A model generated the notes under the pieces. The model saw only the letters and a program-made list of their open reading frames with translations. It ran no database searches and had not been told where the DNA came from. This document shows, one piece after another, positions 1 through 64,000 of a stretch of DNA of 64,000 nt. The stretch covers positions 1,628,332 through 1,692,331 of the forward strand of contig JAVSMS010000001.1 of assembly GCA_032027085.1 (NCBI GenBank), written 5' to 3'. A program made the translations under genes and the position numbers. Within the stretch, counting starts at the first letter, position 1. The number at the start of each line of letters is the position of its first letter. The stretch is from Pseudorhodoplanes sp. (GTDB lineage Bacteria > Pseudomonadota > Alphaproteobacteria > Rhizobiales > Xanthobacteraceae).

Positions 1-3000
1 CATCGGCAATTTTCCGGCAGCGTCCTTTCCAAAGGTGATCGAGAACAGCATGACGTCGCGTTCGTCGCCCTGGATATTCTCGAGGTTCTTTACAATGACC
101 GGTTCAAATCGGTCATCGGAGAAGAACCATTCGAAATCCGGCTTTTCGCGGCGCAAATCATCGAGGAGATCCTGGATGAGCGTTTGCTGCTGGACATTGA
201 AGGTGATGACGCCGAGCGTCGGGCGCTCCTCTTCCGGTAGCTTGAGCCATTCATCGAGACGCGAGGCGATGTAGCGCACAATCTCTTGCGCCTCGACGCG
301 ATTAGTGCGGCTTTTGCCACGGTCGTAAATACCATTTGGCACTGGCATTAAGGTGACCGCCTGATCCTGCGTCACCGGGCTTGGGAAGGTGATCAGATTG
401 TTATTGTAGTAGTGCCAGTTGGAGAAAGCGATCAGCGATTCATGCCGGCTGCGGTAGTGCCAACGCAAATTGCGCGTGGGCAGGCCGGAGGAGCACGCCT
501 CATCGAGGATGCTTTCGAGATCGCGTTCGTGTTGGGGTATGTCGTCGTCATCATCCTCGCTGCGGCCGAAGAAATTCGTCGGGGGAAGCTGCTTAGGATC
601 GCCTACGATAATGGTTTGTTGCCCGCGCGCGATCGCGCCGACCGCATCCCAGGTCGATATCTGCGAGGCCTCGTCGAAGATCACGACGTCGAAGAGCTCC
701 TGGTTCGGGGGCAGGTATTGCGCGATGGAAAGTGGGGACATCAGAACGCAGGGAGCGAGCTTTCCAAAGGTCTCGGGCATCGCGCCGATCATGTCGCGGA
801 TGGAGGCGCTCGGGCGCTGCAGGTTCATCTGATGCCGCAAGCGTCCGAGTTCGGAGTTCCTCGGCACGAGGCTCACCTGCGGCAAATTGTGCAGCAGGGC
901 CTGGGCGACGCGGGCAGAGGCGGCCTCGCGAACGGCGTCATCTATCGCACGGAAATCGACGATTGCGTGTTCGTGCTCGAAGCGCCGGAAGTCCCGCAAG
1001 ACCTTGTTGCGATCGATGATGAGCGGCAGCCACCAGCGTGCGTATCCAAGCCTGAAGGCGGAGAGCGCGTCTTCGGGCAAAACAGCCCCCGCTTCAAGAT
1101 CCTCGACGAGTGGGCCGAGCCCCTGCGCGATTGCGCGTTCGCGCACGTCACACCAGGACGACCAGTCCCGCAACATGGACCTTGCCTGGCTGAGCTCATT
1201 CATGAGCGTCGACAGGTTCATAAGGAAATGCTCATCGTCTTTGGGCAGCGTTGCGCCCGCTATCGCCTCGAATGTCTCCATGGCGATGACAAGGACGCGA
1301 TATTTCTGCAGGAAATCTTCCGCCGCGCGCACCTGTGGCAGGTTGATTTCGCCGGTGAGATTTGCCGCAATGCTTGTGGCAATCGCGTGCATATTGCCGG
1401 CGAATTCACCGAGCTGTGTGATGGCCGTGCGGAATTGCTGGGCAGTGTCGAGATGGCTGCGTAGGGCCTGGGTATTGGTGTCGAGGCCAGCTACCGGCAG
1501 GTTGGTGCGGGCTAGGTCATTGTCGGCAACAATAGATGCGGCATTCTGCATCTGCCGGATCAGGCCAATGTCGATTGCCGGATCGACAGACTTGGCACCG
1601 GCATAGCTCGCAAGCAGGCGGCGGATCCGTCGCCGGGCAAAGAACGATTTCGGCCACATGGCAGCATTGGCCGCGCGCCAATCGCGGTCAATTTCCTCAA
1701 CCGGAATGCGTACAAGTTCGTCACGTGGATAAGGGGCGGAAAGCTTCGCCTCCAAATCGCGATAGGAGGCGATCGCGCCTTCCATGTCGCTTAATGCGTC
1801 GGCGAGAAGCGAGAAATTGCGATCGAGAATGACGTCGAAGTTCTTCCCCGAGGTTGAAATGATATTACGCGCGAGGTCCGCGAAATATTTCAGACCGTCT
1901 AATCGCGTGTCCTGGACACTATCGAGGTTAAGCCGGCGGCTCCAGCGCATAAGCGCCTCGCGCAAGTCGTCCGCCGCCTTTCCAAGCGTGCTTGCGGCCG
2001 ACAGCAACTGCGTCTGCCAGGACGACGTCCATTCACGCACGCGCACGACGCGCAGCGCCGGCTTTACCCTGACGGCGCCGAAGGTGAGCCCGAGTTGAGC
2101 GGCCAAGGCTTCAAGGGATTCATAGGTTTCCTTGTCGTGCACGTCCGGACCGCGCCAGGACAGGGTGGGCGCATGCTCGTTGGCTTGCGCGGCGGCGATT
2201 CCGATAGCGTGGTAAGGCGTCAGCCCGTTCTGCGCCGGCTGATGCAAGGCCTCGACGTATTTGTTGAGCTGATCGCGCCGGACCTTCAGGCGACTGTTGA
2301 TCGAAATCCAGTCCGATCTGCTCGCTGACGAGCCTGTCTCCCAAGAGCGCTTGAGCTGCTGCAGGAAGTGCTTGCGGTCGGCTTTGTTCGAATGCAGCTC
2401 AAGGCAATGCTCGGCAAGGCCGCGCTCCTCAAGTCGCCGGTAAACGACGTCGAGAGCTGCCGTTTTCTCGGCTACGAAAAGGACGCGCTTCGCATCTGCG
2501 AGTATCGTCGCAATAATATTGGCGATGGTCTGACTTTTGCCCGTGCCCGGCGGACCGATGAGGATGAAGTCGCGTCCTTGCGCCGCGGCAATACAGGCGG
2601 CGATCTGGGAGGAATCGGCGGAGAGCGGCAGGACCATCTTCTCGAGCGGGATGGTGCGATCTATCTCGCGCTCATCGGGGAAGGGACGGTCGGCGCCCTC
2701 AAACATCTTTTCCGGGTTATCGATCAGATGCCTAACCACGCGGTTCTGCCGCAAGGCGTCGGTCCGGTCGGTCAGATCCTTCCACATCAGGTACTTGGCA
2801 AATGAGAAAGTCGACAATGCGGTTTCTTCCGCGATCTCGAAGCCCGGCACGTCGCGTACGGCCGCGCGCATACGTTCGAGCACCTTGCGCACGTCGACAT
2901 CGTTTCCGCTTACGGACGGCAGGCCGTCTTTGAATTCCGGCAGGACGAGATCAAATTCGCGTTTGACGAACTGCACGAGCGTCTGGTTGAGGCGGGGCTC

Positions 3001-4668
3001 GTCCTCATGAAATCGCAGCCGGAAGCGGGAGGCGGCGCTCGTGCGTTCGAGCTTGACTGGAAACAGCAGAAGCGGCGCGCGCCGCACCACCTTCTCCTTG
3101 TCCTTGTCGGTCCATTTCAGCAGACCGACGGCGAGGAAAAGCGTGTTGGTTCCGCCTTCGGCGATGTCGCTTCGCGCCTGGCGATAGAGGGCCGTCAGGC
3201 GGGCGTCGAGCTCCTTGGCGTTGAGGGGTGAGGCGAGTTCGTCGCGCTGCAATGCCTCCTCGGCAAATTTCTGATGGATGTCGTGTCCGCGCATGTCGCG
3301 GAACATGCCGGCATCCCGTTCACCGAGCGGATTCTGCTCGGGGAGCGAAATGAGCTTCACCGCCGCGCCCTCGGCCAGCCGGTCCTCGAGATAGGCGACA
3401 TCGGGGCAGAGGAACGAGACCGCTCTCTTGGTATCGGAGAAATTGATCAGACGGTTGCGACGGGACAGATCGAGCAATTTCGTCTGCCAGCGGTCGATGC
3501 GTCCTGCCGGCGTCGTCGGCTTTTGTTCGACGGCGTCGGCAGGCATGTCTCCTAATTCCGGCACCGGCGGGAGCGGCACATCGGTCGGCGACCTTTGTTC
3601 AAGATCACCGGAACTCTGGATCTTCGCGTGCGAGGCCAGGGGATAGATGCCGGAGATCCGCGACCGTGAGATGTCGATCGCCGACAGGAACGGCATCGGA
3701 GAGTTTTCGGCGAGGCGAGATTCACACAGGCTTTTTGCCTGCTGAAACATCATCACCGGACGGTGAGCGACGCCAGTCGTCTCGAACACCACAAGTTCAT
3801 TTGCCGCAATCGCCTTGCGAATCTCGCCCGCATCATTCTCGATAGTATTGGGAAGCGTACGTTTGACGAGCCACACGCCGACGGCCGCGTGGCCTTCGAA
3901 GATCAGGACGACCGGGTTGAGCCCGGCACCTTCCAGCGCGGCCGCAAACAAGTTGGACGTATCAAGACAGGTCGCGAGACGTTCCTCGAGAATGCGGCTC
4001 GGGCGGCGAATCTTCTGCCCGTGCCGCTCGAAGCTCGCCGGAGGCTGTGCGTAGAATGTTTCCAGCGCGGCAATCGAGGAATAGATAGCGGCCGTGATCA
4101 TGAAGGCACGTCTGGGATCGTTTGACTGATAACCGTCGAGCGCCGAGGGATGCCCGTATTTGGCGAGATACTCGGCCGCGCTGCGCAATATCGTGCTCAC
4201 CGCCGGATCGTTCGGCATGACGAAAGCCGGAAGAAGTTGCGCCATGTCGGCGACGCCGCCCCATTCGTCACGCGCCAGGAGCCGCACGGGAAAGATCTTT
4301 TCGTCCAGCTTCTGATCACCATGGGTGAGACGGAAGCTCACATCACCGAGTTCGGCTTCGTCGAGACCGGCGAGATAATTTGCGTCGAGCTCGACCCGAC
4401 GGTCAGATAGTCGGAGATTGTCCCGCGAGAGAATGCGATCAAACGTCCAGGTCTTCGTGCGCAGGAACGGCGGGCTTGCGGTCATCTCGAGCGTGACGTT
4501 CTCGAGATGCTGGTTCGACGCGTTGTCGATCGTGAGCGAGCGGATGACCGGAATGGAATTCTGATGGGACGCGAATGTAAACGTCCGGACGATGTCGGCG
4601 ATAATCTGCATTCCTGGCGCGGGCGCCGGATCCTCCGGCTCCGCCGCACCGACCACCGTGACACTCAT
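1..4668 (-). CDS. DUF4011-type superfamily 1 helicase, C-terminus beyond the window edge
   Basis: This minus-strand frame is open from an ATG at 4668 to base 1, 1556 codons without a stop, so the gene continues outside the window. Residues about 1-700 hold an N-terminal region like DUF4011 proteins. A Walker A motif, GPPGTGKSQ, sits at about residue 705, and a DEAS box (VVIFDEASQ) at about 1327. Near the window edge is a helicase C-terminal segment with KNLENIQGDERD followed by FSITFGKD. This order matches large DUF4011/AAA_11/AAA_12 proteins, which usually end with a Vsr-like nuclease and DUF3320; those parts would lie outside. Single-gene phage-defence proteins with this architecture are known to me from the literature, so a defence role is an inference. 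The plus-strand frames over this region are shadows. Confidence 0.9.
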   Translation of the reverse strand, partial: MSVTVVGAAEPEDPAPAPGMQIIADIVRTFTFASHQNSIPVIRSLTIDNASNQHLENVTLEMTASPPFLRTKTWTFDRILSRDNLRLSDRRVELDANYLAGLDEAELGDVSFRLTHGDQKLDEKIFPVRLLARDEWGGVADMAQLLPAFVMPNDPAVSTILRSAAEYLAKYGHPSALDGYQSNDPRRAFMITAAIYSSIAALETFYAQPPASFERHGQKIRRPSRILEERLATCLDTSNLFAAALEGAGLNPVVLIFEGHAAVGVWLVKRTLPNTIENDAGEIRKAIAANELVVFETTGVAHRPVMMFQQAKSLCESRLAENSPMPFLSAIDISRSRISGIYPLASHAKIQSSGDLEQRSPTDVPLPPVPELGDMPADAVEQKPTTPAGRIDRWQTKLLDLSRRNRLINFSDTKRAVSFLCPDVAYLEDRLAEGAAVKLISLPEQNPLGERDAGMFRDMRGHDIHQKFAEEALQRDELASPLNAKELDARLTALYRQARSDIAEGGTNTLFLAVGLLKWTDKDKEKVVRRAPLLLFPVKLERTSAASRFRLRFHEDEPRLNQTLVQFVKREFDLVLPEFKDGLPSVSGNDVDVRKVLERMRAAVRDVPGFEIAEETALSTFSFAKYLMWKDLTDRTDALRQNRVVRHLIDNPEKMFEGADRPFPDEREIDRTIPLEKMVLPLSADSSQIAACIAAAQGRDFILIGPPGTGKSQTIANIIATILADAKRVLFVAEKTAALDVVYRRLEERGLAEHCLELHSNKADRKHFLQQLKRSWETGSSASRSDWISINSRLKVRRDQLNKYVEALHQPAQNGLTPYHAIGIAAAQANEHAPTLSWRGPDVHDKETYESLEALAAQLGLTFGAVRVKPALRVVRVREWTSSWQTQLLSAASTLGKAADDLREALMRWSRRLNLDSVQDTRLDGLKYFADLARNIISTSGKNFDVILDRNFSLLADALSDMEGAIASYRDLEAKLSAPYPRDELVRIPVEEIDRDWRAANAAMWPKSFFARRRIRRLLASYAGAKSVDPAIDIGLIRQMQNAASIVADNDLARTNLPVAGLDTNTQALRSHLDTAQQFRTAITQLGEFAGNMHAIATSIAANLTGEINLPQVRAAEDFLQKYRVLVIAMETFEAIAGATLPKDDEHFLMNLSTLMNELSQARSMLRDWSSWCDVRERAIAQGLGPLVEDLEAGAVLPEDALSAFRLGYARWWLPLIIDRNKVLRDFRRFEHEHAIVDFRAIDDAVREAASARVAQALLHNLPQVSLVPRNSELGRLRHQMNLQRPSASIRDMIGAMPETFGKLAPCVLMSPLSIAQYLPPNQELFDVVIFDEASQISTWDAVGAIARGQQTIIVGDPKQLPPTNFFGRSEDDDDDIPQHERDLESILDEACSSGLPTRNLRWHYRSRHESLIAFSNWHYYNNNLITFPSPVTQDQAVTLMPVPNGIYDRGKSRTNRVEAQEIVRYIASRLDEWLKLPEEERPTLGVITFNVQQQTLIQDLLDDLRREKPDFEWFFSDDRFEPVIVKNLENIQGDERDVMLFSITFGKDAAGKLPM

Positions 4669-4837
4669 TGTACGCGACGTCCCCCGATACCCCACCATTT
4701 TTGATTTCGGACAGTATGAACGATTTTTGCCGCAAATACCACCGTAGCGTGAGGTCAATTGCGCGGCTCAATGAGGGGTTGGGGGGAGCCAGGATCTAGG
4801 CGCCCGCGCAGATATGCGCAGATTCCGCCGTAGCGAG

Positions 4838-6100
4838 TTAGCTGTTCTCTTCAATCATGGGCAACTCCAGCCCACTGATCTCCTGCATCGTACGGCCAGC
4901 GATTCCCTGCAAATCACCATACATTCCCGCCATGGATTCAACTGCGACCCGAATTTGCTCCTCGCGTCTGGCCCAAAGGCGGGTCATAGCTTTGCGCTCC
5001 TTTTCCAGGTCCTCTTGCATGTCGCCAAACTTTTCGACGATTGCTTCAATGCGATGCTTGAATCGTGGACCCGTTAGATACTGGTACACGAGCTCCATTT
5101 TGCTGTGCTGGCCCTCAACTGAATTACGCGCAGAAGCGATTTCCATCAGTGAATGCCGGAGTGCAATCGCCAGCGGGATCGCACAGCGAGCGTCGGTCAC
5201 CCAGACCCCATCTGCATGATCGAACGTATGAACCCCTTTAGGGAGGGCAGTTGAGACAATGATCGCGATTTCAGCTCTCGCTGACCGCTGATCCTCACGA
5301 AGCTTGGACAGCCAACTATCACTCCAGTTTTTGGTCCGCTTAAACTCCCACAGAATGGTTCCGCAATGTTGGCCCAGTGGGCTCATCACTTTTTGGAGGG
5401 CATCTCCGCCAAATTCGCCCTTAGGAACCGGCAAGATTGCATCCGTTGGGAATTTGCTGCGCAGAAGGTTCTCGAGTTCGATCTCCTGCGCCTCGCCTTG
5501 CGCTTGCTGGGAGCCCTGCTCCGCCTTGCGCTTGAGCTCCTCGATCTGCCGTTGCATCGAGGCAATCTGCTCTTCCTTCTCTGTGACCTTCAGCTTCAAC
5601 GCCTCTTCAGCTTCGAGCTTTGCTCTTTCGCGAACAATTACTAGGGATTCCTGCACCTTTTTCTCGACGGTGAGGTCGAGCTCACGCCGGGCGTCATCAA
5701 GCTCTCGCTGTTTACGCAGAAGTTCGGCCTGCGCTTTCTGCGCTTCTGCCAGTTTCACATCGCGGTCCTGCAGAATATTGTGGAGGTCTTGGAGCTCCTG
5801 TGCCTTCTGATTGAGCTCTGCTCCAATCGCCAAACGAGCCTTCTTGGCCTCGTCTGCTGCAATCCTCTCTCGCTCAGCCTTCAGCTTAGCTGCGACCTGC
5901 TCTTCTATCGCTGCTTTCGCCTTTTCCAGTTCACCCAATTGAGCTCGTACCTGCGCCTCGCGTTTCGAGACGTCGGCCTCCTTCTCGGCGATCTTATGCT
6001 CATATTGCCGCCGAGTCGCTTCGATGAGAGGCGCGGCAAGCGACTCGGTCAGCTTGATTTCTGTGTGGCAGTTCGGACAAGCGATAATCGGCTCTTGCAT
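4838..6100 (-). CDS. DUF2130 domain protein with zinc ribbon and long coiled coil
   Basis: The protein has 420 residues from the ATG at 6100. An upstream in-frame ATG at 6274 exists, but 6100 has an AGGGGA ribosome site 7-8 bases upstream and begins the conserved segment. A zinc-ribbon-like start (ACPNCHTEI) is followed by a charged coiled coil at roughly 35-200, then a DUF2130 core at about 210-370 with FPTDAILPVPKGEFGGD and an EFKRTKNW segment. The family's function is not established; the core resembles restriction-endonuclease-like folds in some descriptions, which I cannot test here. It lies downstream of the XRE regulator and upstream of the DUF4011 helicase, all on the minus strand, so the three could be one accessory block. 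Confidence 0.85.
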   Translation of the reverse strand: MQEPIIACPNCHTEIKLTESLAAPLIEATRRQYEHKIAEKEADVSKREAQVRAQLGELEKAKAAIEEQVAAKLKAERERIAADEAKKARLAIGAELNQKAQELQDLHNILQDRDVKLAEAQKAQAELLRKQRELDDARRELDLTVEKKVQESLVIVRERAKLEAEEALKLKVTEKEEQIASMQRQIEELKRKAEQGSQQAQGEAQEIELENLLRSKFPTDAILPVPKGEFGGDALQKVMSPLGQHCGTILWEFKRTKNWSDSWLSKLREDQRSARAEIAIIVSTALPKGVHTFDHADGVWVTDARCAIPLAIALRHSLMEIASARNSVEGQHSKMELVYQYLTGPRFKHRIEAIVEKFGDMQEDLEKERKAMTRLWARREEQIRVAVESMAGMYGDLQGIAGRTMQEISGLELPMIEENS

Positions 6101-6350
6101 CGTCAGCGTCCCCTGATTGCGGCGAGTATCGCAATTATGCGCGGAGGACGCTAGCTGATCAGATGCCTCATCTGTAGCAACCACCTCATTGCGACCGGCC
6201 TGAGGAACTGCTTGAGTGTCACGCCGTCGGGCTGCTTCCCTGTTAGGATCTTTCAGACCACCGCTCGGTACCAATCAAGAAATAATTGGACGCAAATTCA
6301 TCCGCGATTCGGCGCTCGAAGCGAACGGATGATGTCAAGCTTGTCGATGC

Positions 6351-6623
6351 TCACCTATTGGCGGGCTTCTCGATCTTTCGACCGTGGACACCTCGTTCCG
6401 GTCCATCGAAGGAAAATCTGACACCGGCGACCTCGAATGCCTTGCGAATGCTGGCAACCGTGTTTGCGTTCGGCACGGAAATATCGAGCTCATATCGCTC
6501 GATCGTTCGAGTTGAGACACCGGACCGTTCTGCAAGAGTTGCGTGCGTCCAATTGAGCCACGCGCGAGCAGCTCGTACCTGCTCTGGGCTTAGATCCGGA
6601 TCCCTGGGAGGTAAATTAACCAT
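6351..6623 (-). CDS. XRE-family helix-turn-helix regulator
   Basis: A 90-residue protein starting at the ATG at 6623. The helix-turn-helix is at about residues 13-65 (RAARAWLNWTHATLAERSGV, then TRTIERYE). It is a compact Cro/C1-type DNA-binding protein without an obvious extra domain. A longer frame reaching 6734 adds an unrelated leader and is less likely. It is followed on the same strand by the DUF2130 and helicase genes and diverges from the small gene at 6894, so it could control either direction. Confidence 0.8.
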   Translation of the reverse strand: MVNLPPRDPDLSPEQVRAARAWLNWTHATLAERSGVSTRTIERYELDISVPNANTVASIRKAFEVAGVRFSFDGPERGVHGRKIEKPANR

Positions 6624-6893
6624 AAAACGACGACTCTCACGACAAACGCGCCGCTCGGGTGTATGGTGATTAATAGGACGTAAACGGGACAGGTTAGCGA
6701 GGCCGCACCGATGTCCAGCATGTCTGAAGTCCAACCGTTTTAGAGCGCAGCTCTCCGTTTTGGATTTCGCTTACAGCAAGTCCTTGGTTCGGCCCGCACG
6801 AACACCTGCCTAAGACGACGGCAGAGGCCGTCATTCAGATCCGCTTCCGGCATCTTTCGCGCCTGCTCCGGCGCAACGGTAGGGGTGCGCCCT
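6624..6893. promoter_or_regulatory. Divergent intergenic region between XRE gene and accessory operon
   Basis: This roughly 270-base stretch separates divergent genes and must hold both promoters. The part next to the XRE start is A+T-richer (around 6611-6680). I see no clear operator or RNA gene in it. Confidence 0.4.
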
Positions 6894-7442
6894 ATGAATG
6901 GCAAGGATTCACGCTCTCGGCCAGGTTGGGAAGTCCACAAGAAGAAGGCTAGGCTCGCGGCCGTTTCGCACCATGGTTCAGTGGGGAGATCAGCCGACGG
7001 TCATTCTAGCAAGGACTTACTGTCACCGCTCATGTGGTGGCGCCGGATCCCGGCCTACGAGTTCTCCTCATTCGACATTCCAACCGCCACACGAGCACTG
7101 CAACGCTTGGCAATCGCAGGAGAGCCCAGATGGTCCTGCGCACATCGGCGGGATGCTGGTGACGACATCGGCGCAGCCCTACGAACGCTGAAACGTCACG
7201 GCCCTCAATCGGTCGCAATGGATCTGGCGATGACTGCCGTTCTCTGCTCCGCGATTGGAGGTGATCCGGCCGCCGCCGACCTCATGGCCGCCGTTCTGAG
7301 ATCCAGATCGGCGATTGATAGGCACTGCGAACCCTTGTCACTCGCCTGGACCGCTGCAGGTTTCGAATCCTTGGTCACTAAGAGTCGGCGGAAAGAGATG
7401 GGGCGTTTTCAGAGGCCTGACTTGAATCCGCGTGGAGGCTAA
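6894..7442 (+). CDS. Hypothetical protein, first gene of phosphoesterase/protease cluster
   Basis: A 182-residue protein from the ATG at 6894; a GTG at 6885 would add three residues. A GGGG stretch lies about eight bases before the ATG. The N-terminus is basic, and the middle holds an alanine-rich helical segment (about 100-140). I recognise no domain. Its stop at 7442 abuts the GTG start of the phosphoesterase, which suggests co-translation. It could be a species-specific accessory gene. Confidence 0.55.
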   Translation: MNGKDSRSRPGWEVHKKKARLAAVSHHGSVGRSADGHSSKDLLSPLMWWRRIPAYEFSSFDIPTATRALQRLAIAGEPRWSCAHRRDAGDDIGAALRTLKRHGPQSVAMDLAMTAVLCSAIGGDPAAADLMAAVLRSRSAIDRHCEPLSLAWTAAGFESLVTKSRRKEMGRFQRPDLNPRGG

Positions 7443-7443
7443 T

Positions 7444-8232
7444 GTGCGTCTCTGGGTGTTGTCGGACTTGCACTGCGAGCTGACTCACGGATGGGATCTG
7501 CCAGATTCACTCCATCGCCCCGACGTCGACGTGATGATCATGGCCGGCGACCTCGTACCGCACATGGAACGTGGAGTTCGCTGGCTGCGGCAACGCGTGC
7601 AAGATCGCCCCGTCATTTACATCCCCGGAAATCACGAATTCTACGGCACCGACATCGATCGCACAGTTGAAAAAGCGCGAGATGCTGCTGCTGGCACCAA
7701 CATCCACGTCCTGCAGAACGACGCCGTCGTGATCGACAATGTGAAGTTCGTCGCCACAACGCTTTGGACGGATTTTGCGATCTTTGGAGACGTCGAACGC
7801 GCAATGATTGTCGCAGGCAACGGCATGAACGATTTTCGGAGGATCCGAAAAGATCAATATGCTCGGCGGCTTCGCCCGATCGATACGCTCGCCAGGCATC
7901 AAGACTCTCGCAAATATCTTGAAGCCGAGCTGAGCAAGCAGCACTGGGGACCAGTCGTGGTTGTCACCCATCATGGCCCCGATCTGATGTCAGCGAAGCC
8001 GGAGCATAAGGCGGACATCCTGACAGCCGCATTCGTGTCAGACCTTACCGAGTTGATCACCAAAACGTCTCCAACATTGTGGGTTTATGGCCACACTCAT
8101 CGCAGTGACGATCGCATGATCGGATCGACGAGGATCTTATCGAACGCAAAAGGCTATGGTCCGTATCGGTCGATTGGATTGGCGGCGTGGGAAAACCCCC
8201 TTTTCGATCCGAACCTGATCGCGACCGTTTGA
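7444..8232 (+). CDS. Calcineurin-like metallophosphoesterase
   Basis: A 262-residue predicted soluble metallophosphoesterase. All the metal-binding signatures are present in order: SDLH near the start, AGD, GNHEFY, THHGP and GHTH. I chose the GTG at 7444 because GGAGG lies five bases upstream; GTG at 7432 is an in-frame alternative. The family hydrolyses phosphomono- or diesters, including nucleotides, and the substrate cannot be told from sequence. The gene follows the 6894 gene directly and precedes the AAA-M41 protease by about 260 bases on the same strand. Confidence 0.88.
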   Translation: MRLWVLSDLHCELTHGWDLPDSLHRPDVDVMIMAGDLVPHMERGVRWLRQRVQDRPVIYIPGNHEFYGTDIDRTVEKARDAAAGTNIHVLQNDAVVIDNVKFVATTLWTDFAIFGDVERAMIVAGNGMNDFRRIRKDQYARRLRPIDTLARHQDSRKYLEAELSKQHWGPVVVVTHHGPDLMSAKPEHKADILTAAFVSDLTELITKTSPTLWVYGHTHRSDDRMIGSTRILSNAKGYGPYRSIGLAAWENPLFDPNLIATV

Positions 8233-8494
8233 GACAGCAAGAGCCGTCCTACTGACGGCCGAGCTTAAAGTGTAGAGCTTTCCGAGCTGAACCGCAGCTT
8301 CGGCATCAGGATTTTGTCAGCGATATATCTCAGCGCTCGCGCGGTCTGCACGCCGCGCGAAAGGGGAGAGTCATTGCCTGCAGAACACGCGCAATCGCGA
8401 ACTTGCAAGCGTCGCGCTGAGAGTACCCAACGCGACGCACTGGAAGCACGTCGTAGTTTCCACGCGGAACAGACGCAATCTGAGAGGTCAAACA

Positions 8495-10993
8495 ATGGGC
8501 ATTGAGGCCAAGCAAGTCGAGATCAACAATCCATCATCGCTTGAACGGAGCCAGGCTGTCCAAGACGGCGCCCGTGCCACGAACCCTGAGCGCGGACCTG
8601 CAACACCCGAGGCATCCGAGAATCCACGTGCGATGGGCCCGTTGGAGTTTGCAACCTACAAGAAAGGCTGGCGAAACGCGCGACGCTACCATCTCAACGA
8701 ACGAGACATAGCCGCACGCCGGAAGGCCGAGGAAGCTGCCAAGGCAGCGCGGGAACAAGCCATCAAAGCCGCAGAAGCCTCCCTCCGCCAGACAGGTCAG
8801 AGGATCGATCGGCGCGACATCGAAGAACGGCTCAACGCCTTCTCAGACCTGATCGTCGATTCCTCCGATGATGGAAGACCCAATCGGCGAAACAAAATCG
8901 AAGAGATAGCACCGGGACGGATCGCTGCGAGGCTCCTCTTCGCCCGTCTGTTCGATCATCGCCCGGATCTTTGCGAGGCGATCAAGAATGAGGCCCCCGT
9001 TGTTCTTATTGATGTGCCTGACGGAGAGGCTTTCTCCCGCCTTCTCGGCAACTGGACCGATATTGTCTTGCCCGAAGACGTGTGTATCGCTCAGGGCAAG
9101 ACACTCGACCAGAATGCGCGGCGGGACGATTTTGATGCAATCGCACATGTTGCGTTCGAGCCGCTCAAATCGAAGGATATCCCTTCGACTGAAGCAAGAG
9201 CACTTTGCGCAGTCCAACTCGCGTTGCCTACCTTTGCGATCTCGCCCGGCGCAGAGACCTACTTGCCGAAGGCACTTCGGGATGCCGAAACGGCGCGCCT
9301 GACGCTGCCGCGGCTTGATGCACTGACGATCACCCGGGTGATCCGGTTGGTGACCTCAAAACCCTGCCGCGACTTCCTTTCGCCCGATATTGTCAGGGAA
9401 ATCGGCTATCACGAACTGGTTTTGGCCGTCCGGTTCGACCGCACGCCCGAACGGTGTCTCGCGCATTTGCGCGCGCTGGCCGAACGCAAGATTTCCAAGA
9501 AGGCTGCCCGTGACCTGACGCTCGACGAACTGCACGGCATGGACGAAGCAGTCAGTTGGGCGAAGTCAACTATCCGGGATATCGAGGCCTGGCGCCGCGG
9601 CGAGATTCAATGGGATGCTGTCGACCATGCGGTCGTGCTCAACGGCCCGCCCGGGACCGGCAAAACGACTTTCGCCAAGGTCTTTGCAGAGTCAGCTGGA
9701 TTGCCACTGATCCTGGCGTCGCTTGCAACATGGCAAGGGACTGATGAAGGGCACCTTGGCCACCTCCTCCGCGCAATGCGGCGCGACTTTGAAGAAGCTC
9801 GCAGCAAATCCCCCTGCGTCATGCTCATTGATGAAGTCGACTCTTTTCCCATCCGGGCAGAGTTGACGCATTCGCACCGCGACTACGACATCCAAGTCGT
9901 GAACGGCTTCCTGGAGCAGCTTGATGGGCTTGCTGGCCGCGAAGGCATCATCTTCCTGGGGGCCAGCAACGATGTCACACGATGCGATCCGGCTATCCTG
10001 CGTTCGGGCCGTCTGAACCGCATCGTCCAGGTCAGAATACCTACTCCGGACGATCTGGAGAAGATCTATCGCGTCAGATTGCGTGGTGCCCTCCAGGATG
10101 CCGACCTTAAGGAAATATCTCTTCTTTCCGTCGGCATGACAGGCGCCGATGTCGAGCGGACTGTTAAGGATGCGCTCCGCATTGCACGGCACGAAGAACG
10201 AAGCATATCGGTCGACGACCTTTATCGTACTATTGTTGGAGGCCGGGATGTGTCCCCGGAGAGAACAAAGGAAATCGCCATACATGAGGCTGGACACATC
10301 CTGCTCGATGTCCTCCATTTCGGCCCTGACGACGTTCATGCCGTTCTCTTGCGGCGGCGTGAGAGTGAGGGCGCAGTCTGGCGTATTCGCAAGCAATATG
10401 CCCTCGATACCCAGGAGCATCTGACCAAGGCGTTACAAATCTTTCTCGCCGGCCGCGCCGCCGAAGAGATCGTGATCGGTCGCACGAGCATCGGTTCCGG
10501 CGGCAGCAACAGTTCTGATCTTGCCGCTGCCACCCGAATGGCGTCAGCAATGGTCGCAAGCCTCGGTTTCGCAGGACCGCATCCCTTTGTCTATTTGGCG
10601 CCCATGCGGGAAGCGGAATCAGCGCTGCGCTACGAGTACATGCGGATCGTGGTCAACGATGTGCTGGCGGCAGCCTATGAAGAGACAAAGCGCCTCCTGT
10701 CTGTCCACCGCACCGCACTCCAAAAAGTCGCAGACACCTTGGTCGCAAATCGGGTGATCGATGGTCACCAGGTAGAAGCGGTTGTCCGTTCGAGTGAAAT
10801 AGTTATCCCCCGTGATGTCGGCTCGGAGAGAGCGACCGAGGCAAAGCGTGCCGAAGCATCTCGTGTGCTCGATGTTCCGACCCTTGAAGACGACTTTGGC
10901 GCATCGGAAAGAAGCCCCCTCCTCGAGGATCATGCTGACGCCGAGACAGATTCCGGTAATGGGAGCCAAGTCGAGGAGGAGAGTGTGTCATGA
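8495..10993 (+). CDS. Soluble AAA+ ATPase / M41 (FtsH-like) metalloprotease
   Basis: An 832-residue protein. The N-terminal third, about residues 1-375, is hydrophilic, with a charged alanine-rich helix near 60-100 and no membrane segments. The AAA module begins with Walker A GPPGTGKTT at about 384, followed by Walker B CVMLIDEVDS and a second region of homology with ASND and RSGRLNR. A zinc-protease motif HEAGH is at about 597, and an SSDLAAAT segment near 675 supplies the expected third metal ligand. The C-terminal tail is acidic. FtsH family members are normally membrane-anchored hexameric proteases; this one lacks the two N-terminal helices and has a large different N-terminal domain. A GAGAGG ribosome site lies upstream. 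The stop overlaps the next start by 4 bases. Confidence 0.9.
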   Translation: MGIEAKQVEINNPSSLERSQAVQDGARATNPERGPATPEASENPRAMGPLEFATYKKGWRNARRYHLNERDIAARRKAEEAAKAAREQAIKAAEASLRQTGQRIDRRDIEERLNAFSDLIVDSSDDGRPNRRNKIEEIAPGRIAARLLFARLFDHRPDLCEAIKNEAPVVLIDVPDGEAFSRLLGNWTDIVLPEDVCIAQGKTLDQNARRDDFDAIAHVAFEPLKSKDIPSTEARALCAVQLALPTFAISPGAETYLPKALRDAETARLTLPRLDALTITRVIRLVTSKPCRDFLSPDIVREIGYHELVLAVRFDRTPERCLAHLRALAERKISKKAARDLTLDELHGMDEAVSWAKSTIRDIEAWRRGEIQWDAVDHAVVLNGPPGTGKTTFAKVFAESAGLPLILASLATWQGTDEGHLGHLLRAMRRDFEEARSKSPCVMLIDEVDSFPIRAELTHSHRDYDIQVVNGFLEQLDGLAGREGIIFLGASNDVTRCDPAILRSGRLNRIVQVRIPTPDDLEKIYRVRLRGALQDADLKEISLLSVGMTGADVERTVKDALRIARHEERSISVDDLYRTIVGGRDVSPERTKEIAIHEAGHILLDVLHFGPDDVHAVLLRRRESEGAVWRIRKQYALDTQEHLTKALQIFLAGRAAEEIVIGRTSIGSGGSNSSDLAAATRMASAMVASLGFAGPHPFVYLAPMREAESALRYEYMRIVVNDVLAAAYEETKRLLSVHRTALQKVADTLVANRVIDGHQVEAVVRSSEIVIPRDVGSERATEAKRAEASRVLDVPTLEDDFGASERSPLLEDHADAETDSGNGSQVEEESVS

Positions 10994-11430
10994 ACTCCTA
11001 CCTGCTGACGCCTCCCGGCATGCGCCTCATCAAGTGCAACGGCGTTGTCATCACTGAAGCGCCAGTCATGCCTCCCGGCCTGGCGGATTCAGAAATCCTA
11101 GAGCGGAGGACGCCTGAGGGACGTACCCATAGAGAAAGATTCTGCGAAGCTCAGAAAACGATCAACATGCTCGCGCAAGGCTGGCGACCTAGCGCTTCAG
11201 AACTTCAACATGCGCCAAATCTATCAGCGTGGCAGCCGGTTATGTTGCCGATCGGGGACATTATTCTACTTGGCTTTGTGACTGGGCATCCGTACATCCG
11301 CGATGGAAAATTCTGCAGCACCTCGCCGTTGATTGCTTACGACGCTCAGCTCGCCGAATGGGCAAGAACTGTAAGCCGTTGGTACCGTCTCGGCGCGCCC
11401 TCTCGTCTGCCCAAGACATTTATAAATTAA
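10990..11430 (+). CDS. Small protein translationally coupled to the AAA-M41 protease
   Basis: A 146-residue protein whose ATG overlaps the protease stop (ATGA), so the two are likely made together. The C-terminal half has a compact pattern with LPIGDIILLGFVTGHP, a charged turn, then TSPL and WARTVSRWYRLG. It resembles a family of small uncharacterised rhizobial proteins (possibly DUF6634; this name is from memory). No catalytic motif is evident. By position it could be an adaptor, substrate or regulator of the protease. Confidence 0.75.
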   Translation: MNSYLLTPPGMRLIKCNGVVITEAPVMPPGLADSEILERRTPEGRTHRERFCEAQKTINMLAQGWRPSASELQHAPNLSAWQPVMLPIGDIILLGFVTGHPYIRDGKFCSTSPLIAYDAQLAEWARTVSRWYRLGAPSRLPKTFIN

Positions 11431-11697
11431 GGCGTAACGTTCGGCAGCAAACGGCTGCGGCATAGCGTATGCCAGACAGCATTCGACCGGACATAAGTCC
11501 GAAGGTCGCCTGCAAGGTCAATTCTTCTCTCTGCATAACACCGAACTGCGTCGCGCGACGTTAGTCAACATTCCAATGCTTGCTTGTAATCAAATGATAT
11601 AAGTAAGCGAACTATGTCGCGACAATCGCTCTTTCAAACGTATTTATCAAGGAACAAAGGATTCGTATGCGTGTGATTACTTTGAAATCATTTCGTC

Positions 11698-11759
11698 AAG
11701 GACTCGAAATAACAAAGGCCGTTCAAGTTATGACGAGTCCTTCAAACAAGCTCTTTTTT
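11698..11759 (+). terminator. Stem-loop followed by T6, terminator-like or sRNA end
   Basis: The arms AAGGACTCG (11698-11706) and CGAGTCCTT (11734-11742) pair exactly. The loop itself contains ATAAC/GTTAT that can extend the stem. Six T residues follow at 11754-11759. No plus-strand gene ends just upstream (the nearest stop is at 11430), so this may terminate a non-coding transcript. The T run is about a dozen bases past the stem, which weakens an intrinsic-terminator reading. Confidence 0.35.
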
Positions 11760-11763
11760 AATA

Positions 11764-11952
11764 CTAAAGAAATACACCGACTTTTCTCGAGCCTTCGTTG
11801 ACAGGAATAGCGTCGCCGGACCAAGCTTCAGGTGATTCGCACACCGAGGCGCGAATCAGTGCGTGAATTTCATCTCGCTCAAAGTTGGCGTCATCGGCTG
11901 GTGGCCGAGGCGAGATGAGATGGAGTCCATCCAACTTCAGAGGAGCGCACAT
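11764..11952 (-). CDS. Possible small hypothetical protein
   Basis: A 62-codon minus-strand frame with a plausible, non-repetitive composition, in a region with no other gene. The ribosome site is weak (AGG three bases upstream of the ATG). A G+C-rich hairpin with a T-rich side lies just upstream on this strand (about 11960-12000). I do not recognise the protein, and it may be spurious. Confidence 0.28.
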   Translation of the reverse strand: MCAPLKLDGLHLISPRPPADDANFERDEIHALIRASVCESPEAWSGDAIPVNEGSRKVGVFL

Positions 11953-12355
11953 GACCTAGAAAGCAAAACGCGCGGCCCAAAATGAACCGCGCGCTTGCTC
12001 ATAACTGACACGTCCAGATGACGTGACGGATCAAGGCCTCGTAAACCTTCCGTCTTGTCACTTGCCTCTTGAGCTGGCGCCCGTGGAAGCGTTTGCATCG
12101 TCTCCCGATTCTGATCGGAGAGTCAAGCACGCCCGTTCACGCCTGGGCCGTATCCCCGTCAGACCCACGATTTAACAGCTGATTTTTGATCAGCGGTCAT
12201 CCCGCGCGTGCGCGAGGCCGCCTGGGTTCGTGCCCGTCTGACCTCTCTGCCTCCACCGAAAAAGGGCCGCAGCAGCCACCGCCGCTGCGGATCCCCGGGC
12301 TTTGCCTCGTCCTACGAGGCGGCAGGAACCGAGACAGCAAGCTCAGGAGCGCCAA

Positions 12356-13081
12356 ATGGCAGTGACTAATTTCGCAAGACTGATTGGGCGATCGACGGCA
12401 AGTCGCAAAGTGGTGACACACCGCAAGGCTACGTTCACCGGCTGCTACCCATCCCGCAAAAACAATCGGATGGTGCAGTACGAGAGTCTGCTGGAGCGAA
12501 ACTTCATCGTTTTGGCGGAAGCCGATCCAAGGATTCACACTTACACGGAGCAGCCAATCCCGCTGTGGTGGACAGACGGCGTTCGCACTTATCGAACGAC
12601 TTTCGATTTCGAAATTACTATCTCCAAGGATCGGAAGTACCTCGTTGAGGTCAAGCCGCTCGAGAAAGTTCTCAAGTATAATTTAGATCATCTCTACGGC
12701 TTCGTACGCGCGGCGGCACGAAAGCGAGGCTACACCGGTTTGGAGCTTTGGACCGATCGCGAGATCAAAGCCTACCCTCGGCTTCCAAATGCCGACCTTG
12801 TTGCAGCGGCGGGCACATCGTACGTCGACTTAAGTCACGAACTCGCAATGCGTTCGGCAATTGCGGGGCTGGCGCAAAGGTCAAAGGCCTTCACGGTCAA
12901 AGCTCTCCGAGCCGCGTCCAATCTGGGCACTCACTCCTATCGCATGGTGATCCGCTTCGTCGCCAGTGGCGAACTGTCGCCGGTTAATCCGATGGCACCG
13001 CTCGACGATCAGGCCCTTCTCGCAATTCCCGACACCGACCGCCAAGCAACCACTATTGCTCCGATTCAGATTCCGAATTGA
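12356..13081 (+). CDS. tnsA: TnsA-like heteromeric transposase endonuclease
   Basis: A 241-residue protein from the ATG at 12356, with AGGAG six bases upstream; an upstream ATG at 12302 is less likely. TnsA cuts the 5' ends of Tn7-like transposons and works with TnsB. The N-terminal nuclease half shows the family pattern: YESLLERNFIVL, then TFDFEITI, then YLVEVKPLEK, giving the E, D and E-x-K residues of a restriction-endonuclease-like active site. The C-terminal part is helical, as expected for the TnsC-contacting region. It is the first gene of the tns operon. Confidence 0.92.
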   Translation: MAVTNFARLIGRSTASRKVVTHRKATFTGCYPSRKNNRMVQYESLLERNFIVLAEADPRIHTYTEQPIPLWWTDGVRTYRTTFDFEITISKDRKYLVEVKPLEKVLKYNLDHLYGFVRAAARKRGYTGLELWTDREIKAYPRLPNADLVAAAGTSYVDLSHELAMRSAIAGLAQRSKAFTVKALRAASNLGTHSYRMVIRFVASGELSPVNPMAPLDDQALLAIPDTDRQATTIAPIQIPN

Positions 13082-13092
13082 TGGAGGCTGGT

Positions 13093-13272
13093 ATGGAAAG
13101 CTTCAGCACAAACGATGGTGCAAGTGCCATCCTCGAGGTCGATTTTGATGATGTCGCGTTCGGTGATTCCGACGTCGATGGCAAAGATGGCAAGCCGCTC
13201 ATTCGCTCGCTGACGACTGGTGTTCACGTCTCGCCACTCGCTATGGCTTTGCTACAGCGCGCGGGAGACTAG
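13093..13272 (+). CDS. Small acidic protein between tnsA and tnsB
   Basis: About 59 residues from the ATG at 13093, chosen because GGAGG sits five bases upstream; an ATG at 13081 directly at the tnsA stop is an in-frame alternative. The middle is strongly acidic (EVDFDDVAFGDSDVD), and the end is a short helical segment (SPLAMALLQRAGD). Its stop lies just before the tnsB ribosome site, so it is embedded in the tns operon. Canonical Tn7 has no gene here, and I do not recognise the protein. It could be a DNA-mimic-like or TnsA/TnsB partner; that is speculation. Confidence 0.6.
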   Translation: MESFSTNDGASAILEVDFDDVAFGDSDVDGKDGKPLIRSLTTGVHVSPLAMALLQRAGD

Positions 13273-13274
13273 CA

Positions 13275-15641
13275 ATGAACGTTCCGCTGATCAGACTCGC
13301 GAAAGGTGATGCGATCATTATCGACAACGCTTGGTATGAAGAGATCGATCGAACCCGTGACGTGCTCACGCTGAAACAGATAGGAGGCACGGTTGTTCGC
13401 ACGTTTACCGGGGAGGAGCTTCGGGATCTCTATTTCGACCCTGCTGGTCGAATGCGAATTGAGCGGCATGCACCGAAACTCCTTGAACCGGCGCTTGCTG
13501 ATGCGGTGTCACGGGCCTTCGAAAGCTTCACAAAGTGTCAGCAGCAGGAGATGCTGCTTCGGCTTGACTATGTGAAGGCCTGCGACCGCTTCTTTGGGCG
13601 GAAACTTTTCCCCAAGCGGCTTCACGGTTACGAACGAATTGCGACGATCGTCGCACGCTATAGGCGTCTCGTTCAGGCCCGCGACCAGGGTCTAGAGCCC
13701 TGTCAGGTTCCCCTTGAGTTAATATCAGGCGCCACACTTCGCGATTGGCATTTGCGATGGCGTCAGGCCGGGCGGCTGATCGGTGCGCTTGCACCCCTTC
13801 ATCATTTGAAGGGCAATCGGAAGGGGAAGCTTGATCCGGCAGTGAAAGCGATCATTGCTGGCAAGATCAAGGAGAAATGGCTCACCCTCGAAGCGCCGCC
13901 AGTGACGGTCGTGCATGACAGTATCTGTCGTGAAATCAGGAAGCTGAATGACGAGGGACACTTCCCTGCATTTGTCGAGCCCAGCGAGGCGGCTGTTCGC
14001 CGCTGGATTGCCGACAACGTGGATTCCTTTACGCAAGTTTTCTACCGGGAGGGTCGGAAGAAAGCGGAGGATCAGTTTCGCCTGATTAACCGTGCACCGA
14101 TCGCAACGCGCCCGTTGCAGATAGTCGAATTTGACGAAACCCCACTCGACATCATTCTGGTCGATGAGGACGGACGGCCACGCGGACGTGCATATCTGAC
14201 GGTAGGCATCTGCGAGGCAACATGCATGATTGTCGGCTGGCACATCGGATACGAGCGCGCGAGCTGGACGACAATCATGCAAGCGATACGCATGACTATA
14301 TCCAAGAAGGACACCAGCGGCAGCGGCGCCGAATCGCCCTTCCCTGTATATGGCGTTCCTGAAATCATCAAGGTCGATAACGGGCCGCAGTTTCGTTCGA
14401 CGTCTCTTGTTGCCGCCGCGGGCCAGCTTCAGTTTGAAGTCCGTTTTGTCCCGGCCGGCAAGCCTCACCTCAAAGGAAAAGTGGAGCGGTTTTTCCTCGA
14501 GGTCACGCGGGATTTCTTAAGCGTCTTCCCTGGTCGGACATTCTCGAATGTTGAACAGCGCGGTGACTATGATTCCAGCGGCTATGCCCGCATGACGCTG
14601 GAACAGCTCCAGAAACTTTTCATGCGCTGGGTCGTCGATATCTATCACAATCGCCCGAATAGTCGCGCGTTTGGGCAGACGCCACTTGAGCGCTGGCAAG
14701 CCCTTTCTGGTTGCGGCGTCCGTCTTCCGCCTGAGGTCGACTGTCTCGTCCCTCTCATGGGCATGGTGGTCCACCGAACGATTCAGAAGGCGGGAATCAT
14801 TTTTATGGGGCTTGAGTATCGAGGGCCTCAGTTGAAGCTGTTCAAGCAGCGTGATGGCCATCTCGGCCGCCAGTGGATGGTGAAGATCGATCCACTCGAC
14901 CTGTATCACGTGTTCGTTCTCGACGAGCAAAAAGGTAAATGGGAGGCGATCGCCTGTCAGCAGCCAGAACTCATCGAAGGACTCACTCTTCGAATGTGGA
15001 TGGATGTGGTCGAGCTCGCCCGCAAACGAACCAAGGAAAATCAGCGGGTAAGTCGCGCCATTCTGCTCAAGGCGCGCGAGGCACTTCTGCGAGAGGCAGA
15101 AGCCATGGGTCATAAACCCCGTGGGAAGATCACGGAGCAGGACTATCGATGGATGCAGGCGCGCCTAGACGTGCCCGATTATGACATCTCGATCGACCCC
15201 ACCGATCCGGATGAGCGTCCCACCAAAAACGCTAGGAGGAAACGTAAGGCGGAGAGCTTTTCTGATCCCGCGCTGCTTGCACCCGCTTCTGAAGCGGGCG
15301 GACATCCGCTCTCGGAAGTTGCGTCTCCCAATCCCTTCGACGAGGCCCAAGACCGCGCTTTTGAGAACCTCAACGAGGAACAGTCAGCCATAGCGCTGAG
15401 CGCATTTCGTCAAGAATGCCGTCAGCGCGAAGACAGTCGGTGCAGCCACGATCCCACAGATACCTTTCCGATCGTGGATTTGCCTTCTTCGGCTGACCCC
15501 CACGCTTCGCACTCAGAGCGCACTTCTTCGCATTCGCTAGTTCAATCCCACGAATCGAGGACGCATCGTCGATCAGCTCGCCCCCTGTTCGACGACAACG
15601 ACGATTCACTTTGGGGCAGCGACATTGAGGAGAACGTATGA
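13275..15641 (+). CDS. tnsB: TnsB-like DDE transposase
   Basis: A 788-residue Mu/TnsB-type transposase that cuts and joins the 3' ends of the element. Helix-turn-helix DNA-binding domains occupy the first 250 residues. The DDE core follows, with D in VEFDETPLD (about 290), D in VDNGPQF (about 368) and E in KGKVERFF (about 404). A beta-barrel-like region comes next, then a basic and Ser/Asp-rich C-terminal tail like those that contact TnsC. GGGAG lies seven bases upstream of the ATG. The stop overlaps the tnsC start by 4 bases. Confidence 0.95.
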   Translation: MNVPLIRLAKGDAIIIDNAWYEEIDRTRDVLTLKQIGGTVVRTFTGEELRDLYFDPAGRMRIERHAPKLLEPALADAVSRAFESFTKCQQQEMLLRLDYVKACDRFFGRKLFPKRLHGYERIATIVARYRRLVQARDQGLEPCQVPLELISGATLRDWHLRWRQAGRLIGALAPLHHLKGNRKGKLDPAVKAIIAGKIKEKWLTLEAPPVTVVHDSICREIRKLNDEGHFPAFVEPSEAAVRRWIADNVDSFTQVFYREGRKKAEDQFRLINRAPIATRPLQIVEFDETPLDIILVDEDGRPRGRAYLTVGICEATCMIVGWHIGYERASWTTIMQAIRMTISKKDTSGSGAESPFPVYGVPEIIKVDNGPQFRSTSLVAAAGQLQFEVRFVPAGKPHLKGKVERFFLEVTRDFLSVFPGRTFSNVEQRGDYDSSGYARMTLEQLQKLFMRWVVDIYHNRPNSRAFGQTPLERWQALSGCGVRLPPEVDCLVPLMGMVVHRTIQKAGIIFMGLEYRGPQLKLFKQRDGHLGRQWMVKIDPLDLYHVFVLDEQKGKWEAIACQQPELIEGLTLRMWMDVVELARKRTKENQRVSRAILLKAREALLREAEAMGHKPRGKITEQDYRWMQARLDVPDYDISIDPTDPDERPTKNARRKRKAESFSDPALLAPASEAGGHPLSEVASPNPFDEAQDRAFENLNEEQSAIALSAFRQECRQREDSRCSHDPTDTFPIVDLPSSADPHASHSERTSSHSLVQSHESRTHRRSARPLFDDNDDSLWGSDIEENV

Positions 15642-16699
15642 TGAAACAGCTTATCGAGCATATGCATGCGCTGGACGCGATACCCAACTCTTCACTTGAT
15701 AATGAGCGCAAATATCGGCGCTTACGCCGAGACAATCCGAAAGTTGCAAAGCTGCGCGCCATCAAGGCTATCGATATCGCAACCGGTAAATCAGCGGTGG
15801 CGAAGCAGTATTTCGACGGTCTACTGGACCGTGTTGACGGCGGCCTTGAGGGCCTTTGCTTAGTTGTGTACGGACCAACTGGCGCAGGGAAAACTCATAT
15901 TCTCAAACACCTCCGAAAGGACCCCATTTTACAATCCTTCGAGACAGAGGAAGGGATCCAACGACCAATGTTGGCCTTGGATGCACCCGCTCCATGCACG
16001 CTCCGCACGTTGGGCATGCGAATGTTGAAGCATCTGGGTCTTCCGTTTAGCAGGGCGCTTCGAGAGCATGAGGTGTGGGATTGCGTCGTTGCGAACTTAC
16101 ATGCTCAGGGCGTTGGCGTGGTCTTTATCGATGAAATGCACAACGTTCTGTCCGGTCGCAAAGATACAGAGCGTGAAAAGATCGCCATGACGCTAAAGTC
16201 ACTGATGGTATCGGAAACCAATCCGATACAGCTCATTCTATCCGGACTCGATGTGCTGAGTAAGTTCATACAGAAATACGAGGAGGTTGAGCGACGCAGC
16301 CACTTTTTAGAAGTGACGCCATTGACGTCAAGAGACCGAAGCAAGGCTGTGAGGTTCCTCAAGGACCTTCAGGTTCAACTTGGATTTCCAGGTTCAGGCT
16401 TCGATCAGGACGATATGCCGGAGCGGTTCATGATCGCATCCCAAGGTTACATCGGACGCATAGCGTATTTCGCACAAGAGGCAGCGGCGCTCGCTGTGTC
16501 ATTAGACGGCGACATAATTGCCGCTGAGTACTTGGCAGAAGCATACAGGCGCCCGTTTGGAGTTTCCCCTGATAACAACCCGTTTCTTATGGCCAACATC
16601 AATCAGTTTCGGACTCCGAAGCGCCAGTTCAACTACGACGACCTGACCAAGCTGAAGGGAAGAAAGAAGCTCGAGGAAAGTCTCGATGAAGCTGCCTAG
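15638..16699 (+). CDS. tnsC: TnsC-like AAA+ transposition regulator
   Basis: A 353-residue AAA+ ATPase that links target selection by TniQ/TnsD to the TnsAB transposase. Walker A GPTGAGKT is at residues 79-86 and Walker B VVFIDEMHN at about 161-169. The sensor region contains LILSGLD. The C-terminus is basic. The start overlaps tnsB (ATGA) and the end overlaps tniQ by 14 bases, so the operon is tightly coupled. Confidence 0.94.
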   Translation: MMKQLIEHMHALDAIPNSSLDNERKYRRLRRDNPKVAKLRAIKAIDIATGKSAVAKQYFDGLLDRVDGGLEGLCLVVYGPTGAGKTHILKHLRKDPILQSFETEEGIQRPMLALDAPAPCTLRTLGMRMLKHLGLPFSRALREHEVWDCVVANLHAQGVGVVFIDEMHNVLSGRKDTEREKIAMTLKSLMVSETNPIQLILSGLDVLSKFIQKYEEVERRSHFLEVTPLTSRDRSKAVRFLKDLQVQLGFPGSGFDQDDMPERFMIASQGYIGRIAYFAQEAAALAVSLDGDIIAAEYLAEAYRRPFGVSPDNNPFLMANINQFRTPKRQFNYDDLTKLKGRKKLEESLDEAA

Positions 16700-18455
16700 T
16701 CGGCCGCGTCGGCAAAACGGCGAAAGTGCCCTCGGCTACCTGATGCGCTTGGGCGAAGCCCACGGCGTGAAGCAGGCACATCTCATCGCAAGCGCCATCG
16801 GGACGGACTGGTTCGATCTCTTCAGGGGGCGCAATCTGCGCCCCCTGGCCACGGCGGCGGCGGCGGATTTAGACGGCCTTTCCTTCGATACAGCACGGCC
16901 GGTAGGCGGCGGCGTTATGTTGCGTGATGAATTTCTGCGTCGTAAACACTGGACGCTGAACCATGGGCGGCGGTGCTGTCCACAATGTTTCCAAGCCGAT
17001 CAAATTGAGGCTCAGGAAAATCGCTTGCCACGACGTTGGCACCGGGCATGGTGGGACATCCAAGCCGTCTCGGTCTGTCCGATCCATCGAGCTCCTCTGG
17101 TCGGCGCTTGTCAGCGCAGCGGAGACCCGCTCGATTTCCAAACATGCCATCTTGGCTGCTGCTCGAATGGCCACCTCATTACATCGGCACAGCAAAGTGC
17201 CGTCGTCGATTATCTCGGCGATGCTTACATTATTGGCAGAATTGGGGGCGCGCCCAGACTTCCAAATTCGACGCTGGATGCAGGCACGTTGTCGGAAGCC
17301 ATCGATTGCCTTGAGCTCGTCGGAACAAAAGTTTTGGACGATGCTGTGGGGGTGGCGACGCATAGAATTCTTCACGCAGGTTTTGAGATTTTCAGGCATT
17401 GGCCGCGTAGATTTCACTCTCTGCTTGACCGATGCGTCGCGACCTCTGAAGCCACGCTGGGCCGCTGGGGCGCGTCAGCAACTTATGGCTCCGTACACAG
17501 GGGATTGTACGATATTGGCAACGGTCCGATCGTGCAGGCCATCAAGCAGGAAATTCGCGAGCATGCTGCGCGTAGTGGAGTTTGCCTTTCCAAACCTGTT
17601 TTTGGTGCGAAGACAACTTCTGCTCGTTACGTGACGGTTCGTGACGCTGCCAGACGTCTGAAAATGGCTCCTGCGAGCACTCGTACGCTGCTAGCTGCCA
17701 AGGGCCTTATCCCCCGAGTGACTAAGCGGGGCACACCCATTCGCGTTGACGTTCAGGAAGTCGATCACATCGCCGTTACTCGATCGCAGCAATTTGGCGT
17801 CAGCCAGCTCGCGGGAAAATTGGGGATCGGGCGTATGCAAGCGCGGGAGCTTGCAAAGGCCTGGTTTGGTGCAAACCGCAGATCGTTCACGGATTTGGAC
17901 GTTGATGACATCCTTGAGCAGTTGAATCGAAGTGTGCGTCCGCAGCCTTCGGCAACCGACGCAATCGTGCTGCCAAAGGCATGTCAAATCGGCCGCTGCC
18001 CCCTTTGGCTGGCCATCGATGCCATTCGGAAAGGACGATTAACACCGGTTGTATTCAGCCAAGAGCCTGGACTCTCTCGTATTGTTGTTCGGCTCGCTGA
18101 TATCCGGCAGCTGGGAAAAATCAGCCGAAACAGTCTTCCTATCGCGGATGTTGCCTCAGCTCTGCAGGTCAAGTGGGAAGTCGCCCGCCAGCTTGCCCAG
18201 CTCGGCTTGATCCGATACTCGCAGAAGGGCATTCAGCAATCCGAGCTCGACATCTTTCGGAGGACGTTCGTCGCTGCTTCAGCCTTAGCGAAGGCTAGCG
18301 GCATCCACCCTAACATCGTCAATAGGAGACTAGCAGATGCCCGCATTCGGCCAGTCGCATCACCTCCCCGTTGCCGACAGGTGTTTTATCTTCGCTCCGA
18401 CCTGATGACTCGACATGCCCCAGTATTCGTGCGTTCCGTCGCGGAGGCAGCCTAA
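16686..18455 (+). CDS. tniQ: TniQ/TnsD-family target-selection protein (first copy)
   Basis: A 589-residue protein with an N-terminal TniQ domain: GESALGYLMRL near the start and a zinc site made of CCPQC (about 95) and VCPIHR (about 131). The long C-terminal part contains repeated helix-turn-helix-like segments, for example TVRDAARRLKMAP (about 320) and SQLAGKLGIGRMQAREL (about 375), suited to reading a specific target sequence. The length fits TnsD rather than short TniQ. No cas genes are nearby, so targeting is presumably protein-directed. Confidence 0.92.
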   Translation: MKLPSRPRRQNGESALGYLMRLGEAHGVKQAHLIASAIGTDWFDLFRGRNLRPLATAAAADLDGLSFDTARPVGGGVMLRDEFLRRKHWTLNHGRRCCPQCFQADQIEAQENRLPRRWHRAWWDIQAVSVCPIHRAPLVGACQRSGDPLDFQTCHLGCCSNGHLITSAQQSAVVDYLGDAYIIGRIGGAPRLPNSTLDAGTLSEAIDCLELVGTKVLDDAVGVATHRILHAGFEIFRHWPRRFHSLLDRCVATSEATLGRWGASATYGSVHRGLYDIGNGPIVQAIKQEIREHAARSGVCLSKPVFGAKTTSARYVTVRDAARRLKMAPASTRTLLAAKGLIPRVTKRGTPIRVDVQEVDHIAVTRSQQFGVSQLAGKLGIGRMQARELAKAWFGANRRSFTDLDVDDILEQLNRSVRPQPSATDAIVLPKACQIGRCPLWLAIDAIRKGRLTPVVFSQEPGLSRIVVRLADIRQLGKISRNSLPIADVASALQVKWEVARQLAQLGLIRYSQKGIQQSELDIFRRTFVAASALAKASGIHPNIVNRRLADARIRPVASPPRCRQVFYLRSDLMTRHAPVFVRSVAEAA

Positions 18456-18466
18456 AGGAGCGCTTG

Positions 18467-20350
18467 ATGAACCGAGATTGCAGGCAGAGTACCGAGCGGT
18501 CTTTTCGTCCACTAGCTGCGCGCGTGATCTGGTTCGGAGACGAACCGGCCTACGCGCTAGCAAACAGGTTGGCGAGGCGCAATGGTATGAAATCGCTCGC
18601 CGCGTTCGGCGGGAATATGAGCATCCCCTACCGTGAGATAATTTATGGACGGAGGAACAGCGAAATTGCATCCCTCGCAAACGTTGATCTCGCATCTCTG
18701 AGTCACACCACGTTCCGCATCGACAAGGATAACTGGGTGCGGCTCGGCGATGAGGTTCTACACAGAGATGACTGGTCGTACGCATCACTGCGTATCTGTC
18801 CCAGTTGCCTCAAAGACGATCTAGACACCGGCAGAGGTGATCCAGCATTTCGAGCGCACGTGAGAACGTGGTGGAACATTACGCACGTGCGTGTATGTCC
18901 ATTTCACTGTACCATGTTACTCGATCGAAATCCCGAGAGAGCAAGTATAGTCGTCGATCCAAAAGCACTCGACGTACGATACGCCGCCGGACCCGCATGT
19001 GATTTTGCCGCGGCGCATAGCAGGGAGATCAGCGATGTTCGCGCGGAAACTTACATATTAGGGCGACTCGGTTTTATGCCGCGCGTGCGTGCGCCCATCC
19101 TAGACGAACTCCCACTATGGAATGCCATTAGGCTGATGGATCGATTTGGGGCGGTTGCCGTGGCTGGGCATCGTGCATTCACGTGGACAGGTGGCGGGGT
19201 ACAGCCTCAAAAGGCTATGTCAGCTGGCTTCGACATCTTCAGCAGTGACAAGGCTCATTTGTTTCGTTTCCTCGATCACCTCATCGCCACTGCCAAAATT
19301 CGTCTAGGACATTGGGGCCCAAGAGTGGCTTACGGCCGCGTGTATGAATGGCTGTCTCATGATACTCGCGAGAGAGCTTATGACCCCATTCGCGAGCTGG
19401 TGCGAGAGCACATCCTCGACAACATCCCGCTGGGGCCAGATGAGCTTGTTTTCAGCCGGCCAGTCGGTACTCGGCGACTATATACACTGTGGGACGCGAG
19501 CAAAGCGGTAAAGCTAAGTCACCCAGCCTTGCGGCGCACACTGGTTGCGTTGGGTTATCTAGACAAAAGCAGATCGAAGAAGAGTAACTGGCAGACGATT
19601 TTTCCTGCTCATGTTATCGAGAACGTTGCAAAAGAATTGGATGACCGCTTAAGCTTCAACACGGCGCGCAGTTATCTCCGACTCCCACGTCACGCCATGC
19701 AGACCATGTTCGAAGCAGGCGTGATCAAGCCATTCTTGCCCGTCTCAAAGGGCGTCGCCGAACACATCCTACGCAAGCGCGATCTGAATGATTTATTGAA
19801 ACAGATGATTGGCAATGCATCAACTGTCATTAAGCGTCCTCCAGGTACATATGACATTGTCACGGCAGCCAAGCGAAGCTTGGTGCCTGTGGCCGACATT
19901 GGCAAAGCGATTCTGGAGGGACAGGTCAAATGTGCAGCTCGGCTGGCAAATGCGCAGGGCATGCTTCAGATTCTAGTCGACGTAGAAGCCTTAAAAGTAT
20001 TTCGCGACCGGAATCGGAAGCACCCAGCAAGCGTTACTGTTGAGGACGCACGAGAGATTCTAGGCATCACCTATACTGTGATGAAGCGGCTCATTGATGA
20101 AGGGTATCTAGAAGTTAAGAGGCATACATCGCCATTGAGAAACAAGCAGCAAATGTATGTGAATACAGATAGCCTTGCGGCATTCCAGCGCGAGTTCGTT
20201 CTGGCATCAGTTATAGCGAGAGCACTTGGGACTCATGTCAGGACGCTGGTGCCTCATCTGAAGCTAAAAGGCATCCATTTTGCGATTGGCAATCGAGAGG
20301 TGGGGCAGTATTTCTATCGACGAGGCACTATTCAGACCTTGGGCTTTTAG
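18467..20350 (+). CDS. Second TniQ/TnsD-family target-selection protein
   Basis: A 627-residue protein from the ATG at 18467, with AAAGGAG six bases upstream; the frame is open further back but overlaps the previous gene. It has the same layout as the first copy: an N-terminal TniQ domain with DEPAYALANRLARRNG, zinc motifs ICPSC and VCPFH, and a long C-terminal region with several helix-turn-helix-like segments (such as TVEDAREILGITYTVMKRL). The two proteins are clearly diverged, which suggests two target types or a heteromeric targeting complex. It is the last gene of the tns operon. Confidence 0.9.
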   Translation: MNRDCRQSTERSFRPLAARVIWFGDEPAYALANRLARRNGMKSLAAFGGNMSIPYREIIYGRRNSEIASLANVDLASLSHTTFRIDKDNWVRLGDEVLHRDDWSYASLRICPSCLKDDLDTGRGDPAFRAHVRTWWNITHVRVCPFHCTMLLDRNPERASIVVDPKALDVRYAAGPACDFAAAHSREISDVRAETYILGRLGFMPRVRAPILDELPLWNAIRLMDRFGAVAVAGHRAFTWTGGGVQPQKAMSAGFDIFSSDKAHLFRFLDHLIATAKIRLGHWGPRVAYGRVYEWLSHDTRERAYDPIRELVREHILDNIPLGPDELVFSRPVGTRRLYTLWDASKAVKLSHPALRRTLVALGYLDKSRSKKSNWQTIFPAHVIENVAKELDDRLSFNTARSYLRLPRHAMQTMFEAGVIKPFLPVSKGVAEHILRKRDLNDLLKQMIGNASTVIKRPPGTYDIVTAAKRSLVPVADIGKAILEGQVKCAARLANAQGMLQILVDVEALKVFRDRNRKHPASVTVEDAREILGITYTVMKRLIDEGYLEVKRHTSPLRNKQQMYVNTDSLAAFQREFVLASVIARALGTHVRTLVPHLKLKGIHFAIGNREVGQYFYRRGTIQTLGF

Positions 20351-20891
20351 ACATCGGGGGGCGCCTCTGCGACGCGGTTGTCTAAGTGAGCAACGTCAAA
20401 TGCCAGTCAAGTCTCTCGTCCGTTAGCCGTAACTATAAAGGCTACTAGCAGCTGGCAATTTAGAGGACTACATCAACGTGCGCTTTCAGAGTGCGTTTCA
20501 CGCCGTGACCTAAATGGTCCAAATACACGCGCACGCCCTCACGCCGAGCAAACTTGAACGCTGGCACCATATCGCTGTCACCAGTAACGACGACAATAAT
20601 GTCGACTAACTTGCCGAGAGATAGTCTGGCGATATCAAGGCCGATTCGAAGATCGACACCTTTTTGTTCGATGTTCGGAATTAGATCGTTTGCTTGAATG
20701 GCGCGCGCGCCATTTTTTACTATGTGCCGCATGGCGGCCCCGCCGACTGCCCAGCCGTGAACGGCTGTATCTCCTTGGCGCAAGGCAAAGTCCGGTTGAA
20801 CTTCAAGACCCTGCTGTAGGCTGACGTTTGCCGAGTAATGGGGATGTGACCCTAAATCCAGGATCGATGAATCCAGTGGATTCGTAAGTTT

Positions 20892-20991
20892 TGAGCTGCA
20901 CCCCGTCTTTGGATCACGCGGCTGGGGAATTTCCAGCCTGTTGAGCTGCACCCCGTCTTTGGATCACGCGGCTGGGGAATTTCCAGCCTGT
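20892..20991. repeat. Exact 50-bp tandem duplication of the IS terminus
   Basis: The 50 bases at 20892-20941 are repeated without change at 20942-20991. Each unit starts with the terminal inverted repeat TGAGCTGCACCCC. The inner copy contains the end of orfB, and the outer copy touches the target duplication. Confidence 0.93.
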
Positions 20992-21833
20992 TCGACCAGT
21001 GGCGGGCCGTGCGCCGCTGATCGATTCAGCACGTCGATCGGCGGTCGGTTGCCGATCGCGCTGTGTGGTCGCTCCTCGTTGTAGTGTCTACGCCAAGCCT
21101 CGCATTTTCGCTGCGCATCGTCGAGGCTCATGAACCAGTGTGCGTTCAGACACTCGCTCCGGAACTTGCCGTTGAACGACTCGATGAATGCGTTGTCGGT
21201 GGGCTTGCCTGGCCGGGAGAAGTCGAGCGTGACGTCACGCTGGTAGGCCCAGAGATCGAGATCGCGCGAGACGAACTCGCTGCCCTGGTCGACCCGGATG
21301 GCCTTTGGATAGCCAAGCTGGCGGCCGACACGTTCAAGCACCTCGACAACATCGGCACCGCGAAAGTTGAAGCGCACTTCCGTCGCCGGCGAAAACCGGG
21401 AGAACGTGTCCACGATGGTGAGCACGCGCAACTTGCGGCCGGTGGCGAGTTGATCGTGCACGAAGTCCATCGCCCAGATCTCGTTCGAGCGGGTCGCTGG
21501 CTGACGGTCGTCTCGCAGCCTGGCCTTGACCCGGCGCCTGGGCGTTTTGTTGCGCAATTGCAGGCCCATCTCGCGATACAGCCGATAGACGCGCTTGGCG
21601 TTCACCGGCCAGCCCTCACGCCGCAGCAGCACATGAATCCGCCGGTAGCCGTAGCGCACCCGTGTTGCGGCGATCTCCTTCATCCGGTGGCAAAGGGGCG
21701 CCTGCCCAGCGCGGCGGCTCTTGTAGTGGTAGGTCGAGGGCTCCGTCACCAGGACTGAACAGGCGCGACGGATCGAGACCTTCCAGGTCGATCGCGCATG
21801 ATCGACCAACTGCCGACGCCGGGCAGGCTTCAT
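20964..21833 (-). CDS. IS3-family transposase OrfB (DDE integrase core)
   Basis: A 289-residue protein. An N-terminal HTH_21-like region (TRVRYGYRRIHVLLRREGW) is followed by the rve integrase core with AMDFVHDQL, VDQGSEFVS and ESFNGKFRSE, which carry the D, D and E catalytic residues. It overlaps orfA by 4 bases; in IS3 elements OrfAB is normally produced by frameshifting. The frame looks intact. Confidence 0.93.
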   Translation of the reverse strand: MKPARRRQLVDHARSTWKVSIRRACSVLVTEPSTYHYKSRRAGQAPLCHRMKEIAATRVRYGYRRIHVLLRREGWPVNAKRVYRLYREMGLQLRNKTPRRRVKARLRDDRQPATRSNEIWAMDFVHDQLATGRKLRVLTIVDTFSRFSPATEVRFNFRGADVVEVLERVGRQLGYPKAIRVDQGSEFVSRDLDLWAYQRDVTLDFSRPGKPTDNAFIESFNGKFRSECLNAHWFMSLDDAQRKCEAWRRHYNEERPHSAIGNRPPIDVLNRSAAHGPPLVEQAGNSPAA

Positions 21834-22096
21834 AGTTTGCGGCGAAGAACATCCTGCAGCATGGCGCGATCAAGCGACAGGTCGGCGACCAGCTTCTTGA
21901 GCTTGCCGTTCTCATCCTCGAGCTGACGCAGGCGCTTCATCTCCGAGGGCATCAGACCGGCATACTTCTTACGCCAGTTGTAGAACGTGGCTTCGGAGAT
22001 CCCTGCCTTCCGGCAGACTTCGCCGATCGCGGTGCCGTCCTCCGCCTGCTTCAGCACGAAGGCAATCTGCGCCTCCGAAAACTTCGATCTCTTCAT
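21830..22096 (-). CDS. IS3-family transposase OrfA
   Basis: An 88-residue HTH_8-type protein. The helix-turn-helix is GEVCRKAGISEATFYNWRKK, followed by a leucine-rich coiled coil (QLEDENGKLKKLVADLSLD) used for multimerisation. It is the first of the two IS reading frames and overlaps orfB at its stop. Confidence 0.93.
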   Translation of the reverse strand: MKRSKFSEAQIAFVLKQAEDGTAIGEVCRKAGISEATFYNWRKKYAGLMPSEMKRLRQLEDENGKLKKLVADLSLDRAMLQDVLRRKL

Positions 22097-22366
22097 GGTT
22101 CGCTCCGTCCTCCGGCCGTTGCCGCAAAACTGGAATTTTCCAGCTTAGCGCAGTCCAGAAAACCGGAGGCAGGTCAGTTTCCCGGATGCGGGCGGAGCAT
22201 CATAAAAATAAACCCGCAATAGCGTAGAGGCCGCGAGATAGGGGCTTGCCTTTATGCGCTGAACTTCGGCTTCAATTTCTGCAACTGTTGGGAAATGTTT
22301 GTTCTTTTGCTGTAGTTTTTTCTTGATGAAGCCGCCGTCCATCAGGACAGCGAATTTCGACACCAA

Positions 22367-22868
22367 CGCCCCCTAGAAAAGACAAGACCCCGCCCACTCG
22401 TAGCGCGGTAAAGCGCTTTCCATCAAGGACGAATGGACGGGGCCGGGTTCTTGTAACGCCTATTGGGTATCTCTGTTCGGGTTGCCAGTCAATTAATGAC
22501 GCAGAAAATAGGTCCGAAACGGACCTATTTTGGGAGGGGCAACATCACGTTTGCAATTGAAGTCAACGCCGGACCGCACGGCGCTGCTCTGCCTTAAAGT
22601 CCGCAGGGCTTGGAAACCCGCTTGGTGAGGTCGGAGACGTATTTCCGGTCCCGCGCATCCTGACCGCTCAGGACCATGATGGATTTCGCGATCCCCGGCT
22701 AGTCATGGGCCATCAGCGTCCGCGGCTACGAAAGCTACCTAGGGCCGCGAAAAAGAGCGCCGGTGATCACGGTCGAGTTGGGTATATTCTCAACCCGAGG
22801 TTGGCATGATGATATTATTATCGTTGCCGAATCGGCGACCATCCCAAAAACCGAGAGATCCTTTCAAC
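22367..22868. other. Intergenic stretch between NYN gene and the PNP-domain gene
   Basis: About 500 bases between divergent genes. It contains a perfect hairpin at 22505-22531 and a TATATT box near 22782 that may serve the plus-strand gene. On the minus strand around 22590-22745 there is a short coding-like remnant (MVLSGQDARDRKYV then LTKRVSKPCG) interrupted upstream by a stop, perhaps the tail of a decayed gene that I cannot name. Confidence 0.4.
22505..22531. terminator. Perfect 12-bp inverted repeat with AAA loop
   Basis: AAAATAGGTCCG pairs exactly with CGGACCTATTTT across three A residues. With an A run before and a T run after, it could terminate transcription from either direction. 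It lies upstream of both flanking genes, so an operator or a relic boundary is also possible. Confidence 0.5.
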
Positions 22869-25800
22869 ATGACCAAGCGTGCTTTTGACATTCTCTTGGT
22901 CATTCCCCTGGAGGAGGAGCTTCTAGAAGTACAGAAGGTTTTCAAATCGCTCGAAGATCTATCGACGGACACGACCTACAGACATTGGGTCGAGACGGGC
23001 GATCAAAGCCCGTCGATGCTGGTCGTGCAACAGCAAGGCATGGGCAGAACCTCGGCCCGCGACGCCGTCGAAAGCGCTTTCGACGACTTTGATTTTTCGC
23101 TTGTCATCTGCTTGGGGATTGCTGGCTCACTGACGAATGACCTGAACCTTTGCGACGTCTGCTACAGCTACGAGATCTATGACGTCTACGACAACACGAA
23201 GGCTTACGAAGGCAAGGGCGGGGAATTGGATATCGCCTTTTCCCCAAATCATGAGAAGTGCTACGAGCCGATAGTCGCTGCCATCAACTTCATTCGCACT
23301 GATCCCAAGTTGCAAGACCTATATGCCGGATGGCAGTTGGAGCGTGAAGCAGCGGCCAAGGAGAAATTCCCAAATCCTGTTGTTGGACGGGGGGGCGCCC
23401 CGGAGACGATAGCTCAGCCGAAGTCCAAGGATTGCAAGGTCGTATGCGCCGCCGTTAGTAAAAGCGAGCAGTACAACAAGAAGATCATTAACGTCGATCG
23501 CAAGATCTTCGCGATCGAGACAGAGAGCGGAGGCATCCAGGCCGCCCTCAGACGACGGAAGGCCGAGTCCCTGACCATTAGGGGGATATCGGATTACGCT
23601 GATCTCTCGAAAGACCAGCTGGAAGCATCGACAGCTGGCAACATCCGATCAATGGCGGCGGGTAACGCCGCCAGTTTCCTGAAGCTCCAGTTCAGCAACC
23701 CGCGGTTCAAGAGTGCGGTGGAGCGTATTCGCTCGATGAAGGTCGGTGACGGGCAGTCTCTGTTACCGCTCGCATCGCCCGTAAAGAAAGACATCACCAC
23801 GCTCATCGCCGAATGCGCTGAAAGCATCGAAACCAAGCTTCGCCAGCTCTCGCCCGAATTCAAGCTTCTGGAGAAGGGTTACCGGCTTCCGGTCCCAAGG
23901 ATGCGGAATGTTCAGTACGTAAGTGGTCTTGGAACGAAGTTTTCCTCCTCACCTGAAGAGGTTCGCGATGCCCTCGAAAAACACGGCGCAATTCTGTTGA
24001 GCCTAGCCAAAAACTACCCGGACGACAGCCTGCCATGGGTCATTGCGAGCGATCTCCTCACTGCCGTCGTGGGTGGCAAGCAACTCCTTCCGGTCGTAGT
24101 TGATGGGGATGCCGTTAGGCCACCCCGTCTCGGTCTGATTGAAGCCGCGCATTGGGATTTCAGCGAGGTGGAAGAGACGGAGGGCGCGCAGCTCGTCTTC
24201 ATCATCGACGGGCCAGTGCTGGGTTCAAAATCGAAGCTCGACTTCCTTATCAAGCAGATCAAGGCGCGTCCGGCCAGCCGGTTCATCATTATCTCCAAGG
24301 ACGAGGCGCGGATCATCAGCGAGAGCGAGCTCGCTGCCCAAATAAAGGCGGAGCATTATTTGCTCTCCAACGTGTCCTTCAACGAGATCACCCACTTCGT
24401 AGAAAAGAACTTCGACATGACGGCCGCAGAGGCCGAGGTAATCGCGCTCCGCTTGAACGATACGTTCAATAGTTTCGACCTCTCCGCCCATCCCACCTAT
24501 TTCGCGGGCATTTCAAAAGAACTGCTGAATACGCTTCTTCAAGCCAATCGACGTGCGGAACTGATTCAGTTGGCGGTCGATGGCTTCTTATCGCTGGTCG
24601 TGGCCGCAGACAAGGCCGCCGTGAAGCTGACCAGGACGACAAGGGTGCGTTTTCTGCAGATGATCGTTACCGAGCTCAAGCTGGAGAAGCGCAGCCTGTC
24701 GCGAGGTGACGTAGTAGCAATGGCCGCCGATCTCGCCAAAGAATATGGCTACGATATCGATGCCACGGGCTTCGTGCTCTCGTTCGTCGATAGCGGGATA
24801 CTCCATTTCGTAGATGAGCGCGTCGCGTTTTCCTTGCCTTTTGTGGAATCGTATCTGCTCGCAGTCGAACTGACCGAAGCGCCGAAGAAGGCTTTGGCCT
24901 ATTTTGACCTTGAAGACGATTACATCGATCTGGGAACCTTCGACATCTATTGCGAGATCAAGCCATCACCGGAGGTTATTGAAAAAGTTATGCAGTGCGT
25001 CGAGCGCGGCAGGGATGCCCTAGCCCTTTCAGACGGTCAGAAGCATGTCCTGCTGACCGACGCCGCCAGGCCGGCGATGCTCGCGAAGACCGATAGGCTA
25101 AGGCAGATAGAGGAGCGATTTCACAAGCTGTCGGACGACGTACGTTCGGGTCGCGGCGACGTCAAGCGCAAACAGAAGATGCTCGACATAGCCGACCGAC
25201 TGCGAGAAGCGGCATCGGATAGATCAGGATTCGGCGAGGAGGATCAGGAAGAGGTCCTTTCGGAAGACTTCAAGAAGTTCACCGACGGGATCAGGTACTG
25301 GACGACAGGATCGCAGATGCTTGGATCCGCAGCTGAGCACCTACGCGCGGAGACGAAAGAACGGCTCTCGGGTATGCTAGTTGAGTTGTTGAGCCTGCTG
25401 GCTCATGTCTGGATCGAGCTCTATACAAACGTCGACTTTGATGCGCTTCGGAAGGACTTCACGTCGGACGAGAACCTGAAGCCATTGCTGAACGGGTCGG
25501 AAGATAAGGCCGATCTGACCGAAACCCGGCGGCAAGTCGAGAGTATGGCCGACCTGTTGGAGTTTAGCATCCTCGCCGCTCCTTTGCGCCGTCTTCTGCA
25601 TATCCTGTGCGAGCGTGCTAGATTGCGCGTCTTGGCCGTGAGCGTTGAGAAAGCGGTCGTCACGAGCGAGGTGGAAAAGCTCGCACATGCCCTCTGGCTG
25701 GCCGACATCGATGGGAAGAGAGGCCATAATGCTTTGATGCGAGCCATGAAAGACCTTCCGCCCTCCCCCTTCCTAAGGATAGTCGTCGCTACTCATTTGA

Positions 25801-25958
25801 TGACTCGCGTATATTGGAATCAATCGGAAATGTCCGACAGGCTCCGGTTCCTTGACGCTGCGGAAATAGCGCTCGGTCCGGTGGTCACTCTCCAAAAAGG
25901 GGAGATCATTAGATACATCGAGGCAAACGCGCCAAAAACCGCGGCCTCCAAAACCTGA
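22869..25958 (+). CDS. Nucleoside-phosphorylase-like effector fused to degenerate NTPase and helical C-terminus
   Basis: A 1029-residue protein from the ATG at 22869. ATG 22806, with GAGG five bases upstream, would add 21 residues. Residues 1-270 form a PNP/MTA-SAH-nucleosidase-like domain: VIPLEEE at the start, ICLGIAGSL (about 80), AIETESGG (about 214) and RGISDYAD (about 238), so the likely catalytic Glu and Asp are kept. Residues about 360-560 look like a STAND/NACHT-type NTPase in outline, with a Walker-B-like VFIIDGP (about 442) and FIIISKDEAR, but at the expected P-loop position (about 373) there is AILLSLAKNYPDDS, with no GxxxxGK. The rest is helical. Similar N-terminal domains act as nucleotide-depleting effectors in antiphage systems, so defence is a reasonable inference. 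Confidence 0.82.
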   Translation: MTKRAFDILLVIPLEEELLEVQKVFKSLEDLSTDTTYRHWVETGDQSPSMLVVQQQGMGRTSARDAVESAFDDFDFSLVICLGIAGSLTNDLNLCDVCYSYEIYDVYDNTKAYEGKGGELDIAFSPNHEKCYEPIVAAINFIRTDPKLQDLYAGWQLEREAAAKEKFPNPVVGRGGAPETIAQPKSKDCKVVCAAVSKSEQYNKKIINVDRKIFAIETESGGIQAALRRRKAESLTIRGISDYADLSKDQLEASTAGNIRSMAAGNAASFLKLQFSNPRFKSAVERIRSMKVGDGQSLLPLASPVKKDITTLIAECAESIETKLRQLSPEFKLLEKGYRLPVPRMRNVQYVSGLGTKFSSSPEEVRDALEKHGAILLSLAKNYPDDSLPWVIASDLLTAVVGGKQLLPVVVDGDAVRPPRLGLIEAAHWDFSEVEETEGAQLVFIIDGPVLGSKSKLDFLIKQIKARPASRFIIISKDEARIISESELAAQIKAEHYLLSNVSFNEITHFVEKNFDMTAAEAEVIALRLNDTFNSFDLSAHPTYFAGISKELLNTLLQANRRAELIQLAVDGFLSLVVAADKAAVKLTRTTRVRFLQMIVTELKLEKRSLSRGDVVAMAADLAKEYGYDIDATGFVLSFVDSGILHFVDERVAFSLPFVESYLLAVELTEAPKKALAYFDLEDDYIDLGTFDIYCEIKPSPEVIEKVMQCVERGRDALALSDGQKHVLLTDAARPAMLAKTDRLRQIEERFHKLSDDVRSGRGDVKRKQKMLDIADRLREAASDRSGFGEEDQEEVLSEDFKKFTDGIRYWTTGSQMLGSAAEHLRAETKERLSGMLVELLSLLAHVWIELYTNVDFDALRKDFTSDENLKPLLNGSEDKADLTETRRQVESMADLLEFSILAAPLRRLLHILCERARLRVLAVSVEKAVVTSEVEKLAHALWLADIDGKRGHNALMRAMKDLPPSPFLRIVVATHLMTRVYWNQSEMSDRLRFLDAAEIALGPVVTLQKGEIIRYIEANAPKTAASKT

Positions 25959-26097
25959 AGGTCCCAGACGACCTTACAGCCGGAATAAATATCCGGTGTT
26001 CGAGCAGCAGCCCGATTGGGCGAAAGTGAGATCGAAGCCTCGCAGCGAAAGCGACCGTACACCGGCGTCGACAATGTTAGGCAGTCGGCTTTTATGC

Positions 26098-26366
26098 TGC
26101 TGCAACCATCGGATGGGCTGAATTTGTAGAAGTACAGGCTTATGTGTCAGATGCCCTTCCGTGGTCCAGGCATTTGTGTCAATTGAGCCAGACTTATGCG
26201 TCAGGCGCCCTGCCGGAGATATTGAAATCTTGAGGGAATTTTGTTCTGCCGATCCAGACTTATCCGTCACCCGACAGTTGTGTTGGGTGACACATAAGTC
26301 TGACCCTAGGAGCCATAAGTCTGTATCAAATGACGCAATAGTCTGACTCAGATTTTTGCAACCATG
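26098..26366. repeat. Direct repeat copy 1, array of CAGACTTATGYGTCA motifs
   Basis: A 269-bp segment with seven copies of a 15-bp motif. Four face forward (26135, 26167, 26189, 26255) and three are reversed (26288, about 26313, 26331). The fourth and fifth form a strong hairpin (26255-26272 with 26285-26302). The segment is bounded by TGCAACCAT on both sides (26101 and near 26358). Clustered binding sites in both orientations with no gene inside resemble the fused ends of a Tn7- or IS21-like element. The frames crossing it are motif-derived and not genes. Confidence 0.75.
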
Positions 26367-26582
26367 AGCAGATTTCAGGTTGAGGTGTTTGGCATTTTGT
26401 CGATTATTAGTCGATGAAGCCTTCACGTCATATCTAGTCATTGAAACATGCTGCTTCGGTCGAATCCTGGATTGAGCACTGACAGCCAGAGCAGCACCTG
26501 TGACCCGCTTTCATTTATAGGATAGACCTATCTGGTGACGACGTCATTTTGGATTGAACGACGAACAGGACACAGCGCATCC

Positions 26583-27107
26583 ATGGGACAGGCAAAGCAG
26601 AAAAAGTTGAACGGGGCGAAGGTAACTTGGTGTCGTAATTGCACGCTGTGTTGCGAACTGCCTGAGATCCTGGAGCTTGAAAAGGCTTCTTACAAGCGTT
26701 GTGGATCATCCTGTGCGTCCAGTGGGTGCAGTATTTATGAAGAACGTCCAGCAGTGTGTCGAACCTTCGAATGTAGGTTTGTATCTGCTCGTTTGAACGA
26801 TGCGCCTGATAGACATGCAATTCCACATCCGAGTGATTGCGGGGCATACTTTTTTGAGGTCAAGGGTGAGAAACGTTTTGTTGTTTTTGTCGATCCACGA
26901 AAGCCGGAAAAGTGGAAGGAAAGTTCTCTTGTTCTCTATTTAGAATCTTACAGGTCCTTTGGCTTCGAGATTACGATCTTCGATCGAGGTTATAAGTTTG
27001 ACGTTGCGCGGGTGTGGGATGACTTCTTGCAAGGCGACTGGGTTAAAGTCGCGCAGGCGCACGGAGAGAAGATGCATGATTTGTCATTCCGGGATTGGAG
27101 GGCTTAG
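26583..27107 (+). CDS. YkgJ-family cysteine-cluster protein
   Basis: A 174-residue protein from the ATG at 26583. The N-terminal 60 residues carry the cysteine cluster of the YkgJ/Fe-S-type family: WCRNCTLCCELP, then KRCGSSC, GCSIYEERPAVCR and FEC. The family is thought to bind zinc or an iron-sulfur cluster, and its biochemical role is not settled. The rest is a compact domain with aromatic residues. It lies between the two direct repeats, so it is probably carried with the toxin-antitoxin pair. Confidence 0.8.
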   Translation: MGQAKQKKLNGAKVTWCRNCTLCCELPEILELEKASYKRCGSSCASSGCSIYEERPAVCRTFECRFVSARLNDAPDRHAIPHPSDCGAYFFEVKGEKRFVVFVDPRKPEKWKESSLVLYLESYRSFGFEITIFDRGYKFDVARVWDDFLQGDWVKVAQAHGEKMHDLSFRDWRA

Positions 27108-27218
27108 ATACCTGGCTTCCCAAGAGTCGATACCGCCCTTTCAATTGATGGATGTGGAGTTTGCTGCAGACCGTCTTACTCGGACGGTCGTGATATGATA
27201 TAGTTGCAGCTAGTTGAA

Positions 27219-27521
27219 ATGAGTGACCCCATGAGACCGTCGGCTTTGGTACAGCAGCACATCGACCAGGTGAAGAACGCTATTTCGCATTACCCGGTGC
27301 GCAATCCGAGGCTTTTCGGCTCGTCGGCGCGCGGCGACGATCGGCAGGGCAGCGATGTCGACATTCTGGTCGACCCGCTTCCGGAAACGACGCTCTACGA
27401 TCTCGCTGAACTCGAACTGGAGCTTGAGAGCATTCTTGGCTGTAAGGTCGATGTCCGCACACCCCGTGAACTGGCCCCTGAAGTAGCGGAACGGGTGGCA
27501 TCAGATCTTCGTCCGATGTGA
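27219..27521 (+). CDS. mntA: MntA-type minimal nucleotidyltransferase antitoxin
   Basis: About 100 residues; ATG 27219 or ATG 27231 are possible starts, and the ribosome site is poor. The nucleotidyltransferase signature is intact: LFGSSARGDDRQGSDVDILV (GS-x10-DxD), followed by LGCKVDVRTP with the third acidic residue. In the HepT-MntA family the antitoxin AMPylates HepT on a tyrosine. The stop codon runs into the hepT start, the usual arrangement for this pair. Confidence 0.9.
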   Translation: MSDPMRPSALVQQHIDQVKNAISHYPVRNPRLFGSSARGDDRQGSDVDILVDPLPETTLYDLAELELELESILGCKVDVRTPRELAPEVAERVASDLRPM

Positions 27522-27919
27522 TGACCCCAAAATCGATTGCAATCGAAGAGCGGCTCCGCGATATCGTCAAATGGGGCGAAGCGCTGGCACGTCATGTCGA
27601 AGGTATGACGCAAAGTCAATTCATGGCTGATGAGAAAACTCAGCACGCCACGACGAAATGCATCGAAGCAATTGGCGAGGCGGCGAAGGAGATCTTGAAA
27701 GCGGATCCGGGTTTTGATTCGCATCACTCTAACCTGAAAGCAAGGGCGGTTGCGAGAATGAGGGACCGTCTATCGCATGGCTATCGTGACATCGATTGGG
27801 AACTTGTCTGGACCACCTCAACGACTTCTGTTCCTGCTACAGTTGCAGCAGCAAAATCCATTTTGGCGCAGATGTCGTATAAACCGCCACAGCCGCCATG
27901 GGGCTCGTCGGAAGAATAA
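27521..27919 (+). CDS. hepT: HepT-like (DUF86) ribonuclease toxin
   Basis: A 132-residue HEPN-domain protein. ATG 27521 overlaps the mntA stop by one base. The catalytic motif R-x4-6-H-x-Y is visible as RDRLSHGYRDIDWELVW. HepT toxins cleave RNA and are silenced by MntA-mediated AMPylation of the tyrosine in this motif. It sits just before the second direct repeat. Confidence 0.92.
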   Translation: MTPKSIAIEERLRDIVKWGEALARHVEGMTQSQFMADEKTQHATTKCIEAIGEAAKEILKADPGFDSHHSNLKARAVARMRDRLSHGYRDIDWELVWTTSTTSVPATVAAAKSILAQMSYKPPQPPWGSSEE

Positions 27920-27963
27920 CTTGGTGGTCACAGGCTCCGAGTAGGCTAATTAGGTTTCCGCGG

Positions 27964-28230
27964 CGCTGCAACCGTGGGATGCGCTGAATTTTCAAAGGTA
28001 CAGGCTTATGTGTCAGACGCCTTTCCGTGGTCCAGGCTATTGCGTCAATTGAGCCAGACTTATGTGTCAGGGTGCCTGGTCGCGGCGTTGAAATCCTGAA
28101 GGAATTTTGGTGGGCAGATCCAGACTTATGCGTCACCCGACAATGTTTCGGGTAACGCATAAGTCTGGATCTTTGGGCCATAAGTCTGTGTCAAATGACG
28201 CAAAAGCCCGACTCAGATTTTTTCAACCAT
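27964..28230. repeat. Direct repeat copy 2, array of CAGACTTATGYGTCA motifs
   Basis: A 267-bp segment in the same orientation as copy 1 and alignable along its whole length with scattered differences. Motifs lie at 28001, 28033, 28055 and 28121 (forward) and 28153, about 28178 and 28196 (reverse). The central hairpin is kept (28121-28138 with 28150-28167). CAACC and CAACCAT occur at its two ends. The divergence means the two copies are not a very recent duplication. Confidence 0.75.
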
Positions 28231-28440
28231 TGATTGTAGAGAAAGTTACGCGGCCAAGCTGAGTAATCTTTGGCGGCCCGGCTCGCTCGTTGCTTATCTT
28301 GGATCAGCGCCGAGCAGCAAACGCTCCTCCACGCGCCGTGATGCCGAATAAGAGAGCTAATACGCAGTTCCCTTCGGCGCGGTGAAAACGCCACGATTAC
28401 CGCTTATGGCCGCTTTGTGGACAAGCGACGCAGATCAAGA

Positions 28441-28830
28441 ATGTTTTGTGACCCTGAGCGCGTGGCCACTCTGCTTGGTGGGCCAAGCGTCTTGAAGCTC
28501 ACTCCAAACAGCACCCTTGATGTTCATAACCTGCTTGCTTGCGGCCGCCCAGCCCAAGCGTTTCTGACGCTCGCAAAAGGACTTGTGCTCCTTCAATCTG
28601 AACCGTCGTTTGAGAGGGCAGTCGGCAAAAGCATGCGAACGCTGCAGCGGCGGCAAAGGAGCCGGCAGAAGCTTAACCAAAGCGCAAAGTGCTCGTCTCT
28701 GGAAGTTCGCCGAAGTTTTGGCGAAAGCGAGCGAGGTGCTCGGATCGCAAAGGAATGCTGAGGAATGGCTCGAACGGCCAGCGATTGGTCTCGATCAGAA
28801 CCTGCTGATGAGCGTGGACTGCCCTTGCGC
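28441..28830 (+). pseudogene. Frameshifted Xre/MbcA/ParS-type antitoxin relic
   Basis: The first part, in one frame, reads as the antitoxin domain: RVATLLGGPSVLKL, TLDVHNLLACGRPAQAFL, then KSMRTLQRR. Around 28660-28680 the homology moves to the next frame, with LTKAQSARLWKFAEVLAKA and AEEWLERPAIGLDQ, the expected C-terminal half. One indel therefore breaks the gene. The normal C-terminal end is also lost where it runs into the MgtE-like gene. No RES-type toxin is present next to it. Confidence 0.75.
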
Positions 28831-28835
28831 GACGT

Positions 28836-29828
28836 TCAGACGACTACGCGTGAAGCGATCAGAAAATAGACCAGCAGCGAAATCACGTCCTGTATGACCG
28901 TGGCCAGTGGACCCGAGCTGAGCGCCGGATCGTAACCTATACGGGCGAAAGACCACGGCAACAAAAGTCCGATCGTGGTGGCAATGCTACTCGCCGCGAT
29001 CAGCGCCAACGATACCGTGGCAGCAAGCGTGGCACTTGCAAACATGATCCAGATGAGCGGAAAGGCCAAGCCGCCAAGCGCTGCACCGATCAGGATCCCG
29101 GTCCCAAGTTCACCAAAAAGCAGGGGGATAAGATCGCCCCCCATCAACGATAGACCTCGCACGGCCACGGCTTCAGATTGAGTACCCACTGCATCGGCAA
29201 GATACACCACCGCTGGGATGAGAAACGCGACTGCAATGTGCGCCGCCAGTACGCCTTCAAAACGCGCCATGGTCGCAGTCGCCACAGCACTGCCGCCCAT
29301 TCCAACGAGGAGCCAAGGTAGTCGGTAAAGGGCGCGGCGATACGGCGGTGCTGTCAATGCGGCCTGCGCCTTCTCCGACTTGCCAAGAATGCCGGCCATG
29401 TGATGCAAATCTTCCAGATGTTCGTCACGTAAAATCGACATCATCGCCGAGGCTGAGAGAGCGCCGAGGAAACGGCGATCTGCGTCGCATACGGCAAGCG
29501 TCGAGATGCCTGTTTGGATCGCCAGGCTCGCTGCATCTTCGCGGTCGGTTTCGGGAGTTACAACATGGCGCTCAGCCGGCTTAATCAAGGCCGAGAGTGG
29601 TTTTTGTGCTTCCGCACTCATCAGCGTGCCAAGGCTAATGATTCCTTCAAACCGACCATCTTCTGCCGTAACGAAGACATGTGATGCGTCATCATAAGTC
29701 CTTCCAATCAGGTGCTGCCGGACGGCTGCGGCGCTGTCTTCCAATTTCCCGATCGGCACCTCCGTTACGAGATAATGGCCGACCTGCTGAACTCGCGATG
29801 TATCACTGACCGCCCTGGGCATGTGCAA
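28836..29828 (-). CDS. MgtE-family divalent cation transporter-like protein with CBS domains
   Basis: A 330-residue membrane protein. Residues about 30-150 form a CBS pair (VFVTAEDGRFEGIISLGTL; STLAVCDADRRFLGAL). About five membrane helices follow (165-330) with the MgtE-like VYLADAVGTQSEAVAVRGL, corresponding to the pore region. MgtE proteins carry Mg2+ and close when Mg2+ binds their cytosolic domains. The N-terminal MgtE_N domain is missing, as in some short members. It starts the stress-gene island after the accessory region. I see no FixK-type box in front of it. Confidence 0.82.
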   Translation of the reverse strand: MHMPRAVSDTSRVQQVGHYLVTEVPIGKLEDSAAAVRQHLIGRTYDDASHVFVTAEDGRFEGIISLGTLMSAEAQKPLSALIKPAERHVVTPETDREDAASLAIQTGISTLAVCDADRRFLGALSASAMMSILRDEHLEDLHHMAGILGKSEKAQAALTAPPYRRALYRLPWLLVGMGGSAVATATMARFEGVLAAHIAVAFLIPAVVYLADAVGTQSEAVAVRGLSLMGGDLIPLLFGELGTGILIGAALGGLAFPLIWIMFASATLAATVSLALIAASSIATTIGLLLPWSFARIGYDPALSSGPLATVIQDVISLLVYFLIASRVVV

Positions 29829-30007
29829 ATCCGTAAGGTCTCGGATGGATACAGGGTGATGAAAACGTTATTCCGATCTGTGACGCCGGGATTCTCTCCC
29901 GCCGCGGGCCGCCAGCCGCTTTGTTCCAAGTGCATACTTTTCTAAACCAACAGCTTCACTTGGTGCCCTGCCGACATCAGGTCTTTAAGAAAGATGGCGA
30001 TATCCAT
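29829..30007. other. Intergenic stretch between MgtE-like and Usp genes
   Basis: About 180 bases upstream of the MgtE-like gene and downstream of the Usp gene. It presumably holds the MgtE-like promoter. I see no terminator or recognisable operator in it. Confidence 0.3.
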
Positions 30008-30847
30008 TTATGATTCCAACGCGCGGTTCATGATCAAAATTGAGACCCGTTGCCGCGATAACGTTGCCAATGGCGCAAGAATATCGGAGCCATAGCGGCT
30101 ACGGCTCATAACGAGCATATGAGCATTGTATCGCGATATATCTGACAAAACGCTCGACATCTCAGATGCAGGATCGATGAGTTCTCCGATTCGGGCAGGC
30201 ACCCCAGCACCCGCAGCAATGGCCTCCAATGACGAGATGCTCTCTCGAAATTTGTAGGCCGGCACCAAGATCAAATCCTGACCGCCGGTGACTGCGATTT
30301 CAATCGCCACCCGAATGCTGGGATCATGTAAATTTGCTGCAATTGCAACGACTGGACCACCACGGCCAGCGGCTGGCGGAACCAGCATCACTGCCGCCGG
30401 CGTCTCGAACGCAGCCTGGAGCAGATCATTCAATTGCTGAGAAATGAGATCGATCGGATTGCCAGGCTGTGGAATGGCGACAATGTCCTCTGATCCCACA
30501 CCCGACATGGTGAACGGCATTGCAGTCCGTGTAGCGGAAAAGCTTGCACTGACAGTGCGGTTCTTGACTGATGCCTCGAAAATCCCTTTCAGGCTACTCT
30601 CAGCAAAGGAGAGTTCTTTGTGCCAATACGCCACATCGATCGGATGCCACCCCTCACCTAGTGCGCGCAGCTCGCGTAGACCCGGAATATCAGCCAGCCA
30701 ATCCAGCTCTGCGCCCTGAATAACCTCCGCGGCAAGGTTAAGCTTCAGTTGCTCTGCAAAGCCTGCCGCCGTTTCAATGATGGTGCGATCAACCACGCGG
30801 TCCGGCAGTTTGAGAAGCAGTCGCTTGAATGGAAATTCTGCCGTCAT
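30008..30847 (-). CDS. Universal stress protein family, tandem Usp
   Basis: A 279-residue cytosolic protein with two Usp-like halves. The second half is clearer, ending in VLSDISRYNAHMLVMSRSRY and a C-terminal ILIMNRAL strand. The usual G-2x-G-9x-G ATP loop is not obvious (SRSRYGSDILAPLATLSRQR). Usp proteins accumulate in growth arrest and low oxygen. It lies 8 bases downstream of the Lon-like gene on the same strand, so it is very likely in an operon with DUF3775 and Lon. Confidence 0.85.
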   Translation of the reverse strand: MTAEFPFKRLLLKLPDRVVDRTIIETAAGFAEQLKLNLAAEVIQGAELDWLADIPGLRELRALGEGWHPIDVAYWHKELSFAESSLKGIFEASVKNRTVSASFSATRTAMPFTMSGVGSEDIVAIPQPGNPIDLISQQLNDLLQAAFETPAAVMLVPPAAGRGGPVVAIAANLHDPSIRVAIEIAVTGGQDLILVPAYKFRESISSLEAIAAGAGVPARIGELIDPASEMSSVLSDISRYNAHMLVMSRSRYGSDILAPLATLSRQRVSILIMNRALES

Positions 30848-30855
30848 TGCCGGGG

Positions 30856-33366
30856 CTACCCGATATCGGGCACCTTCGTGCTTGCAAAACTCTGGCGGAT
30901 GCGTGCGAAGGAGCGAAGACGATCTTCAACCTTGCGATTGACGCTTTTCACGGGAAAGGTGCCGTCGTCACCGCGTTCGCCAGCGGCGCAACCGGTCAAC
31001 AGGGCGATGCCCTGATCGATTGAACTTATGGCATAAATTGCAAACTGCCCCGCTGCACAAGCTCCAACCACGTCTTCCCGAAGCATCAGGTGCTGAATAT
31101 TGGATCTTGGCATCAATACACCTTGCGTTCCCGTCAGCCCTTTCAATTTGCAGGTTTCAAAGAATGCCTCGATCTTCTCGTTGACACCGCCGATTGCCTG
31201 AATCTCCCCGTGCTGGTTGACCGAACCGGTAACGGCAAGATCCTGTCGCAGCGGCAACTCCGAGAGAGCTGAAAGCAGCGCGTAAAGCTCGGCGGAGGAG
31301 GCACTATCCCCTTCAACTCCCGCATAACTCTGCTCAAAGACAAGACTGGCAAAAAGGGACATGGGCGTATCGAGCGCGTAGCGGCCTGCAAGAAAACCAG
31401 ACAATATGAGGACGCCCTTGGAGTGGACCGGGCCTCCCATCTCGACCTCCCGCTCGATGTCGACGAGCTTGCCGGTTCCTGGCCGCACGCGACAGGTAAT
31501 GCGTGTCGGCCTGCCAAAGCGATACCCGCCTAGCTCCGTCACGCTCAGGCCGTTGATCTGCCCGACCTTGGCGCCCGAGGTTTCAATCAGGGCCACGTCC
31601 TGACGAATGATTTCCTGCGTCCGGTCCCGCAGTCGCGAATTGCGGTACTCCCTTTGCCGGATCGCACGTTTGACGTCGTCATCGATGACCGTAGAACGAC
31701 CCGCCTGCCCGGCCCAGAAGCTACTTTCGGCCAGAACGTCCCGAATTTCGCCGATGGACAGACTCAGTTTGTCAGCGTGATCGGCCAAGCGTGCCGCGTG
31801 TTCGATCATGGCAGCAACGGCACCCCGATCAAAGGGCTTCAAGCTGTCCTTCTGCAGAAGTGACGCAATCAACCGCGCATGAACGCCTTCGCTCTCCGAT
31901 GACCGGTCGACATCATCTTCGAAATCAGCAAGCACCTTGAAATGCTCGCCAATTTCCGGATCAAACGATGCAAGCAGGTAATAGAGCAGACGATCGCCGA
32001 ACAATACAACCTTGAGATTGAGCGGTATAGGATCTGGTTCCAGAGACACCGTCGTCGTCAAGCCAATGAAGCGGCTAATGTCCTCGATCTTCACTTCGCC
32101 TTGGCGTAGTGTCCGCTTCAGGGCCGGCCAACTGAATGGCTCCATCAAGAGGCTGCGAACGTCCAACAAAAGAAAGCCGCCATTACCGCGGTGAAGCGCA
32201 CCAGACTTGATCAGGCGAAAATTCGTAAAGAGTGTCCCGTGATGGGAAATATACTCGATGCTGCCGATGAGGTTCGCCACGGTTGGATGCAGTTCCTCGA
32301 CGACGGGTGCACCAACGGCATCTTTCGGCGAACTTACGAAGATATTTACCTCATAGCGGGCGAACGGATTGGCCAACCGTGATTCAACTCCGCCATCGTC
32401 TCCTTGCTCGCGCTTGGCGATGAACATTCCGACATTCTCAATAAGATCCGCCCGTACGTCTTCCAGGTGCTGCACGATGCGGGGCAGATCGACAAAAGGT
32501 TCTTTTGCCTCCTCGATCGACTGGCCGATCGCAAATTGCGCCGTCTCGCGATTCAGCTTCAGAACTTCATCGCGCCGAAGCTTCTCCCACTGTGGGATTT
32601 GCCTTAAAATTTGTTCTAAATCCCCTTCCAAACTGCGAATTGTATCCTGAACCTGCTGTTTCTTCTCTGCCGGCCATGCAGAAAACTCTTCCGGCGGAAC
32701 CACTTTGCCATTCTGCGCAGGAACAAGAGTGAACCCCAGCGGGGTCCGCAGGATCATGACGCCCTGACTCAAAGCCTTGTCGCGCAGCGCTGTGAATGCC
32801 TCACCCTGCTTATTTTGAAAGGACTGATCGAGCGCATTGCGACGGGCTTGATAGTCTTCCCCCTCGAACATCGCGGGAAGCGTGATCTTAAGATCATCAA
32901 TCAGACGATGCATTGCGTCGTGAAATTCAACTGCTCGACCCCCAGGCAGCTCAATCGCGATTGGCTTATGCGATTCCTTGAAATTGTTGACATAGACCCA
33001 ATCGCTGGGAGCCGACCTACTTTTCGCCTGGCGCGCGAGGATCGCTCTCACCGTTTCCTGGATTCGCGCGCCGCTGGACCCGATAACGAAGATGTTGAAC
33101 CCCTTGTTGTCGATTCCAGTTCCAAATCCGATGGCATCGAGGGCCCGCTGCTGCCCCACGGCCCCTTCGAGCGCGGGAAGATCGTTCGTTGTTGCAAAGG
33201 AAAGGCCGGAAAGATCAGCTGGCCGATATAGCTGGTGAGGCTGCAATGGCTCACAGCCTGATACTTCGTGCTCAAGAGACTTCCCACTGCCCGGCTGGTT
33301 AGCGGGCGGGCTTTTCAACCCATCGGTTTGAGCCGATGCCTTGAGAATATCGGCCTCTAAATCCAT
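30856..33366 (-). CDS. Lon-like (AAA_32 / Lon_C) ATP-dependent protease family
   Basis: An 836-residue protein. The C-terminal Lon proteolytic domain has the catalytic serine in GVEGDSASSAELYA and lysine in GGVNEKIEAF, so it is probably active. The N-terminal AAA-like domain has GVMILRTPLGF and other family segments, but its P-loop position reads FVIGSSGARIQET, with no GK[S/T]. The helical middle (about 200-340) fits the AAA_32/LonB-like family. These proteases degrade damaged proteins under stress. It is the middle gene of DUF3775-lon-usp. Confidence 0.9.
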   Translation of the reverse strand: MDLEADILKASAQTDGLKSPPANQPGSGKSLEHEVSGCEPLQPHQLYRPADLSGLSFATTNDLPALEGAVGQQRALDAIGFGTGIDNKGFNIFVIGSSGARIQETVRAILARQAKSRSAPSDWVYVNNFKESHKPIAIELPGGRAVEFHDAMHRLIDDLKITLPAMFEGEDYQARRNALDQSFQNKQGEAFTALRDKALSQGVMILRTPLGFTLVPAQNGKVVPPEEFSAWPAEKKQQVQDTIRSLEGDLEQILRQIPQWEKLRRDEVLKLNRETAQFAIGQSIEEAKEPFVDLPRIVQHLEDVRADLIENVGMFIAKREQGDDGGVESRLANPFARYEVNIFVSSPKDAVGAPVVEELHPTVANLIGSIEYISHHGTLFTNFRLIKSGALHRGNGGFLLLDVRSLLMEPFSWPALKRTLRQGEVKIEDISRFIGLTTTVSLEPDPIPLNLKVVLFGDRLLYYLLASFDPEIGEHFKVLADFEDDVDRSSESEGVHARLIASLLQKDSLKPFDRGAVAAMIEHAARLADHADKLSLSIGEIRDVLAESSFWAGQAGRSTVIDDDVKRAIRQREYRNSRLRDRTQEIIRQDVALIETSGAKVGQINGLSVTELGGYRFGRPTRITCRVRPGTGKLVDIEREVEMGGPVHSKGVLILSGFLAGRYALDTPMSLFASLVFEQSYAGVEGDSASSAELYALLSALSELPLRQDLAVTGSVNQHGEIQAIGGVNEKIEAFFETCKLKGLTGTQGVLMPRSNIQHLMLREDVVGACAAGQFAIYAISSIDQGIALLTGCAAGERGDDGTFPVKSVNRKVEDRLRSFARIRQSFASTKVPDIG

Positions 33367-33389
33367 GCTCGTTCATGTCCTTAGGCAGA

Positions 33390-33812
33390 TCAAAGCCGGC
33401 CCAGTTCAAATTCCTCGCAGGAGCCTCCACACTGAGACAAGCCCTCTTCGAGATGATCCGCAAGAAGCGGTATGCCAAGAAGGTACTGCGCTGTCCGATT
33501 GTTATGCGCGCGCGACGCTTCCGCCCTGATGGCCGGCCAATCTGTAAGACTGCCGTCGCCGCGACCAAGCCACGTCAGGGCCACGAGATCAACCTGCTCA
33601 TCTTCGTTCAACGAGTTAATGAAGCGTGCGAGTTCTTCATATACGGGATCATCTCCACGGTCTTCGAGGACAGAGATCATCGCATCATCGCTCGCATTCG
33701 ACGAGCTGCCCTCGTCCGTCGCGACATCCTTGGCGTCGAATTCCCGAGCCTTGACAATGATGAAGCACACCTTCTCGGGCGAGATTGTCAGATTTGGTGA
33801 TATGATGATCAT
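33390..33812 (-). CDS. DUF3775 domain protein
   Basis: A 140-residue protein from the ATG at 33812; an upstream ATG at 33866 would add 18 residues, but AGG lies about eight bases before 33812. It begins with LTISPEKVCFIIVKAREFD and ends with LGIPLLADHLEEGL, the DUF3775 pattern. The function is unknown. It heads the lon-usp operon, and a TTGA-N6-TCAA box lies 60 bases upstream. Confidence 0.82.
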   Translation of the reverse strand: MIIISPNLTISPEKVCFIIVKAREFDAKDVATDEGSSSNASDDAMISVLEDRGDDPVYEELARFINSLNEDEQVDLVALTWLGRGDGSLTDWPAIRAEASRAHNNRTAQYLLGIPLLADHLEEGLSQCGGSCEEFELGRL

Positions 33813-33871
33813 TGGTGTTACCTGCCTGTTCATCTTCACGGATGAAAATACGTCCAAAATCCGCAATCGGT

Positions 33872-33885
33872 TTGAGATAGGTCAA
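33872..33885. promoter_or_regulatory. FixK/FNR-type box upstream of DUF3775-lon-usp
   Basis: The sequence TTGAGATAGGTCAA matches TTGA-N6-TCAA exactly. It lies 60 bases before the DUF3775 start, and a TATTTT box on the minus strand follows at a spacing that suits activation. It could also serve the divergent small gene at 34023. Confidence 0.65.
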
Positions 33886-34022
33886 CCAGTGGATGAGATG
33901 ATGTCTTTGATAGGACTGCAGAATTCCCAGCTCTTGTTTAAACTGACCTTTTTCTCAATGCGAGAAAGCGGGGAATGGTCACCCCTTTCAACTCCAATAT
34001 CGAATTCTGGATTGGAGGCCCA

Positions 34023-34247
34023 ATGAACGTCAAACTCAGCATCCGCAAAGACAATGAGATTCTGTTTGAATCGATTTACTCGATTAGTGACTCCGACAGC
34101 TTCGCGAGCGCCTGTGCCGACGCCTGGGTCAAGCTCCGCGATCGGCGGTTGGGGCAAGCCACCAGTATTGGCGAATATATGGATCGTATGAATCAGGACG
34201 TTCTCGAGGAGTTGCAGGGCGCGCAAATATCCCTCACTGGCGCCTGA
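34023..34247 (+). CDS. Small hypothetical protein
   Basis: A 74-residue protein from the ATG at 34023, with GGAGG four bases upstream. The sequence looks like a real compact protein (NVKLSIRKDNEILFESIYSI; WVKLRDRRLGQA), but I recognise no family. It precedes pncB by about 100 bases on the same strand. Confidence 0.65.
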   Translation: MNVKLSIRKDNEILFESIYSISDSDSFASACADAWVKLRDRRLGQATSIGEYMDRMNQDVLEELQGAQISLTGA

Positions 34248-34354
34248 CGGCCCGGTACTTTGTGACATCTGCACAGTGACGCTAACTTTGGCGATGCGGC
34301 TTGCGGGTTCGCTCCGGCGAGCCACCCACCCGATTTTATCGACTGGCTTGCAAC

Positions 34355-35710
34355 ATGCATTTCGCTACAAGTGCGTTATTGACCGACCTTTACCAGCTCA
34401 ACATGATCCAGGCCTATCTGGACTATGGCGAGACCAAAACGGCCGTCTTTGAGTTCTTTGTGCGAAAGCTTCCCCGCCGTCGGGGTTTCTTGATGGCAGC
34501 CGGACTTGAGCAGGCGCTTGATTTTCTCGAGAGGCTGCATTTCACGAAAGAGGAAATCGACTGGCTGGCGAATACGGGACGATTCAGTGACAAGCTACTG
34601 GCTCATCTCTCTGCGCTTCGCTTTACCGGTGACGTGCACGCCATGCCGGAGGGCGAGATTTTTTTCGCCAACGAGCCAATTCTGCGCGTCACTGCGCCGC
34701 TCGATCAAGCCCAGCTCGTTGAAACGCGCCTGATCAACATCCTGCATTTCCAGTCGTTGATCGCCGCCAAGGCCGCGCGCTTTGTGCTGTCCGCGCCAGG
34801 AAAAATGCTTGTCGATTTCGGCCTGCGGCGAGCGCACGGCGCCGAAGCCGGCCTTTGGGCAGCGCGCGCGAGCTATATCGCCGGATTTGCGGGAACTGCA
34901 ACGATGCTGGCGGAAATGGCTTTTGGCATTCCCACCTATGGGACCATGGCGCATTCTTTCATTCAGACGTTTGACAATGAAACGGCTGCCTTTGAGTCCT
35001 TTGCACAATCTCGCCCAGATAATCTGACCTTGCTGATCGACACATATGACACGGTCACCGGTGCGAAAGAGGTTGTCACGCTCGCGCCGAAGCTCAAGGC
35101 GCGCGGTATCACGATTCGCGCAGTACGCCTGGACAGCGGAGACCTTGCGTCTTTGTCCAAGATCGTTCGCCGGATCCTCGACGAGGGCGGCCTCGGCGAT
35201 ATCCTCATCTTTGCGAGTGGAGGACTCGACGAAGATCAAATCCAGAAAATGTTGCAGTCAGGAGCGCCAATTGACGGCTTCGGCCTCGGTACCAACCTTA
35301 CAACCTCTTCGGATGTGCCTGCGCTCGACTGCGCCTACAAACTGCAGGAATATGCGGGCCTGCCGCGCCGGAAGCGCTCCGAAGGCAAGGCCACCTGGCC
35401 CGGCCGCAAGCAGGTCTGGCGCCGCTATGGAGCAGACGGCCGCATGACAGGTGACGTTCTCTCGCTGGAAGACGACCCGCAGAGCGGGCAGCCGCTCTTG
35501 CACCTGGTGATGCAGAACGGGCGACGTCTTGGGCGGCCGTCTTTGACTGATATTCGAAGCCGTGCATCGAATAGTCTTCAGCGATTGCCCGAGGCTTTAC
35601 GCGCACTTGAGCCGGATGCACCCTATCCCGTCGAGGTCGCCGAGCCGCTCATCCAACTTGCGGCCGATGTCGACCGACGCCTCGCTGAGCAAAAGGACAT
35701 GCGAGGATGA
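34355..35710 (+). CDS. pncB: Nicotinate phosphoribosyltransferase
   Basis: A 451-residue protein from the ATG at 34355. It joins nicotinate and PRPP to form nicotinate mononucleotide in NAD salvage. Family signatures are LLTDLYQLNM at the start, FFVRKLPRRRGFLMAAGLEQ, DFGLRRAHG (active-site region) and RLDSGDLA, with SGGLDE and GFGLGTNL forming the phosphate-binding loops. Its stop overlaps pncA by 4 bases. Together with pncA and prs it makes a nicotinamide-to-NaMN route. Confidence 0.94.
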   Translation: MHFATSALLTDLYQLNMIQAYLDYGETKTAVFEFFVRKLPRRRGFLMAAGLEQALDFLERLHFTKEEIDWLANTGRFSDKLLAHLSALRFTGDVHAMPEGEIFFANEPILRVTAPLDQAQLVETRLINILHFQSLIAAKAARFVLSAPGKMLVDFGLRRAHGAEAGLWAARASYIAGFAGTATMLAEMAFGIPTYGTMAHSFIQTFDNETAAFESFAQSRPDNLTLLIDTYDTVTGAKEVVTLAPKLKARGITIRAVRLDSGDLASLSKIVRRILDEGGLGDILIFASGGLDEDQIQKMLQSGAPIDGFGLGTNLTTSSDVPALDCAYKLQEYAGLPRRKRSEGKATWPGRKQVWRRYGADGRMTGDVLSLEDDPQSGQPLLHLVMQNGRRLGRPSLTDIRSRASNSLQRLPEALRALEPDAPYPVEVAEPLIQLAADVDRRLAEQKDMRG

Positions 35711-36345
35711 CGCAACGCATTCTGATCGAAGAGCGGGACATCCTGCTCGTCGTCGATATCCAGTATGACTTCTGCCCGGGCGGTGCGCTTGCGGTGCCAC
35801 ACGGCGACGAGGTGATCGCTCCGATCAACCATCTGGCTCAACGTCACCGGCATGTGGTGCTGACACAGGACTGGCATCCACCGGGCCATAAATCATTCGC
35901 CTCCACGCATCCGGGAAAGAAGCCTTACGAGACTGTCGAGTTGGCTTACGGGCCGCAGATCTTGTGGCCTGATCACTGCGTGCAGGGAACACCCGGAGCG
36001 ACGCTGCACAAGGACCTCGACATTCCCCATGCTGAGCTCGTCCTCCGCAAGGGTTATCACCGCGACATTGATTCCTATTCGGCTTTTTATGAGAATGACC
36101 GCAAGACGCATACCGGACTGACCGGTTACCTGCGCGAGCGCGGCTTTACGCGAGTCTTCCTCGCCGGATTAGCCTTCGACTTTTGCGTTCGCTATTCGGC
36201 AGAGGACGCTTGCAGCGAAGGCTTTGACGTTATCGTGGTGGAAGATGCCTGCCGCGGGATAGACGTTGGTGGTTCTGTTGCCGAGACCCGCCGCAGTCTG
36301 AATGCGCGGAACGTCGCCTGTGTGGCGAGCGAGGATTTGGCGTAG
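35707..36345 (+). CDS. pncA: Nicotinamidase
   Basis: A 212-residue isochorismatase-fold enzyme that deamidates nicotinamide to nicotinate, feeding PncB. The catalytic Asp (VVDIQYDFCPGG), the metal-site DWHPPGHKSF, the Lys region (LRKGYHRDIDSYSAF) and the nucleophilic Cys (AFDFCVRYSA) are all present. The start overlaps pncB (ATGA), so the enzymes of two successive steps are co-translated. Confidence 0.94.
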   Translation: MTQRILIEERDILLVVDIQYDFCPGGALAVPHGDEVIAPINHLAQRHRHVVLTQDWHPPGHKSFASTHPGKKPYETVELAYGPQILWPDHCVQGTPGATLHKDLDIPHAELVLRKGYHRDIDSYSAFYENDRKTHTGLTGYLRERGFTRVFLAGLAFDFCVRYSAEDACSEGFDVIVVEDACRGIDVGGSVAETRRSLNARNVACVASEDLA

Positions 36346-36372
36346 CGGTGAACAGGTCCGATCCTAAGGGGG

Positions 36373-36386
36373 TTGATATAACTCAA
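36373..36386. promoter_or_regulatory. FixK/FNR-type box upstream of prs
   Basis: TTGATATAACTCAA matches TTGA-N6-TCAA and lies between pncA and prs, 64 bases before the prs start. Confidence 0.65.
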
Positions 36387-36449
36387 GGTGGGCCTCGCCG
36401 TGACCACCAATGTTGCTCGGCAATGTCCTTATCTTGGTAGTATAAGCGT

Positions 36450-37421
36450 ATGCTTGTCTTTGCGCCCAAAGCCACCCGTGAACTTGGTCAGGCGGTCGCT
36501 CAGTCACTTGGGCAGGCGCTAGCCGCCCACGAAGAGCGGGACTTCGAGGACGGCGAGCACAAAATCCGCCCTCTCGTCACCGTCCGGAATGCTGACGTTT
36601 ATATCATACAAAGCCTGCACAGCGGACCGGACGAGAGCGCCCATGATAAGCTGTGCCGGCTGCTGTTCTTCATCGGTGCGCTCAAGGATGCCGGCGCCGC
36701 TCGTGTCACCGCCATTGTCCCCTACCTCTGCTACGCACGGAAAGACCGGCGCACCAAGCTCAACGATCCGGTGACAACACGATATGTCGCCGGGATGTTC
36801 GAAGCAGTCGGAACCAGCGCCATCGTGACCCTTGACGTGCACAATCCGGTCGCGTTCGAAAACGCCTTCCGCTGCACAACCGTGACGCTGACCGCCGCGC
36901 CGCTATTTGTCGACTATGCGAGGAATTCGTTGGGGGACGAGTCCCTCACCGTTGTGTCGCCGGACACCGGCGGCGCCAAACGTGCCGATCTGCTTCGTGA
37001 GGCTCTGGAATCCGCGCTGAAACGCCCGGTTGGGAAGGGCTTTGCGGAAAAGCGCCGCAGCGCCGGCATCGTATCCGGGGATCTTTTTGTTGGTGAGGTA
37101 TCTGGCACCACTGCGCTTGTGATCGACGATCTCATCAGCACCGGCAACACTCTCGTTCGCGCTGCATACGCCGCGCGTAAGGCCGGCGCCAGCCGTGTGA
37201 TCGCGCTCGTGACGCATGGCCTATTCATGCATGGATCGGCGGAAGCCCTATCCGATCCGGCGATCGAGCGGCTGGTCGTCACCGATTCCGTGCCGTCGTT
37301 CAGGCTTGGGCCTGGACCGGCCCGCGACAAGCTGGTCGTCCTGTCAACTGCCCCGCTTCTTGCGGAGACAATCAGGCGGCTGCACGACGGCAAGTCACTC
37401 GAGGATTTGCTCGTTTTTTGA
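36450..37421 (+). CDS. prs: Ribose-phosphate pyrophosphokinase (PRPP synthase) paralogue
   Basis: A 323-residue PRPP synthase. The family core is present: DFEDGEHKIRP, YLCYARKDRR (ATP-binding flexible loop region), TLDVHNP (metal site) and VIDDLISTGNTL (PRPP-binding loop). PRPP is the co-substrate of PncB just upstream. A bacterial genome also needs a housekeeping prs, so this is probably a second, island-specific copy. A FixK-type box precedes it, hinting at hypoxic induction. Confidence 0.92.
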   Translation: MLVFAPKATRELGQAVAQSLGQALAAHEERDFEDGEHKIRPLVTVRNADVYIIQSLHSGPDESAHDKLCRLLFFIGALKDAGAARVTAIVPYLCYARKDRRTKLNDPVTTRYVAGMFEAVGTSAIVTLDVHNPVAFENAFRCTTVTLTAAPLFVDYARNSLGDESLTVVSPDTGGAKRADLLREALESALKRPVGKGFAEKRRSAGIVSGDLFVGEVSGTTALVIDDLISTGNTLVRAAYAARKAGASRVIALVTHGLFMHGSAEALSDPAIERLVVTDSVPSFRLGPGPARDKLVVLSTAPLLAETIRRLHDGKSLEDLLVF

Positions 37422-38454
37422 GACATCGTGTGAGTTCGACGGCATCCGCGATCGCAATCCGCAGATAGCTGCGGGCGACACGCGGCCACTTCTCCGGCGT
37501 GCGCGGATATGGCTCCAGCAGATGCGCGATGGCCAGTCGGGCTCGAAGAGTGGCGCGGCAGCAGCGATAGAAATTTAGCAATTCTTCCGGCGGCGCAGGG
37601 TAGAGCTGTCGCATGACCCGCCGCTTGATGTAGTCGCCGGCCCAGGAGGCCCCCAGTCGCTCGCATTCGACGCTGAGAAATGCAATTTCGTCGAAGGGAT
37701 CGACCGCGCGCAGGCGGGCGTTGAATTCGAGGCGATCGATGATCTTGACCGGCTTGTTCAGCCAGATGTGTTCGGGTCGCAGATCGCCGTGGCAATCGAC
37801 GATAGCGTGCCGGCGGACGCGCATCCTCAACATTGCTGCGCGTCGCCGCAAAAATTGGATCTGCGCCGATTTTACGTAGGCGAGTTGTCCGGCCGGTAGA
37901 CCCAGTGACGGTTCCGTTAAAATACGAAAATTATAAGCAATATTCCACCACCAATCTGCAAAATACTCTTCCGACGTCATTCTCGCCACCGGCGCATGTC
38001 GGTAGAAACGAACAAGCAAATCCGCCAGTTGATCAAGTTGCGGATACTTCACGCGCTTATCAATAATTGATTGCTCCATCGTCTGGCTTTCGTCCAGCCG
38101 CCGCATCACCACCAGCCAGTCCACGACCGTTCCGTCGCCGCCCAGCGCGAGCCCCGAAGCATGTTGCGTCAACGGAACAACGCCGAGATAGACATCCGGC
38201 GCGAGCTCGCGATTCAGCCTGACTTCCGCGCGGCAGGCCGCCTCGCGGCGGGTCAGCGTCGAAAAATCAAGATAAGGGAAGCGAACCGGTTTCTTCAGCT
38301 TGTAGACACGATCCCGTGCGAGAAACACCCAAGACATGTGGGTTTCCCGCGGCACAACACTGTCGGTCGGGCGTGGATATGTCGCCGCACAGCTCAGAAA
38401 CGCAACTTTGGCGTCAAGGGGAACATCGTCGCCGATGGGCCTGTAGTGATGCAC
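37372..38454 (-). CDS. Aminoglycoside-phosphotransferase-like kinase
   Basis: A 360-residue protein with the APH kinase fold: VYKLKKPVRFPYLDF (ATP lysine), MRRLDESQTM, and the catalytic loop VDCHGDLRPEHIWL followed by IIDRLEFN for metal binding. This is the kinase half seen in 'bifunctional APH/ATP-binding' proteins, without the C-terminal P-loop domain. The substrate is unknown. Its 3' end overlaps the prs 3' end by about 50 bases on the opposite strand, and it diverges from the hydrolase gene across a FixK-type box. Confidence 0.85.
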   Translation of the reverse strand: MHHYRPIGDDVPLDAKVAFLSCAATYPRPTDSVVPRETHMSWVFLARDRVYKLKKPVRFPYLDFSTLTRREAACRAEVRLNRELAPDVYLGVVPLTQHASGLALGGDGTVVDWLVVMRRLDESQTMEQSIIDKRVKYPQLDQLADLLVRFYRHAPVARMTSEEYFADWWWNIAYNFRILTEPSLGLPAGQLAYVKSAQIQFLRRRAAMLRMRVRRHAIVDCHGDLRPEHIWLNKPVKIIDRLEFNARLRAVDPFDEIAFLSVECERLGASWAGDYIKRRVMRQLYPAPPEELLNFYRCCRATLRARLAIAHLLEPYPRTPEKWPRVARSYLRIAIADAVELTRCLKKRANPRVTCRRAAA

Positions 38455-38541
38455 ATCCGCTCCTTGCCATCCCTGTCAAGCACCAACCCCCGTGGCGCTG
38501 CCGAAATAGGCTATCAAATACCGCGGAACGCGAGATCGCTC

Positions 38542-38555
38542 TTGATCCTCGTCAA
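38542..38555. promoter_or_regulatory. FixK/FNR-type box between APH-like kinase and hydrolase
   Basis: TTGATCCTCGTCAA matches TTGA-N6-TCAA. It sits in the divergent region, 88 bases before the minus-strand kinase gene. A TATTTGATA stretch on the minus side is a plausible -10 region. It lies only about 34 bases before the hydrolase ATG at 38589. Confidence 0.65.
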
Positions 38556-38588
38556 AATAACCCAGACGAAGCTGACGATAATGTAAAC

Positions 38589-39293
38589 ATGCGGAAAAGT
38601 CTTGGCCAAGCGAGCGAGCATTCACGGGAGCCCGTGCTTCCGGTGAAACGCCATGACGTGCGCATTCCGCCGCTTGGACTATCCGGCATCCTGCAACTGC
38701 CCGAAGACGCCTATGCACTGGTGATCTTCGCGCATGGTAGCGGGTCGAGCCGTCTCAGTCCGCGCAACACCGCCGTCGCGGATGCGATCAACCGCAACGG
38801 CATTGCCACATTGCTTTTCGACCTGCTGACCACCCAAGAAGAATATGATCGCGCTAACGTGTTCGATATTCCCTTGCTGGCCGAACGCCTGATCCAGGCG
38901 GTCGCGTGGAGCGAGCAACAGCCAGAGCTTGAACGCCTGCCCATCGGGCTGTTTGGCGCCAGTACCGGCGCTGCCGCCGCGCTGGTAACGGCTGCCAGAC
39001 TCGGCCACCGAATCGGAGCGGTCGTTTCGCGTGGTGGCCGGCCTGATCTGGCAGATCGTGCCCTCAGCCGTGTTATCACGCCAACGCTTCTGATCGTCGG
39101 TGGTTCGGATACCGAAGTCATCGTATTGAACCGTAGCGCTTTCGCTGAGTTGAAGGAACCGAAGGCCCTGCACATCGTACCGAATGCCAGCCACCTGTTC
39201 CCCGAGCCTGGGGCGATGGAAGCTGTCATCAAAGCGGCAATCGACTGGTTCGAGACGTACTTGGGCGCAGATGCCCATGATGACAAACCCTGA
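38589..39293 (+). CDS. Alpha/beta hydrolase (dienelactone hydrolase-like)
   Basis: About 234 residues from the ATG at 38589; GTG codons at 38636 and 38645 are possible later starts, and the box at 38542 would suit them better. The fold signatures are VIFAHGSGSSRLSPRN (oxyanion region), the nucleophile elbow GLFGASTGAAAA, TPTLLIVGGSD (acid) and PNASHLFPEPG (histidine). It is similar to small hydrolases often found next to phosphoribosyltransferases, as here. Confidence 0.87.
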   Translation: MRKSLGQASEHSREPVLPVKRHDVRIPPLGLSGILQLPEDAYALVIFAHGSGSSRLSPRNTAVADAINRNGIATLLFDLLTTQEEYDRANVFDIPLLAERLIQAVAWSEQQPELERLPIGLFGASTGAAAALVTAARLGHRIGAVVSRGGRPDLADRALSRVITPTLLIVGGSDTEVIVLNRSAFAELKEPKALHIVPNASHLFPEPGAMEAVIKAAIDWFETYLGADAHDDKP

Positions 39294-39307
39294 ACTGAGG
39301 CTGCGCC

Positions 39308-39982
39308 ATGCCCTTTCACAATCGATCCGACGCCGGGCGCAAACTTGCCGGCGCCCTCGCCCGCTACAAGACGGAGCACCCTGTCATTCTTGCATTGCCG
39401 CGCGGCGGCGTGCCAGTCGCCGCGGAGATTGCAAGCGCGCTTGATGCGCCGCTAGACCTCGTTCTCGTGCGGAAAATCGGCGTTCCCACCCAGCCCGAAC
39501 TGGCCATGGGCGCGGTGGTGGATGGCGGCCATCCGATCGTGGTTCGCAATGAGGACGTCATCGGGCTGGCGGGTATTGACGACACGGAATTCAATGCGGC
39601 CTGCGAGCGAGAGCTTGGAGAAATCGAGCGGCGCCGGCAAGCCTATTTGGGCGATCGCGACCGCATCGACATCGCCGGGTGCACGGCGATCGTCGTCGAC
39701 GACGGGATTGCGACCGGTGCGACGACACGCGCAGCACTTCGTGGAGCACGCGCCCGCAATCCGAAACGGCTTGTTATCGCCGTTCCGGTTGCCCCGACAG
39801 ACTCGCTGGCGGAATTACATTCCGAGGCCGATGACATCGTCTGCTTGGAAGATTATGCTGTATTCGGCGCGATCGGATTTTTCTACGCGGATTTCCGCCA
39901 AGTCACAGATCGCGATGTCATCGAAATACTTGCTCGCTTTCCGCCTCTATCTAGACCTCGCGGCCAGCAACCGGCTGCATGA
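39308..39982 (+). CDS. Phosphoribosyltransferase-domain protein
   Basis: A 224-residue PRTase-fold protein with LALPRGGVPVAAEIA at the N-terminus and a PRPP loop VVDDGIATGATTRAAL. It starts 15 bases after the hydrolase gene, so the two are co-transcribed. The acceptor base is unknown. It is the third gene in this block that uses or makes PRPP. Confidence 0.9.
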   Translation: MPFHNRSDAGRKLAGALARYKTEHPVILALPRGGVPVAAEIASALDAPLDLVLVRKIGVPTQPELAMGAVVDGGHPIVVRNEDVIGLAGIDDTEFNAACERELGEIERRRQAYLGDRDRIDIAGCTAIVVDDGIATGATTRAALRGARARNPKRLVIAVPVAPTDSLAELHSEADDIVCLEDYAVFGAIGFFYADFRQVTDRDVIEILARFPPLSRPRGQQPAA

Positions 39983-40018
39983 CGAGTTCGCCGCCTCAGC
40001 CAAACAGAGACGGATGCC

Positions 40019-40558
40019 TCAGCCTGAGCGTTTGTACGAGCAAAGCGTTTTCATGTCTGCAACGTGTCCCGCATCTGCCATTGCAGCAAGCTGGCGCAGA
40101 TCGGATTCCTCAACCGAAGTGTGTTCATGCTCACCGGCAACGCCGAGATCTTTCGCTTTCCGCGGAGCGCCGGAATAGGTCGCGAGGAACAGATGCATAC
40201 GTTCGGTGGAAATTCCCGGCATGGTCCATGCTATGGACACGGATTCGAGCGATAGAAGGGCAATCCCTGCTTCCTCAAGGGATTCTCGGCGCGCGCAGAC
40301 TGTGGCGTCGGGTTCGACCAAGATTCCGGCAATGCACTCGCGTGTGATCCCGCCCGTCTATCAGGAAGACTGGTGCGCGAAACTGGCGAATCAGAATTGC
40401 GACCTTGCGCTGCGGATTACACGGAAGCACGGCGACGGCGGCGCCGTGGTCCTCGATCTCACGGCGGATGACTTCACCCGTGGCTGGCGGATCGTCGCAA
40501 CCAGAAAACACGCCCAGCCCTGATATTTGGTCTCGGTGGCAACAATCTCGGTATCCAT
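40019..40558 (-). pseudogene. NUDIX hydrolase gene broken by two frameshifts
   Basis: Starting at the ATG at 40558 (MDTEIVATETKYQGWACFLV), the frame moves near 40485 to PATGEVIRREIEDHG and VAILIRQFRAPVFLIDGRDH. It shifts again near 40335 to GILVEPDATVCARRESLEEA, the NUDIX-box region. The pieces together make an ADP-ribose-pyrophosphatase-like protein of about 180 residues. With two indels it cannot be functional as read. Confidence 0.78.
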
Positions 40559-40601
40559 GTCGATCGGCCCTCGTCGAAGGAGATCGACGCATCGGTGTTT
40601 G

Positions 40602-40615
40602 TTGACCTAGGTCAA
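40602..40615. promoter_or_regulatory. FixK/FNR-type box upstream of HPF-CSD and groEL
   Basis: TTGACCTAGGTCAA is a perfect palindrome matching TTGA-N6-TCAA. It is centred about 67 bases before the gene at 40676. A CTATTT box near 40638 would place a start site about 41 bases from the centre, the class II geometry of FNR-type activators. Confidence 0.7.
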
Positions 40616-40675
40616 CACCGTGATCGCGCTTTTGGCCTCTATTTTCGAGCACAGAAGATAAGGCCGAGCGCCCCC

Positions 40676-41239
40676 ATGCAGACGCCAGTTGAGATCGACT
40701 TTCAAGGAATGGAACCGGATGCCGTGGCTCGTGCAGCCATTGATGATCATATTGCGGAACTGGAGAATCGTTTTGGTCGAATTACCACCTGTCGCGTAGT
40801 GCTGAAGAATCCGGGCCGTCACCACCGGACCGGAGGATTATATGAGGTTAGTATCAGGCTCGCGCTGCCAAACGGCAAGGAAGTGAATGTCTCGCGCACG
40901 CCGCCGGCTGACGAACGCCATTCTGACATATCCTTCGCCATCAACGATGCCTTCAAACATGCGCGCCGCCAGTTGCAGGATCAGGTGCGTGAGCTGCAAG
41001 GGCAGATCAAAACCCACGACGCTCAGCCGGTTGGCACTATCACCCAACTGCACGACGACTTTGGCTTTCTGCAGACTGAAGATGGGCGGGAAATCTACTT
41101 TCACCGCAACAGTGTATTAGAGGACAAATTTCCACGCCTGACACCCGGCACACGCGTCATCTTTGTGGAGGAGATGGGAGAAAAAGGAGCACAAGCCAGT
41201 ACAGTCAAGCTCCTGGGAAAGCACCGCTTGCGGCCGTAA
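40676..41239 (+). CDS. HPF/RaiA-like ribosome-hibernation domain fused to a cold-shock domain
   Basis: A 187-residue protein from the ATG at 40676. Residues 1-110 resemble the sigma-54-modulation/HPF family (VEIDFQGMEPD, IAELENRFGRITTCRVVL). Residues 120-185 form a cold-shock domain with DFGFLQTEDGREIYFHRNSV, carrying both RNA-binding motifs, and VIFVEEMGEKG. HPF proteins inactivate ribosomes during dormancy; CSDs bind single-stranded RNA or DNA. It is followed by groEL 15 bases later, so it is co-transcribed under the upstream box. Confidence 0.88.
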   Translation: MQTPVEIDFQGMEPDAVARAAIDDHIAELENRFGRITTCRVVLKNPGRHHRTGGLYEVSIRLALPNGKEVNVSRTPPADERHSDISFAINDAFKHARRQLQDQVRELQGQIKTHDAQPVGTITQLHDDFGFLQTEDGREIYFHRNSVLEDKFPRLTPGTRVIFVEEMGEKGAQASTVKLLGKHRLRP

Positions 41240-41254
41240 CTGGAGGAGTTTTTC

Positions 41255-42877
41255 ATGCCGCACAAGCATGTCCTGTTCAGGTCAGCCGCCCGTGAAAAAA
41301 TTCTGCGCGGCGCAACACAACTTGCCGATGCCATCCGCGTCACCTTGGGACCAAAATCGAAGTCGGTGCTGATTCAGAAGAGCTGGGGGGCGCCGATTGT
41401 CTGCAATGACGGCGTGACCATCGCCAAGGAACTCGATCTGGAAGACGCCGATGAGAATCTTGGCGTCCAGGTGCTGCGCCAAGCCGCCGAGAAGACCGGC
41501 GACTTGGTCGGCGACGGAACCAGTACGGCGACAATCCTGGCCCACGCGATCTTTTCCGACGGGATTCGCAATGTCGTTGCCGGCGCAAGCGCCGTCGATC
41601 TCAAGCGCGGCCTGGACCAAGGTGCCAAAGTCGCCATCGACACGCTCAAAACTCTCGCGCGCCCAGTCAAAACCCGCAAGGAGAAGGCGCAAGTCGCCAC
41701 TATCTCCGCGCACAATGAAACGGATATCGGAGAGCTTGTCGCCGACGCCATCGAGAAGGTCGGGGACGACGGCGTCATCTCGGTCGAAGAATCGAAAACC
41801 ACGGAAACAACCCTCGAAGTCGTTGAGGGCATGCAGTTCGATCGCGGTTTCGTATCTCCCTATTTCGTGACGGATCCGGAGCGGATGGAGGCCGTTCTGG
41901 AAGACCCGTTCATCCTCCTTTGCGACCGCAAGATCGGCAATCTGCGCGACATGCTGCCCCTGCTGGAGCAAGTTGCCAAATCAGGGCGACCGCTTCTGGT
42001 CATTGCCGATGATATCGAGGGCGAGGCTCTGGCCACGCTCATCGTCAATCAGATCCGCGGCGTCCTGAAAGGGTGCGCCGTCAAGGCGCCGGGTTTCGGG
42101 GATCGCCGCAAAAGCATCCTGGAGGACATTGCGATTCTGACCGGCGCGCAGCTTATTTCCGAGGATATCGGTATCAAGCTGGAGAGAGCGACCACCGACC
42201 AGCTCGGGCGTGCTGCCCGCGTCGTGATCAACAAGGAAAACACGACCATCATTGGCGGCAAGGGGCAACGCGCTCAGATCGACGGCCGTGTGCAGCAAAT
42301 TCGTCACGAGATGGAAAAGTCCACAAGCGACTACGACCGCGAAAAGCTGCAGGAGCGTCTTGCCAAGCTCTCAGGAGGGGTGGCAGTAGTCCGCGTTGGT
42401 GCACCGTCGGAAGCCGAAATGAAGTCGAAGAAGGAAGCGCTTGATGATGCCATCCATTCGACAAAGGCCGCGGTTGCGGAGGGCGTCGTTGCCGGCGGTG
42501 GGCTTGCCCTCCTGCGCTGTATCGCAACAGTAGCGCGTGAAGAGCAGAATGCCGATGGCGACGAGAAAACCGGCTTGCAGATTCTCAAGCGGGCACTTGA
42601 CGCCCCCGCCCGGCAGATCGCCGAGAATTCCGGTGTCGATGGCGGCGTCGTTGTCGCCCGCATGACCGAAGGCAAGGACTCCTGGGGTTTCGACGCCGCA
42701 CGCAAGCAATATGTCGACCTGATCGATGCAGGCATCATCGATCCTGTCAAGGTCGTGCGTATTGCACTTGAGAATGCGGTTTCCGTCGCAAGCGTGCTGT
42801 TGCTGACGGAAGCAACCATGACAAATATTCCGGAAAAGCCGAAGGAACGGACGAGCGAGCCGGAGATGGCCCTTTAG
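41255..42877 (+). CDS. groEL: GroEL-type chaperonin (60 kDa)
   Basis: A 540-residue group I chaperonin. Conserved features include [39 protein letters not shown] (ATP site) and [11 protein letters not shown]. The C-terminus ends in [11 protein letters not shown] and lacks the usual GGM repeats. There is no groES next to it. It is likely a stress-specific paralogue, since alphaproteobacteria often have several groEL genes. GGAGG lies upstream of the ATG. Confidence 0.95.
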
Positions 42878-42886
42878 GATCGTGCG

Positions 42887-43189
42887 ATGCATGCTGCCGG
42901 ACGAATGCTGTTTCTTGCCGGACTCCTCTTCTGGCCGGCGATTCCCCAGGCTGCAGAACCGCCGAGGATCGTGCGAGTTTGCGCGAGCTGCCATGGTCTC
43001 GATGGGGTCGGCCAGAACGTGGACATTCCAAACATTGCCGGCCAGTCCGGCATTTACTTAAAAAATCAGCTTCGCGCATTCCGCAACGGACAGCGCAGAC
43101 ACCCGCAGATGACGATCAGCGCCGAGCAGCTAACTGATCGCGAAATCGATCAAATCGTGACGCACTACGCCCTGATGCCAGCGCGTTAG
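42887..43189 (+). CDS. Small secreted c-type cytochrome
   Basis: A 100-residue protein with a signal peptide (RMLFLAGLLFWPAIPQAA) and a single haem motif CASCHGLDG. An axial methionine is likely in HPQMTI or ALMPAR. It resembles class I c553/c4-half cytochromes that carry electrons in the periplasm. It begins 9 bases after groEL, so it may be in the same transcript. Confidence 0.88.
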   Translation: MHAAGRMLFLAGLLFWPAIPQAAEPPRIVRVCASCHGLDGVGQNVDIPNIAGQSGIYLKNQLRAFRNGQRRHPQMTISAEQLTDREIDQIVTHYALMPAR

Positions 43190-43224
43190 CTCGTTTTACA
43201 GCGCCGATCATAAAAGGCTCCGCC

Positions 43225-43452
43225 ATGCCCTATCGCACCAACGAGGACCTGCCTGTTCCGGCGCAGCGGCACCTGCCACCGCAGGCCCAGGACATCTATC
43301 GCGAAGCATTCAATCACGCTTTCGCGGCCCATGTTGGCGAAGGAGACCAGGAGGAGAGAGCGCATCGCATCGCCTGGGCTGCGGTCAAACGTTCTTATGT
43401 CAAGGTTGAAGATTCCTGGGTCAGGAGAAGTGGCCTGGACGACGCAGGGTGA
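43225..43452 (+). CDS. chaB: ChaB-family protein
   Basis: A 75-residue protein with the ChaB pattern: LPPQAQDIYREAFNHAF, then HRIAWAAVKRSYVK. ChaB was first described as a regulator of the ChaA cation antiporter, but the molecular role is uncertain. It lies 35 bases after the cytochrome gene. Confidence 0.88.
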   Translation: MPYRTNEDLPVPAQRHLPPQAQDIYREAFNHAFAAHVGEGDQEERAHRIAWAAVKRSYVKVEDSWVRRSGLDDAG

Positions 43453-43472
43453 GTTTAGCAGGGACGATGATT

Positions 43473-43486
43473 TTGACCATGATCAA
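43473..43486. promoter_or_regulatory. FixK/FNR-type box upstream of the YPYY-rich protein
   Basis: TTGACCATGATCAA matches TTGA-N6-TCAA and its right half is the full FNR ATCAA. It is centred about 64 bases before the start at 43544. Confidence 0.65.
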
Positions 43487-43543
43487 TGAGGACCCTGCAG
43501 TGACGACCAAAGTAGCGGTGTCATTTATCGAAGGGATCACGCC

Positions 43544-43930
43544 ATGTTCAATAGGTTCAACCTTCTGACGACTTTCTTTCTTTGTCTTGCCGTGTTTTCG
43601 AGCGGAAACACTGCGTCAGCATCATCCGTCCCGACCAAACCAGAAGCGGCACCAGTAAATGCGACGGCCATAGCAACTCCGGACGAGTTCTCCTCATCCT
43701 GGCGTGGGCGACGGAATACGGCGATTGCCCTTGGCATTGCTGCCGGCGTTCTCGGAGCGGCCGCTTTCGGTGCGTACCCCTACTACTATCCGTATCCCTA
43801 TTATGGGTATTATGGGCCAGCCTATCCCTATTATGGACCTGCCGCCGTCCATGTTCGGCCACGCAAGGTTCGCTGCTGGGTCTATGATCCTTATCGCGGC
43901 GTGCGGTACCGGACCTATTGCTACCGTTAG
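43544..43930 (+). CDS. Exported Tyr/Pro/Gly-rich small protein
   Basis: A 128-residue protein. The N-terminal hydrophobic stretch (LLTTFFLCLAVFSSGNTASA) is a likely signal peptide. A second hydrophobic segment (TAIALGIAAGVLGAAAFGAY) precedes a repeat of YPYY and GYYG units at about 80-105. The last part holds RCWVYDPYRGVRYRTYCYR, with two cysteines. It resembles small envelope proteins common in Hyphomicrobiales, whose function is unknown. Confidence 0.75.
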   Translation: MFNRFNLLTTFFLCLAVFSSGNTASASSVPTKPEAAPVNATAIATPDEFSSSWRGRRNTAIALGIAAGVLGAAAFGAYPYYYPYPYYGYYGPAYPYYGPAAVHVRPRKVRCWVYDPYRGVRYRTYCYR

Positions 43931-43993
43931 TCAGCAAAACATGAGCTGCTGCCGGTTTTCAGCCGGCTGCAGGCTTTTGCCGAGAGCTGATTG

Positions 43994-44661
43994 TCAACCC
44001 TTGATGCAGATCACCGGCTTGAGGCGCGCCACACGCCGTGCGAGGCCGGCGTGTTCGGCCGCTGCCACAACAGCACCGACATCCTTGTAGGCGCCCGGCG
44101 CTTCCTCGGCGACGCCACGCGTTGATGGGCTCCTGATCAGAATTCCCTCCGACGCGAGATCATCGATGATTTTGCGTCCGCTCCACTGCTTGAGCGCAGC
44201 ATGACGCGACAGCGCACGCCCGGCCCCGTGGCAGGCCGACGAAAAGGCTTTTCGCTCGCTGCTTTCCGCGCCCACCATAATATATGAGCCGGTGCCCATG
44301 CTGCCGCCGACTTTCTGACGGGAACGATGTCAGCGATTGACAGGCCCGTCAGCATCGTGCGCACGCCACATGAAATATCGAAGCCGACGCCGCCCGCGGA
44401 AACAACGCCGCCTTGCTCGGCGTCGAAGGCCGCAACGCCGCCAATCGGAAATCCATAGCCCCAATGAGCATCCGGCATGACGTAGCAGGCTTGCACGATT
44501 CCCGGCAGCTTGGTGACATTTACAGCCTGCTCATAGACCTTGTCATCCATATCGCGAATGAGATCCGCGTCGGCATAAAGGATCGCCGGCACACGCATCG
44601 CTCCGTGCGGTTCGATCTGCCATGTGTATTCATCAATGCGGTTGAAGCGGGCAAAATCCAT
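43994..44661 (-). pseudogene. rtcB: RtcB RNA ligase gene with large internal deletion
   Basis: The first roughly 120 residues are a normal RtcB N-terminus ([38 protein letters not shown]). Near 44310 the frame jumps to a C-terminal segment ([24 protein letters not shown]; ending PVICIKG) in another frame. RtcB is usually 400-480 residues, so roughly 200 or more central residues, including most metal ligands and the nucleotide-binding histidine region, are missing. It lies 12 bases downstream of archease. Confidence 0.88.
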
Positions 44662-44673
44662 CGCCGTTCTCCG

Positions 44674-45153
44674 CTAAACATCCACGATGCAGCCAGCGCT
44701 CCATCGGCCATCGGCGTCTTGTGCAACCTTCAGCGCCGTGTAGGTGGCACCTTTCGGCTCACAGGCCGGAGCATGTCGTGCCACGTCCACGGGCTCGCCC
44801 CACAGCGTACCCCTGAGCCGCTCGCCGTTGATCGTGACGTCAAATCGGCCAAATAGCGCTTTACCAACTGCCATTTCATAGATGATCGCGTTCAGCCATT
44901 CGACAAACAAAAGCTCAAGATCAGGCGCTTCGCAGGCCACCTTCACCGCCACACGCGGCTCCACCGGCGCGTGCGTAACCACCGCCATCAGCGCCAACGC
45001 TGCATGCTCAAACGCTTCCGCGGGAGTTGCACCCCATCCGCGCACGCCGATATCAGCATCATGCGGAAACAGCTCCCACCGCGACCCGCCTTCTTGGTCC
45101 GGGGTGAAGCCGTTTATGGCACCCGTCTCGCCCATATCGATATATGGATGCAC
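44674..45153 (-). CDS. Archease (RtcB cofactor)
   Basis: A 159-residue protein with FPHDADIGVRGWGATPAEAF at the N-terminus, LELLFVEWLNAIIYEM in the middle and CIVDV at the C-terminus, all archease hallmarks. Archease speeds guanylation of RtcB and keeps it cycling. The frame is intact although the neighbouring rtcB is deleted. It starts two bases after the small gene at 45156-45386. Confidence 0.92.
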   Translation of the reverse strand: MHPYIDMGETGAINGFTPDQEGGSRWELFPHDADIGVRGWGATPAEAFEHAALALMAVVTHAPVEPRVAVKVACEAPDLELLFVEWLNAIIYEMAVGKALFGRFDVTINGERLRGTLWGEPVDVARHAPACEPKGATYTALKVAQDADGRWSAGCIVDV

Positions 45154-45155
45154 AG

Positions 45156-45386
45156 CTAACGCGTATATTCGGCTTCGTCCTCATCCATCGCAAGTATGTC
45201 AACAATTTGCGCCGCCGCCTCACTGAGCTGATATCCGTCCTTCGCCAAGATATCGCTGTCACCTGCGAGCCACATGGCAGCCGCTTCAAGATCGACGAGC
45301 GACGGTTTCAGCGCCAGAATCTCAATAATTTTATTATCGTCGATGTCGCCGAGCACGGCTTTGATTTCGTCCCGAGTGACAGTCAT
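45156..45386 (-). CDS. Small hypothetical acidic protein
   Basis: A 76-residue acidic protein (TRDEIKAVLGDIDDNKIIEI; DILAMDEDEAEYTR). It is helical by appearance, with no recognised domain. It is the first gene of the minus-strand unit with archease and rtcB and has a FixK-type box 86 bases upstream. Confidence 0.72.
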   Translation of the reverse strand: MTVTRDEIKAVLGDIDDNKIIEILALKPSLVDLEAAAMWLAGDSDILAKDGYQLSEAAAQIVDILAMDEDEAEYTR

Positions 45387-45471
45387 GGTGAAAACCTCAC
45401 TCCTTGGATACGCATGCTGTGTTTAAGACAGCCTAAGTATCAATTTCTTCCAACAATGGGCCGCATCGGCC

Positions 45472-45485
45472 TTGATTTGCCTCAA
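45472..45485. promoter_or_regulatory. FixK/FNR-type box upstream of the archease operon
   Basis: TTGATTTGCCTCAA matches TTGA-N6-TCAA. It lies between the capA stop and the small gene starting at 45386, in the upstream region of the minus-strand archease/rtcB unit. Confidence 0.62.
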
Positions 45486-45521
45486 TCGTTCCTTGCGGGA
45501 TTGGTCGTTCGGTGTCCTATC

Positions 45522-46637
45522 TCATTGATCTGCCAGCCAGGCTACGGCCAAGCGACTCTCTCCAGTGGTTGCTACACTAGTGCCGAAGGGGCGGCTTTCG
45601 CGATCCAGCGTCTGCCATACCCAGTCGACATCCTCGCGCGACGGGCGAACAAGCCGGAATTGCCGGATCTGAAGAGGAACAATTTCAAGCGCCGCCAGCT
45701 TCCCGCTTCCTGGCTCAAGGTCCACGAAATACATCAGCGCGAGATCATCGCGGTATTGCTCGTATGCCGAAATACCCTCGTAATCGTTCAGAAAATCGCC
45801 GCAGCCATACAGGATCAAACGTCCACGATAGACTTCAATCCCCTTGGCGTGATGCGAAGAATGGCCGTGAACGACGGACACCTTCCCGTCATCAATCAAC
45901 GCATGGGCGAAACACTGCTGCTCTCGCGGAATGTCGTAGCCCCAATTAAGCCCCCAATGAATAGAGACAACAACAATATCACCGGGCCGTCGCGCCTGCG
46001 CAATTTGCTCGCAGAGCCGCACGGCGCTCGCCTCCGACAGGTCCGCCAAGAAATTGACACCAGGGACATTTGATGTCGCGGCCCAACTGCGCGGCACTCC
46101 GCTCTCCGGCAAAGCCAGTGAAATCACCAGCACGCGCCCCTTACCGGAGATGCCGATAACCGCTGGTGCAGCTGCGTCCCGCAAATTGCGCCCTGCACCC
46201 GCTGTCTTGATCTGCAGCCGCTCCAGCCTCCTCAAAGTGTCGATCAGGCCGGCCCGGCCCCAGTCGAGCACATGATTGTTTGCGAGCACGCAGCAATCGA
46301 TGCCGAAAACGGAAAGACATTCCGCGTTTTCGGGGCTCATGCGGTAATTGATTCCCTTTGGCGCAAAATCCTCGCATCGTGTAATACTGGTTTCGAGATT
46401 GATGATGCGCGCATCCGGCCGACTGCTTTTTAATTCGTCGAGCGCCGTGCCCCAGATATATGACGGCGCGACGCCTCTCGGAATCGAACCATGCGCAGCT
46501 TCGGTGAGTTCCACATAATCGAGCGCCGACTGTACATAGCTTTCGTGCAGACGTGGATCGCAGGGACACGGCAGCACCTGATCAACCCCTCGGCCCGTCA
46601 TGACGTCACCGCAGAGAAACAAGCGAATGCGCTGCAT
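45522..46637 (-). CDS. CapA-family (poly-gamma-glutamate synthesis-like) metallophosphatase
   Basis: A 371-residue protein of the PGA_cap family. It shows LFLCGDVMTGRGVD at the start, INLETSIT, VLANNHVLDWG, VVSIHWGLNW and VHGHSSHHAKG, the metal-binding pattern of calcineurin-like CapA proteins. It lacks an obvious signal peptide. Such proteins occur outside capsule loci as phosphatase-like enzymes of unknown substrate. It is 20 bases downstream of the YbhB-like gene on the same strand. Confidence 0.88.
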   Translation of the reverse strand: MQRIRLFLCGDVMTGRGVDQVLPCPCDPRLHESYVQSALDYVELTEAAHGSIPRGVAPSYIWGTALDELKSSRPDARIINLETSITRCEDFAPKGINYRMSPENAECLSVFGIDCCVLANNHVLDWGRAGLIDTLRRLERLQIKTAGAGRNLRDAAAPAVIGISGKGRVLVISLALPESGVPRSWAATSNVPGVNFLADLSEASAVRLCEQIAQARRPGDIVVVSIHWGLNWGYDIPREQQCFAHALIDDGKVSVVHGHSSHHAKGIEVYRGRLILYGCGDFLNDYEGISAYEQYRDDLALMYFVDLEPGSGKLAALEIVPLQIRQFRLVRPSREDVDWVWQTLDRESRPFGTSVATTGESRLAVAWLADQ

Positions 46638-46657
46638 CGCAAGCCCCCGGCGACAAG

Positions 46658-47116
46658 CTATCGCTTATAAGTACCGACGAGGACGGCCTCGGCGAGCACA
46701 TACTTGTGCGCTTCCCGCGCGACGTCACGGCAGGTCGCATGGCCGCGCAAATTGAGGTGATCGACCGACAGCGCCAGCAGGCGGAAGTGATAGCGGTGCG
46801 CCCCGTGCCCATGCGGCGGACAGGGCCCGCCATAGCCGGGCCGATGAAAATCGTTGATCACCTGCTTCAAGCCCTGCCCGCCCGCATGTGCCGAGGCGTT
46901 CGCCAACAGCGCCGTCTGCGTCGCCGGGATGTCGTAAGCCGCCCAGTGATGCCAAGTTCCCGCAGGCGCGTCCGGATCGTCGCAGAGCAGCACGAAGCTG
47001 CGGGTTTCCTGCGGCGCACCGCTCCATTCCAGCGGTGGCGACAGATCCTCTCCATCGCAAGTGAAATCGCGCGGGATCGCGGCGCGGGCGGCAAAGGCAC
47101 TCGAGCTGAGTAACAT
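46658..47116 (-). CDS. YbhB/YbcL (PEBP, Raf-kinase-inhibitor-like) protein
   Basis: A 152-residue protein from the ATG at 47116. PEBP motifs are FTCDGEDLSPPLEWSGAP, CDDPDAPAGTWHHWAAYDIP and GPCPPHGHGAHRYHF. The bacterial family's function is unclear. It heads the ybhB-capA unit and diverges from the RNase Z-like gene across a FixK-type box. Confidence 0.92.
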   Translation of the reverse strand: MLLSSSAFAARAAIPRDFTCDGEDLSPPLEWSGAPQETRSFVLLCDDPDAPAGTWHHWAAYDIPATQTALLANASAHAGGQGLKQVINDFHRPGYGGPCPPHGHGAHRYHFRLLALSVDHLNLRGHATCRDVAREAHKYVLAEAVLVGTYKR

Positions 47117-47164
47117 GACACAACTCCTAGCAATTGAAGTTTGCCGCCTTCCCCGCCGCATGGA

Positions 47165-47178
47165 TTGATATGGGTCAA
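47165..47178. promoter_or_regulatory. FixK/FNR-type box in the YbhB / RNase Z-like divergent region
   Basis: TTGATATGGGTCAA matches TTGA-N6-TCAA. It lies 49 bases from the minus-strand start at 47116 and 52 bases from the plus-strand start at 47230, so it could act on both. Confidence 0.67.
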
Positions 47179-47229
47179 GATCGCATGTGAATGTCCGGAC
47201 GTAGTCTTGGTTCACCTGGAGCTTTTACC

Positions 47230-48249
47230 ATGCGCGCCCTGCTCCATTCCACGCTCGTGAACGGGCGGACCGGCGATCCGGCGCTTTATATCGAAACGCT
47301 GTTCGAGCAGGGTGCGATCCTGTTCGATCTCGGCGATATTTCAGCGCTGCCGCCGCGCAAGATCCTCCGCCTGGAGCACGTCTTCGTCTCCCACACCCAT
47401 ATCGATCACTTTGTCGGCTTCGACCAGATGTTGCGCGTATTGGTGGGCCGGGAAAAACGGCTCAGCTTGTACGGCCCCGATGGTTTTATCACGCATGTCC
47501 GCCATAAGCTGCACGCCTATCATTGGAATCTCGTTGACCGCTATTCCAGTGACCTCGTTTTCATGGTCACGGAAATTGACGCGTCATTTTCCACGCGGAC
47601 AGTGCAGTTCCGCTTCAAAACCGGCTTTGCCGAGGAAGCGATAAGCAAGGGCCGGCTCACCTCCGGTATCGCGCACCAGGAGGCAGGCTTCCGTGTCTCC
47701 GCTACGGTGCTCGAACACGGGACGCTGTGTCTTGCATTCGCCGTGGAGGAAGACGCCCATATCAACGTCTGGAAGAATCGCCTCGCGGAGCTCGGCCTGC
47801 CGGTTGGCCCCTGGCTGCGCGTGCTCAAGCGTGCGGTGATCGAGAACAGATCCGATGATTATCTGCTTCGCATCACAATCCGCGGCACGCCGCCGTGCGA
47901 CATGCCGCTTGGGGCGCTGCGCAGCGCGGTCACGGTTACGCCGGGGCAAAAGGTCGCTTACGTCACTGACGCGGCCGACACCAAAACAAATCGCGATGCG
48001 ATCATCGCGTTGGCGCGGAATGCCGACATTCTGTTCATCGAGGCAGCCTTCGCAGCAGAAGACACTGAACTTGCAGCCGAGCGCGCGCATTTGACCACGA
48101 CGGCCGCCGGTGAGATTGCGCGTGCAGCCGATGTACGGCGTGTCGAGGCGTTTCATTTCTCACCCCGCTACGCCGGGCAGGACGAGCGGATGCTGAACGA
48201 GGTCCGCGCGGCGTTTGCCGACTCACCCTGCGCAGGCAGCGTTGCGTGA
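47230..48249 (+). CDS. RNase Z-like metallo-beta-lactamase-fold hydrolase
   Basis: A 339-residue protein from the ATG at 47230, with GGAG about nine bases upstream. The metal site VSHTHIDHFVGFD, the strand TVLEHGTLCLAFAVEE, VAYVTDAADT and the C-terminal FHFSPRY give the MBL fold of the RNase Z/ElaC type. Whether it processes tRNA 3' ends is unknown; long divergent members may act on other RNAs. It fits the RNA-repair theme of the island (RtcB, archease). Confidence 0.87.
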   Translation: MRALLHSTLVNGRTGDPALYIETLFEQGAILFDLGDISALPPRKILRLEHVFVSHTHIDHFVGFDQMLRVLVGREKRLSLYGPDGFITHVRHKLHAYHWNLVDRYSSDLVFMVTEIDASFSTRTVQFRFKTGFAEEAISKGRLTSGIAHQEAGFRVSATVLEHGTLCLAFAVEEDAHINVWKNRLAELGLPVGPWLRVLKRAVIENRSDDYLLRITIRGTPPCDMPLGALRSAVTVTPGQKVAYVTDAADTKTNRDAIIALARNADILFIEAAFAAEDTELAAERAHLTTTAAGEIARAADVRRVEAFHFSPRYAGQDERMLNEVRAAFADSPCAGSVA

Positions 48250-48334
48250 AAGGCTGGGCTACACCGCATTGCAGGCGCTGAACGAGTTCTTGCTAATTAT
48301 CGCCTGCTCCGGGCCCGACCAATCCCGCGAGTGT

Positions 48335-48624
48335 CGCACGAGCGCAAGTTAGATATCTGGGCCTGCTCGATCGCAACGGCATCGCGGGTGCCGTCCTGGT
48401 TCAGCCGAGCTTCCTCGGCACGGACAACAGCGCCCTGATCGAGGCGACCGCGGAGGCACCAGACCGGCTTGTCGGCGTCGCCGTCCTTTCGCCGATTGCA
48501 ACACTCGCCGAAATGAAGACATTCGCGCCGCTGGCATCGGCAAAGAAAATTGATCGACCGTCGCTTACCCAACCACCATTCTCGTGCTCACGGCCAACCG
48601 ACAGCGCCGTCTCATTGCATTGAA
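48335..48624 (+). pseudogene. Amidohydrolase fragment
   Basis: One plus-strand frame without a start codon encodes a segment typical of TIM-barrel amidohydrolases: RYLGLLDRNGIAGAVLVQPS, then FLGTDNSALIEATAEAPDRL and VGVAVLSPIATLAEM. The frame then continues into unrelated sequence to a stop near 48622. Both ends of the family are missing, so this is a relic. It fills most of the gap between the island and the urate genes. Confidence 0.65.
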
Positions 48625-48716
48625 CCTGACGCGATTCAATTGAGTCGGACTTACAAGTCCCCGCAGACTGGTGCCGCATGCGCACCCGACACGTCCGCCG
48701 GCCGCACTCCCTAAAT

Positions 48717-49553
48717 CTAGATCTGGCTCTGCAGCTTTAGCCGCGGGTGCCGATTGACATCCTTGTAAAGCAGGTAGCGGAAGCGGCCTGGACCTCCGGC
48801 GTAGCAGGCCTGCGGGCAGAAAGCGCGCAGCCACATGAAATCGCCGGCCTCGACCTCGACCCAATCCTTGTTCAGGCGATAGACCGCCTTGCCTTCGAGC
48901 ACATAGAGACCGTGCTCCATGACATGGGTTTCCTCGAAGGGGATCGAGGCGCCCGGCTCAAAGGTGACAATGGTGACATGCATGTCATGCCGCAGATCCT
49001 TCGGGTCCACGAAACGCGTGGTCGCCCATCGTCCCTCAGTGCCGGGCATGGGGTCAGGCGCAATCTGCATCTCGTTGGTGACAAGCACCGGCGGTGCGGA
49101 GAGCCCGGCGGCGGGTTCATAGTGTTTGCGGATCCAATGAAAGCGCGCCGCTGTCTCCTGCAGATTGCGCAGCGACCAGGCCGTCGCTGGTGGCAGATAG
49201 GCGAAGCCGCCGGGCGCCATGACGTACTTGTTGCCGGCGGCTGACAGCTCGATCTGGCCCTCCATGACGAACAGCGCGGCTTCCGCATGCGCGTCAGGCT
49301 CGGGCCGGTCGCTTCCGCCGCGCGGACCAACTTCCATGATGTATTGTGAGAATGTCTCGGCGAAACCCGACATCGGACGCGCAATGATCCAGGCGCGCGT
49401 CTCCTCCCAATGCGGCAGGCAGCTCGTGACGATGTCGCGCATCACTCCTTTTGGGATCACCGCGTAGGCTTCGGTGAAGACCGCGCGGCCGGTCATCAGC
49501 TCGGTCTGCGCCGGGTGGCCTCCATGGGGGGCGTAATAGCTCCGATCGCTCAT
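48717..49553 (-). CDS. allE: (S)-ureidoglycine aminohydrolase
   Basis: A 278-residue bicupin from the ATG at 49553, with AAGGA upstream. It releases ammonia from ureidoglycine to give ureidoglycolate in purine breakdown. Signatures are YYAPHGGHPAQTELMTGRA at the start, the second cupin GASIPFEETHVMEHGLYVLE and WLRAFCPQACYAGG. It is 18 bases downstream of allA and acts just before it in the pathway. Confidence 0.93.
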   Translation of the reverse strand: MSDRSYYAPHGGHPAQTELMTGRAVFTEAYAVIPKGVMRDIVTSCLPHWEETRAWIIARPMSGFAETFSQYIMEVGPRGGSDRPEPDAHAEAALFVMEGQIELSAAGNKYVMAPGGFAYLPPATAWSLRNLQETAARFHWIRKHYEPAAGLSAPPVLVTNEMQIAPDPMPGTEGRWATTRFVDPKDLRHDMHVTIVTFEPGASIPFEETHVMEHGLYVLEGKAVYRLNKDWVEVEAGDFMWLRAFCPQACYAGGPGRFRYLLYKDVNRHPRLKLQSQI

Positions 49554-49570
49554 CACTTTGTTTCCTTGCA

Positions 49571-50068
49571 TCAAGTTTGCGGCACGAGGTGCAACATCTG
49601 CTCCGCGTCGAGCCATATCTCCTGCAGATTGCGTCCCGGCCCCGCGCGATCGACGACGATGAATCGCTCGTTGTCGGTCATGACCAGCAGCGGATGGTGC
49701 CAGACGCCTTTCGCGTAGTTCACGCCCTGCCAGCCGGTCGCGAGAAAGGCGCGGTAACTATCCCGGTCAGCAGGATCGGTGCATACCAGCACCAGCCAGG
49801 GCGCCTCCTGCAGGGGAAAGAAGAGCTGCGTTCCAAGCGGATGGCGCTCCATCATGCTGATGGCGATAGGCCGTGGCCGCGCACGCGCGGTGAACAGCGA
49901 TATGTTGACCGACCCGCCCTCGTCCGTAACGTCGATTTTTGCCAGATCGTTGACGCGGCGGGCAAACCCTTGATTGATGTCGATCCATTCGGCCCCTTCC
50001 GCATCGACAACATCGCCGAAGCCCGCGAAGGCTGCTCTGGTCAGCGGCTCAATGTCGATCGTTTGCAT
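49571..50068 (-). CDS. allA: Ureidoglycolate lyase
   Basis: A 165-residue protein from the ATG at 50068. It splits ureidoglycolate to glyoxylate and urea. Family motifs are PLTRAAFAGFGDVV, NISLFTARARP, MMERHPLGTQLFFPL and GVNYAKGVWHHPLL. It lies between puuD and allE in the same minus-strand unit. Confidence 0.94.
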   Translation of the reverse strand: MQTIDIEPLTRAAFAGFGDVVDAEGAEWIDINQGFARRVNDLAKIDVTDEGGSVNISLFTARARPRPIAISMMERHPLGTQLFFPLQEAPWLVLVCTDPADRDSYRAFLATGWQGVNYAKGVWHHPLLVMTDNERFIVVDRAGPGRNLQEIWLDAEQMLHLVPQT

Positions 50069-50176
50069 GCGAACTCGGCGTTTCATCCCTTCTGCACCCT
50101 AACCGCGGATTCGCAGCTTTGCCAACGAGACTGCAAAGCTCGCACTTCGTCGCGGGCCGTCTGCAGGATGCCGATG

Positions 50177-51466
50177 CTATTGGATGGCACCATTCCCGTG
50201 AATACTGATTGCGTCCCGCACCTGCGCTTGCCGGTTTTCGGCAGACGCGCCGCGGAGCCATGCGGCAACAGCCTGCCGCTCCTCGACCGGCATCTCGGTG
50301 ATGTTGTTGGGCGGCATCGCATGCGTGAGAACCGCATGCAGCCATATGGCCTGGGCCTGGCGCCGGATCGCCTCTTCGGAATCGAGAATGACCCCTTTCG
50401 GGGCGACGTGGATGCCGTCCCAGGCTGGTTCTGCCGCATGGCACATGGAACAACGGCTGACGATGATGTCCACGACCGGCGCCGGCGGCGCAGATAACGA
50501 ACTGGCCGTCTTCGACTGAACGATGCGCCGCAAATCGAAATAGTCGCGTGCCAAGGGAGAAACCGCGATCACAGCCGCCACCGCGGCGCCCATGGCCAGG
50601 GCGGCCGCACCAAGTGCCCACCAGGGCGACCGCGCATGATCGGCATGCCGGATATTGTAGAAGTGACGAATCAGCGCCCCCGCAATCAGCACCAGCGCCA
50701 CAAGCAGCGGGATCAGCGCCGCGTTTGCGTAGGTCGTCGGATAGTGGTTCGACAACATGAGGAACAGGACCGGCAGCGTCAGATAATTGTTGTGCGTCGA
50801 GCGCTGCTTGGCCTGCTTGCCGAGCGCAGGGTTGGGGGAACGGCCGGCCACCAGATCCGCGATCACCTTTTTCTGGTTCGGGATGATGATGAAGAAAACA
50901 TTGGCGGTCATCAGCGTGGCCATGAGCGCGCCGGTATGGATCAGCGCGCCGCGGCCGGAAAAGACCGAAGCAAAGCCCCAGCTCGCAGCGACCATAAACG
51001 CAAATCCGATTCCTGCCAGTACGGCGTCATTCTTTCCCAGCGCGGATTTGCAGAGGACGTCATAGGCCAGCCACCCGACGGCAAGCGATCCGATGCCGAT
51101 GAGGCCGGCGACGACTGGTGTCAGTTGCATGACGGAGGGATCGATCAAATAGAGCGACGACTGGCCGTAATAAATCCAGACCAAAAGGAAGAACCCGGAT
51201 ATCCAGGTCCAGTAGGACTGCCATCTGTGCCAGGTCAGCTCCTCCGGTATACGTTCCGGTGCGACCAGATACTTTTTCATTTCGTAGAAGCCGCCGCCGT
51301 GGACCTGCCAGGCCACACCTCCCACCTGCGCCGGAAGCTCGGACGCTTTGCGCAGCGAGGCGTCGAGATGCATGAAGAAGAACGAGGATCCGATCCACGC
51401 GATAGCGGTGATCACGTGCAGCCACCGTAGCAGCAGCCCGCCCCATTCCAGCACATAAGCGTCCAT
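50177..51466 (-). CDS. puuD: Membrane-bound urate hydroxylase PuuD with C-terminal cytochrome c
   Basis: A 429-residue protein. The N-terminal urate-oxidase domain begins with LLRWLHVITAIAWIGSSFFF and has about eight membrane helices. The C-terminal 100 residues contain one haem-c site, CSMCHAAEPAWDGI. PuuD oxidises urate to 5-hydroxyisourate and passes electrons to the respiratory chain rather than to oxygen directly. GGAGG lies upstream of the ATG. It diverges from the LysR gene. Confidence 0.94.
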   Translation of the reverse strand: MDAYVLEWGGLLLRWLHVITAIAWIGSSFFFMHLDASLRKASELPAQVGGVAWQVHGGGFYEMKKYLVAPERIPEELTWHRWQSYWTWISGFFLLVWIYYGQSSLYLIDPSVMQLTPVVAGLIGIGSLAVGWLAYDVLCKSALGKNDAVLAGIGFAFMVAASWGFASVFSGRGALIHTGALMATLMTANVFFIIIPNQKKVIADLVAGRSPNPALGKQAKQRSTHNNYLTLPVLFLMLSNHYPTTYANAALIPLLVALVLIAGALIRHFYNIRHADHARSPWWALGAAALAMGAAVAAVIAVSPLARDYFDLRRIVQSKTASSLSAPPAPVVDIIVSRCSMCHAAEPAWDGIHVAPKGVILDSEEAIRRQAQAIWLHAVLTHAMPPNNITEMPVEERQAVAAWLRGASAENRQAQVRDAISIHGNGAIQ

Positions 51467-51529
51467 GCGCCTTTCCTCCGCAGTCCTTTCAGCCTAGTCA
51501 GGAACGCGCCCCTTGGCCCCCCTTGAAAT

Positions 51530-51555
51530 CGAGAATATTTTCAAAATAATTCGAG
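51530..51555. promoter_or_regulatory. A+T-rich palindrome in the puuD/lysR divergent region
   Basis: CGAGAATATTTT and AAAATAATTCGAG form a near-perfect inverted repeat around a single C, 16 bases before the LysR start. It is a good candidate for the LysR binding site that controls both directions. Confidence 0.55.
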
Positions 51556-51570
51556 CAATTGGAGGCGGCA

Positions 51571-52491
51571 ATGTCAGCGGCCCTTGAAAGCATCCGGGTA
51601 TTCATGCGGGTGATGGACAGCGGAAGCTTTTCCGCAGCCGCGCGCACGCTGCGCATGTCCGCAGCCGTCGTGAGCTATCGCATAAAGGTCCTGGAGGACC
51701 ATCTCGGCTGCCGTCTGTTCATCCGGACCACGCGGCGAATGAGTCCAACCGAGGCCGGCCGCATATTCTACGAACGGTGCCTCGACGTCGTGGAAGCGAT
51801 GGAACGCGCCGAGGCAAGCGTGGCGGAAACTGGCGCCAGGCCGCGCGGAACCCTGAAGGTAACGGCGCCGCTCGGCCTCGGCCGGCGGATTGTCGGGCCG
51901 ATGGTCGCAGATTTCCGGACGCGCTATCCGGAAACTCAAGTCTGGCTGCGGTTGTCCGATCATCTCCTCGACCTTGTCCAGGAATCCGTCGACGTGGCGA
52001 TCCGCATGTCGCAATTGCAGGATTCCAGCATGACGCTGCGCAAGATCGCCGATGTGGAACGCATTCTTTGCGCAGCTCCGAGCTATCTCGAGCGGCATGG
52101 CACGCCAAAAACGCCCGACGATCTGTTGCAGCATGTCTGCCTGCTGCTCCGCTTTCCCGGATCTCAGCAATTCCGGTGGACGCTGACAGCCAGAAAGAAG
52201 ACCGTAACATTACCGGTCTCCGGACCGATCGACGCCGATGACGGTGACGTGCTGACGGAATGGGCACTCGCCGGTCAAGGCATCGCGCTCAAACCGGTCT
52301 TTGAAATTGCCGAGCATCTGGCGACGGGACGGCTTGTCCCGGTCCTGCGCGACTATCGGCCTCAATCAGCCACGCTCGGCGTGCTCTATCCCAGCCGCCG
52401 GATGCTGCCAAAGCGCGTCAAGTCATTTGTCGACACGACCGTCGAACGTCTGCGCGCGCACGTCAAAGAGCAACTGCAGATGTGGCGCTGA
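51571..52491 (+). CDS. LysR-family regulator of the urate cluster
   Basis: A 306-residue protein from the ATG at 51571, with GGAGG five bases upstream. The N-terminal winged helix-turn-helix is GSFSAAARTLRMSAAVVSYR, and the C-terminal substrate-binding domain follows from about 90. It is divergent from puuD, so it probably regulates the urate genes. The inducer is likely a purine or a breakdown product, by context only. Confidence 0.92.
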   Translation: MSAALESIRVFMRVMDSGSFSAAARTLRMSAAVVSYRIKVLEDHLGCRLFIRTTRRMSPTEAGRIFYERCLDVVEAMERAEASVAETGARPRGTLKVTAPLGLGRRIVGPMVADFRTRYPETQVWLRLSDHLLDLVQESVDVAIRMSQLQDSSMTLRKIADVERILCAAPSYLERHGTPKTPDDLLQHVCLLLRFPGSQQFRWTLTARKKTVTLPVSGPIDADDGDVLTEWALAGQGIALKPVFEIAEHLATGRLVPVLRDYRPQSATLGVLYPSRRMLPKRVKSFVDTTVERLRAHVKEQLQMWR

Positions 52492-52546
52492 ACGCAACGG
52501 CACGCGGTCGGCAGACAGGCCGACCGCGTGCCGCCACCGGTCCAGC

Positions 52547-53926
52547 TCAGGCGTGCTCGCTGGCCATCGCCGCCTTGGAGACATCGGACATGGCGTTCTC
52601 CTCGCTGCCCGTGCCGTTGTAATAGAGATTCAGGAGGAAGGCCGAGATTGCGGCCAGTAATATTCCCGAATGCAGCAACGGCGCGAGCGCCGGAGGCATG
52701 GACTGGAAGAACTTGTCCGACACCAGCGGGATCATGCCGAATCCGACCGAGATCGCCACGATGAAGAGGTTTTGCCGCTTTGTCGCGTAGTCGACGGCAG
52801 ACAGAATTCGGACGCCTGTTGCCGCAACCATGCCGAACATGACGATGCCGGCGCCGCCAAGCACGAAAGTCGGCACCGCTTCGACCAGCGCCGCGAGTTT
52901 CGGGGTTAGTCCGAGCAGAAGCAGAATGCCGCCGCCCATCACGCAGACATATCTGGACCGGATCCCGGTCACGCCGACGAGCCCGACATTCTGCGAGAAC
53001 GATGTATAGGGGAAGGTATTGAAGATGCCGCCGACGATCGTTCCCAGACCGTCGGCGCGCAGGCCGCGCGTAAGGTCGTCACGGGTGATCTTGTGCCCGG
53101 TCATTTCGCCCAGCGCGAGGAACATGCCGGTTGATTCGATCATGACAACGATCATGACCAGGCACATGGTGATGATCGAGACGATATCGAAAATCGGCAT
53201 CCCGAACTGGAACGGCAGCACGACGCCGACCCAGGGCGCCGCGGCGACCTTGGCAAAGCTCATCTTGCCGAGCAGCACGGCCACAACGGCACCGATCACG
53301 ATTCCGAGCAGGACCGCGATATTGGCCCAGAAACCCTTTCCGAACTTGGTGATCGCCAGAATCACCAGCAGCACGAAGAAGGCCACGCCGAGATGCAGCG
53401 GGTGGCCGTAATTCGGCATCGACGGCACACCGCCGGCGGCCCAATTGATCCCGACACGCATCAGCGAGATGCCGATCACAAGGATGATCGTGCCGGTCAC
53501 CACCGGCGGAAAAAATCGCAGGAGACGGCTGATAAACGGCGAGATCAGGAACCCGAAGGCGCCCGCGGCGATCACCGACCCGTAGATCACGTTCAGGGTC
53601 GCGCTGCTCGGCGCACCGGCCGCCTTGCCGGCGGCGATCATTGCCAGCATCGGCGACACTGAGGCGAAGGTTACGCCCATCATGACGGGGAGCCGGATGC
53701 CGACGCCCGGAATTCCGAAAGCCTGGATCAGAGTGACAACGCCGCAGGCGAAAAGATCGGCATTGATCAGGAACGCGATCTGTTCGGGCGTGAGCTGGAG
53801 CGCACGTCCGATGATCAATGGAACAGCGACGGCCCCCGCATACATGACGAGGACATGCTGCAACCCAAGCGCCGCCAGTTTTGGCGCGGGCAGAACCTCG
53901 TCAACTGGGTTCACGGCTTTTGACAT
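52547..53926 (-). CDS. NCS2-family urate/xanthine permease
   Basis: A 459-residue membrane protein with about 12-14 helices. Family motifs are QHVLVMYAGAVAVPLIIGRA, the SFSQNVGLVGVTGIRSR signature and GTIVGGIFNTFPYTS. NCS2 members import uracil, xanthine or urate with protons. Its place between the LysR and HIU hydrolase genes suggests urate or xanthine. Confidence 0.92.
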   Translation of the reverse strand: MSKAVNPVDEVLPAPKLAALGLQHVLVMYAGAVAVPLIIGRALQLTPEQIAFLINADLFACGVVTLIQAFGIPGVGIRLPVMMGVTFASVSPMLAMIAAGKAAGAPSSATLNVIYGSVIAAGAFGFLISPFISRLLRFFPPVVTGTIILVIGISLMRVGINWAAGGVPSMPNYGHPLHLGVAFFVLLVILAITKFGKGFWANIAVLLGIVIGAVVAVLLGKMSFAKVAAAPWVGVVLPFQFGMPIFDIVSIITMCLVMIVVMIESTGMFLALGEMTGHKITRDDLTRGLRADGLGTIVGGIFNTFPYTSFSQNVGLVGVTGIRSRYVCVMGGGILLLLGLTPKLAALVEAVPTFVLGGAGIVMFGMVAATGVRILSAVDYATKRQNLFIVAISVGFGMIPLVSDKFFQSMPPALAPLLHSGILLAAISAFLLNLYYNGTGSEENAMSDVSKAAMASEHA

Positions 53927-54113
53927 GAGATAGCCTCCTTCTGGTGCGTTTCCTCGGCGCCCTGATTTTTCTTTTAACTATACTGGCGCCGACCCCTGCC
54001 ATTATGCGCGTTCTTAACGATCAGCTTCAAAATTATTAAGAAGATCGTCCTCGCCTTCGCCTGTTACATCTCGCCATCGCCTCAACGTTAAGCGGCGCAG
54101 GAAGAGCACCACG
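53927..54113. promoter_or_regulatory. Divergent promoter region between permease and uraH
   Basis: About 190 bases separate the two divergent genes. The middle (53970-54050) is A+T-rich, consistent with promoters. I see no clear palindrome comparable with that at 51530. Confidence 0.35.
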
Positions 54114-54467
54114 ATGGGACGGCTATCGACTCATGTCCTCGATACGATGCAGGGACGACCGGCCGCGGATGTGCTCGTCGAGCTCTTTCGTCTCGATAAC
54201 GGTAATAGCGAGGTCGTGGCGACTGTCCGTACGAATGCCGACGGGCGGACCGCTGAGCCCCTCATGCATGGACCGGACTTCCGGACCGGCTCCTATGAGC
54301 TGCATTTCCATGTCGGGGATTATTTCCAGCGTGTGACGAAGAACGCGTCCAATCCCCTGTTTCTTGATGTCGTGCCCATCCGATTCCGCATCTCCGAGCC
54401 GCAAGGCCATTATCATGTACCCTTGCTTGTGACACCGTGGAGCTATGCGACCTACCGGGGCAGTTGA
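54114..54467 (+). CDS. uraH: 5-hydroxyisourate hydrolase
   Basis: A 117-residue transthyretin-like enzyme. It starts with LSTHVLDTMQGRPA and ends with the diagnostic YRGS tetrapeptide. It hydrolyses the PuuD product to OHCU, the substrate of the UraD domain encoded next, 20 bases downstream. Confidence 0.95.
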   Translation: MGRLSTHVLDTMQGRPAADVLVELFRLDNGNSEVVATVRTNADGRTAEPLMHGPDFRTGSYELHFHVGDYFQRVTKNASNPLFLDVVPIRFRISEPQGHYHVPLLVTPWSYATYRGS

Positions 54468-54486
54468 CGCTGAGGAACACCTGACC

Positions 54487-55917
54487 ATGACACTCTACCC
54501 GCGTGATCTCGTCGGCTACGGCCGCAATCCGCCGCATGCCAAATGGCCGAACGATGCGCGAATCTGCGTTCAGTTCGTCATCAATTACGAGGAAGGCGGC
54601 GAAAACTGCATTCTCCACGGCGATGCGGCGTCGGAGGCATTTCTGTCCGAAATTGTCGGGGCCCAGCCATGGCCCGGGCAACGCCACATGAATATGGAAT
54701 CGATTTACGAGTACGGTTCGCGGGCGGGTTTCTGGCGTCTGCACCGGCTTTTCACGGATCGCAATATTCCGGTCACGGTCTTCGGCATCGCGACCGCGAT
54801 GGCCCGACATCCCGGAGCGGTTGCCGCGATGCGGGACGCCGGCTGGGAGATCGCAACGCATGGCCTCAAGTGGATCGAATACAAGGACATGCCGGAAGCG
54901 GAGGAACGCAGCCATATTGAGGAGGCGATCCGGCTGCATATGGAGGTGACCGGAGCCCGGCCAGACGGTTTTTATCAGGGCCGTTGTTCGGCGAACACGC
55001 TCGACATCGTCCTCAACGAGCAAGGCTTTCTCTATTCATCCGACTCCTATGCGGATGATCTTCCCTACTGGATCAACGGCCCGCACGGCCCGCATCTGAT
55101 TGTGCCGTATACGCTTGATGCGAATGACATGCGTTTCGCCACGCCGCAGGGCTTCAACAGCGGCGACCAGTTCTTCACCTATCTCAAAGACAGCTTCGAT
55201 TGCCTGTACGAGGAAGGCGCGACGGCGCCGAAAATGCTGTCGGTCGGCCTGCATTGCCGCCTGGCCGGCAGGCCAGGGCGAGCAGCGTCTCTTGCCCGTT
55301 TCCTGGACTATGTGTCCTCAAAACAGGGTGTCTGGCTCGCTCGGAGAATCGACATCGCGCGGCACTGGATCGCCCACCATCCCCCCAAAGCAGGCTATGT
55401 TCCGAGCCAGATGGCGCGCGCTCTTTTCGTCGAGTTCTTCGGCAGCGTTTATGAGCACACGCCGCAGATTGCGGAGGCCGTGCACCGCGCCGGTTTGACA
55501 AAGTCGCATGACTCGGCGGAGGGCCTGCACGCCGCCATGGCCGCTGCCATGCGAGATATGTCGGACGATGACAAGCTGCGGCTGATCAACGCGCATCCGG
55601 ATCTCGCCGGACGGCTGGCGGTTGCCGATCAACTGACAATCGATTCGCGCCGCGAACAAGGGTTGGCCGGGCTGAATGCCTTGACGCCGGAGGAACTGGC
55701 GCGGTTCACCACGCTCAACGACAGGTACCGCGCGCGATTTGGCTTTCCGTTCATCATGGCGGTGAAAGGACAGAGCAAAGACAGCATTTTGCGGGCCTTT
55801 GAACAGCGCATCGCCAACGATCCGCCGGTGGAGTTCAAAACCGCCCTGCAGGAGATCGAGAAAATCGCGCTTCTGCGCCTGAAGGATCGCTTCGCCGCCG
55901 ACAAGCGGCCCGCCTGA
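54487..55917 (+). CDS. puuE: Allantoinase PuuE fused to OHCU decarboxylase UraD
   Basis: A 476-residue fusion from the ATG at 54487. Residues 1-310 are a polysaccharide-deacetylase-type allantoinase (PRDLVGYGRNPPHAKWPN; GFYQGRCSANTLDIV). Residues about 320-470 are OHCU decarboxylase (INAHPDLAGRLA with the catalytic histidine; FGFPFIMAVKG). The fusion carries out OHCU to allantoin to allantoate. No allantoate amidohydrolase is present in the window. Confidence 0.93.
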   Translation: MTLYPRDLVGYGRNPPHAKWPNDARICVQFVINYEEGGENCILHGDAASEAFLSEIVGAQPWPGQRHMNMESIYEYGSRAGFWRLHRLFTDRNIPVTVFGIATAMARHPGAVAAMRDAGWEIATHGLKWIEYKDMPEAEERSHIEEAIRLHMEVTGARPDGFYQGRCSANTLDIVLNEQGFLYSSDSYADDLPYWINGPHGPHLIVPYTLDANDMRFATPQGFNSGDQFFTYLKDSFDCLYEEGATAPKMLSVGLHCRLAGRPGRAASLARFLDYVSSKQGVWLARRIDIARHWIAHHPPKAGYVPSQMARALFVEFFGSVYEHTPQIAEAVHRAGLTKSHDSAEGLHAAMAAAMRDMSDDDKLRLINAHPDLAGRLAVADQLTIDSRREQGLAGLNALTPEELARFTTLNDRYRARFGFPFIMAVKGQSKDSILRAFEQRIANDPPVEFKTALQEIEKIALLRLKDRFAADKRPA

Positions 55918-55946
55918 ATGCAGCTTTCAACACGTGGAGTGAATTT

Positions 55947-57014
55947 ATGGCTTACAACATCATGATCATGGGCGCGTCGTATGGCTCGCTGCTTGCTTCC
56001 AAGATCCTGTTCGGCGGCCATTCCGTGCATCTGATCTGCCTGCCGGCGGAGGCCGAGCTGATCAACGCCGAGGGTTTTCGGGTGCGCATGCCGGTGAAGG
56101 GGCGCAAGGAGGCGGTCGAGATCGATTCCCGCAAGCTGCCCGGCAAGGTGACGGCCGGGGGCGCCGCCGGCGTCAATCCGAAGGACTACGACCTGATCGG
56201 GCTCGCCATGCAGGAGCCGCAATACCGCTCGCCGGGGGTGCGGGAGTTGCTGGATGCGGTCGCAAAATCGCGGGTGCCCTGCATGTCGATCATGAACATG
56301 CCGCCGCTGCCCTACATGAAGCGCATTCCGGGCCTCGACGCCGAGACGCTGAAGCCGGCCTATACCGATCCAACGGTGTGGGACAATTTCGAGCCCGGCT
56401 GTCTCACCTTGTGCAGCCCCGACCCGCAGGCGATCCGTCCGCCGGAGGAGAACGTCAATGTGCTGCAGGTGACGCTGCCGACCAATTTCAAGGTGGCGAA
56501 GTTCGATAGCGACGCCTCGACCGCCATCCTGCGCCAGCTTGAGAAGGACATCGACGCGGTGCGCTTTGACACACCGGAGGGCCAGATCGAATTGCCGGTG
56601 AAGCTGCGGGTGCATGATTCGCTGTTCGTACCGCTGGCGAAATGGGCGATGCTGCTCGCCGGCAATTACCGCTGCGTCACCCCGGACGGCATGCGCACCG
56701 CGCAGGAAGCGGTGCACAGCGACATCGAGACCTCGCGTTCGGTCTACAACTTCGTCAACGACCTCGTGGTGCGGCTTGGCGCCAACCCGAACGACCTCGT
56801 GCCGTTCGAGAAATACGCCGCCGCGGCACAGAGCCTGTCGCGTCCGGCCTCGGCCGCCCGCGCGTTGCAGAACGGGGCGCCGAACATCGAGCGCGCCGAC
56901 AAGCTGGTGCAGCTCATCGCCCGGCAGAAGGGGCTGAGCAACGCCGCGATCGACGCGCAGGTGGCGCTGGTCGACGCCCGCATCGAGGCCAACCGCAAGA
57001 AGGCGGCGGCATAG
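55947..57014 (+). CDS. Ketopantoate-reductase-like (ApbA/PanE fold) protein
   Basis: A 355-residue protein with an N-terminal Rossmann segment (NIMIMGASYGSLLASKILFG) and ketopantoate-reductase-like organisation, including a conserved KWAMLLAGNYRC region in the C-terminal half. The dinucleotide motif is G-x-S-x-G rather than GxGxxG. The substrate is unknown; linkage to the urate genes (30 bases after puuE) suggests a role in purine or glyoxylate metabolism. Confidence 0.72.
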   Translation: MAYNIMIMGASYGSLLASKILFGGHSVHLICLPAEAELINAEGFRVRMPVKGRKEAVEIDSRKLPGKVTAGGAAGVNPKDYDLIGLAMQEPQYRSPGVRELLDAVAKSRVPCMSIMNMPPLPYMKRIPGLDAETLKPAYTDPTVWDNFEPGCLTLCSPDPQAIRPPEENVNVLQVTLPTNFKVAKFDSDASTAILRQLEKDIDAVRFDTPEGQIELPVKLRVHDSLFVPLAKWAMLLAGNYRCVTPDGMRTAQEAVHSDIETSRSVYNFVNDLVVRLGANPNDLVPFEKYAAAAQSLSRPASAARALQNGAPNIERADKLVQLIARQKGLSNAAIDAQVALVDARIEANRKKAAA

Positions 57015-57041
57015 GTCCGCTCATATCGGAACGTAAAGACC

Positions 57042-57071
57042 AAGCCCGCAGCATTTCCATGCTGCGGGCTT
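57042..57071. terminator. Bidirectional intrinsic terminator
   Basis: AAGCCCGCAGCA and TGCTGCGGGCTT pair exactly across a 6-base loop. The hairpin lies between convergent genes, ending the puuE operon and the DUF892 gene. Confidence 0.82.
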
Positions 57072-57087
57072 TGCATTGAACCGGCGC

Positions 57088-57585
57088 CTACTCCGCGGCC
57101 GCCTGATAATTGATCGCCGACTCGGCCAGCTTGGTCAGCGACTTGTCGGTCTTCTCCTCCTCCGCCAGCGTCTGCTCGAGCAGATTGGCGGCGTCGTCCA
57201 TGCCCATCTGTTTCGCCCAGGCGATCAGCGTGCCGTAGCGGGATATCTCGTAATGCTCGACGGCTTGCGCCCCTGCCAGCAGGCCGGCGTCGAGCGCGTC
57301 TGATTCCTTGAAATCATGCATTACTTCCTGGCCCTCCTCGATCAATCCGAGGATGGCCGGGCAGTTCTTGCCGCGCGGCTGCTTGTCCATCATTTCAAAG
57401 ACCTGCTCCAGCCGCTCGACCTGCGCCTCGGTCTCCTCCGCATGTTTCTCGAACGCGGCGGTAAGCTCTTCGGATTGGGCCGCCTTCGCCATTTTCGGCA
57501 AGGCCGTGAGGATCTTCTTTTCGGCGAAATAGATGTCCTTCAGCGTCTCGTGAAAGAGGTCTTCCAGCTTCTTTTCCTTGGCCAT
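57088..57585 (-). CDS. DUF892 (YciE/YciF-like) ferritin-like protein
   Basis: A 165-residue protein from the ATG at 57585. The four-helix-bundle pattern starts with KLEDLFHETLKDIYFAEKKI, and carboxylates and histidines continue at KHAEETEAQVERLEQVFE and AVEHYEISRYGTL. The family is stress-induced and may bind two metals; its function is not firmly known. Confidence 0.9.
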   Translation of the reverse strand: MAKEKKLEDLFHETLKDIYFAEKKILTALPKMAKAAQSEELTAAFEKHAEETEAQVERLEQVFEMMDKQPRGKNCPAILGLIEEGQEVMHDFKESDALDAGLLAGAQAVEHYEISRYGTLIAWAKQMGMDDAANLLEQTLAEEEKTDKSLTKLAESAINYQAAAE

Positions 57586-57712
57586 GGCCGTTCTCCGGTG
57601 AATGGAATGCTTGTCAATGCCGCCGCGCAAGCACAGTTCCACCGGCCGGGAAATTCCGGAACGCTTCCGGCGTTTGCCAGTTGCTCCCGTCACAGGAGGG
57701 AGCCACGCACAC

Positions 57713-57967
57713 ATGGCACGCAAACTCGTCGCCTTTCATGATGAGGATCGCAGGGCGCTCGAAGAGCTGGCGGACGACCGGTCCTCGACCTTTCAGGAAC
57801 TCATGGACGAAGCAGTTCGTGACCTGCTCCGGAAATACAATCGCCCGACCGCGTTGCGCGAGGCGCTGACCGAAAGCGCCAAGGGAGGCGGCAAAGGGTC
57901 GGTCATCGCCTTCCCGAAGCGGCAGGGCGTCAAAAAGAAGCGCTCGACCCGCACGACCCGACCCTGA
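57713..57967 (+). CDS. Small RHH-like hypothetical protein
   Basis: An 84-residue protein from the ATG at 57713, with AGGAGGG about 13 bases upstream. The N-terminal half (RALEELADDRSSTFQELMDE) looks like a ribbon-helix-helix DNA-binding unit, and the C-terminus is highly basic (KRQGVKKKRSTRTTRP). It has no toxin partner nearby. Confidence 0.6.
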   Translation: MARKLVAFHDEDRRALEELADDRSSTFQELMDEAVRDLLRKYNRPTALREALTESAKGGGKGSVIAFPKRQGVKKKRSTRTTRP

Positions 57968-58386
57968 GCGCGGCGGCCAATGCCACCACCATTGCCAGCT
58001 TCAAAGGCTTGGGGTCGTCGTCCTTCGATCCCGGGATTACCCGAGATTAGTCTCAACAGGCGCCTGTCGGCCAAGACCGACTTGCCAAGGAGCCTTGCCT
58101 CACAAGCCACCTCAAGGTGACAAAATACCTCGTCCTCCCTATGTGACCCGCCTCACATTCGGCTTCGCCGCAGGCCCCTAGAAATGCCGGTGCAACTCCA
58201 GCGTTTGGGAGGCACCGATGCAACACCACGGTCCAGCTTGGCGCTCTCAGGCCTCACAGGCCGGCGTTGCCGCCGGCGTCTTCCATTCCCGTCTGCCGCC
58301 GTTTTCCGCGCCCCTTGCCACCCGCGCCGCAGCCTCACGTCAGCGGCCGGCGGCAGCTCCTCACATACAAACAGGGAAGGAATGTC
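57968..58386. other. Gap without a supported gene
   Basis: About 420 bases with open frames only of shadow type. I see no RNA gene or strong hairpin. It presumably holds the promoter of the gene at 58387. Confidence 0.4.
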
Positions 58387-58821
58387 ATGCGTAACCAATA
58401 CAACAACGAGTTGGCGGACCATGTCATCGACCGCCAAAGCATCCTCGCGGCCACGTTCCTGATCGCGCTTGCAGCCCTGGTGTTTACCATTGCCGGCGGC
58501 ATGCGTGTTTTTGTTACCAAAGATTGTCAATTGCAGCCGCACTGGCTGGGCACGCAATCCGGCGAGGCGGCCACGGCAACAAGCCGCGGTGGCGCGCCCT
58601 GCCTGATCTCGGCCCGCAACACGCAGGCCAATGTCAAAGCGCTCGAACTGGTCACCCCGCCGCTCAACGGGCGCATCGACATGCGCGGAAAAACCGGCCT
58701 GATCTATGTGCCCAATTCGCAATTCAAGGGACAGGACTCCTTCGATCTCAAGGTCCTGCGCGAAAACGAGCCGGACACCGCGGCCAAGGTCATCAACATG
58801 AAGGTCAATGTGGATTGGTGA
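58387..58821 (+). CDS. Membrane-anchored Ig/cadherin-like small protein
   Basis: A 144-residue protein from the ATG at 58387, with AAGGA upstream. One N-terminal membrane helix (ILAATFLIALAALVFTIAGG) is followed by an extracytoplasmic region with VTPPLNGRIDMRGKTGLIYV and FKGQDSFDLKV, a bacterial Ig/cadherin-like strand pattern. The function is unknown. Confidence 0.68.
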   Translation: MRNQYNNELADHVIDRQSILAATFLIALAALVFTIAGGMRVFVTKDCQLQPHWLGTQSGEAATATSRGGAPCLISARNTQANVKALELVTPPLNGRIDMRGKTGLIYVPNSQFKGQDSFDLKVLRENEPDTAAKVINMKVNVDW

Positions 58822-58826
58822 GTACC

Positions 58827-59045
58827 ATGCCAAAGTATTTTTTTGATCTGATGGGCAAGAACGAGATGCGCGACCGGTCCGGTATCGAATTCTCGAATGA
58901 TGCCGACGCCTGCCGCGAGGCGATCCTGCGTGGCACCGACCGCAGCCATCCGGAAGCGCCGCTCTATGGCGAATTCGAATCGATCGTGGTCCGCGGCGCC
59001 AGCGGCTCCATCATCTGCGCGGCACCAATCCTGCACAGGAAATGA
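58827..59045 (+). CDS. DUF6894-like small protein
   Basis: A 72-residue protein from the ATG at 58827, starting 5 bases after the previous gene. PKYFFDLMGKNEMRDRSGIE is the typical start of a small family very common in Hyphomicrobiales (DUF6894, named from memory). No function is known. Confidence 0.72.
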   Translation: MPKYFFDLMGKNEMRDRSGIEFSNDADACREAILRGTDRSHPEAPLYGEFESIVVRGASGSIICAAPILHRK

Positions 59046-59072
59046 GTTTTGGCGGCAGGCGATGTCACGTCA

Positions 59073-59255
59073 ATGCGTCATGTTGCATTTTATGAAGCAT
59101 CATTATCACTGGCACGCCAGATAAGGGCTCACGCGCCGCGCCGCCGCCTCCTCGAGGCCTCCCAAGCCGGAGAATATTATTTCATTCGGATTGCCGATCA
59201 TGTGAAAGCCGGCCGCCCAGCAAACGATTTTCGATCAGGGCCGCTTATATTATGA
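59073..59255 (+). CDS. Possible small hypothetical protein
   Basis: A 60-residue frame from the ATG at 59073 (RHVAFYEASLSLARQIRAHA). The sequence is plausible, but I recognise no family, and the ribosome site is poor. Confidence 0.38.
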   Translation: MRHVAFYEASLSLARQIRAHAPRRRLLEASQAGEYYFIRIADHVKAGRPANDFRSGPLIL

Positions 59256-59311
59256 TATGTTGAGATTGCCTCTTGGTTCATGCCGCCGCCTGACAAGCTC
59301 TGAAGGCAAGG

Positions 59312-60154
59312 ATGAAAGAGATGGCGATAGCAATCGTATTGATTCTGATAGCGGTCGGCTCGGTGCTCTTCCATCTATTGAGCCCGTGGTGGTGGACACC
59401 GATTGCCTCGAATTGGCGCTATATCGACGACACGATCATCATCACTTTCTGGATCACCGGCGGCGTTTTCAGCGCCGTCGTTTTGTTTATGGCCTATTGC
59501 GTTTTACGCTTCCGCCACCAGCCCGGCCGGCGGGCGGCCTACCAGCCCGAAAGTAAACGGCTGGAATGGTGGCTGAGCGTGGGAACCGGCGTCGGCGTCG
59601 CGGCGATGCTGGCACCTGGGCTGTTCGTCTGGCACCAGTTCATCACCGTGCCGGACGGCGCAACGGAGATCGAAGTCCTCGGCCAGCAATGGCAATGGAG
59701 CTATCGCCTTCCTGGCAAGGACGGAAAGCTTGGAACCTCGGATGTCCGCAACATCAGCTCGGACAATCCTTTGGGATTGAATCCGAACGATCCGAATGGG
59801 CAGGACGATGTCGTGATCGCGGGTGACAATCTGCACCTGCAGATTGGCAAGCCGGTGAAGGTGCTGCTGCGCTCCATCGATGTCGTGCACAATTTCTACG
59901 TGCCCGAATTCCGCGCCAAGATGGATTTCCTGCCAGGTCTGGTGACCTATTTCTGGTTCACGCCAACCAGGACCGGCACGTTCGACGTGCTCTGCGCCGA
60001 GTTGTGCGGCGTCGGCCACGCGCAGATGCGTGGACAAGTGATTGTAGATGAGGAGAAGGACTATCACGCCTGGCTGGAGCAGCAGAAAACCTTCGCGGAA
60101 TTGTCGGGCCGGCCAAGAGCGGCAAGCGTAACATACGGATCTGGGGGAGAGTGA
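59312..60154 (+). CDS. coxB: Cytochrome c oxidase subunit II
   Basis: A 280-residue protein with two N-terminal membrane helices (about 5-27 and 43-66) and a periplasmic cupredoxin domain. The CuA site is complete: VVHNFYVPEF gives a histidine and CAELCGVGHAQM gives the cysteines, histidine and methionine. QQWQWSYRLPG precedes it. There is no fused cytochrome c. It is the first gene of the oxidase operon. Confidence 0.93.
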   Translation: MKEMAIAIVLILIAVGSVLFHLLSPWWWTPIASNWRYIDDTIIITFWITGGVFSAVVLFMAYCVLRFRHQPGRRAAYQPESKRLEWWLSVGTGVGVAAMLAPGLFVWHQFITVPDGATEIEVLGQQWQWSYRLPGKDGKLGTSDVRNISSDNPLGLNPNDPNGQDDVVIAGDNLHLQIGKPVKVLLRSIDVVHNFYVPEFRAKMDFLPGLVTYFWFTPTRTGTFDVLCAELCGVGHAQMRGQVIVDEEKDYHAWLEQQKTFAELSGRPRAASVTYGSGGE

Positions 60155-60222
60155 GCACCGCGCGGCTGAAGGGTTGAGGGATACGCCGCGCCCGAATGGA
60201 GACGAGCAAGGAGGGCACTGCG

Positions 60223-61986
60223 ATGGCTGATGTCCCACTTCGCGGAATTGCTGGTGTCCCGCCGGCCGAAGTCCCTGACGTCGAGCTCTATCATCCCAAG
60301 AGCTGGGTGACGAAATACGTTTTCTCGCAGGACGCCAAGGTCATCGCCATTCAGTATTCGGTCACTGCGCTCGCCATCGGCATGGTCGCTCTGGTGCTGT
60401 CGTGGATGATGCGACTGCAGCTCGGCTTCCCGGGCACATTCTCGTTCATCGATCCGGAGAAATACCTGCAATTCATCACCATGCACGGCATGATCATGGT
60501 GATCTATCTGCTCACCGCCTTGTTCCTCGGCGGTTTCGGCAATTATCTCATCCCGCTGATGGTCGGCGCGCGCGACATGGTGTTTCCCTATGTCAACATG
60601 CTGAGCTATTGGGTCTATCTGCTCGCCGTGCTGGTCCTGGTCGGGAATTTCTTCGTGCCGGGCGGACCGACCGGCGCCGGATGGACGCTCTATCCGCCGC
60701 AAGCCATCCTCGCCGGCACGCCCGGTGGACAGGACTGGGGCATCATCCTGATGCTCGTATCGCTTATCCTGTTCATCATCGGCTTCACCATGGGTGGGCT
60801 GAATTATGTGGTGACGGTGCTGCAGGCGCGCACCCGCGGCATGACCTTGATGCGCATGCCGCTCACCGTCTGGGGCATTTTCACCGCGACGATCCTCGCG
60901 CTGCTCGCCTTCCCGGCCTTGTTCGTCGCCTGCGTGATGCTGCTGTTCGACCGTCTGCTGAGCACCAGCTTCTTCATGCCGACGCTGATCTCGATGGGAG
61001 AACAGCTACGCTATGGCGGCGGCAGTCCGATCCTGTTCCAGCACCTGTTCTGGTTCTTCGGGCATCCCGAGGTCTACATCGTCGCCTTGCCGGGCTTCGG
61101 CATCGTCTCCGACCTGATCGCCACGCATGCGCGCAAGAATATCTTCGGCTATCGCATGATGGTGTGGGCAATCGTGGCAATCGCCGCGCTCAGCTTCGTG
61201 GTCTGGGCGCATCATATGTATGTCAGCGGCATGCACCCGTATTTCGGCTATTTCTTCGCCACCACGACGCTGATCATCGCCATCCCGACTGCCATCAAGG
61301 TCTATAACTGGGTGCTGACGCTGTGGCGCGGCGACATTCACCTCACGCCGCCGATGCTGTTCGCGCTCGGCTTCATCGTCACCTTCGTCAATGGCGGCCT
61401 CACCGGTCTGTTCCTTGGCAACGTGGTTGTCGATGTCCCGTTGTCCGACACGATGTTCGTCGTCGCGCATTTCCACATGGTGATGGGCGTGGCGCCGATC
61501 CTGGTCGTCTTCGGCGCGATCTATCACTGGTATCCGAAGGTCACCGGGCGCATGCTCGACGATTGGATGGCCAAGTTCCACTTCTGGGTCACCTTCCTCG
61601 GCGCCTACGCGATCTTCTTCCCCATGCATTATCTCGGCCTGCTCGGCATGCCGCGCCGCTATCACGACATCGGCGAGACGTCCTTCATTCCGGCCTCCGC
61701 GCATGACCTGAATGCTTTCATCAGCATCGTAGCGCTGATCGTGGGCTTCGCGCAGATGGTGTTCCTGTTCAATCTGGTCTGGAGCCTGCGCTACGGGAAG
61801 AAGGCCGGCTCCAACCCCTGGGGCGCCACCACGCTGGAATGGCAGACGCCGGAGACGCCGCCGGGGCATGGCAACTGGGGCAAGGAACTCCCGGTCGTCT
61901 ATCGCTGGGCCTACGACTACAGCGTGCCCGGCGCGGATCGCGATTTCGTGCCGCAGAATCAGCCCGGACTGAGGCAAGCCACCTAG
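60223..61986 (+). CDS. coxA: Cytochrome c oxidase subunit I
   Basis: A 587-residue protein from the ATG at 60223, with GGAGG nine bases upstream. Haem-copper oxidase signatures are TMHGMIMVIY, FWFFGHPEVYIVALPGFG (CuB ligand and cross-linked Tyr region), VWAHHMYVSGMHP and VVAHFHMVMG. It has at least twelve membrane helices. It reduces oxygen to water and pumps protons. Confidence 0.94.
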   Translation: MADVPLRGIAGVPPAEVPDVELYHPKSWVTKYVFSQDAKVIAIQYSVTALAIGMVALVLSWMMRLQLGFPGTFSFIDPEKYLQFITMHGMIMVIYLLTALFLGGFGNYLIPLMVGARDMVFPYVNMLSYWVYLLAVLVLVGNFFVPGGPTGAGWTLYPPQAILAGTPGGQDWGIILMLVSLILFIIGFTMGGLNYVVTVLQARTRGMTLMRMPLTVWGIFTATILALLAFPALFVACVMLLFDRLLSTSFFMPTLISMGEQLRYGGGSPILFQHLFWFFGHPEVYIVALPGFGIVSDLIATHARKNIFGYRMMVWAIVAIAALSFVVWAHHMYVSGMHPYFGYFFATTTLIIAIPTAIKVYNWVLTLWRGDIHLTPPMLFALGFIVTFVNGGLTGLFLGNVVVDVPLSDTMFVVAHFHMVMGVAPILVVFGAIYHWYPKVTGRMLDDWMAKFHFWVTFLGAYAIFFPMHYLGLLGMPRRYHDIGETSFIPASAHDLNAFISIVALIVGFAQMVFLFNLVWSLRYGKKAGSNPWGATTLEWQTPETPPGHGNWGKELPVVYRWAYDYSVPGADRDFVPQNQPGLRQAT

Positions 61987-61997
61987 GAGGAAATGCG

Positions 61998-62723
61998 GTG
62001 GGCATCATCGTTCTCTTCCTGGGCGTTCTTGCCGTGATCGCCGCCTGGTGGCTGTCGCAGCAACGATTGATGTCCAAACCCTGGCTCGAAGCCGGCCCGG
62101 CCGGTAGCGTTCCCGGCACCGGTGCATCGCCGCTGCCGGCGGCAAAGCTCGGCCTGGGTTTCTTTATCGTCGTCGCCAGCGCGCTGTTTACCCTCTTCCT
62201 CAGCGCCTATTCGACGCGCATGCAGATGGGAGACTGGCGGCCTCTGCCGGTGCCGCCGCTCTTGTGGTTCAACACCTTTGTGCTGGTGCTAAGCAGTGCG
62301 GCGCTGCAATGGGCGCGCGGCGCGGCGCGGCGGGACGAGCGTGAGACGATAAAGACCGGCCTCCTCGCCGCATGCGCTTGCACGCTTGTCTTCCTTGGGG
62401 GGCAAATCGCGGCTTGGCATCAACTGAACGCTGCCGGGTACGGTCTGGCCTCCAATCCTGCCAACGCTTTCTTCTATGTGCTCACCGCGGCGCATGCGCT
62501 GCATGTCTTCGGCGGCCTGGTGGCTTTAGCCCGGACCGTACAAAAAGCCTGGCGTGGCGTCAGCATGGGCAAGTTGCGGCTGAGCGTCGAACTCTGCGCC
62601 ATCTACTGGCATTTTCTGCTTCTCGTCTGGCTGCTGCTGTTCGCATTGCTGCTGATCGAGCCAGGCGATTCCCTTTCAGAGTTTCTCGCGCGCTGCGTTC
62701 AGCTCATTCCGGGAGCGAGGTAG
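61998..62723 (+). CDS. Cytochrome c oxidase subunit III-like protein
   Basis: A 241-residue membrane protein beginning with GTG at 61998; AGGAGG lies seven bases upstream, and no in-frame ATG is near. It has about six helices. The ALHVFGGLVALARTV and CAIYWHFLLLVWLLLFALL segments are typical of subunit III, although the N-terminal part is divergent. It is the first of two subunit III-like genes. Confidence 0.85.
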   Translation: MGIIVLFLGVLAVIAAWWLSQQRLMSKPWLEAGPAGSVPGTGASPLPAAKLGLGFFIVVASALFTLFLSAYSTRMQMGDWRPLPVPPLLWFNTFVLVLSSAALQWARGAARRDERETIKTGLLAACACTLVFLGGQIAAWHQLNAAGYGLASNPANAFFYVLTAAHALHVFGGLVALARTVQKAWRGVSMGKLRLSVELCAIYWHFLLLVWLLLFALLLIEPGDSLSEFLARCVQLIPGAR

Positions 62724-62727
62724 GACG

Positions 62728-63471
62728 ATGGCCAATCATGCGCTGACGAACACGCACGGTGTGATGGTGGACGCCGGTCAAGCGTTCGAACGACCTGCCG
62801 GCTGGCGGGGCATTGCCGCCGACTGGGCCTCCGACCAGCGCGCCTTCAAGAATGTGTCGTGGGGCAAGGCCATGATGTGGATTTTCCTCCTCAGCGACAC
62901 CTTCATCTTCAGCTGCTTCCTGCTCTCCTACATGACGGCGCGGATGTCGACGACCGTGCCGTGGCCCAATCCAAGTGAAGTGTTCGCCTTGCATATCGGC
63001 GGGACAAACATCCCGCTCATCCTCATCGCCATCATGACTTTCGTCCTGATCAGCAGCAGCGGAACGATGGCGATGGCGGTCAATTTCGGTTACCGCCGCG
63101 ATCGCGTCAAAACCGCGATCCTGATGCTGCTGACCGCTGCCCTGGGCGCGACATTCGTCGGCATGCAGGCCTTCGAATGGACCAAGCTGATCATGGAAGG
63201 GGTGCGGCCTTGGGAAAATCCGTGGGGCGCCGCGCAATTCGGCTCCAGCTTCTTCATGATCACGGGCTTCCATGGCACGCACGTGACGATCGGCGTGATC
63301 TTCCTGATCATCATTGCGCGCAAGGTCTTACGCGGTGACTTTGATCGCGGCGCACGCGGCTTTTTCACCAGCCACAAGGGCAATTACGAGATCGTCGAGA
63401 TCATGGGCCTCTACTGGCATTTCGTCGATCTCGTGTGGGTCTTCATATTTGCCTTCTTCTATCTGTGGTGA
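62728..63471 (+). CDS. coxC: Cytochrome c oxidase subunit III
   Basis: A 247-residue protein. It shows the subunit III pattern: WGKAMMWIFLLSDTFIFSCF, MQAFEWTKLI, FFMITGFHGTHVTIGV and LYWHFVDLVWVFIF. It starts 4 bases after the previous gene and ends 9 bases before the subunit IV gene. Confidence 0.93.
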   Translation: MANHALTNTHGVMVDAGQAFERPAGWRGIAADWASDQRAFKNVSWGKAMMWIFLLSDTFIFSCFLLSYMTARMSTTVPWPNPSEVFALHIGGTNIPLILIAIMTFVLISSSGTMAMAVNFGYRRDRVKTAILMLLTAALGATFVGMQAFEWTKLIMEGVRPWENPWGAAQFGSSFFMITGFHGTHVTIGVIFLIIIARKVLRGDFDRGARGFFTSHKGNYEIVEIMGLYWHFVDLVWVFIFAFFYLW

Positions 63472-63480
63472 GGACGGGCC

Positions 63481-63813
63481 ATGGCACAGGCTGTCGCGCA
63501 TGCCGAAGGACAACAGCATCCGATCAAGCTCTATCTCGTCGTGTGGGGATGGCTATTCATCCTCAGCGCCGGGTCCTATCTCGTCGATTATTTTCATCTC
63601 CAGGGTTACCTGAGGTGGTCGCTGATCCTTTTGTTCATGATCCTGAAGGCAGGTCTGATCGTCGCCGTCTTCATGCACATGGCCTGGGAACGGCTCGCAC
63701 TGGTTTATGCCATTCTGACGCCGCCGGTCTTCGTTCTGGTCTTTGTCGCTATCATGGTGTTCGAATCTGACTACACCCGTCTGATACGCGTGATTTTCTT
63801 CGGAGAGTCATGA
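63481..63813 (+). CDS. Cytochrome c oxidase subunit IV
   Basis: A 110-residue protein with three membrane helices (about 20-40, 47-66 and 75-95) and the family motif MILKAGLIVAVFMHMAWE. It is the last gene of the oxidase operon and is followed by a terminator. Confidence 0.9.
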   Translation: MAQAVAHAEGQQHPIKLYLVVWGWLFILSAGSYLVDYFHLQGYLRWSLILLFMILKAGLIVAVFMHMAWERLALVYAILTPPVFVLVFVAIMVFESDYTRLIRVIFFGES

Positions 63814-63820
63814 AACATGC

Positions 63821-63850
63821 AAGGCCGCGTCCATCATCGGACGCGGCCTT
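63821..63850. terminator. Bidirectional intrinsic terminator after the oxidase operon
   Basis: AAGGCCGCGTCC and GGACGCGGCCTT pair exactly across a 6-base loop. It sits between the oxidase operon and a convergent minus-strand gene at the window edge. Confidence 0.82.
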
Positions 63851-63880
63851 GTCAGTCGTGACGTTTGCGCGCAGCGTCAG

Positions 63881-64000
63881 TTATTCCTTGTCACGCGCCC
63901 ACGGAAAGAGAACAACGGGGAAGTCCGCGGCATAGCGCCGGCCTTTCCGCGGATGATGTAACTCCGGGCGCGGGCTCAGATCCGGCGCCACCACTTTGCG
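63881..64000 (-). CDS. C-terminus of an unidentified protein entering from the right edge
   Basis: This minus-strand frame is open from base 64000 to a TAA at 63881, giving 39 residues ending RRYAADFPVVLFPWARDKE. The start is outside the window. The length is too short to assign a family. A convergent terminator follows. Confidence 0.6.
   Translation of the reverse strand, partial: RKVVAPDLSPRPELHHPRKGRRYAADFPVVLFPWARDKE

Follow-up and report, generated by a model that had tools for sequence, protein, structure and literature searches.

The window, i.e., the whole analysed stretch of 64,000 nt, contains a block of genes with seven exact TTGA-N6-TCAA palindromes (boxes 1 to 7), hereafter referred to as the island. 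Genes and boxes are arranged as follows; boxes are given without strand and with distances from the box centre to the gene start.

30008-30847, minus strand: orf279, unclassified, without match in Pfam and NCBIfam
30856-33366, minus strand: Lon-like protease, by domain matches (LonB AAA_32, LonC helical, Lon_C)
33390-33812, minus strand: DUF3775 protein, by family match
33872-33885: box 1, TTGAGATAGGTCAA, for DUF3775-LonC-orf279 (minus strand) and perhaps orf74-NAPRT-PncA (plus strand); 66.5 bp to the DUF3775 start, 144.5 bp to the orf74 start
34023-34247, plus strand: orf74, without Pfam match; box upstream in 2 of 2 alphaproteobacterial loci
34355-35710, plus strand: nicotinate phosphoribosyltransferase (NAPRT)
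35707-36345, plus strand: isochorismatase/nicotinamidase-type hydrolase (PncA)
36373-36386: box 2, TTGATATAACTCAA, for Prs; 70.5 bp
36450-37421, plus strand: second-type ribose-phosphate pyrophosphokinase (Prs)
37372-38454, minus strand: orf360, aminoglycoside-phosphotransferase-like kinase domain, without Pfam match
38542-38555: box 3, TTGATCCTCGTCAA, between divergent orf360 and hydrolase-PRT; 94.5 and 40.5 bp, respectively
38589-39293, plus strand: alpha/beta hydrolase; its start may be 38589 or 38643
39308-39982, plus strand: phosphoribosyltransferase (PRT)
40602-40615: box 4, TTGACCTAGGTCAA, for HPF-GroEL-cytochrome c-ChaB; 67.5 bp to the HPF start
40676-41239, plus strand: fusion of HPF (S30AE) and a cold-shock domain
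41255-42877, plus strand: GroEL paralogue
42887-43189, plus strand: cytochrome c
43225-43452, plus strand: ChaB
43473-43486: box 5, TTGACCATGATCAA, for the small ORF 43544-43930; 64.5 bp
43544-43930, plus strand: small Tyr/Pro-rich ORF, no Pfam match above cut-off
43994-44661, minus strand: RtcB remnant, N- and C-terminal pieces, the middle of the protein missing
44674-45150, minus strand: archease
45156-45386, minus strand: orfS, small conserved ORF
45472-45485: box 6, TTGATTTGCCTCAA, for orfS-archease-(broken RtcB); 92.5 bp
45522-46637, minus strand: CapA/PGA_cap-type protein
46658-47116, minus strand: PEBP family protein
47165-47178: box 7, TTGATATGGGTCAA, between divergent PEBP-CapA and the RNase Z-type gene; 55.5 and 58.5 bp, respectively
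47230-48249, plus strand: RNase Z-type metallo-hydrolase (NF002558, 388.8 bits, cut-off 315)

Except for RtcB, the genes listed above are all free of internal stops. The product names of the initial annotation hold for the Lon-like, Prs, HPF, GroEL, archease, CapA-type, and RNase Z-type proteins, whereas Usp was not confirmed: for orf279, both Pfam (at E<=5) and NCBIfam were empty, and its AlphaFold model, built from the single sequence only, was uninformative (mean pLDDT 37.8). Among the island proteins scanned, no match to the Usp or Hsp20 families was obtained, and boxed genes of both families are located elsewhere in the genome, outside the island. Some plasmid relatives of orf360 are annotated as bifunctional aminoglycoside phosphotransferase/ATP-binding protein. 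The stretch preceding HPF (approximately 39983-40675) contains no recognised gene family, and a tRNA scan of the window was empty. In case of RtcB, no intact gene is present genome-wide, but two fragments only, leaving model positions 68-322 uncovered. Due to the fact that this broken gene is the only RtcB of the genome, the RNA repair function proposed initially is doubtful.

All seven boxes occur exactly at the positions initially reported and all are intergenic (7/7), although the intergenic share of 33367-48249 is 13.1%. Within this region, 12 gene starts are preceded by 60 bp of non-coding sequence, and for 10 of them a box is located within 200 bp, NAPRT and an RtcB fragment being the exceptions; the MgtE-type gene to the left of the island (start 29822) has no box upstream. 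The window contains eight exact matches, i.e., the seven boxes and one at 14832, compared to a mean of 0.97 and a maximum of 4 in 100 dinucleotide shuffles, so that 8 was never reached. All island boxes are palindromic TTGA-N6-TCAA sites with a base other than A at position 5 of the half-site (A in 0 of 14), and across 123 sites from 30 related loci A occurs there in 1%; the match at 14832 has A at this position on both sides. In the 15 kb around the island, a spacer of 6 yields seven matches and every other spacer from 0 to 16 yields 0 to 2. In the whole genome (4,968,360 bp), 100 sites were counted, compared to 15 for the reversed pattern. Coordinates were established for 94 of these, among which the island is the densest 13.3-kb cluster (7; runner-up 4). 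Uniform placement of 100 sites in 20,000 runs gave seven sites per 13.3 kb in no run and six in 0.085%. The claimed clustering above chance is thus borne out, and the genome scan for an equal motif frequency elsewhere brought no refutation.

Considering related loci, which are not independent of each other, the same spacing prevails. For the 34 alphaproteobacterial loci sharing this Prs, a group defined from record titles after the box counts had been seen, a spacer of 6 gives 127 matches and other spacers 0-10 each; the group includes two loci titled merely proteobacteria as well as two other Acetobacteraceae, and five Gluconacetobacter loci, which are alphaproteobacteria without box, were placed outside it. 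Without any grouping, all 80 loci give 149 matches at spacer 6 versus at most 35 at any other spacer, and the remaining 41 loci show no spacer-6 excess (22, versus 4-26 at the other spacers). For 15 of these genomes, box density amounts to 255 per Mb in the loci versus 16 per Mb genome-wide.

With respect to single genes in the alphaproteobacterial loci, an exact box within 300 bp upstream was found for Prs in 14/34, orf360 in 18/30, the hydrolase in 14/18, NAPRT in 5/10, GroEL relatives in 6/8, and orfS in 3/3 loci; the first 600 bp inside the Prs, orf360, hydrolase, NAPRT, and GroEL genes contain none. Lower counts were obtained for relatives of PRT (just 1/16), HPF (0/3), CapA (1/4), PncA (2/7), ChaB (1/6), DUF3775 (2/6), LonC (0/1), and the RNase Z-type gene (0/1). 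Several of the mostly unboxed genes are second genes of their units. The boxes are conserved upstream of homologous genes, though unevenly, and the relatives of HPF, CapA, and PRT are mostly devoid of a box of their own.

Downstream of the box centre, TATAAT-like hexamers peak at 28.5-29.5 bp, a peak reached by 0 of 300 shuffles in each of two sets of box-to-gene stretches (50 of this genome, 74 of related loci). As a group, these 50 and 74 stretches thus display the class II distance between box and -10 element. Taken individually, the -10 elements of the window appear weak, and the distance between box 3 and the annotated ATG of the hydrolase is too short to accommodate a class II start.

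The genome encodes cognate regulators. A FixK gene (L116:6826-7494), the best PDB match of which is FixK2 4I2O (E 6.2e-57), specifies the recognition helix ETVSR, identical to that of FixK2 4I2O, and adjoins a fixLJ-like PAS-kinase/response-regulator pair as well as a 550-aa COX1 gene (ccoN) with two boxes upstream. In addition, a FnrN-like protein carries an N-terminal Cys group with putative Fe-S ligands, downstream of which the two PDB alignments obtained start; the box of its own gene is located 44.5 bp before the ATG that we chose. Further boxed genes include a second COX1, nosZ, Hsp20, Usp, CBS-BON, OmpW, and radical-SAM genes, and 51 of the 58 other genomic sites retrieved are intergenic. 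The best match to the FixK query scored 98-186 bits in 15 box-bearing alphaproteobacterial genomes, 85-91 bits in five Gluconacetobacter and 55-62 bits in eight Halomonas/Billgrantia, both with a locus lacking boxes, and 84-91 bits in three Methylobacter, the loci of which have 1, 0, and 0 boxes; since the genomes were picked after the box counts had been seen, this correlation is just suggestive.

The seven boxes agree with the FixK2 consensus printed in PMC9104804 and, as part of the FixK2 regulon of B. diazoefficiens described there and in PMC6515984, the box TTGA/C-N6-T/GCAA is likewise mostly situated tens of bp before the starts. Related genes named in these sources are the Prs-MBL operon, groEL5, Hsp20, Usp, CBS, and a host attachment protein. 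Table 2 of PMC9104804 assigns FixK2 boxes, some of them imperfect, to the thymidine phosphorylase-Prs-MBL operon (with bll3117 and bll3115 as entries), groEL5, hspC2, and a Usp gene, and gives these genes as down in the fixK2 mutant. Two differences are apparent: the B. diazoefficiens targets are spread over several loci, whereas the island holds seven promoter regions in 13.3 kb of acquired DNA, and NAPRT, HPF, archease, and CapA are absent from the FixK2 regulon passages of the two papers. The FNR/FixK/DNR core regulons of alphaproteobacteria share the box with the island, and their targets cbb3 oxidase, OmpW, Hsp20, CBS, and Usp have boxed counterparts in this genome (PMC2908626, PMC4999443, as far as their regulon descriptions reach). 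In the FixK list of PMC2908626 just “putative kinase” and “cytochrome c class I” might match island genes, by name, and Prs, NAPRT, HPF, and CapA are not in its table. The assignment of the boxes to the FixK2/FNR type is supported by consensus, cognate regulators, boxed standard low-oxygen genes, and conservation in homologous loci.

Contiguity of stress genes is shared with the lxa locus of Burkholderia cenocepacia, described as about 50 genes including six Usp, induced by low oxygen and reportedly needed for anoxic persistence (PMC6127331, PMC9733578); the likeness is one of description. A FixK homologue is discussed as a possible lxa regulator (PMC6127331), and the word FNR is absent from the main text of both papers. 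Unlike lxa, the island is not a contiguous block with several Usp and an Hsp20-type protein. The DosR regulon of M. tuberculosis, as listed in PMC5309233, comprises the ribosome-associated factor Rv0079, the putative phosphoribosyltransferase Rv0571c, nicotinamide-recycling Rv0573c, cell-wall-related Rv0574c, and the RtcB Rv2631; gene correspondence to the island is by name only, and control there is exerted by DosR. The island would be a FixK2/FNR stress-gene system of known type with parallels to lxa and DosR. Our literature search yielded no description of the block as one FixK island, which does not disprove that one exists.

Considering sites, regulator genes, conservation, promoter geometry of the group, and foreign composition, all of which are established at the level of sequence, the best overall explanation, held with high confidence, is that the palindromes are FixK/FnrN-type operators which switch on an acquired low-oxygen survival block. 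The low-oxygen reading of the boxes is well supported, and the block very likely represents one low-oxygen survival programme, because boxes front most gene groups and the arrangement recurs in many relatives. Regarding binding of the boxes, induction, and physiological purpose, we infer the following course. Low oxygen would raise FixK via FixL-FixJ, or the FnrN-like protein would itself sense oxygen; an activator dimer would occupy each box approximately 41.5 bp before the transcription start (class II), and the seven promoter regions would be switched on together. The products may keep the cell non-growing and protected, with the GroEL paralogue and the Lon-type protease serving protein quality, HPF ribosome storage, and NAPRT/nicotinamidase together with Prs the supply of NAD and PRPP. 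Low GC3 and patchy occurrence indicate that the block was probably acquired horizontally, and the boxes were probably already present when the DNA arrived, i.e., the block would have brought them along.

TTGA-N6-TCAA is common to FixK, FnrN, and NnrR/DNR and does not separate these regulators; the DNR box equals that of FNR and FixK in the regulons treated in PMC2908626. Together with the boxed nosZ and two further CRP-family genes with an upstream box (L121:3187-3912, L139:484-1182), this would fit a NO-sensing NnrR/DNR-type relative as the main reader of the sites, the island answering nitrosative stress or denitrification instead of low oxygen as such, but a clear FixK beside fixLJ-like and cco-type genes and the FixK2 dependence of related genes in B. 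diazoefficiens render this unlikely. We consider it similarly improbable that the boxes are leftovers in a decaying island whose programme no longer works here: broken RtcB, the low GC3 of acquired DNA, and the lack of a recognised family before HPF speak for it, but the seven boxes are intact, the genes other than RtcB are open, and matching regulators are kept in the genome. A cluster due to chance or composition, without regulatory meaning, has a next to negligible probability and is contradicted by the scan statistic and the spacer control, by the intergenic position of the sites, and by -10 geometry and many-locus conservation, even though the 8-base motif is expected about once per window and the match at 14832 lies inside a transposase ORF (13275-15641).

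Boxes were also counted in 12 plasmid regions, hand-picked among the matches listed (40 of 128 and 40 of 102 records): Bosea has eight, Ensifer adhaerens six, Rhizobium leguminosarum one, and the other nine none. On the Bosea plasmid, 7 of 8 boxes are intergenic according to the PLSDB gene list, two of these more than 300 bp from any listed start, and on the Ensifer plasmid 3 of 6 lie inside listed genes (PLSDB). The regions of Pararhizobium and Sinorhizobium K101 are without gene list, and the genes surrounding the phosphoribosyltransferase are apparently unrelated in Chelatococcus CO-6 and Paracoccus. FNR boxes are absent from a Rhodococcus plasmid block that contains relatives of PRT and orf360. 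An approximate DosR-type inverted repeat, GGGAC/GTCCC with spacers 0-11, gave no match for Bosea or Sphingobium and, in the Rhodococcus block, one match each at a spacer of 0 and of 1. A tentative reading, possible rather than probable, is that the island is one version of a low-oxygen dormancy cassette travelling between lineages, consisting of Prs and the adjacent kinase-like gene, hydrolase-phosphoribosyltransferase, NAPRT, HPF, GroEL, and CapA, and plugged into each host's own oxygen switch, wired by FixK/FNR boxes in Hyphomicrobiales, including the Bosea plasmid, and differently in Sphingobium, Gluconacetobacter, Halomonas, and actinobacteria (DosR users included). If so, unrelated oxygen regulators would have taken control of the same survival gene set on several occasions.

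With orf360, DUF3775, the hydrolase-phosphoribosyltransferase pair, the HPF-cold-shock fusion, and an extra Prs, the island ties little-studied genes to a low-oxygen switch, and these genes form a compact set that can be tested. Several of these occur in many alphaproteobacteria, which, together with this tie, suggests a role in anoxic survival. The programme shows functional parallels with dormancy regulons of medical interest and has seemingly been exchanged between bacteria along with its regulatory sites.

Exact TTGA-N6-TCAA palindromes (boxes) were located at 33872, 36373, 38542, 40602, 43473, 45472, and 47165, as listed in the initial annotation, and its chance expectation of about one match per 65 kb agrees with an average of 0.97 matches in shuffles of the window. 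An eighth exact match at 14832, missing from that list, lies inside a TnsB-like transposase ORF (13275-15641) and carries A at base 5 of both half-sites, which conserved sites avoid. In the whole genome, 100 sites were found compared to 15 for the reversed pattern. The motif is not equally dense elsewhere: among the 94 of 100 sites whose genome positions were determined, no other 13.3-kb stretch matches the seven found here, the next-densest containing four. Uniform placement of 100 sites never yielded seven in 13.3 kb (0 of 20,000 trials). Within the island, the stress-gene block carrying these boxes (about 33.4-48.2 kb), every other spacer from 0 to 16 gave 0-2 matches.

All seven boxes are situated between genes, in promoter regions as proposed, with 13.1% of bases being intergenic there, and their centres lie 40-95 bp from the nearest start codon. 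Considering the 12 starts at 33.4-48.2 kb with 60 bp of upstream non-coding DNA, ten have a box within 200 bp upstream; none was found for nicotinate phosphoribosyltransferase (NAPRT) and one RtcB fragment. The following units were deduced from gene order:

DUF3775-Lon-orf279
orf74-NAPRT-nicotinamidase
Prs (second-type ribose-phosphate pyrophosphokinase, 36450-37421, + strand)
orf360 (kinase-like neighbour, 37372-38454, - strand)
hydrolase-phosphoribosyltransferase
HPF/cold-shock-GroEL-cytochrome c-ChaB
small Tyr/Pro-rich ORF
orfS (small ORF)-archease-RtcB remnant
PEBP-CapA
RNase Z-type

Two functions previously ascribed to the block are not supported. The candidate for Usp has no family match in Pfam or NCBIfam, and RNA repair is not borne out, since RtcB, the only one in the genome, is present only as N- and C-terminal pieces (43994-44661), leaving the adjoining, intact-looking archease without an intact partner.

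For a box centred at -41.5, the -10 element belongs approximately 28.5-29.5 bp downstream of the box centre. In stretches aligned on the box and oriented toward the gene start, with divergent sites counted in both directions, a TATAAT-like peak begins 28.5 bp downstream of the centre in 50 stretches of this genome (9 in the window) and 29.5 bp downstream in 74 stretches of related loci; in both sets it was reached by 0 of 300 shuffles. Individual window promoters are weak in appearance. Box 3 (38542) is too near to the annotated hydrolase ATG; the gene caller favours 38643, and the hydrolase may start later than annotated.

Conservation was assessed in the best 80 of 164 Prs loci, which gave 149 matches at spacer 6 and at most 35 at any other spacer. 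They were grouped by title after the counts had been seen, into 34 alphaproteobacterial loci (including probable ones, two titled only proteobacteria), 5 of Gluconacetobacter, kept separate although also alphaproteobacterial, and 41 others; loci from related species are not independent of one another. The 34 alpha loci contain 127 matches at spacer 6 vs 0-10 at other spacers, the Gluconacetobacter loci 0 (other spacers 0-6), and the 41 others 22 vs 4-26. In 15 alpha genomes, 79 boxes occur in 309 kb of loci, i.e., 255 per Mb vs 16 per Mb genome-wide (using rounded genome sizes); for one of them (L047) the excess is not significant taken singly.

Alpha loci with a box within 300 bp upstream of the start
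Prs: 14/34
orf360: 18/30
Hydrolase: 14/18, in many cases a divergent site shared with orf360
NAPRT: 5/10
GroEL: 6/8
orfS: 3/3
orf74: 2/2
DUF3775: 2/6
PncA (nicotinamidase-type): 2/7
PRT (phosphoribosyltransferase): 1/16
CapA: 1/4
ChaB: 1/6
HPF: 0/3
LonC: 0/1
RNase Z-type: 0/1

In the alpha loci, the first 300 bp of the Prs, orf360, hydrolase, NAPRT, and GroEL genes are free of boxes, and those of LonC, ChaB, and orfS contain one each. For the 46 remaining loci, boxes precede 3/46 Prs and 1/38 orf360 starts.

By hand count, orf360 occurs in 71 of these best 80 loci, mostly directly beside Prs, including three Bacteroidetes-type loci and gammaproteobacteria, but in just 1 of 6 cyanobacterial loci. 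It is kinase-like, with no Pfam match. Together with Prs it seems to make up a functional unit of long standing.

Outside the window, 40 stretches with 58 of the 92 further sites were fetched, a non-random subset selected for clusters and mostly T or C at base 5; 51 of the 58 are intergenic according to a simple codon-usage gene caller. Comparison of 30 nearby genes with Pfam revealed COX1 (twice), nosZ, Hsp20, Usp, CBS-BON, OmpW, two CRP-family genes, and one radical-SAM gene; three had no Pfam match. Further boxed neighbours, e.g., transporter binding proteins, an amidohydrolase, an aminotransferase, and a protocatechuate-type dioxygenase, have no evident oxygen link.

At about 1.024-1.030 Mb, family searches identified a two-component pair, namely a PAS histidine kinase and a response regulator whose output domain is of the LuxR type. 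They are followed by a gene of the CRP family, for which FixK2 is the closest protein of solved structure (4I2O, E 6.2e-57; recognition helix LTIETVSR vs LTLETVSR in 4I2O), and then by an oxidase cluster whose first gene encodes a 550-aa COX1 protein with two boxes upstream. We read this as a putative fixLJ-fixK-ccoNOQP cluster, the kinase being a putative FixL, with family searches covering COX1 and the two-component domains. A second CRP-family protein, FnrN-like, has a Cys-rich N-terminus and an ETVSR helix, and a box 44.5 bp upstream of its ATG (chosen by hand). Possibly, other proteins also read the box, because an HTH family search of the genome gave 20 matches, 15 above cut-off.

GC3 is 0.658 in the island (16 called genes) and 0.657 in the left part of the window (9 genes), compared to 0.766 in 144 genes of the fetched stretches (Mann-Whitney p 1.3e-8 vs island) and 0.784 right of 48.3 kb (13 genes). 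The step from about 0.66 to 0.78 near 48300 is likely the right edge of an acquired region comprising the window's left three quarters. Prs matches (E<=1e-40) occur in 2 of 7 same-genus genomes, some of them incomplete, with 84% and 67% identity; the closest named locus among the best 80 of 164 belongs to a Pseudorhodoplanes sp. MAG (84%). A similar block (GroEL, ChaB, phosphoribosyltransferase, orf360 relative, Prs, Usp) is found on a Bosea plasmid, where 8 boxes fall within 25 kb; the plasmid gene list puts seven of these between genes. Considering GC3, the patchy occurrence of Prs in the genus, and this boxed plasmid block, the island is most likely acquired DNA, which may have arrived already carrying its boxes.

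Blocks with genes for a related phosphoribosyltransferase, a PRPP synthetase, thymidine phosphorylase, and MBL were also observed on two Sphingobium plasmids (L160, L165). They contain no exact FNR box and encode one or more response regulators themselves; L160 also has an annotated PAS protein. Further elements of the window are:

12302-20350, Tn7-like gene set: TnsA-like (below Pfam cut-off), TnsB-like (rve/Mu-transpos_C), TniB, two TniQ proteins
20964-21833 (-), adjoining integrase ORF, presumably of the IS3 kind
20891-20990, perfect 50-bp tandem duplication spanning the boundary between an NYN-domain ORF (20460-20951, -) and the integrase ORF
22806-25958, 1050-aa protein with N-terminal PNP_UDP_1 domain and a long remainder without assigned domain
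26099-26365 and 27965-28230, two copies of 178 and 87 bp, diverged (83%) and with inverted arms, flanking a nucleotidyltransferase-type gene (27204-27521)

The presumed match to FixK2/FNR-type boxes holds, the FixK2 box being printed as TTGA/C-N6-T/GCAA (PMC9104804). There, groEL5 (TTGC variant box), hspC2, Usp, CBS, and others are listed as boxed and as showing lower expression when fixK2 is mutated; the bll3117-bll3116-bll3115 operon (thymidine phosphorylase, Prs, MBL) has a one-mismatch box, with bll3117 and bll3115 entered as lower-expressed. In PMC6515984, Prs, MBL, and thymidine phosphorylase are listed as induced at 0.5% oxygen, and these entries carry no mark as FixK2 targets. FNR/FixK regulons are treated in PMC2908626 and PMC4999443, and the lxa locus in PMC6127331 and PMC9733578, the former noting its resemblance to DosR. 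DosR genes are described as widespread, perhaps via horizontal transfer (PMC5309233), and their functions, judged by printed names, recall those of the island; homology between the two gene sets is putative. Very probably, the seven sites represent a real, functional-looking set of predicted FixK/FNR operators. FixK2/FNR control of such stress genes is established in principle; new are this block and the conservation of its boxes over Prs-bearing loci.
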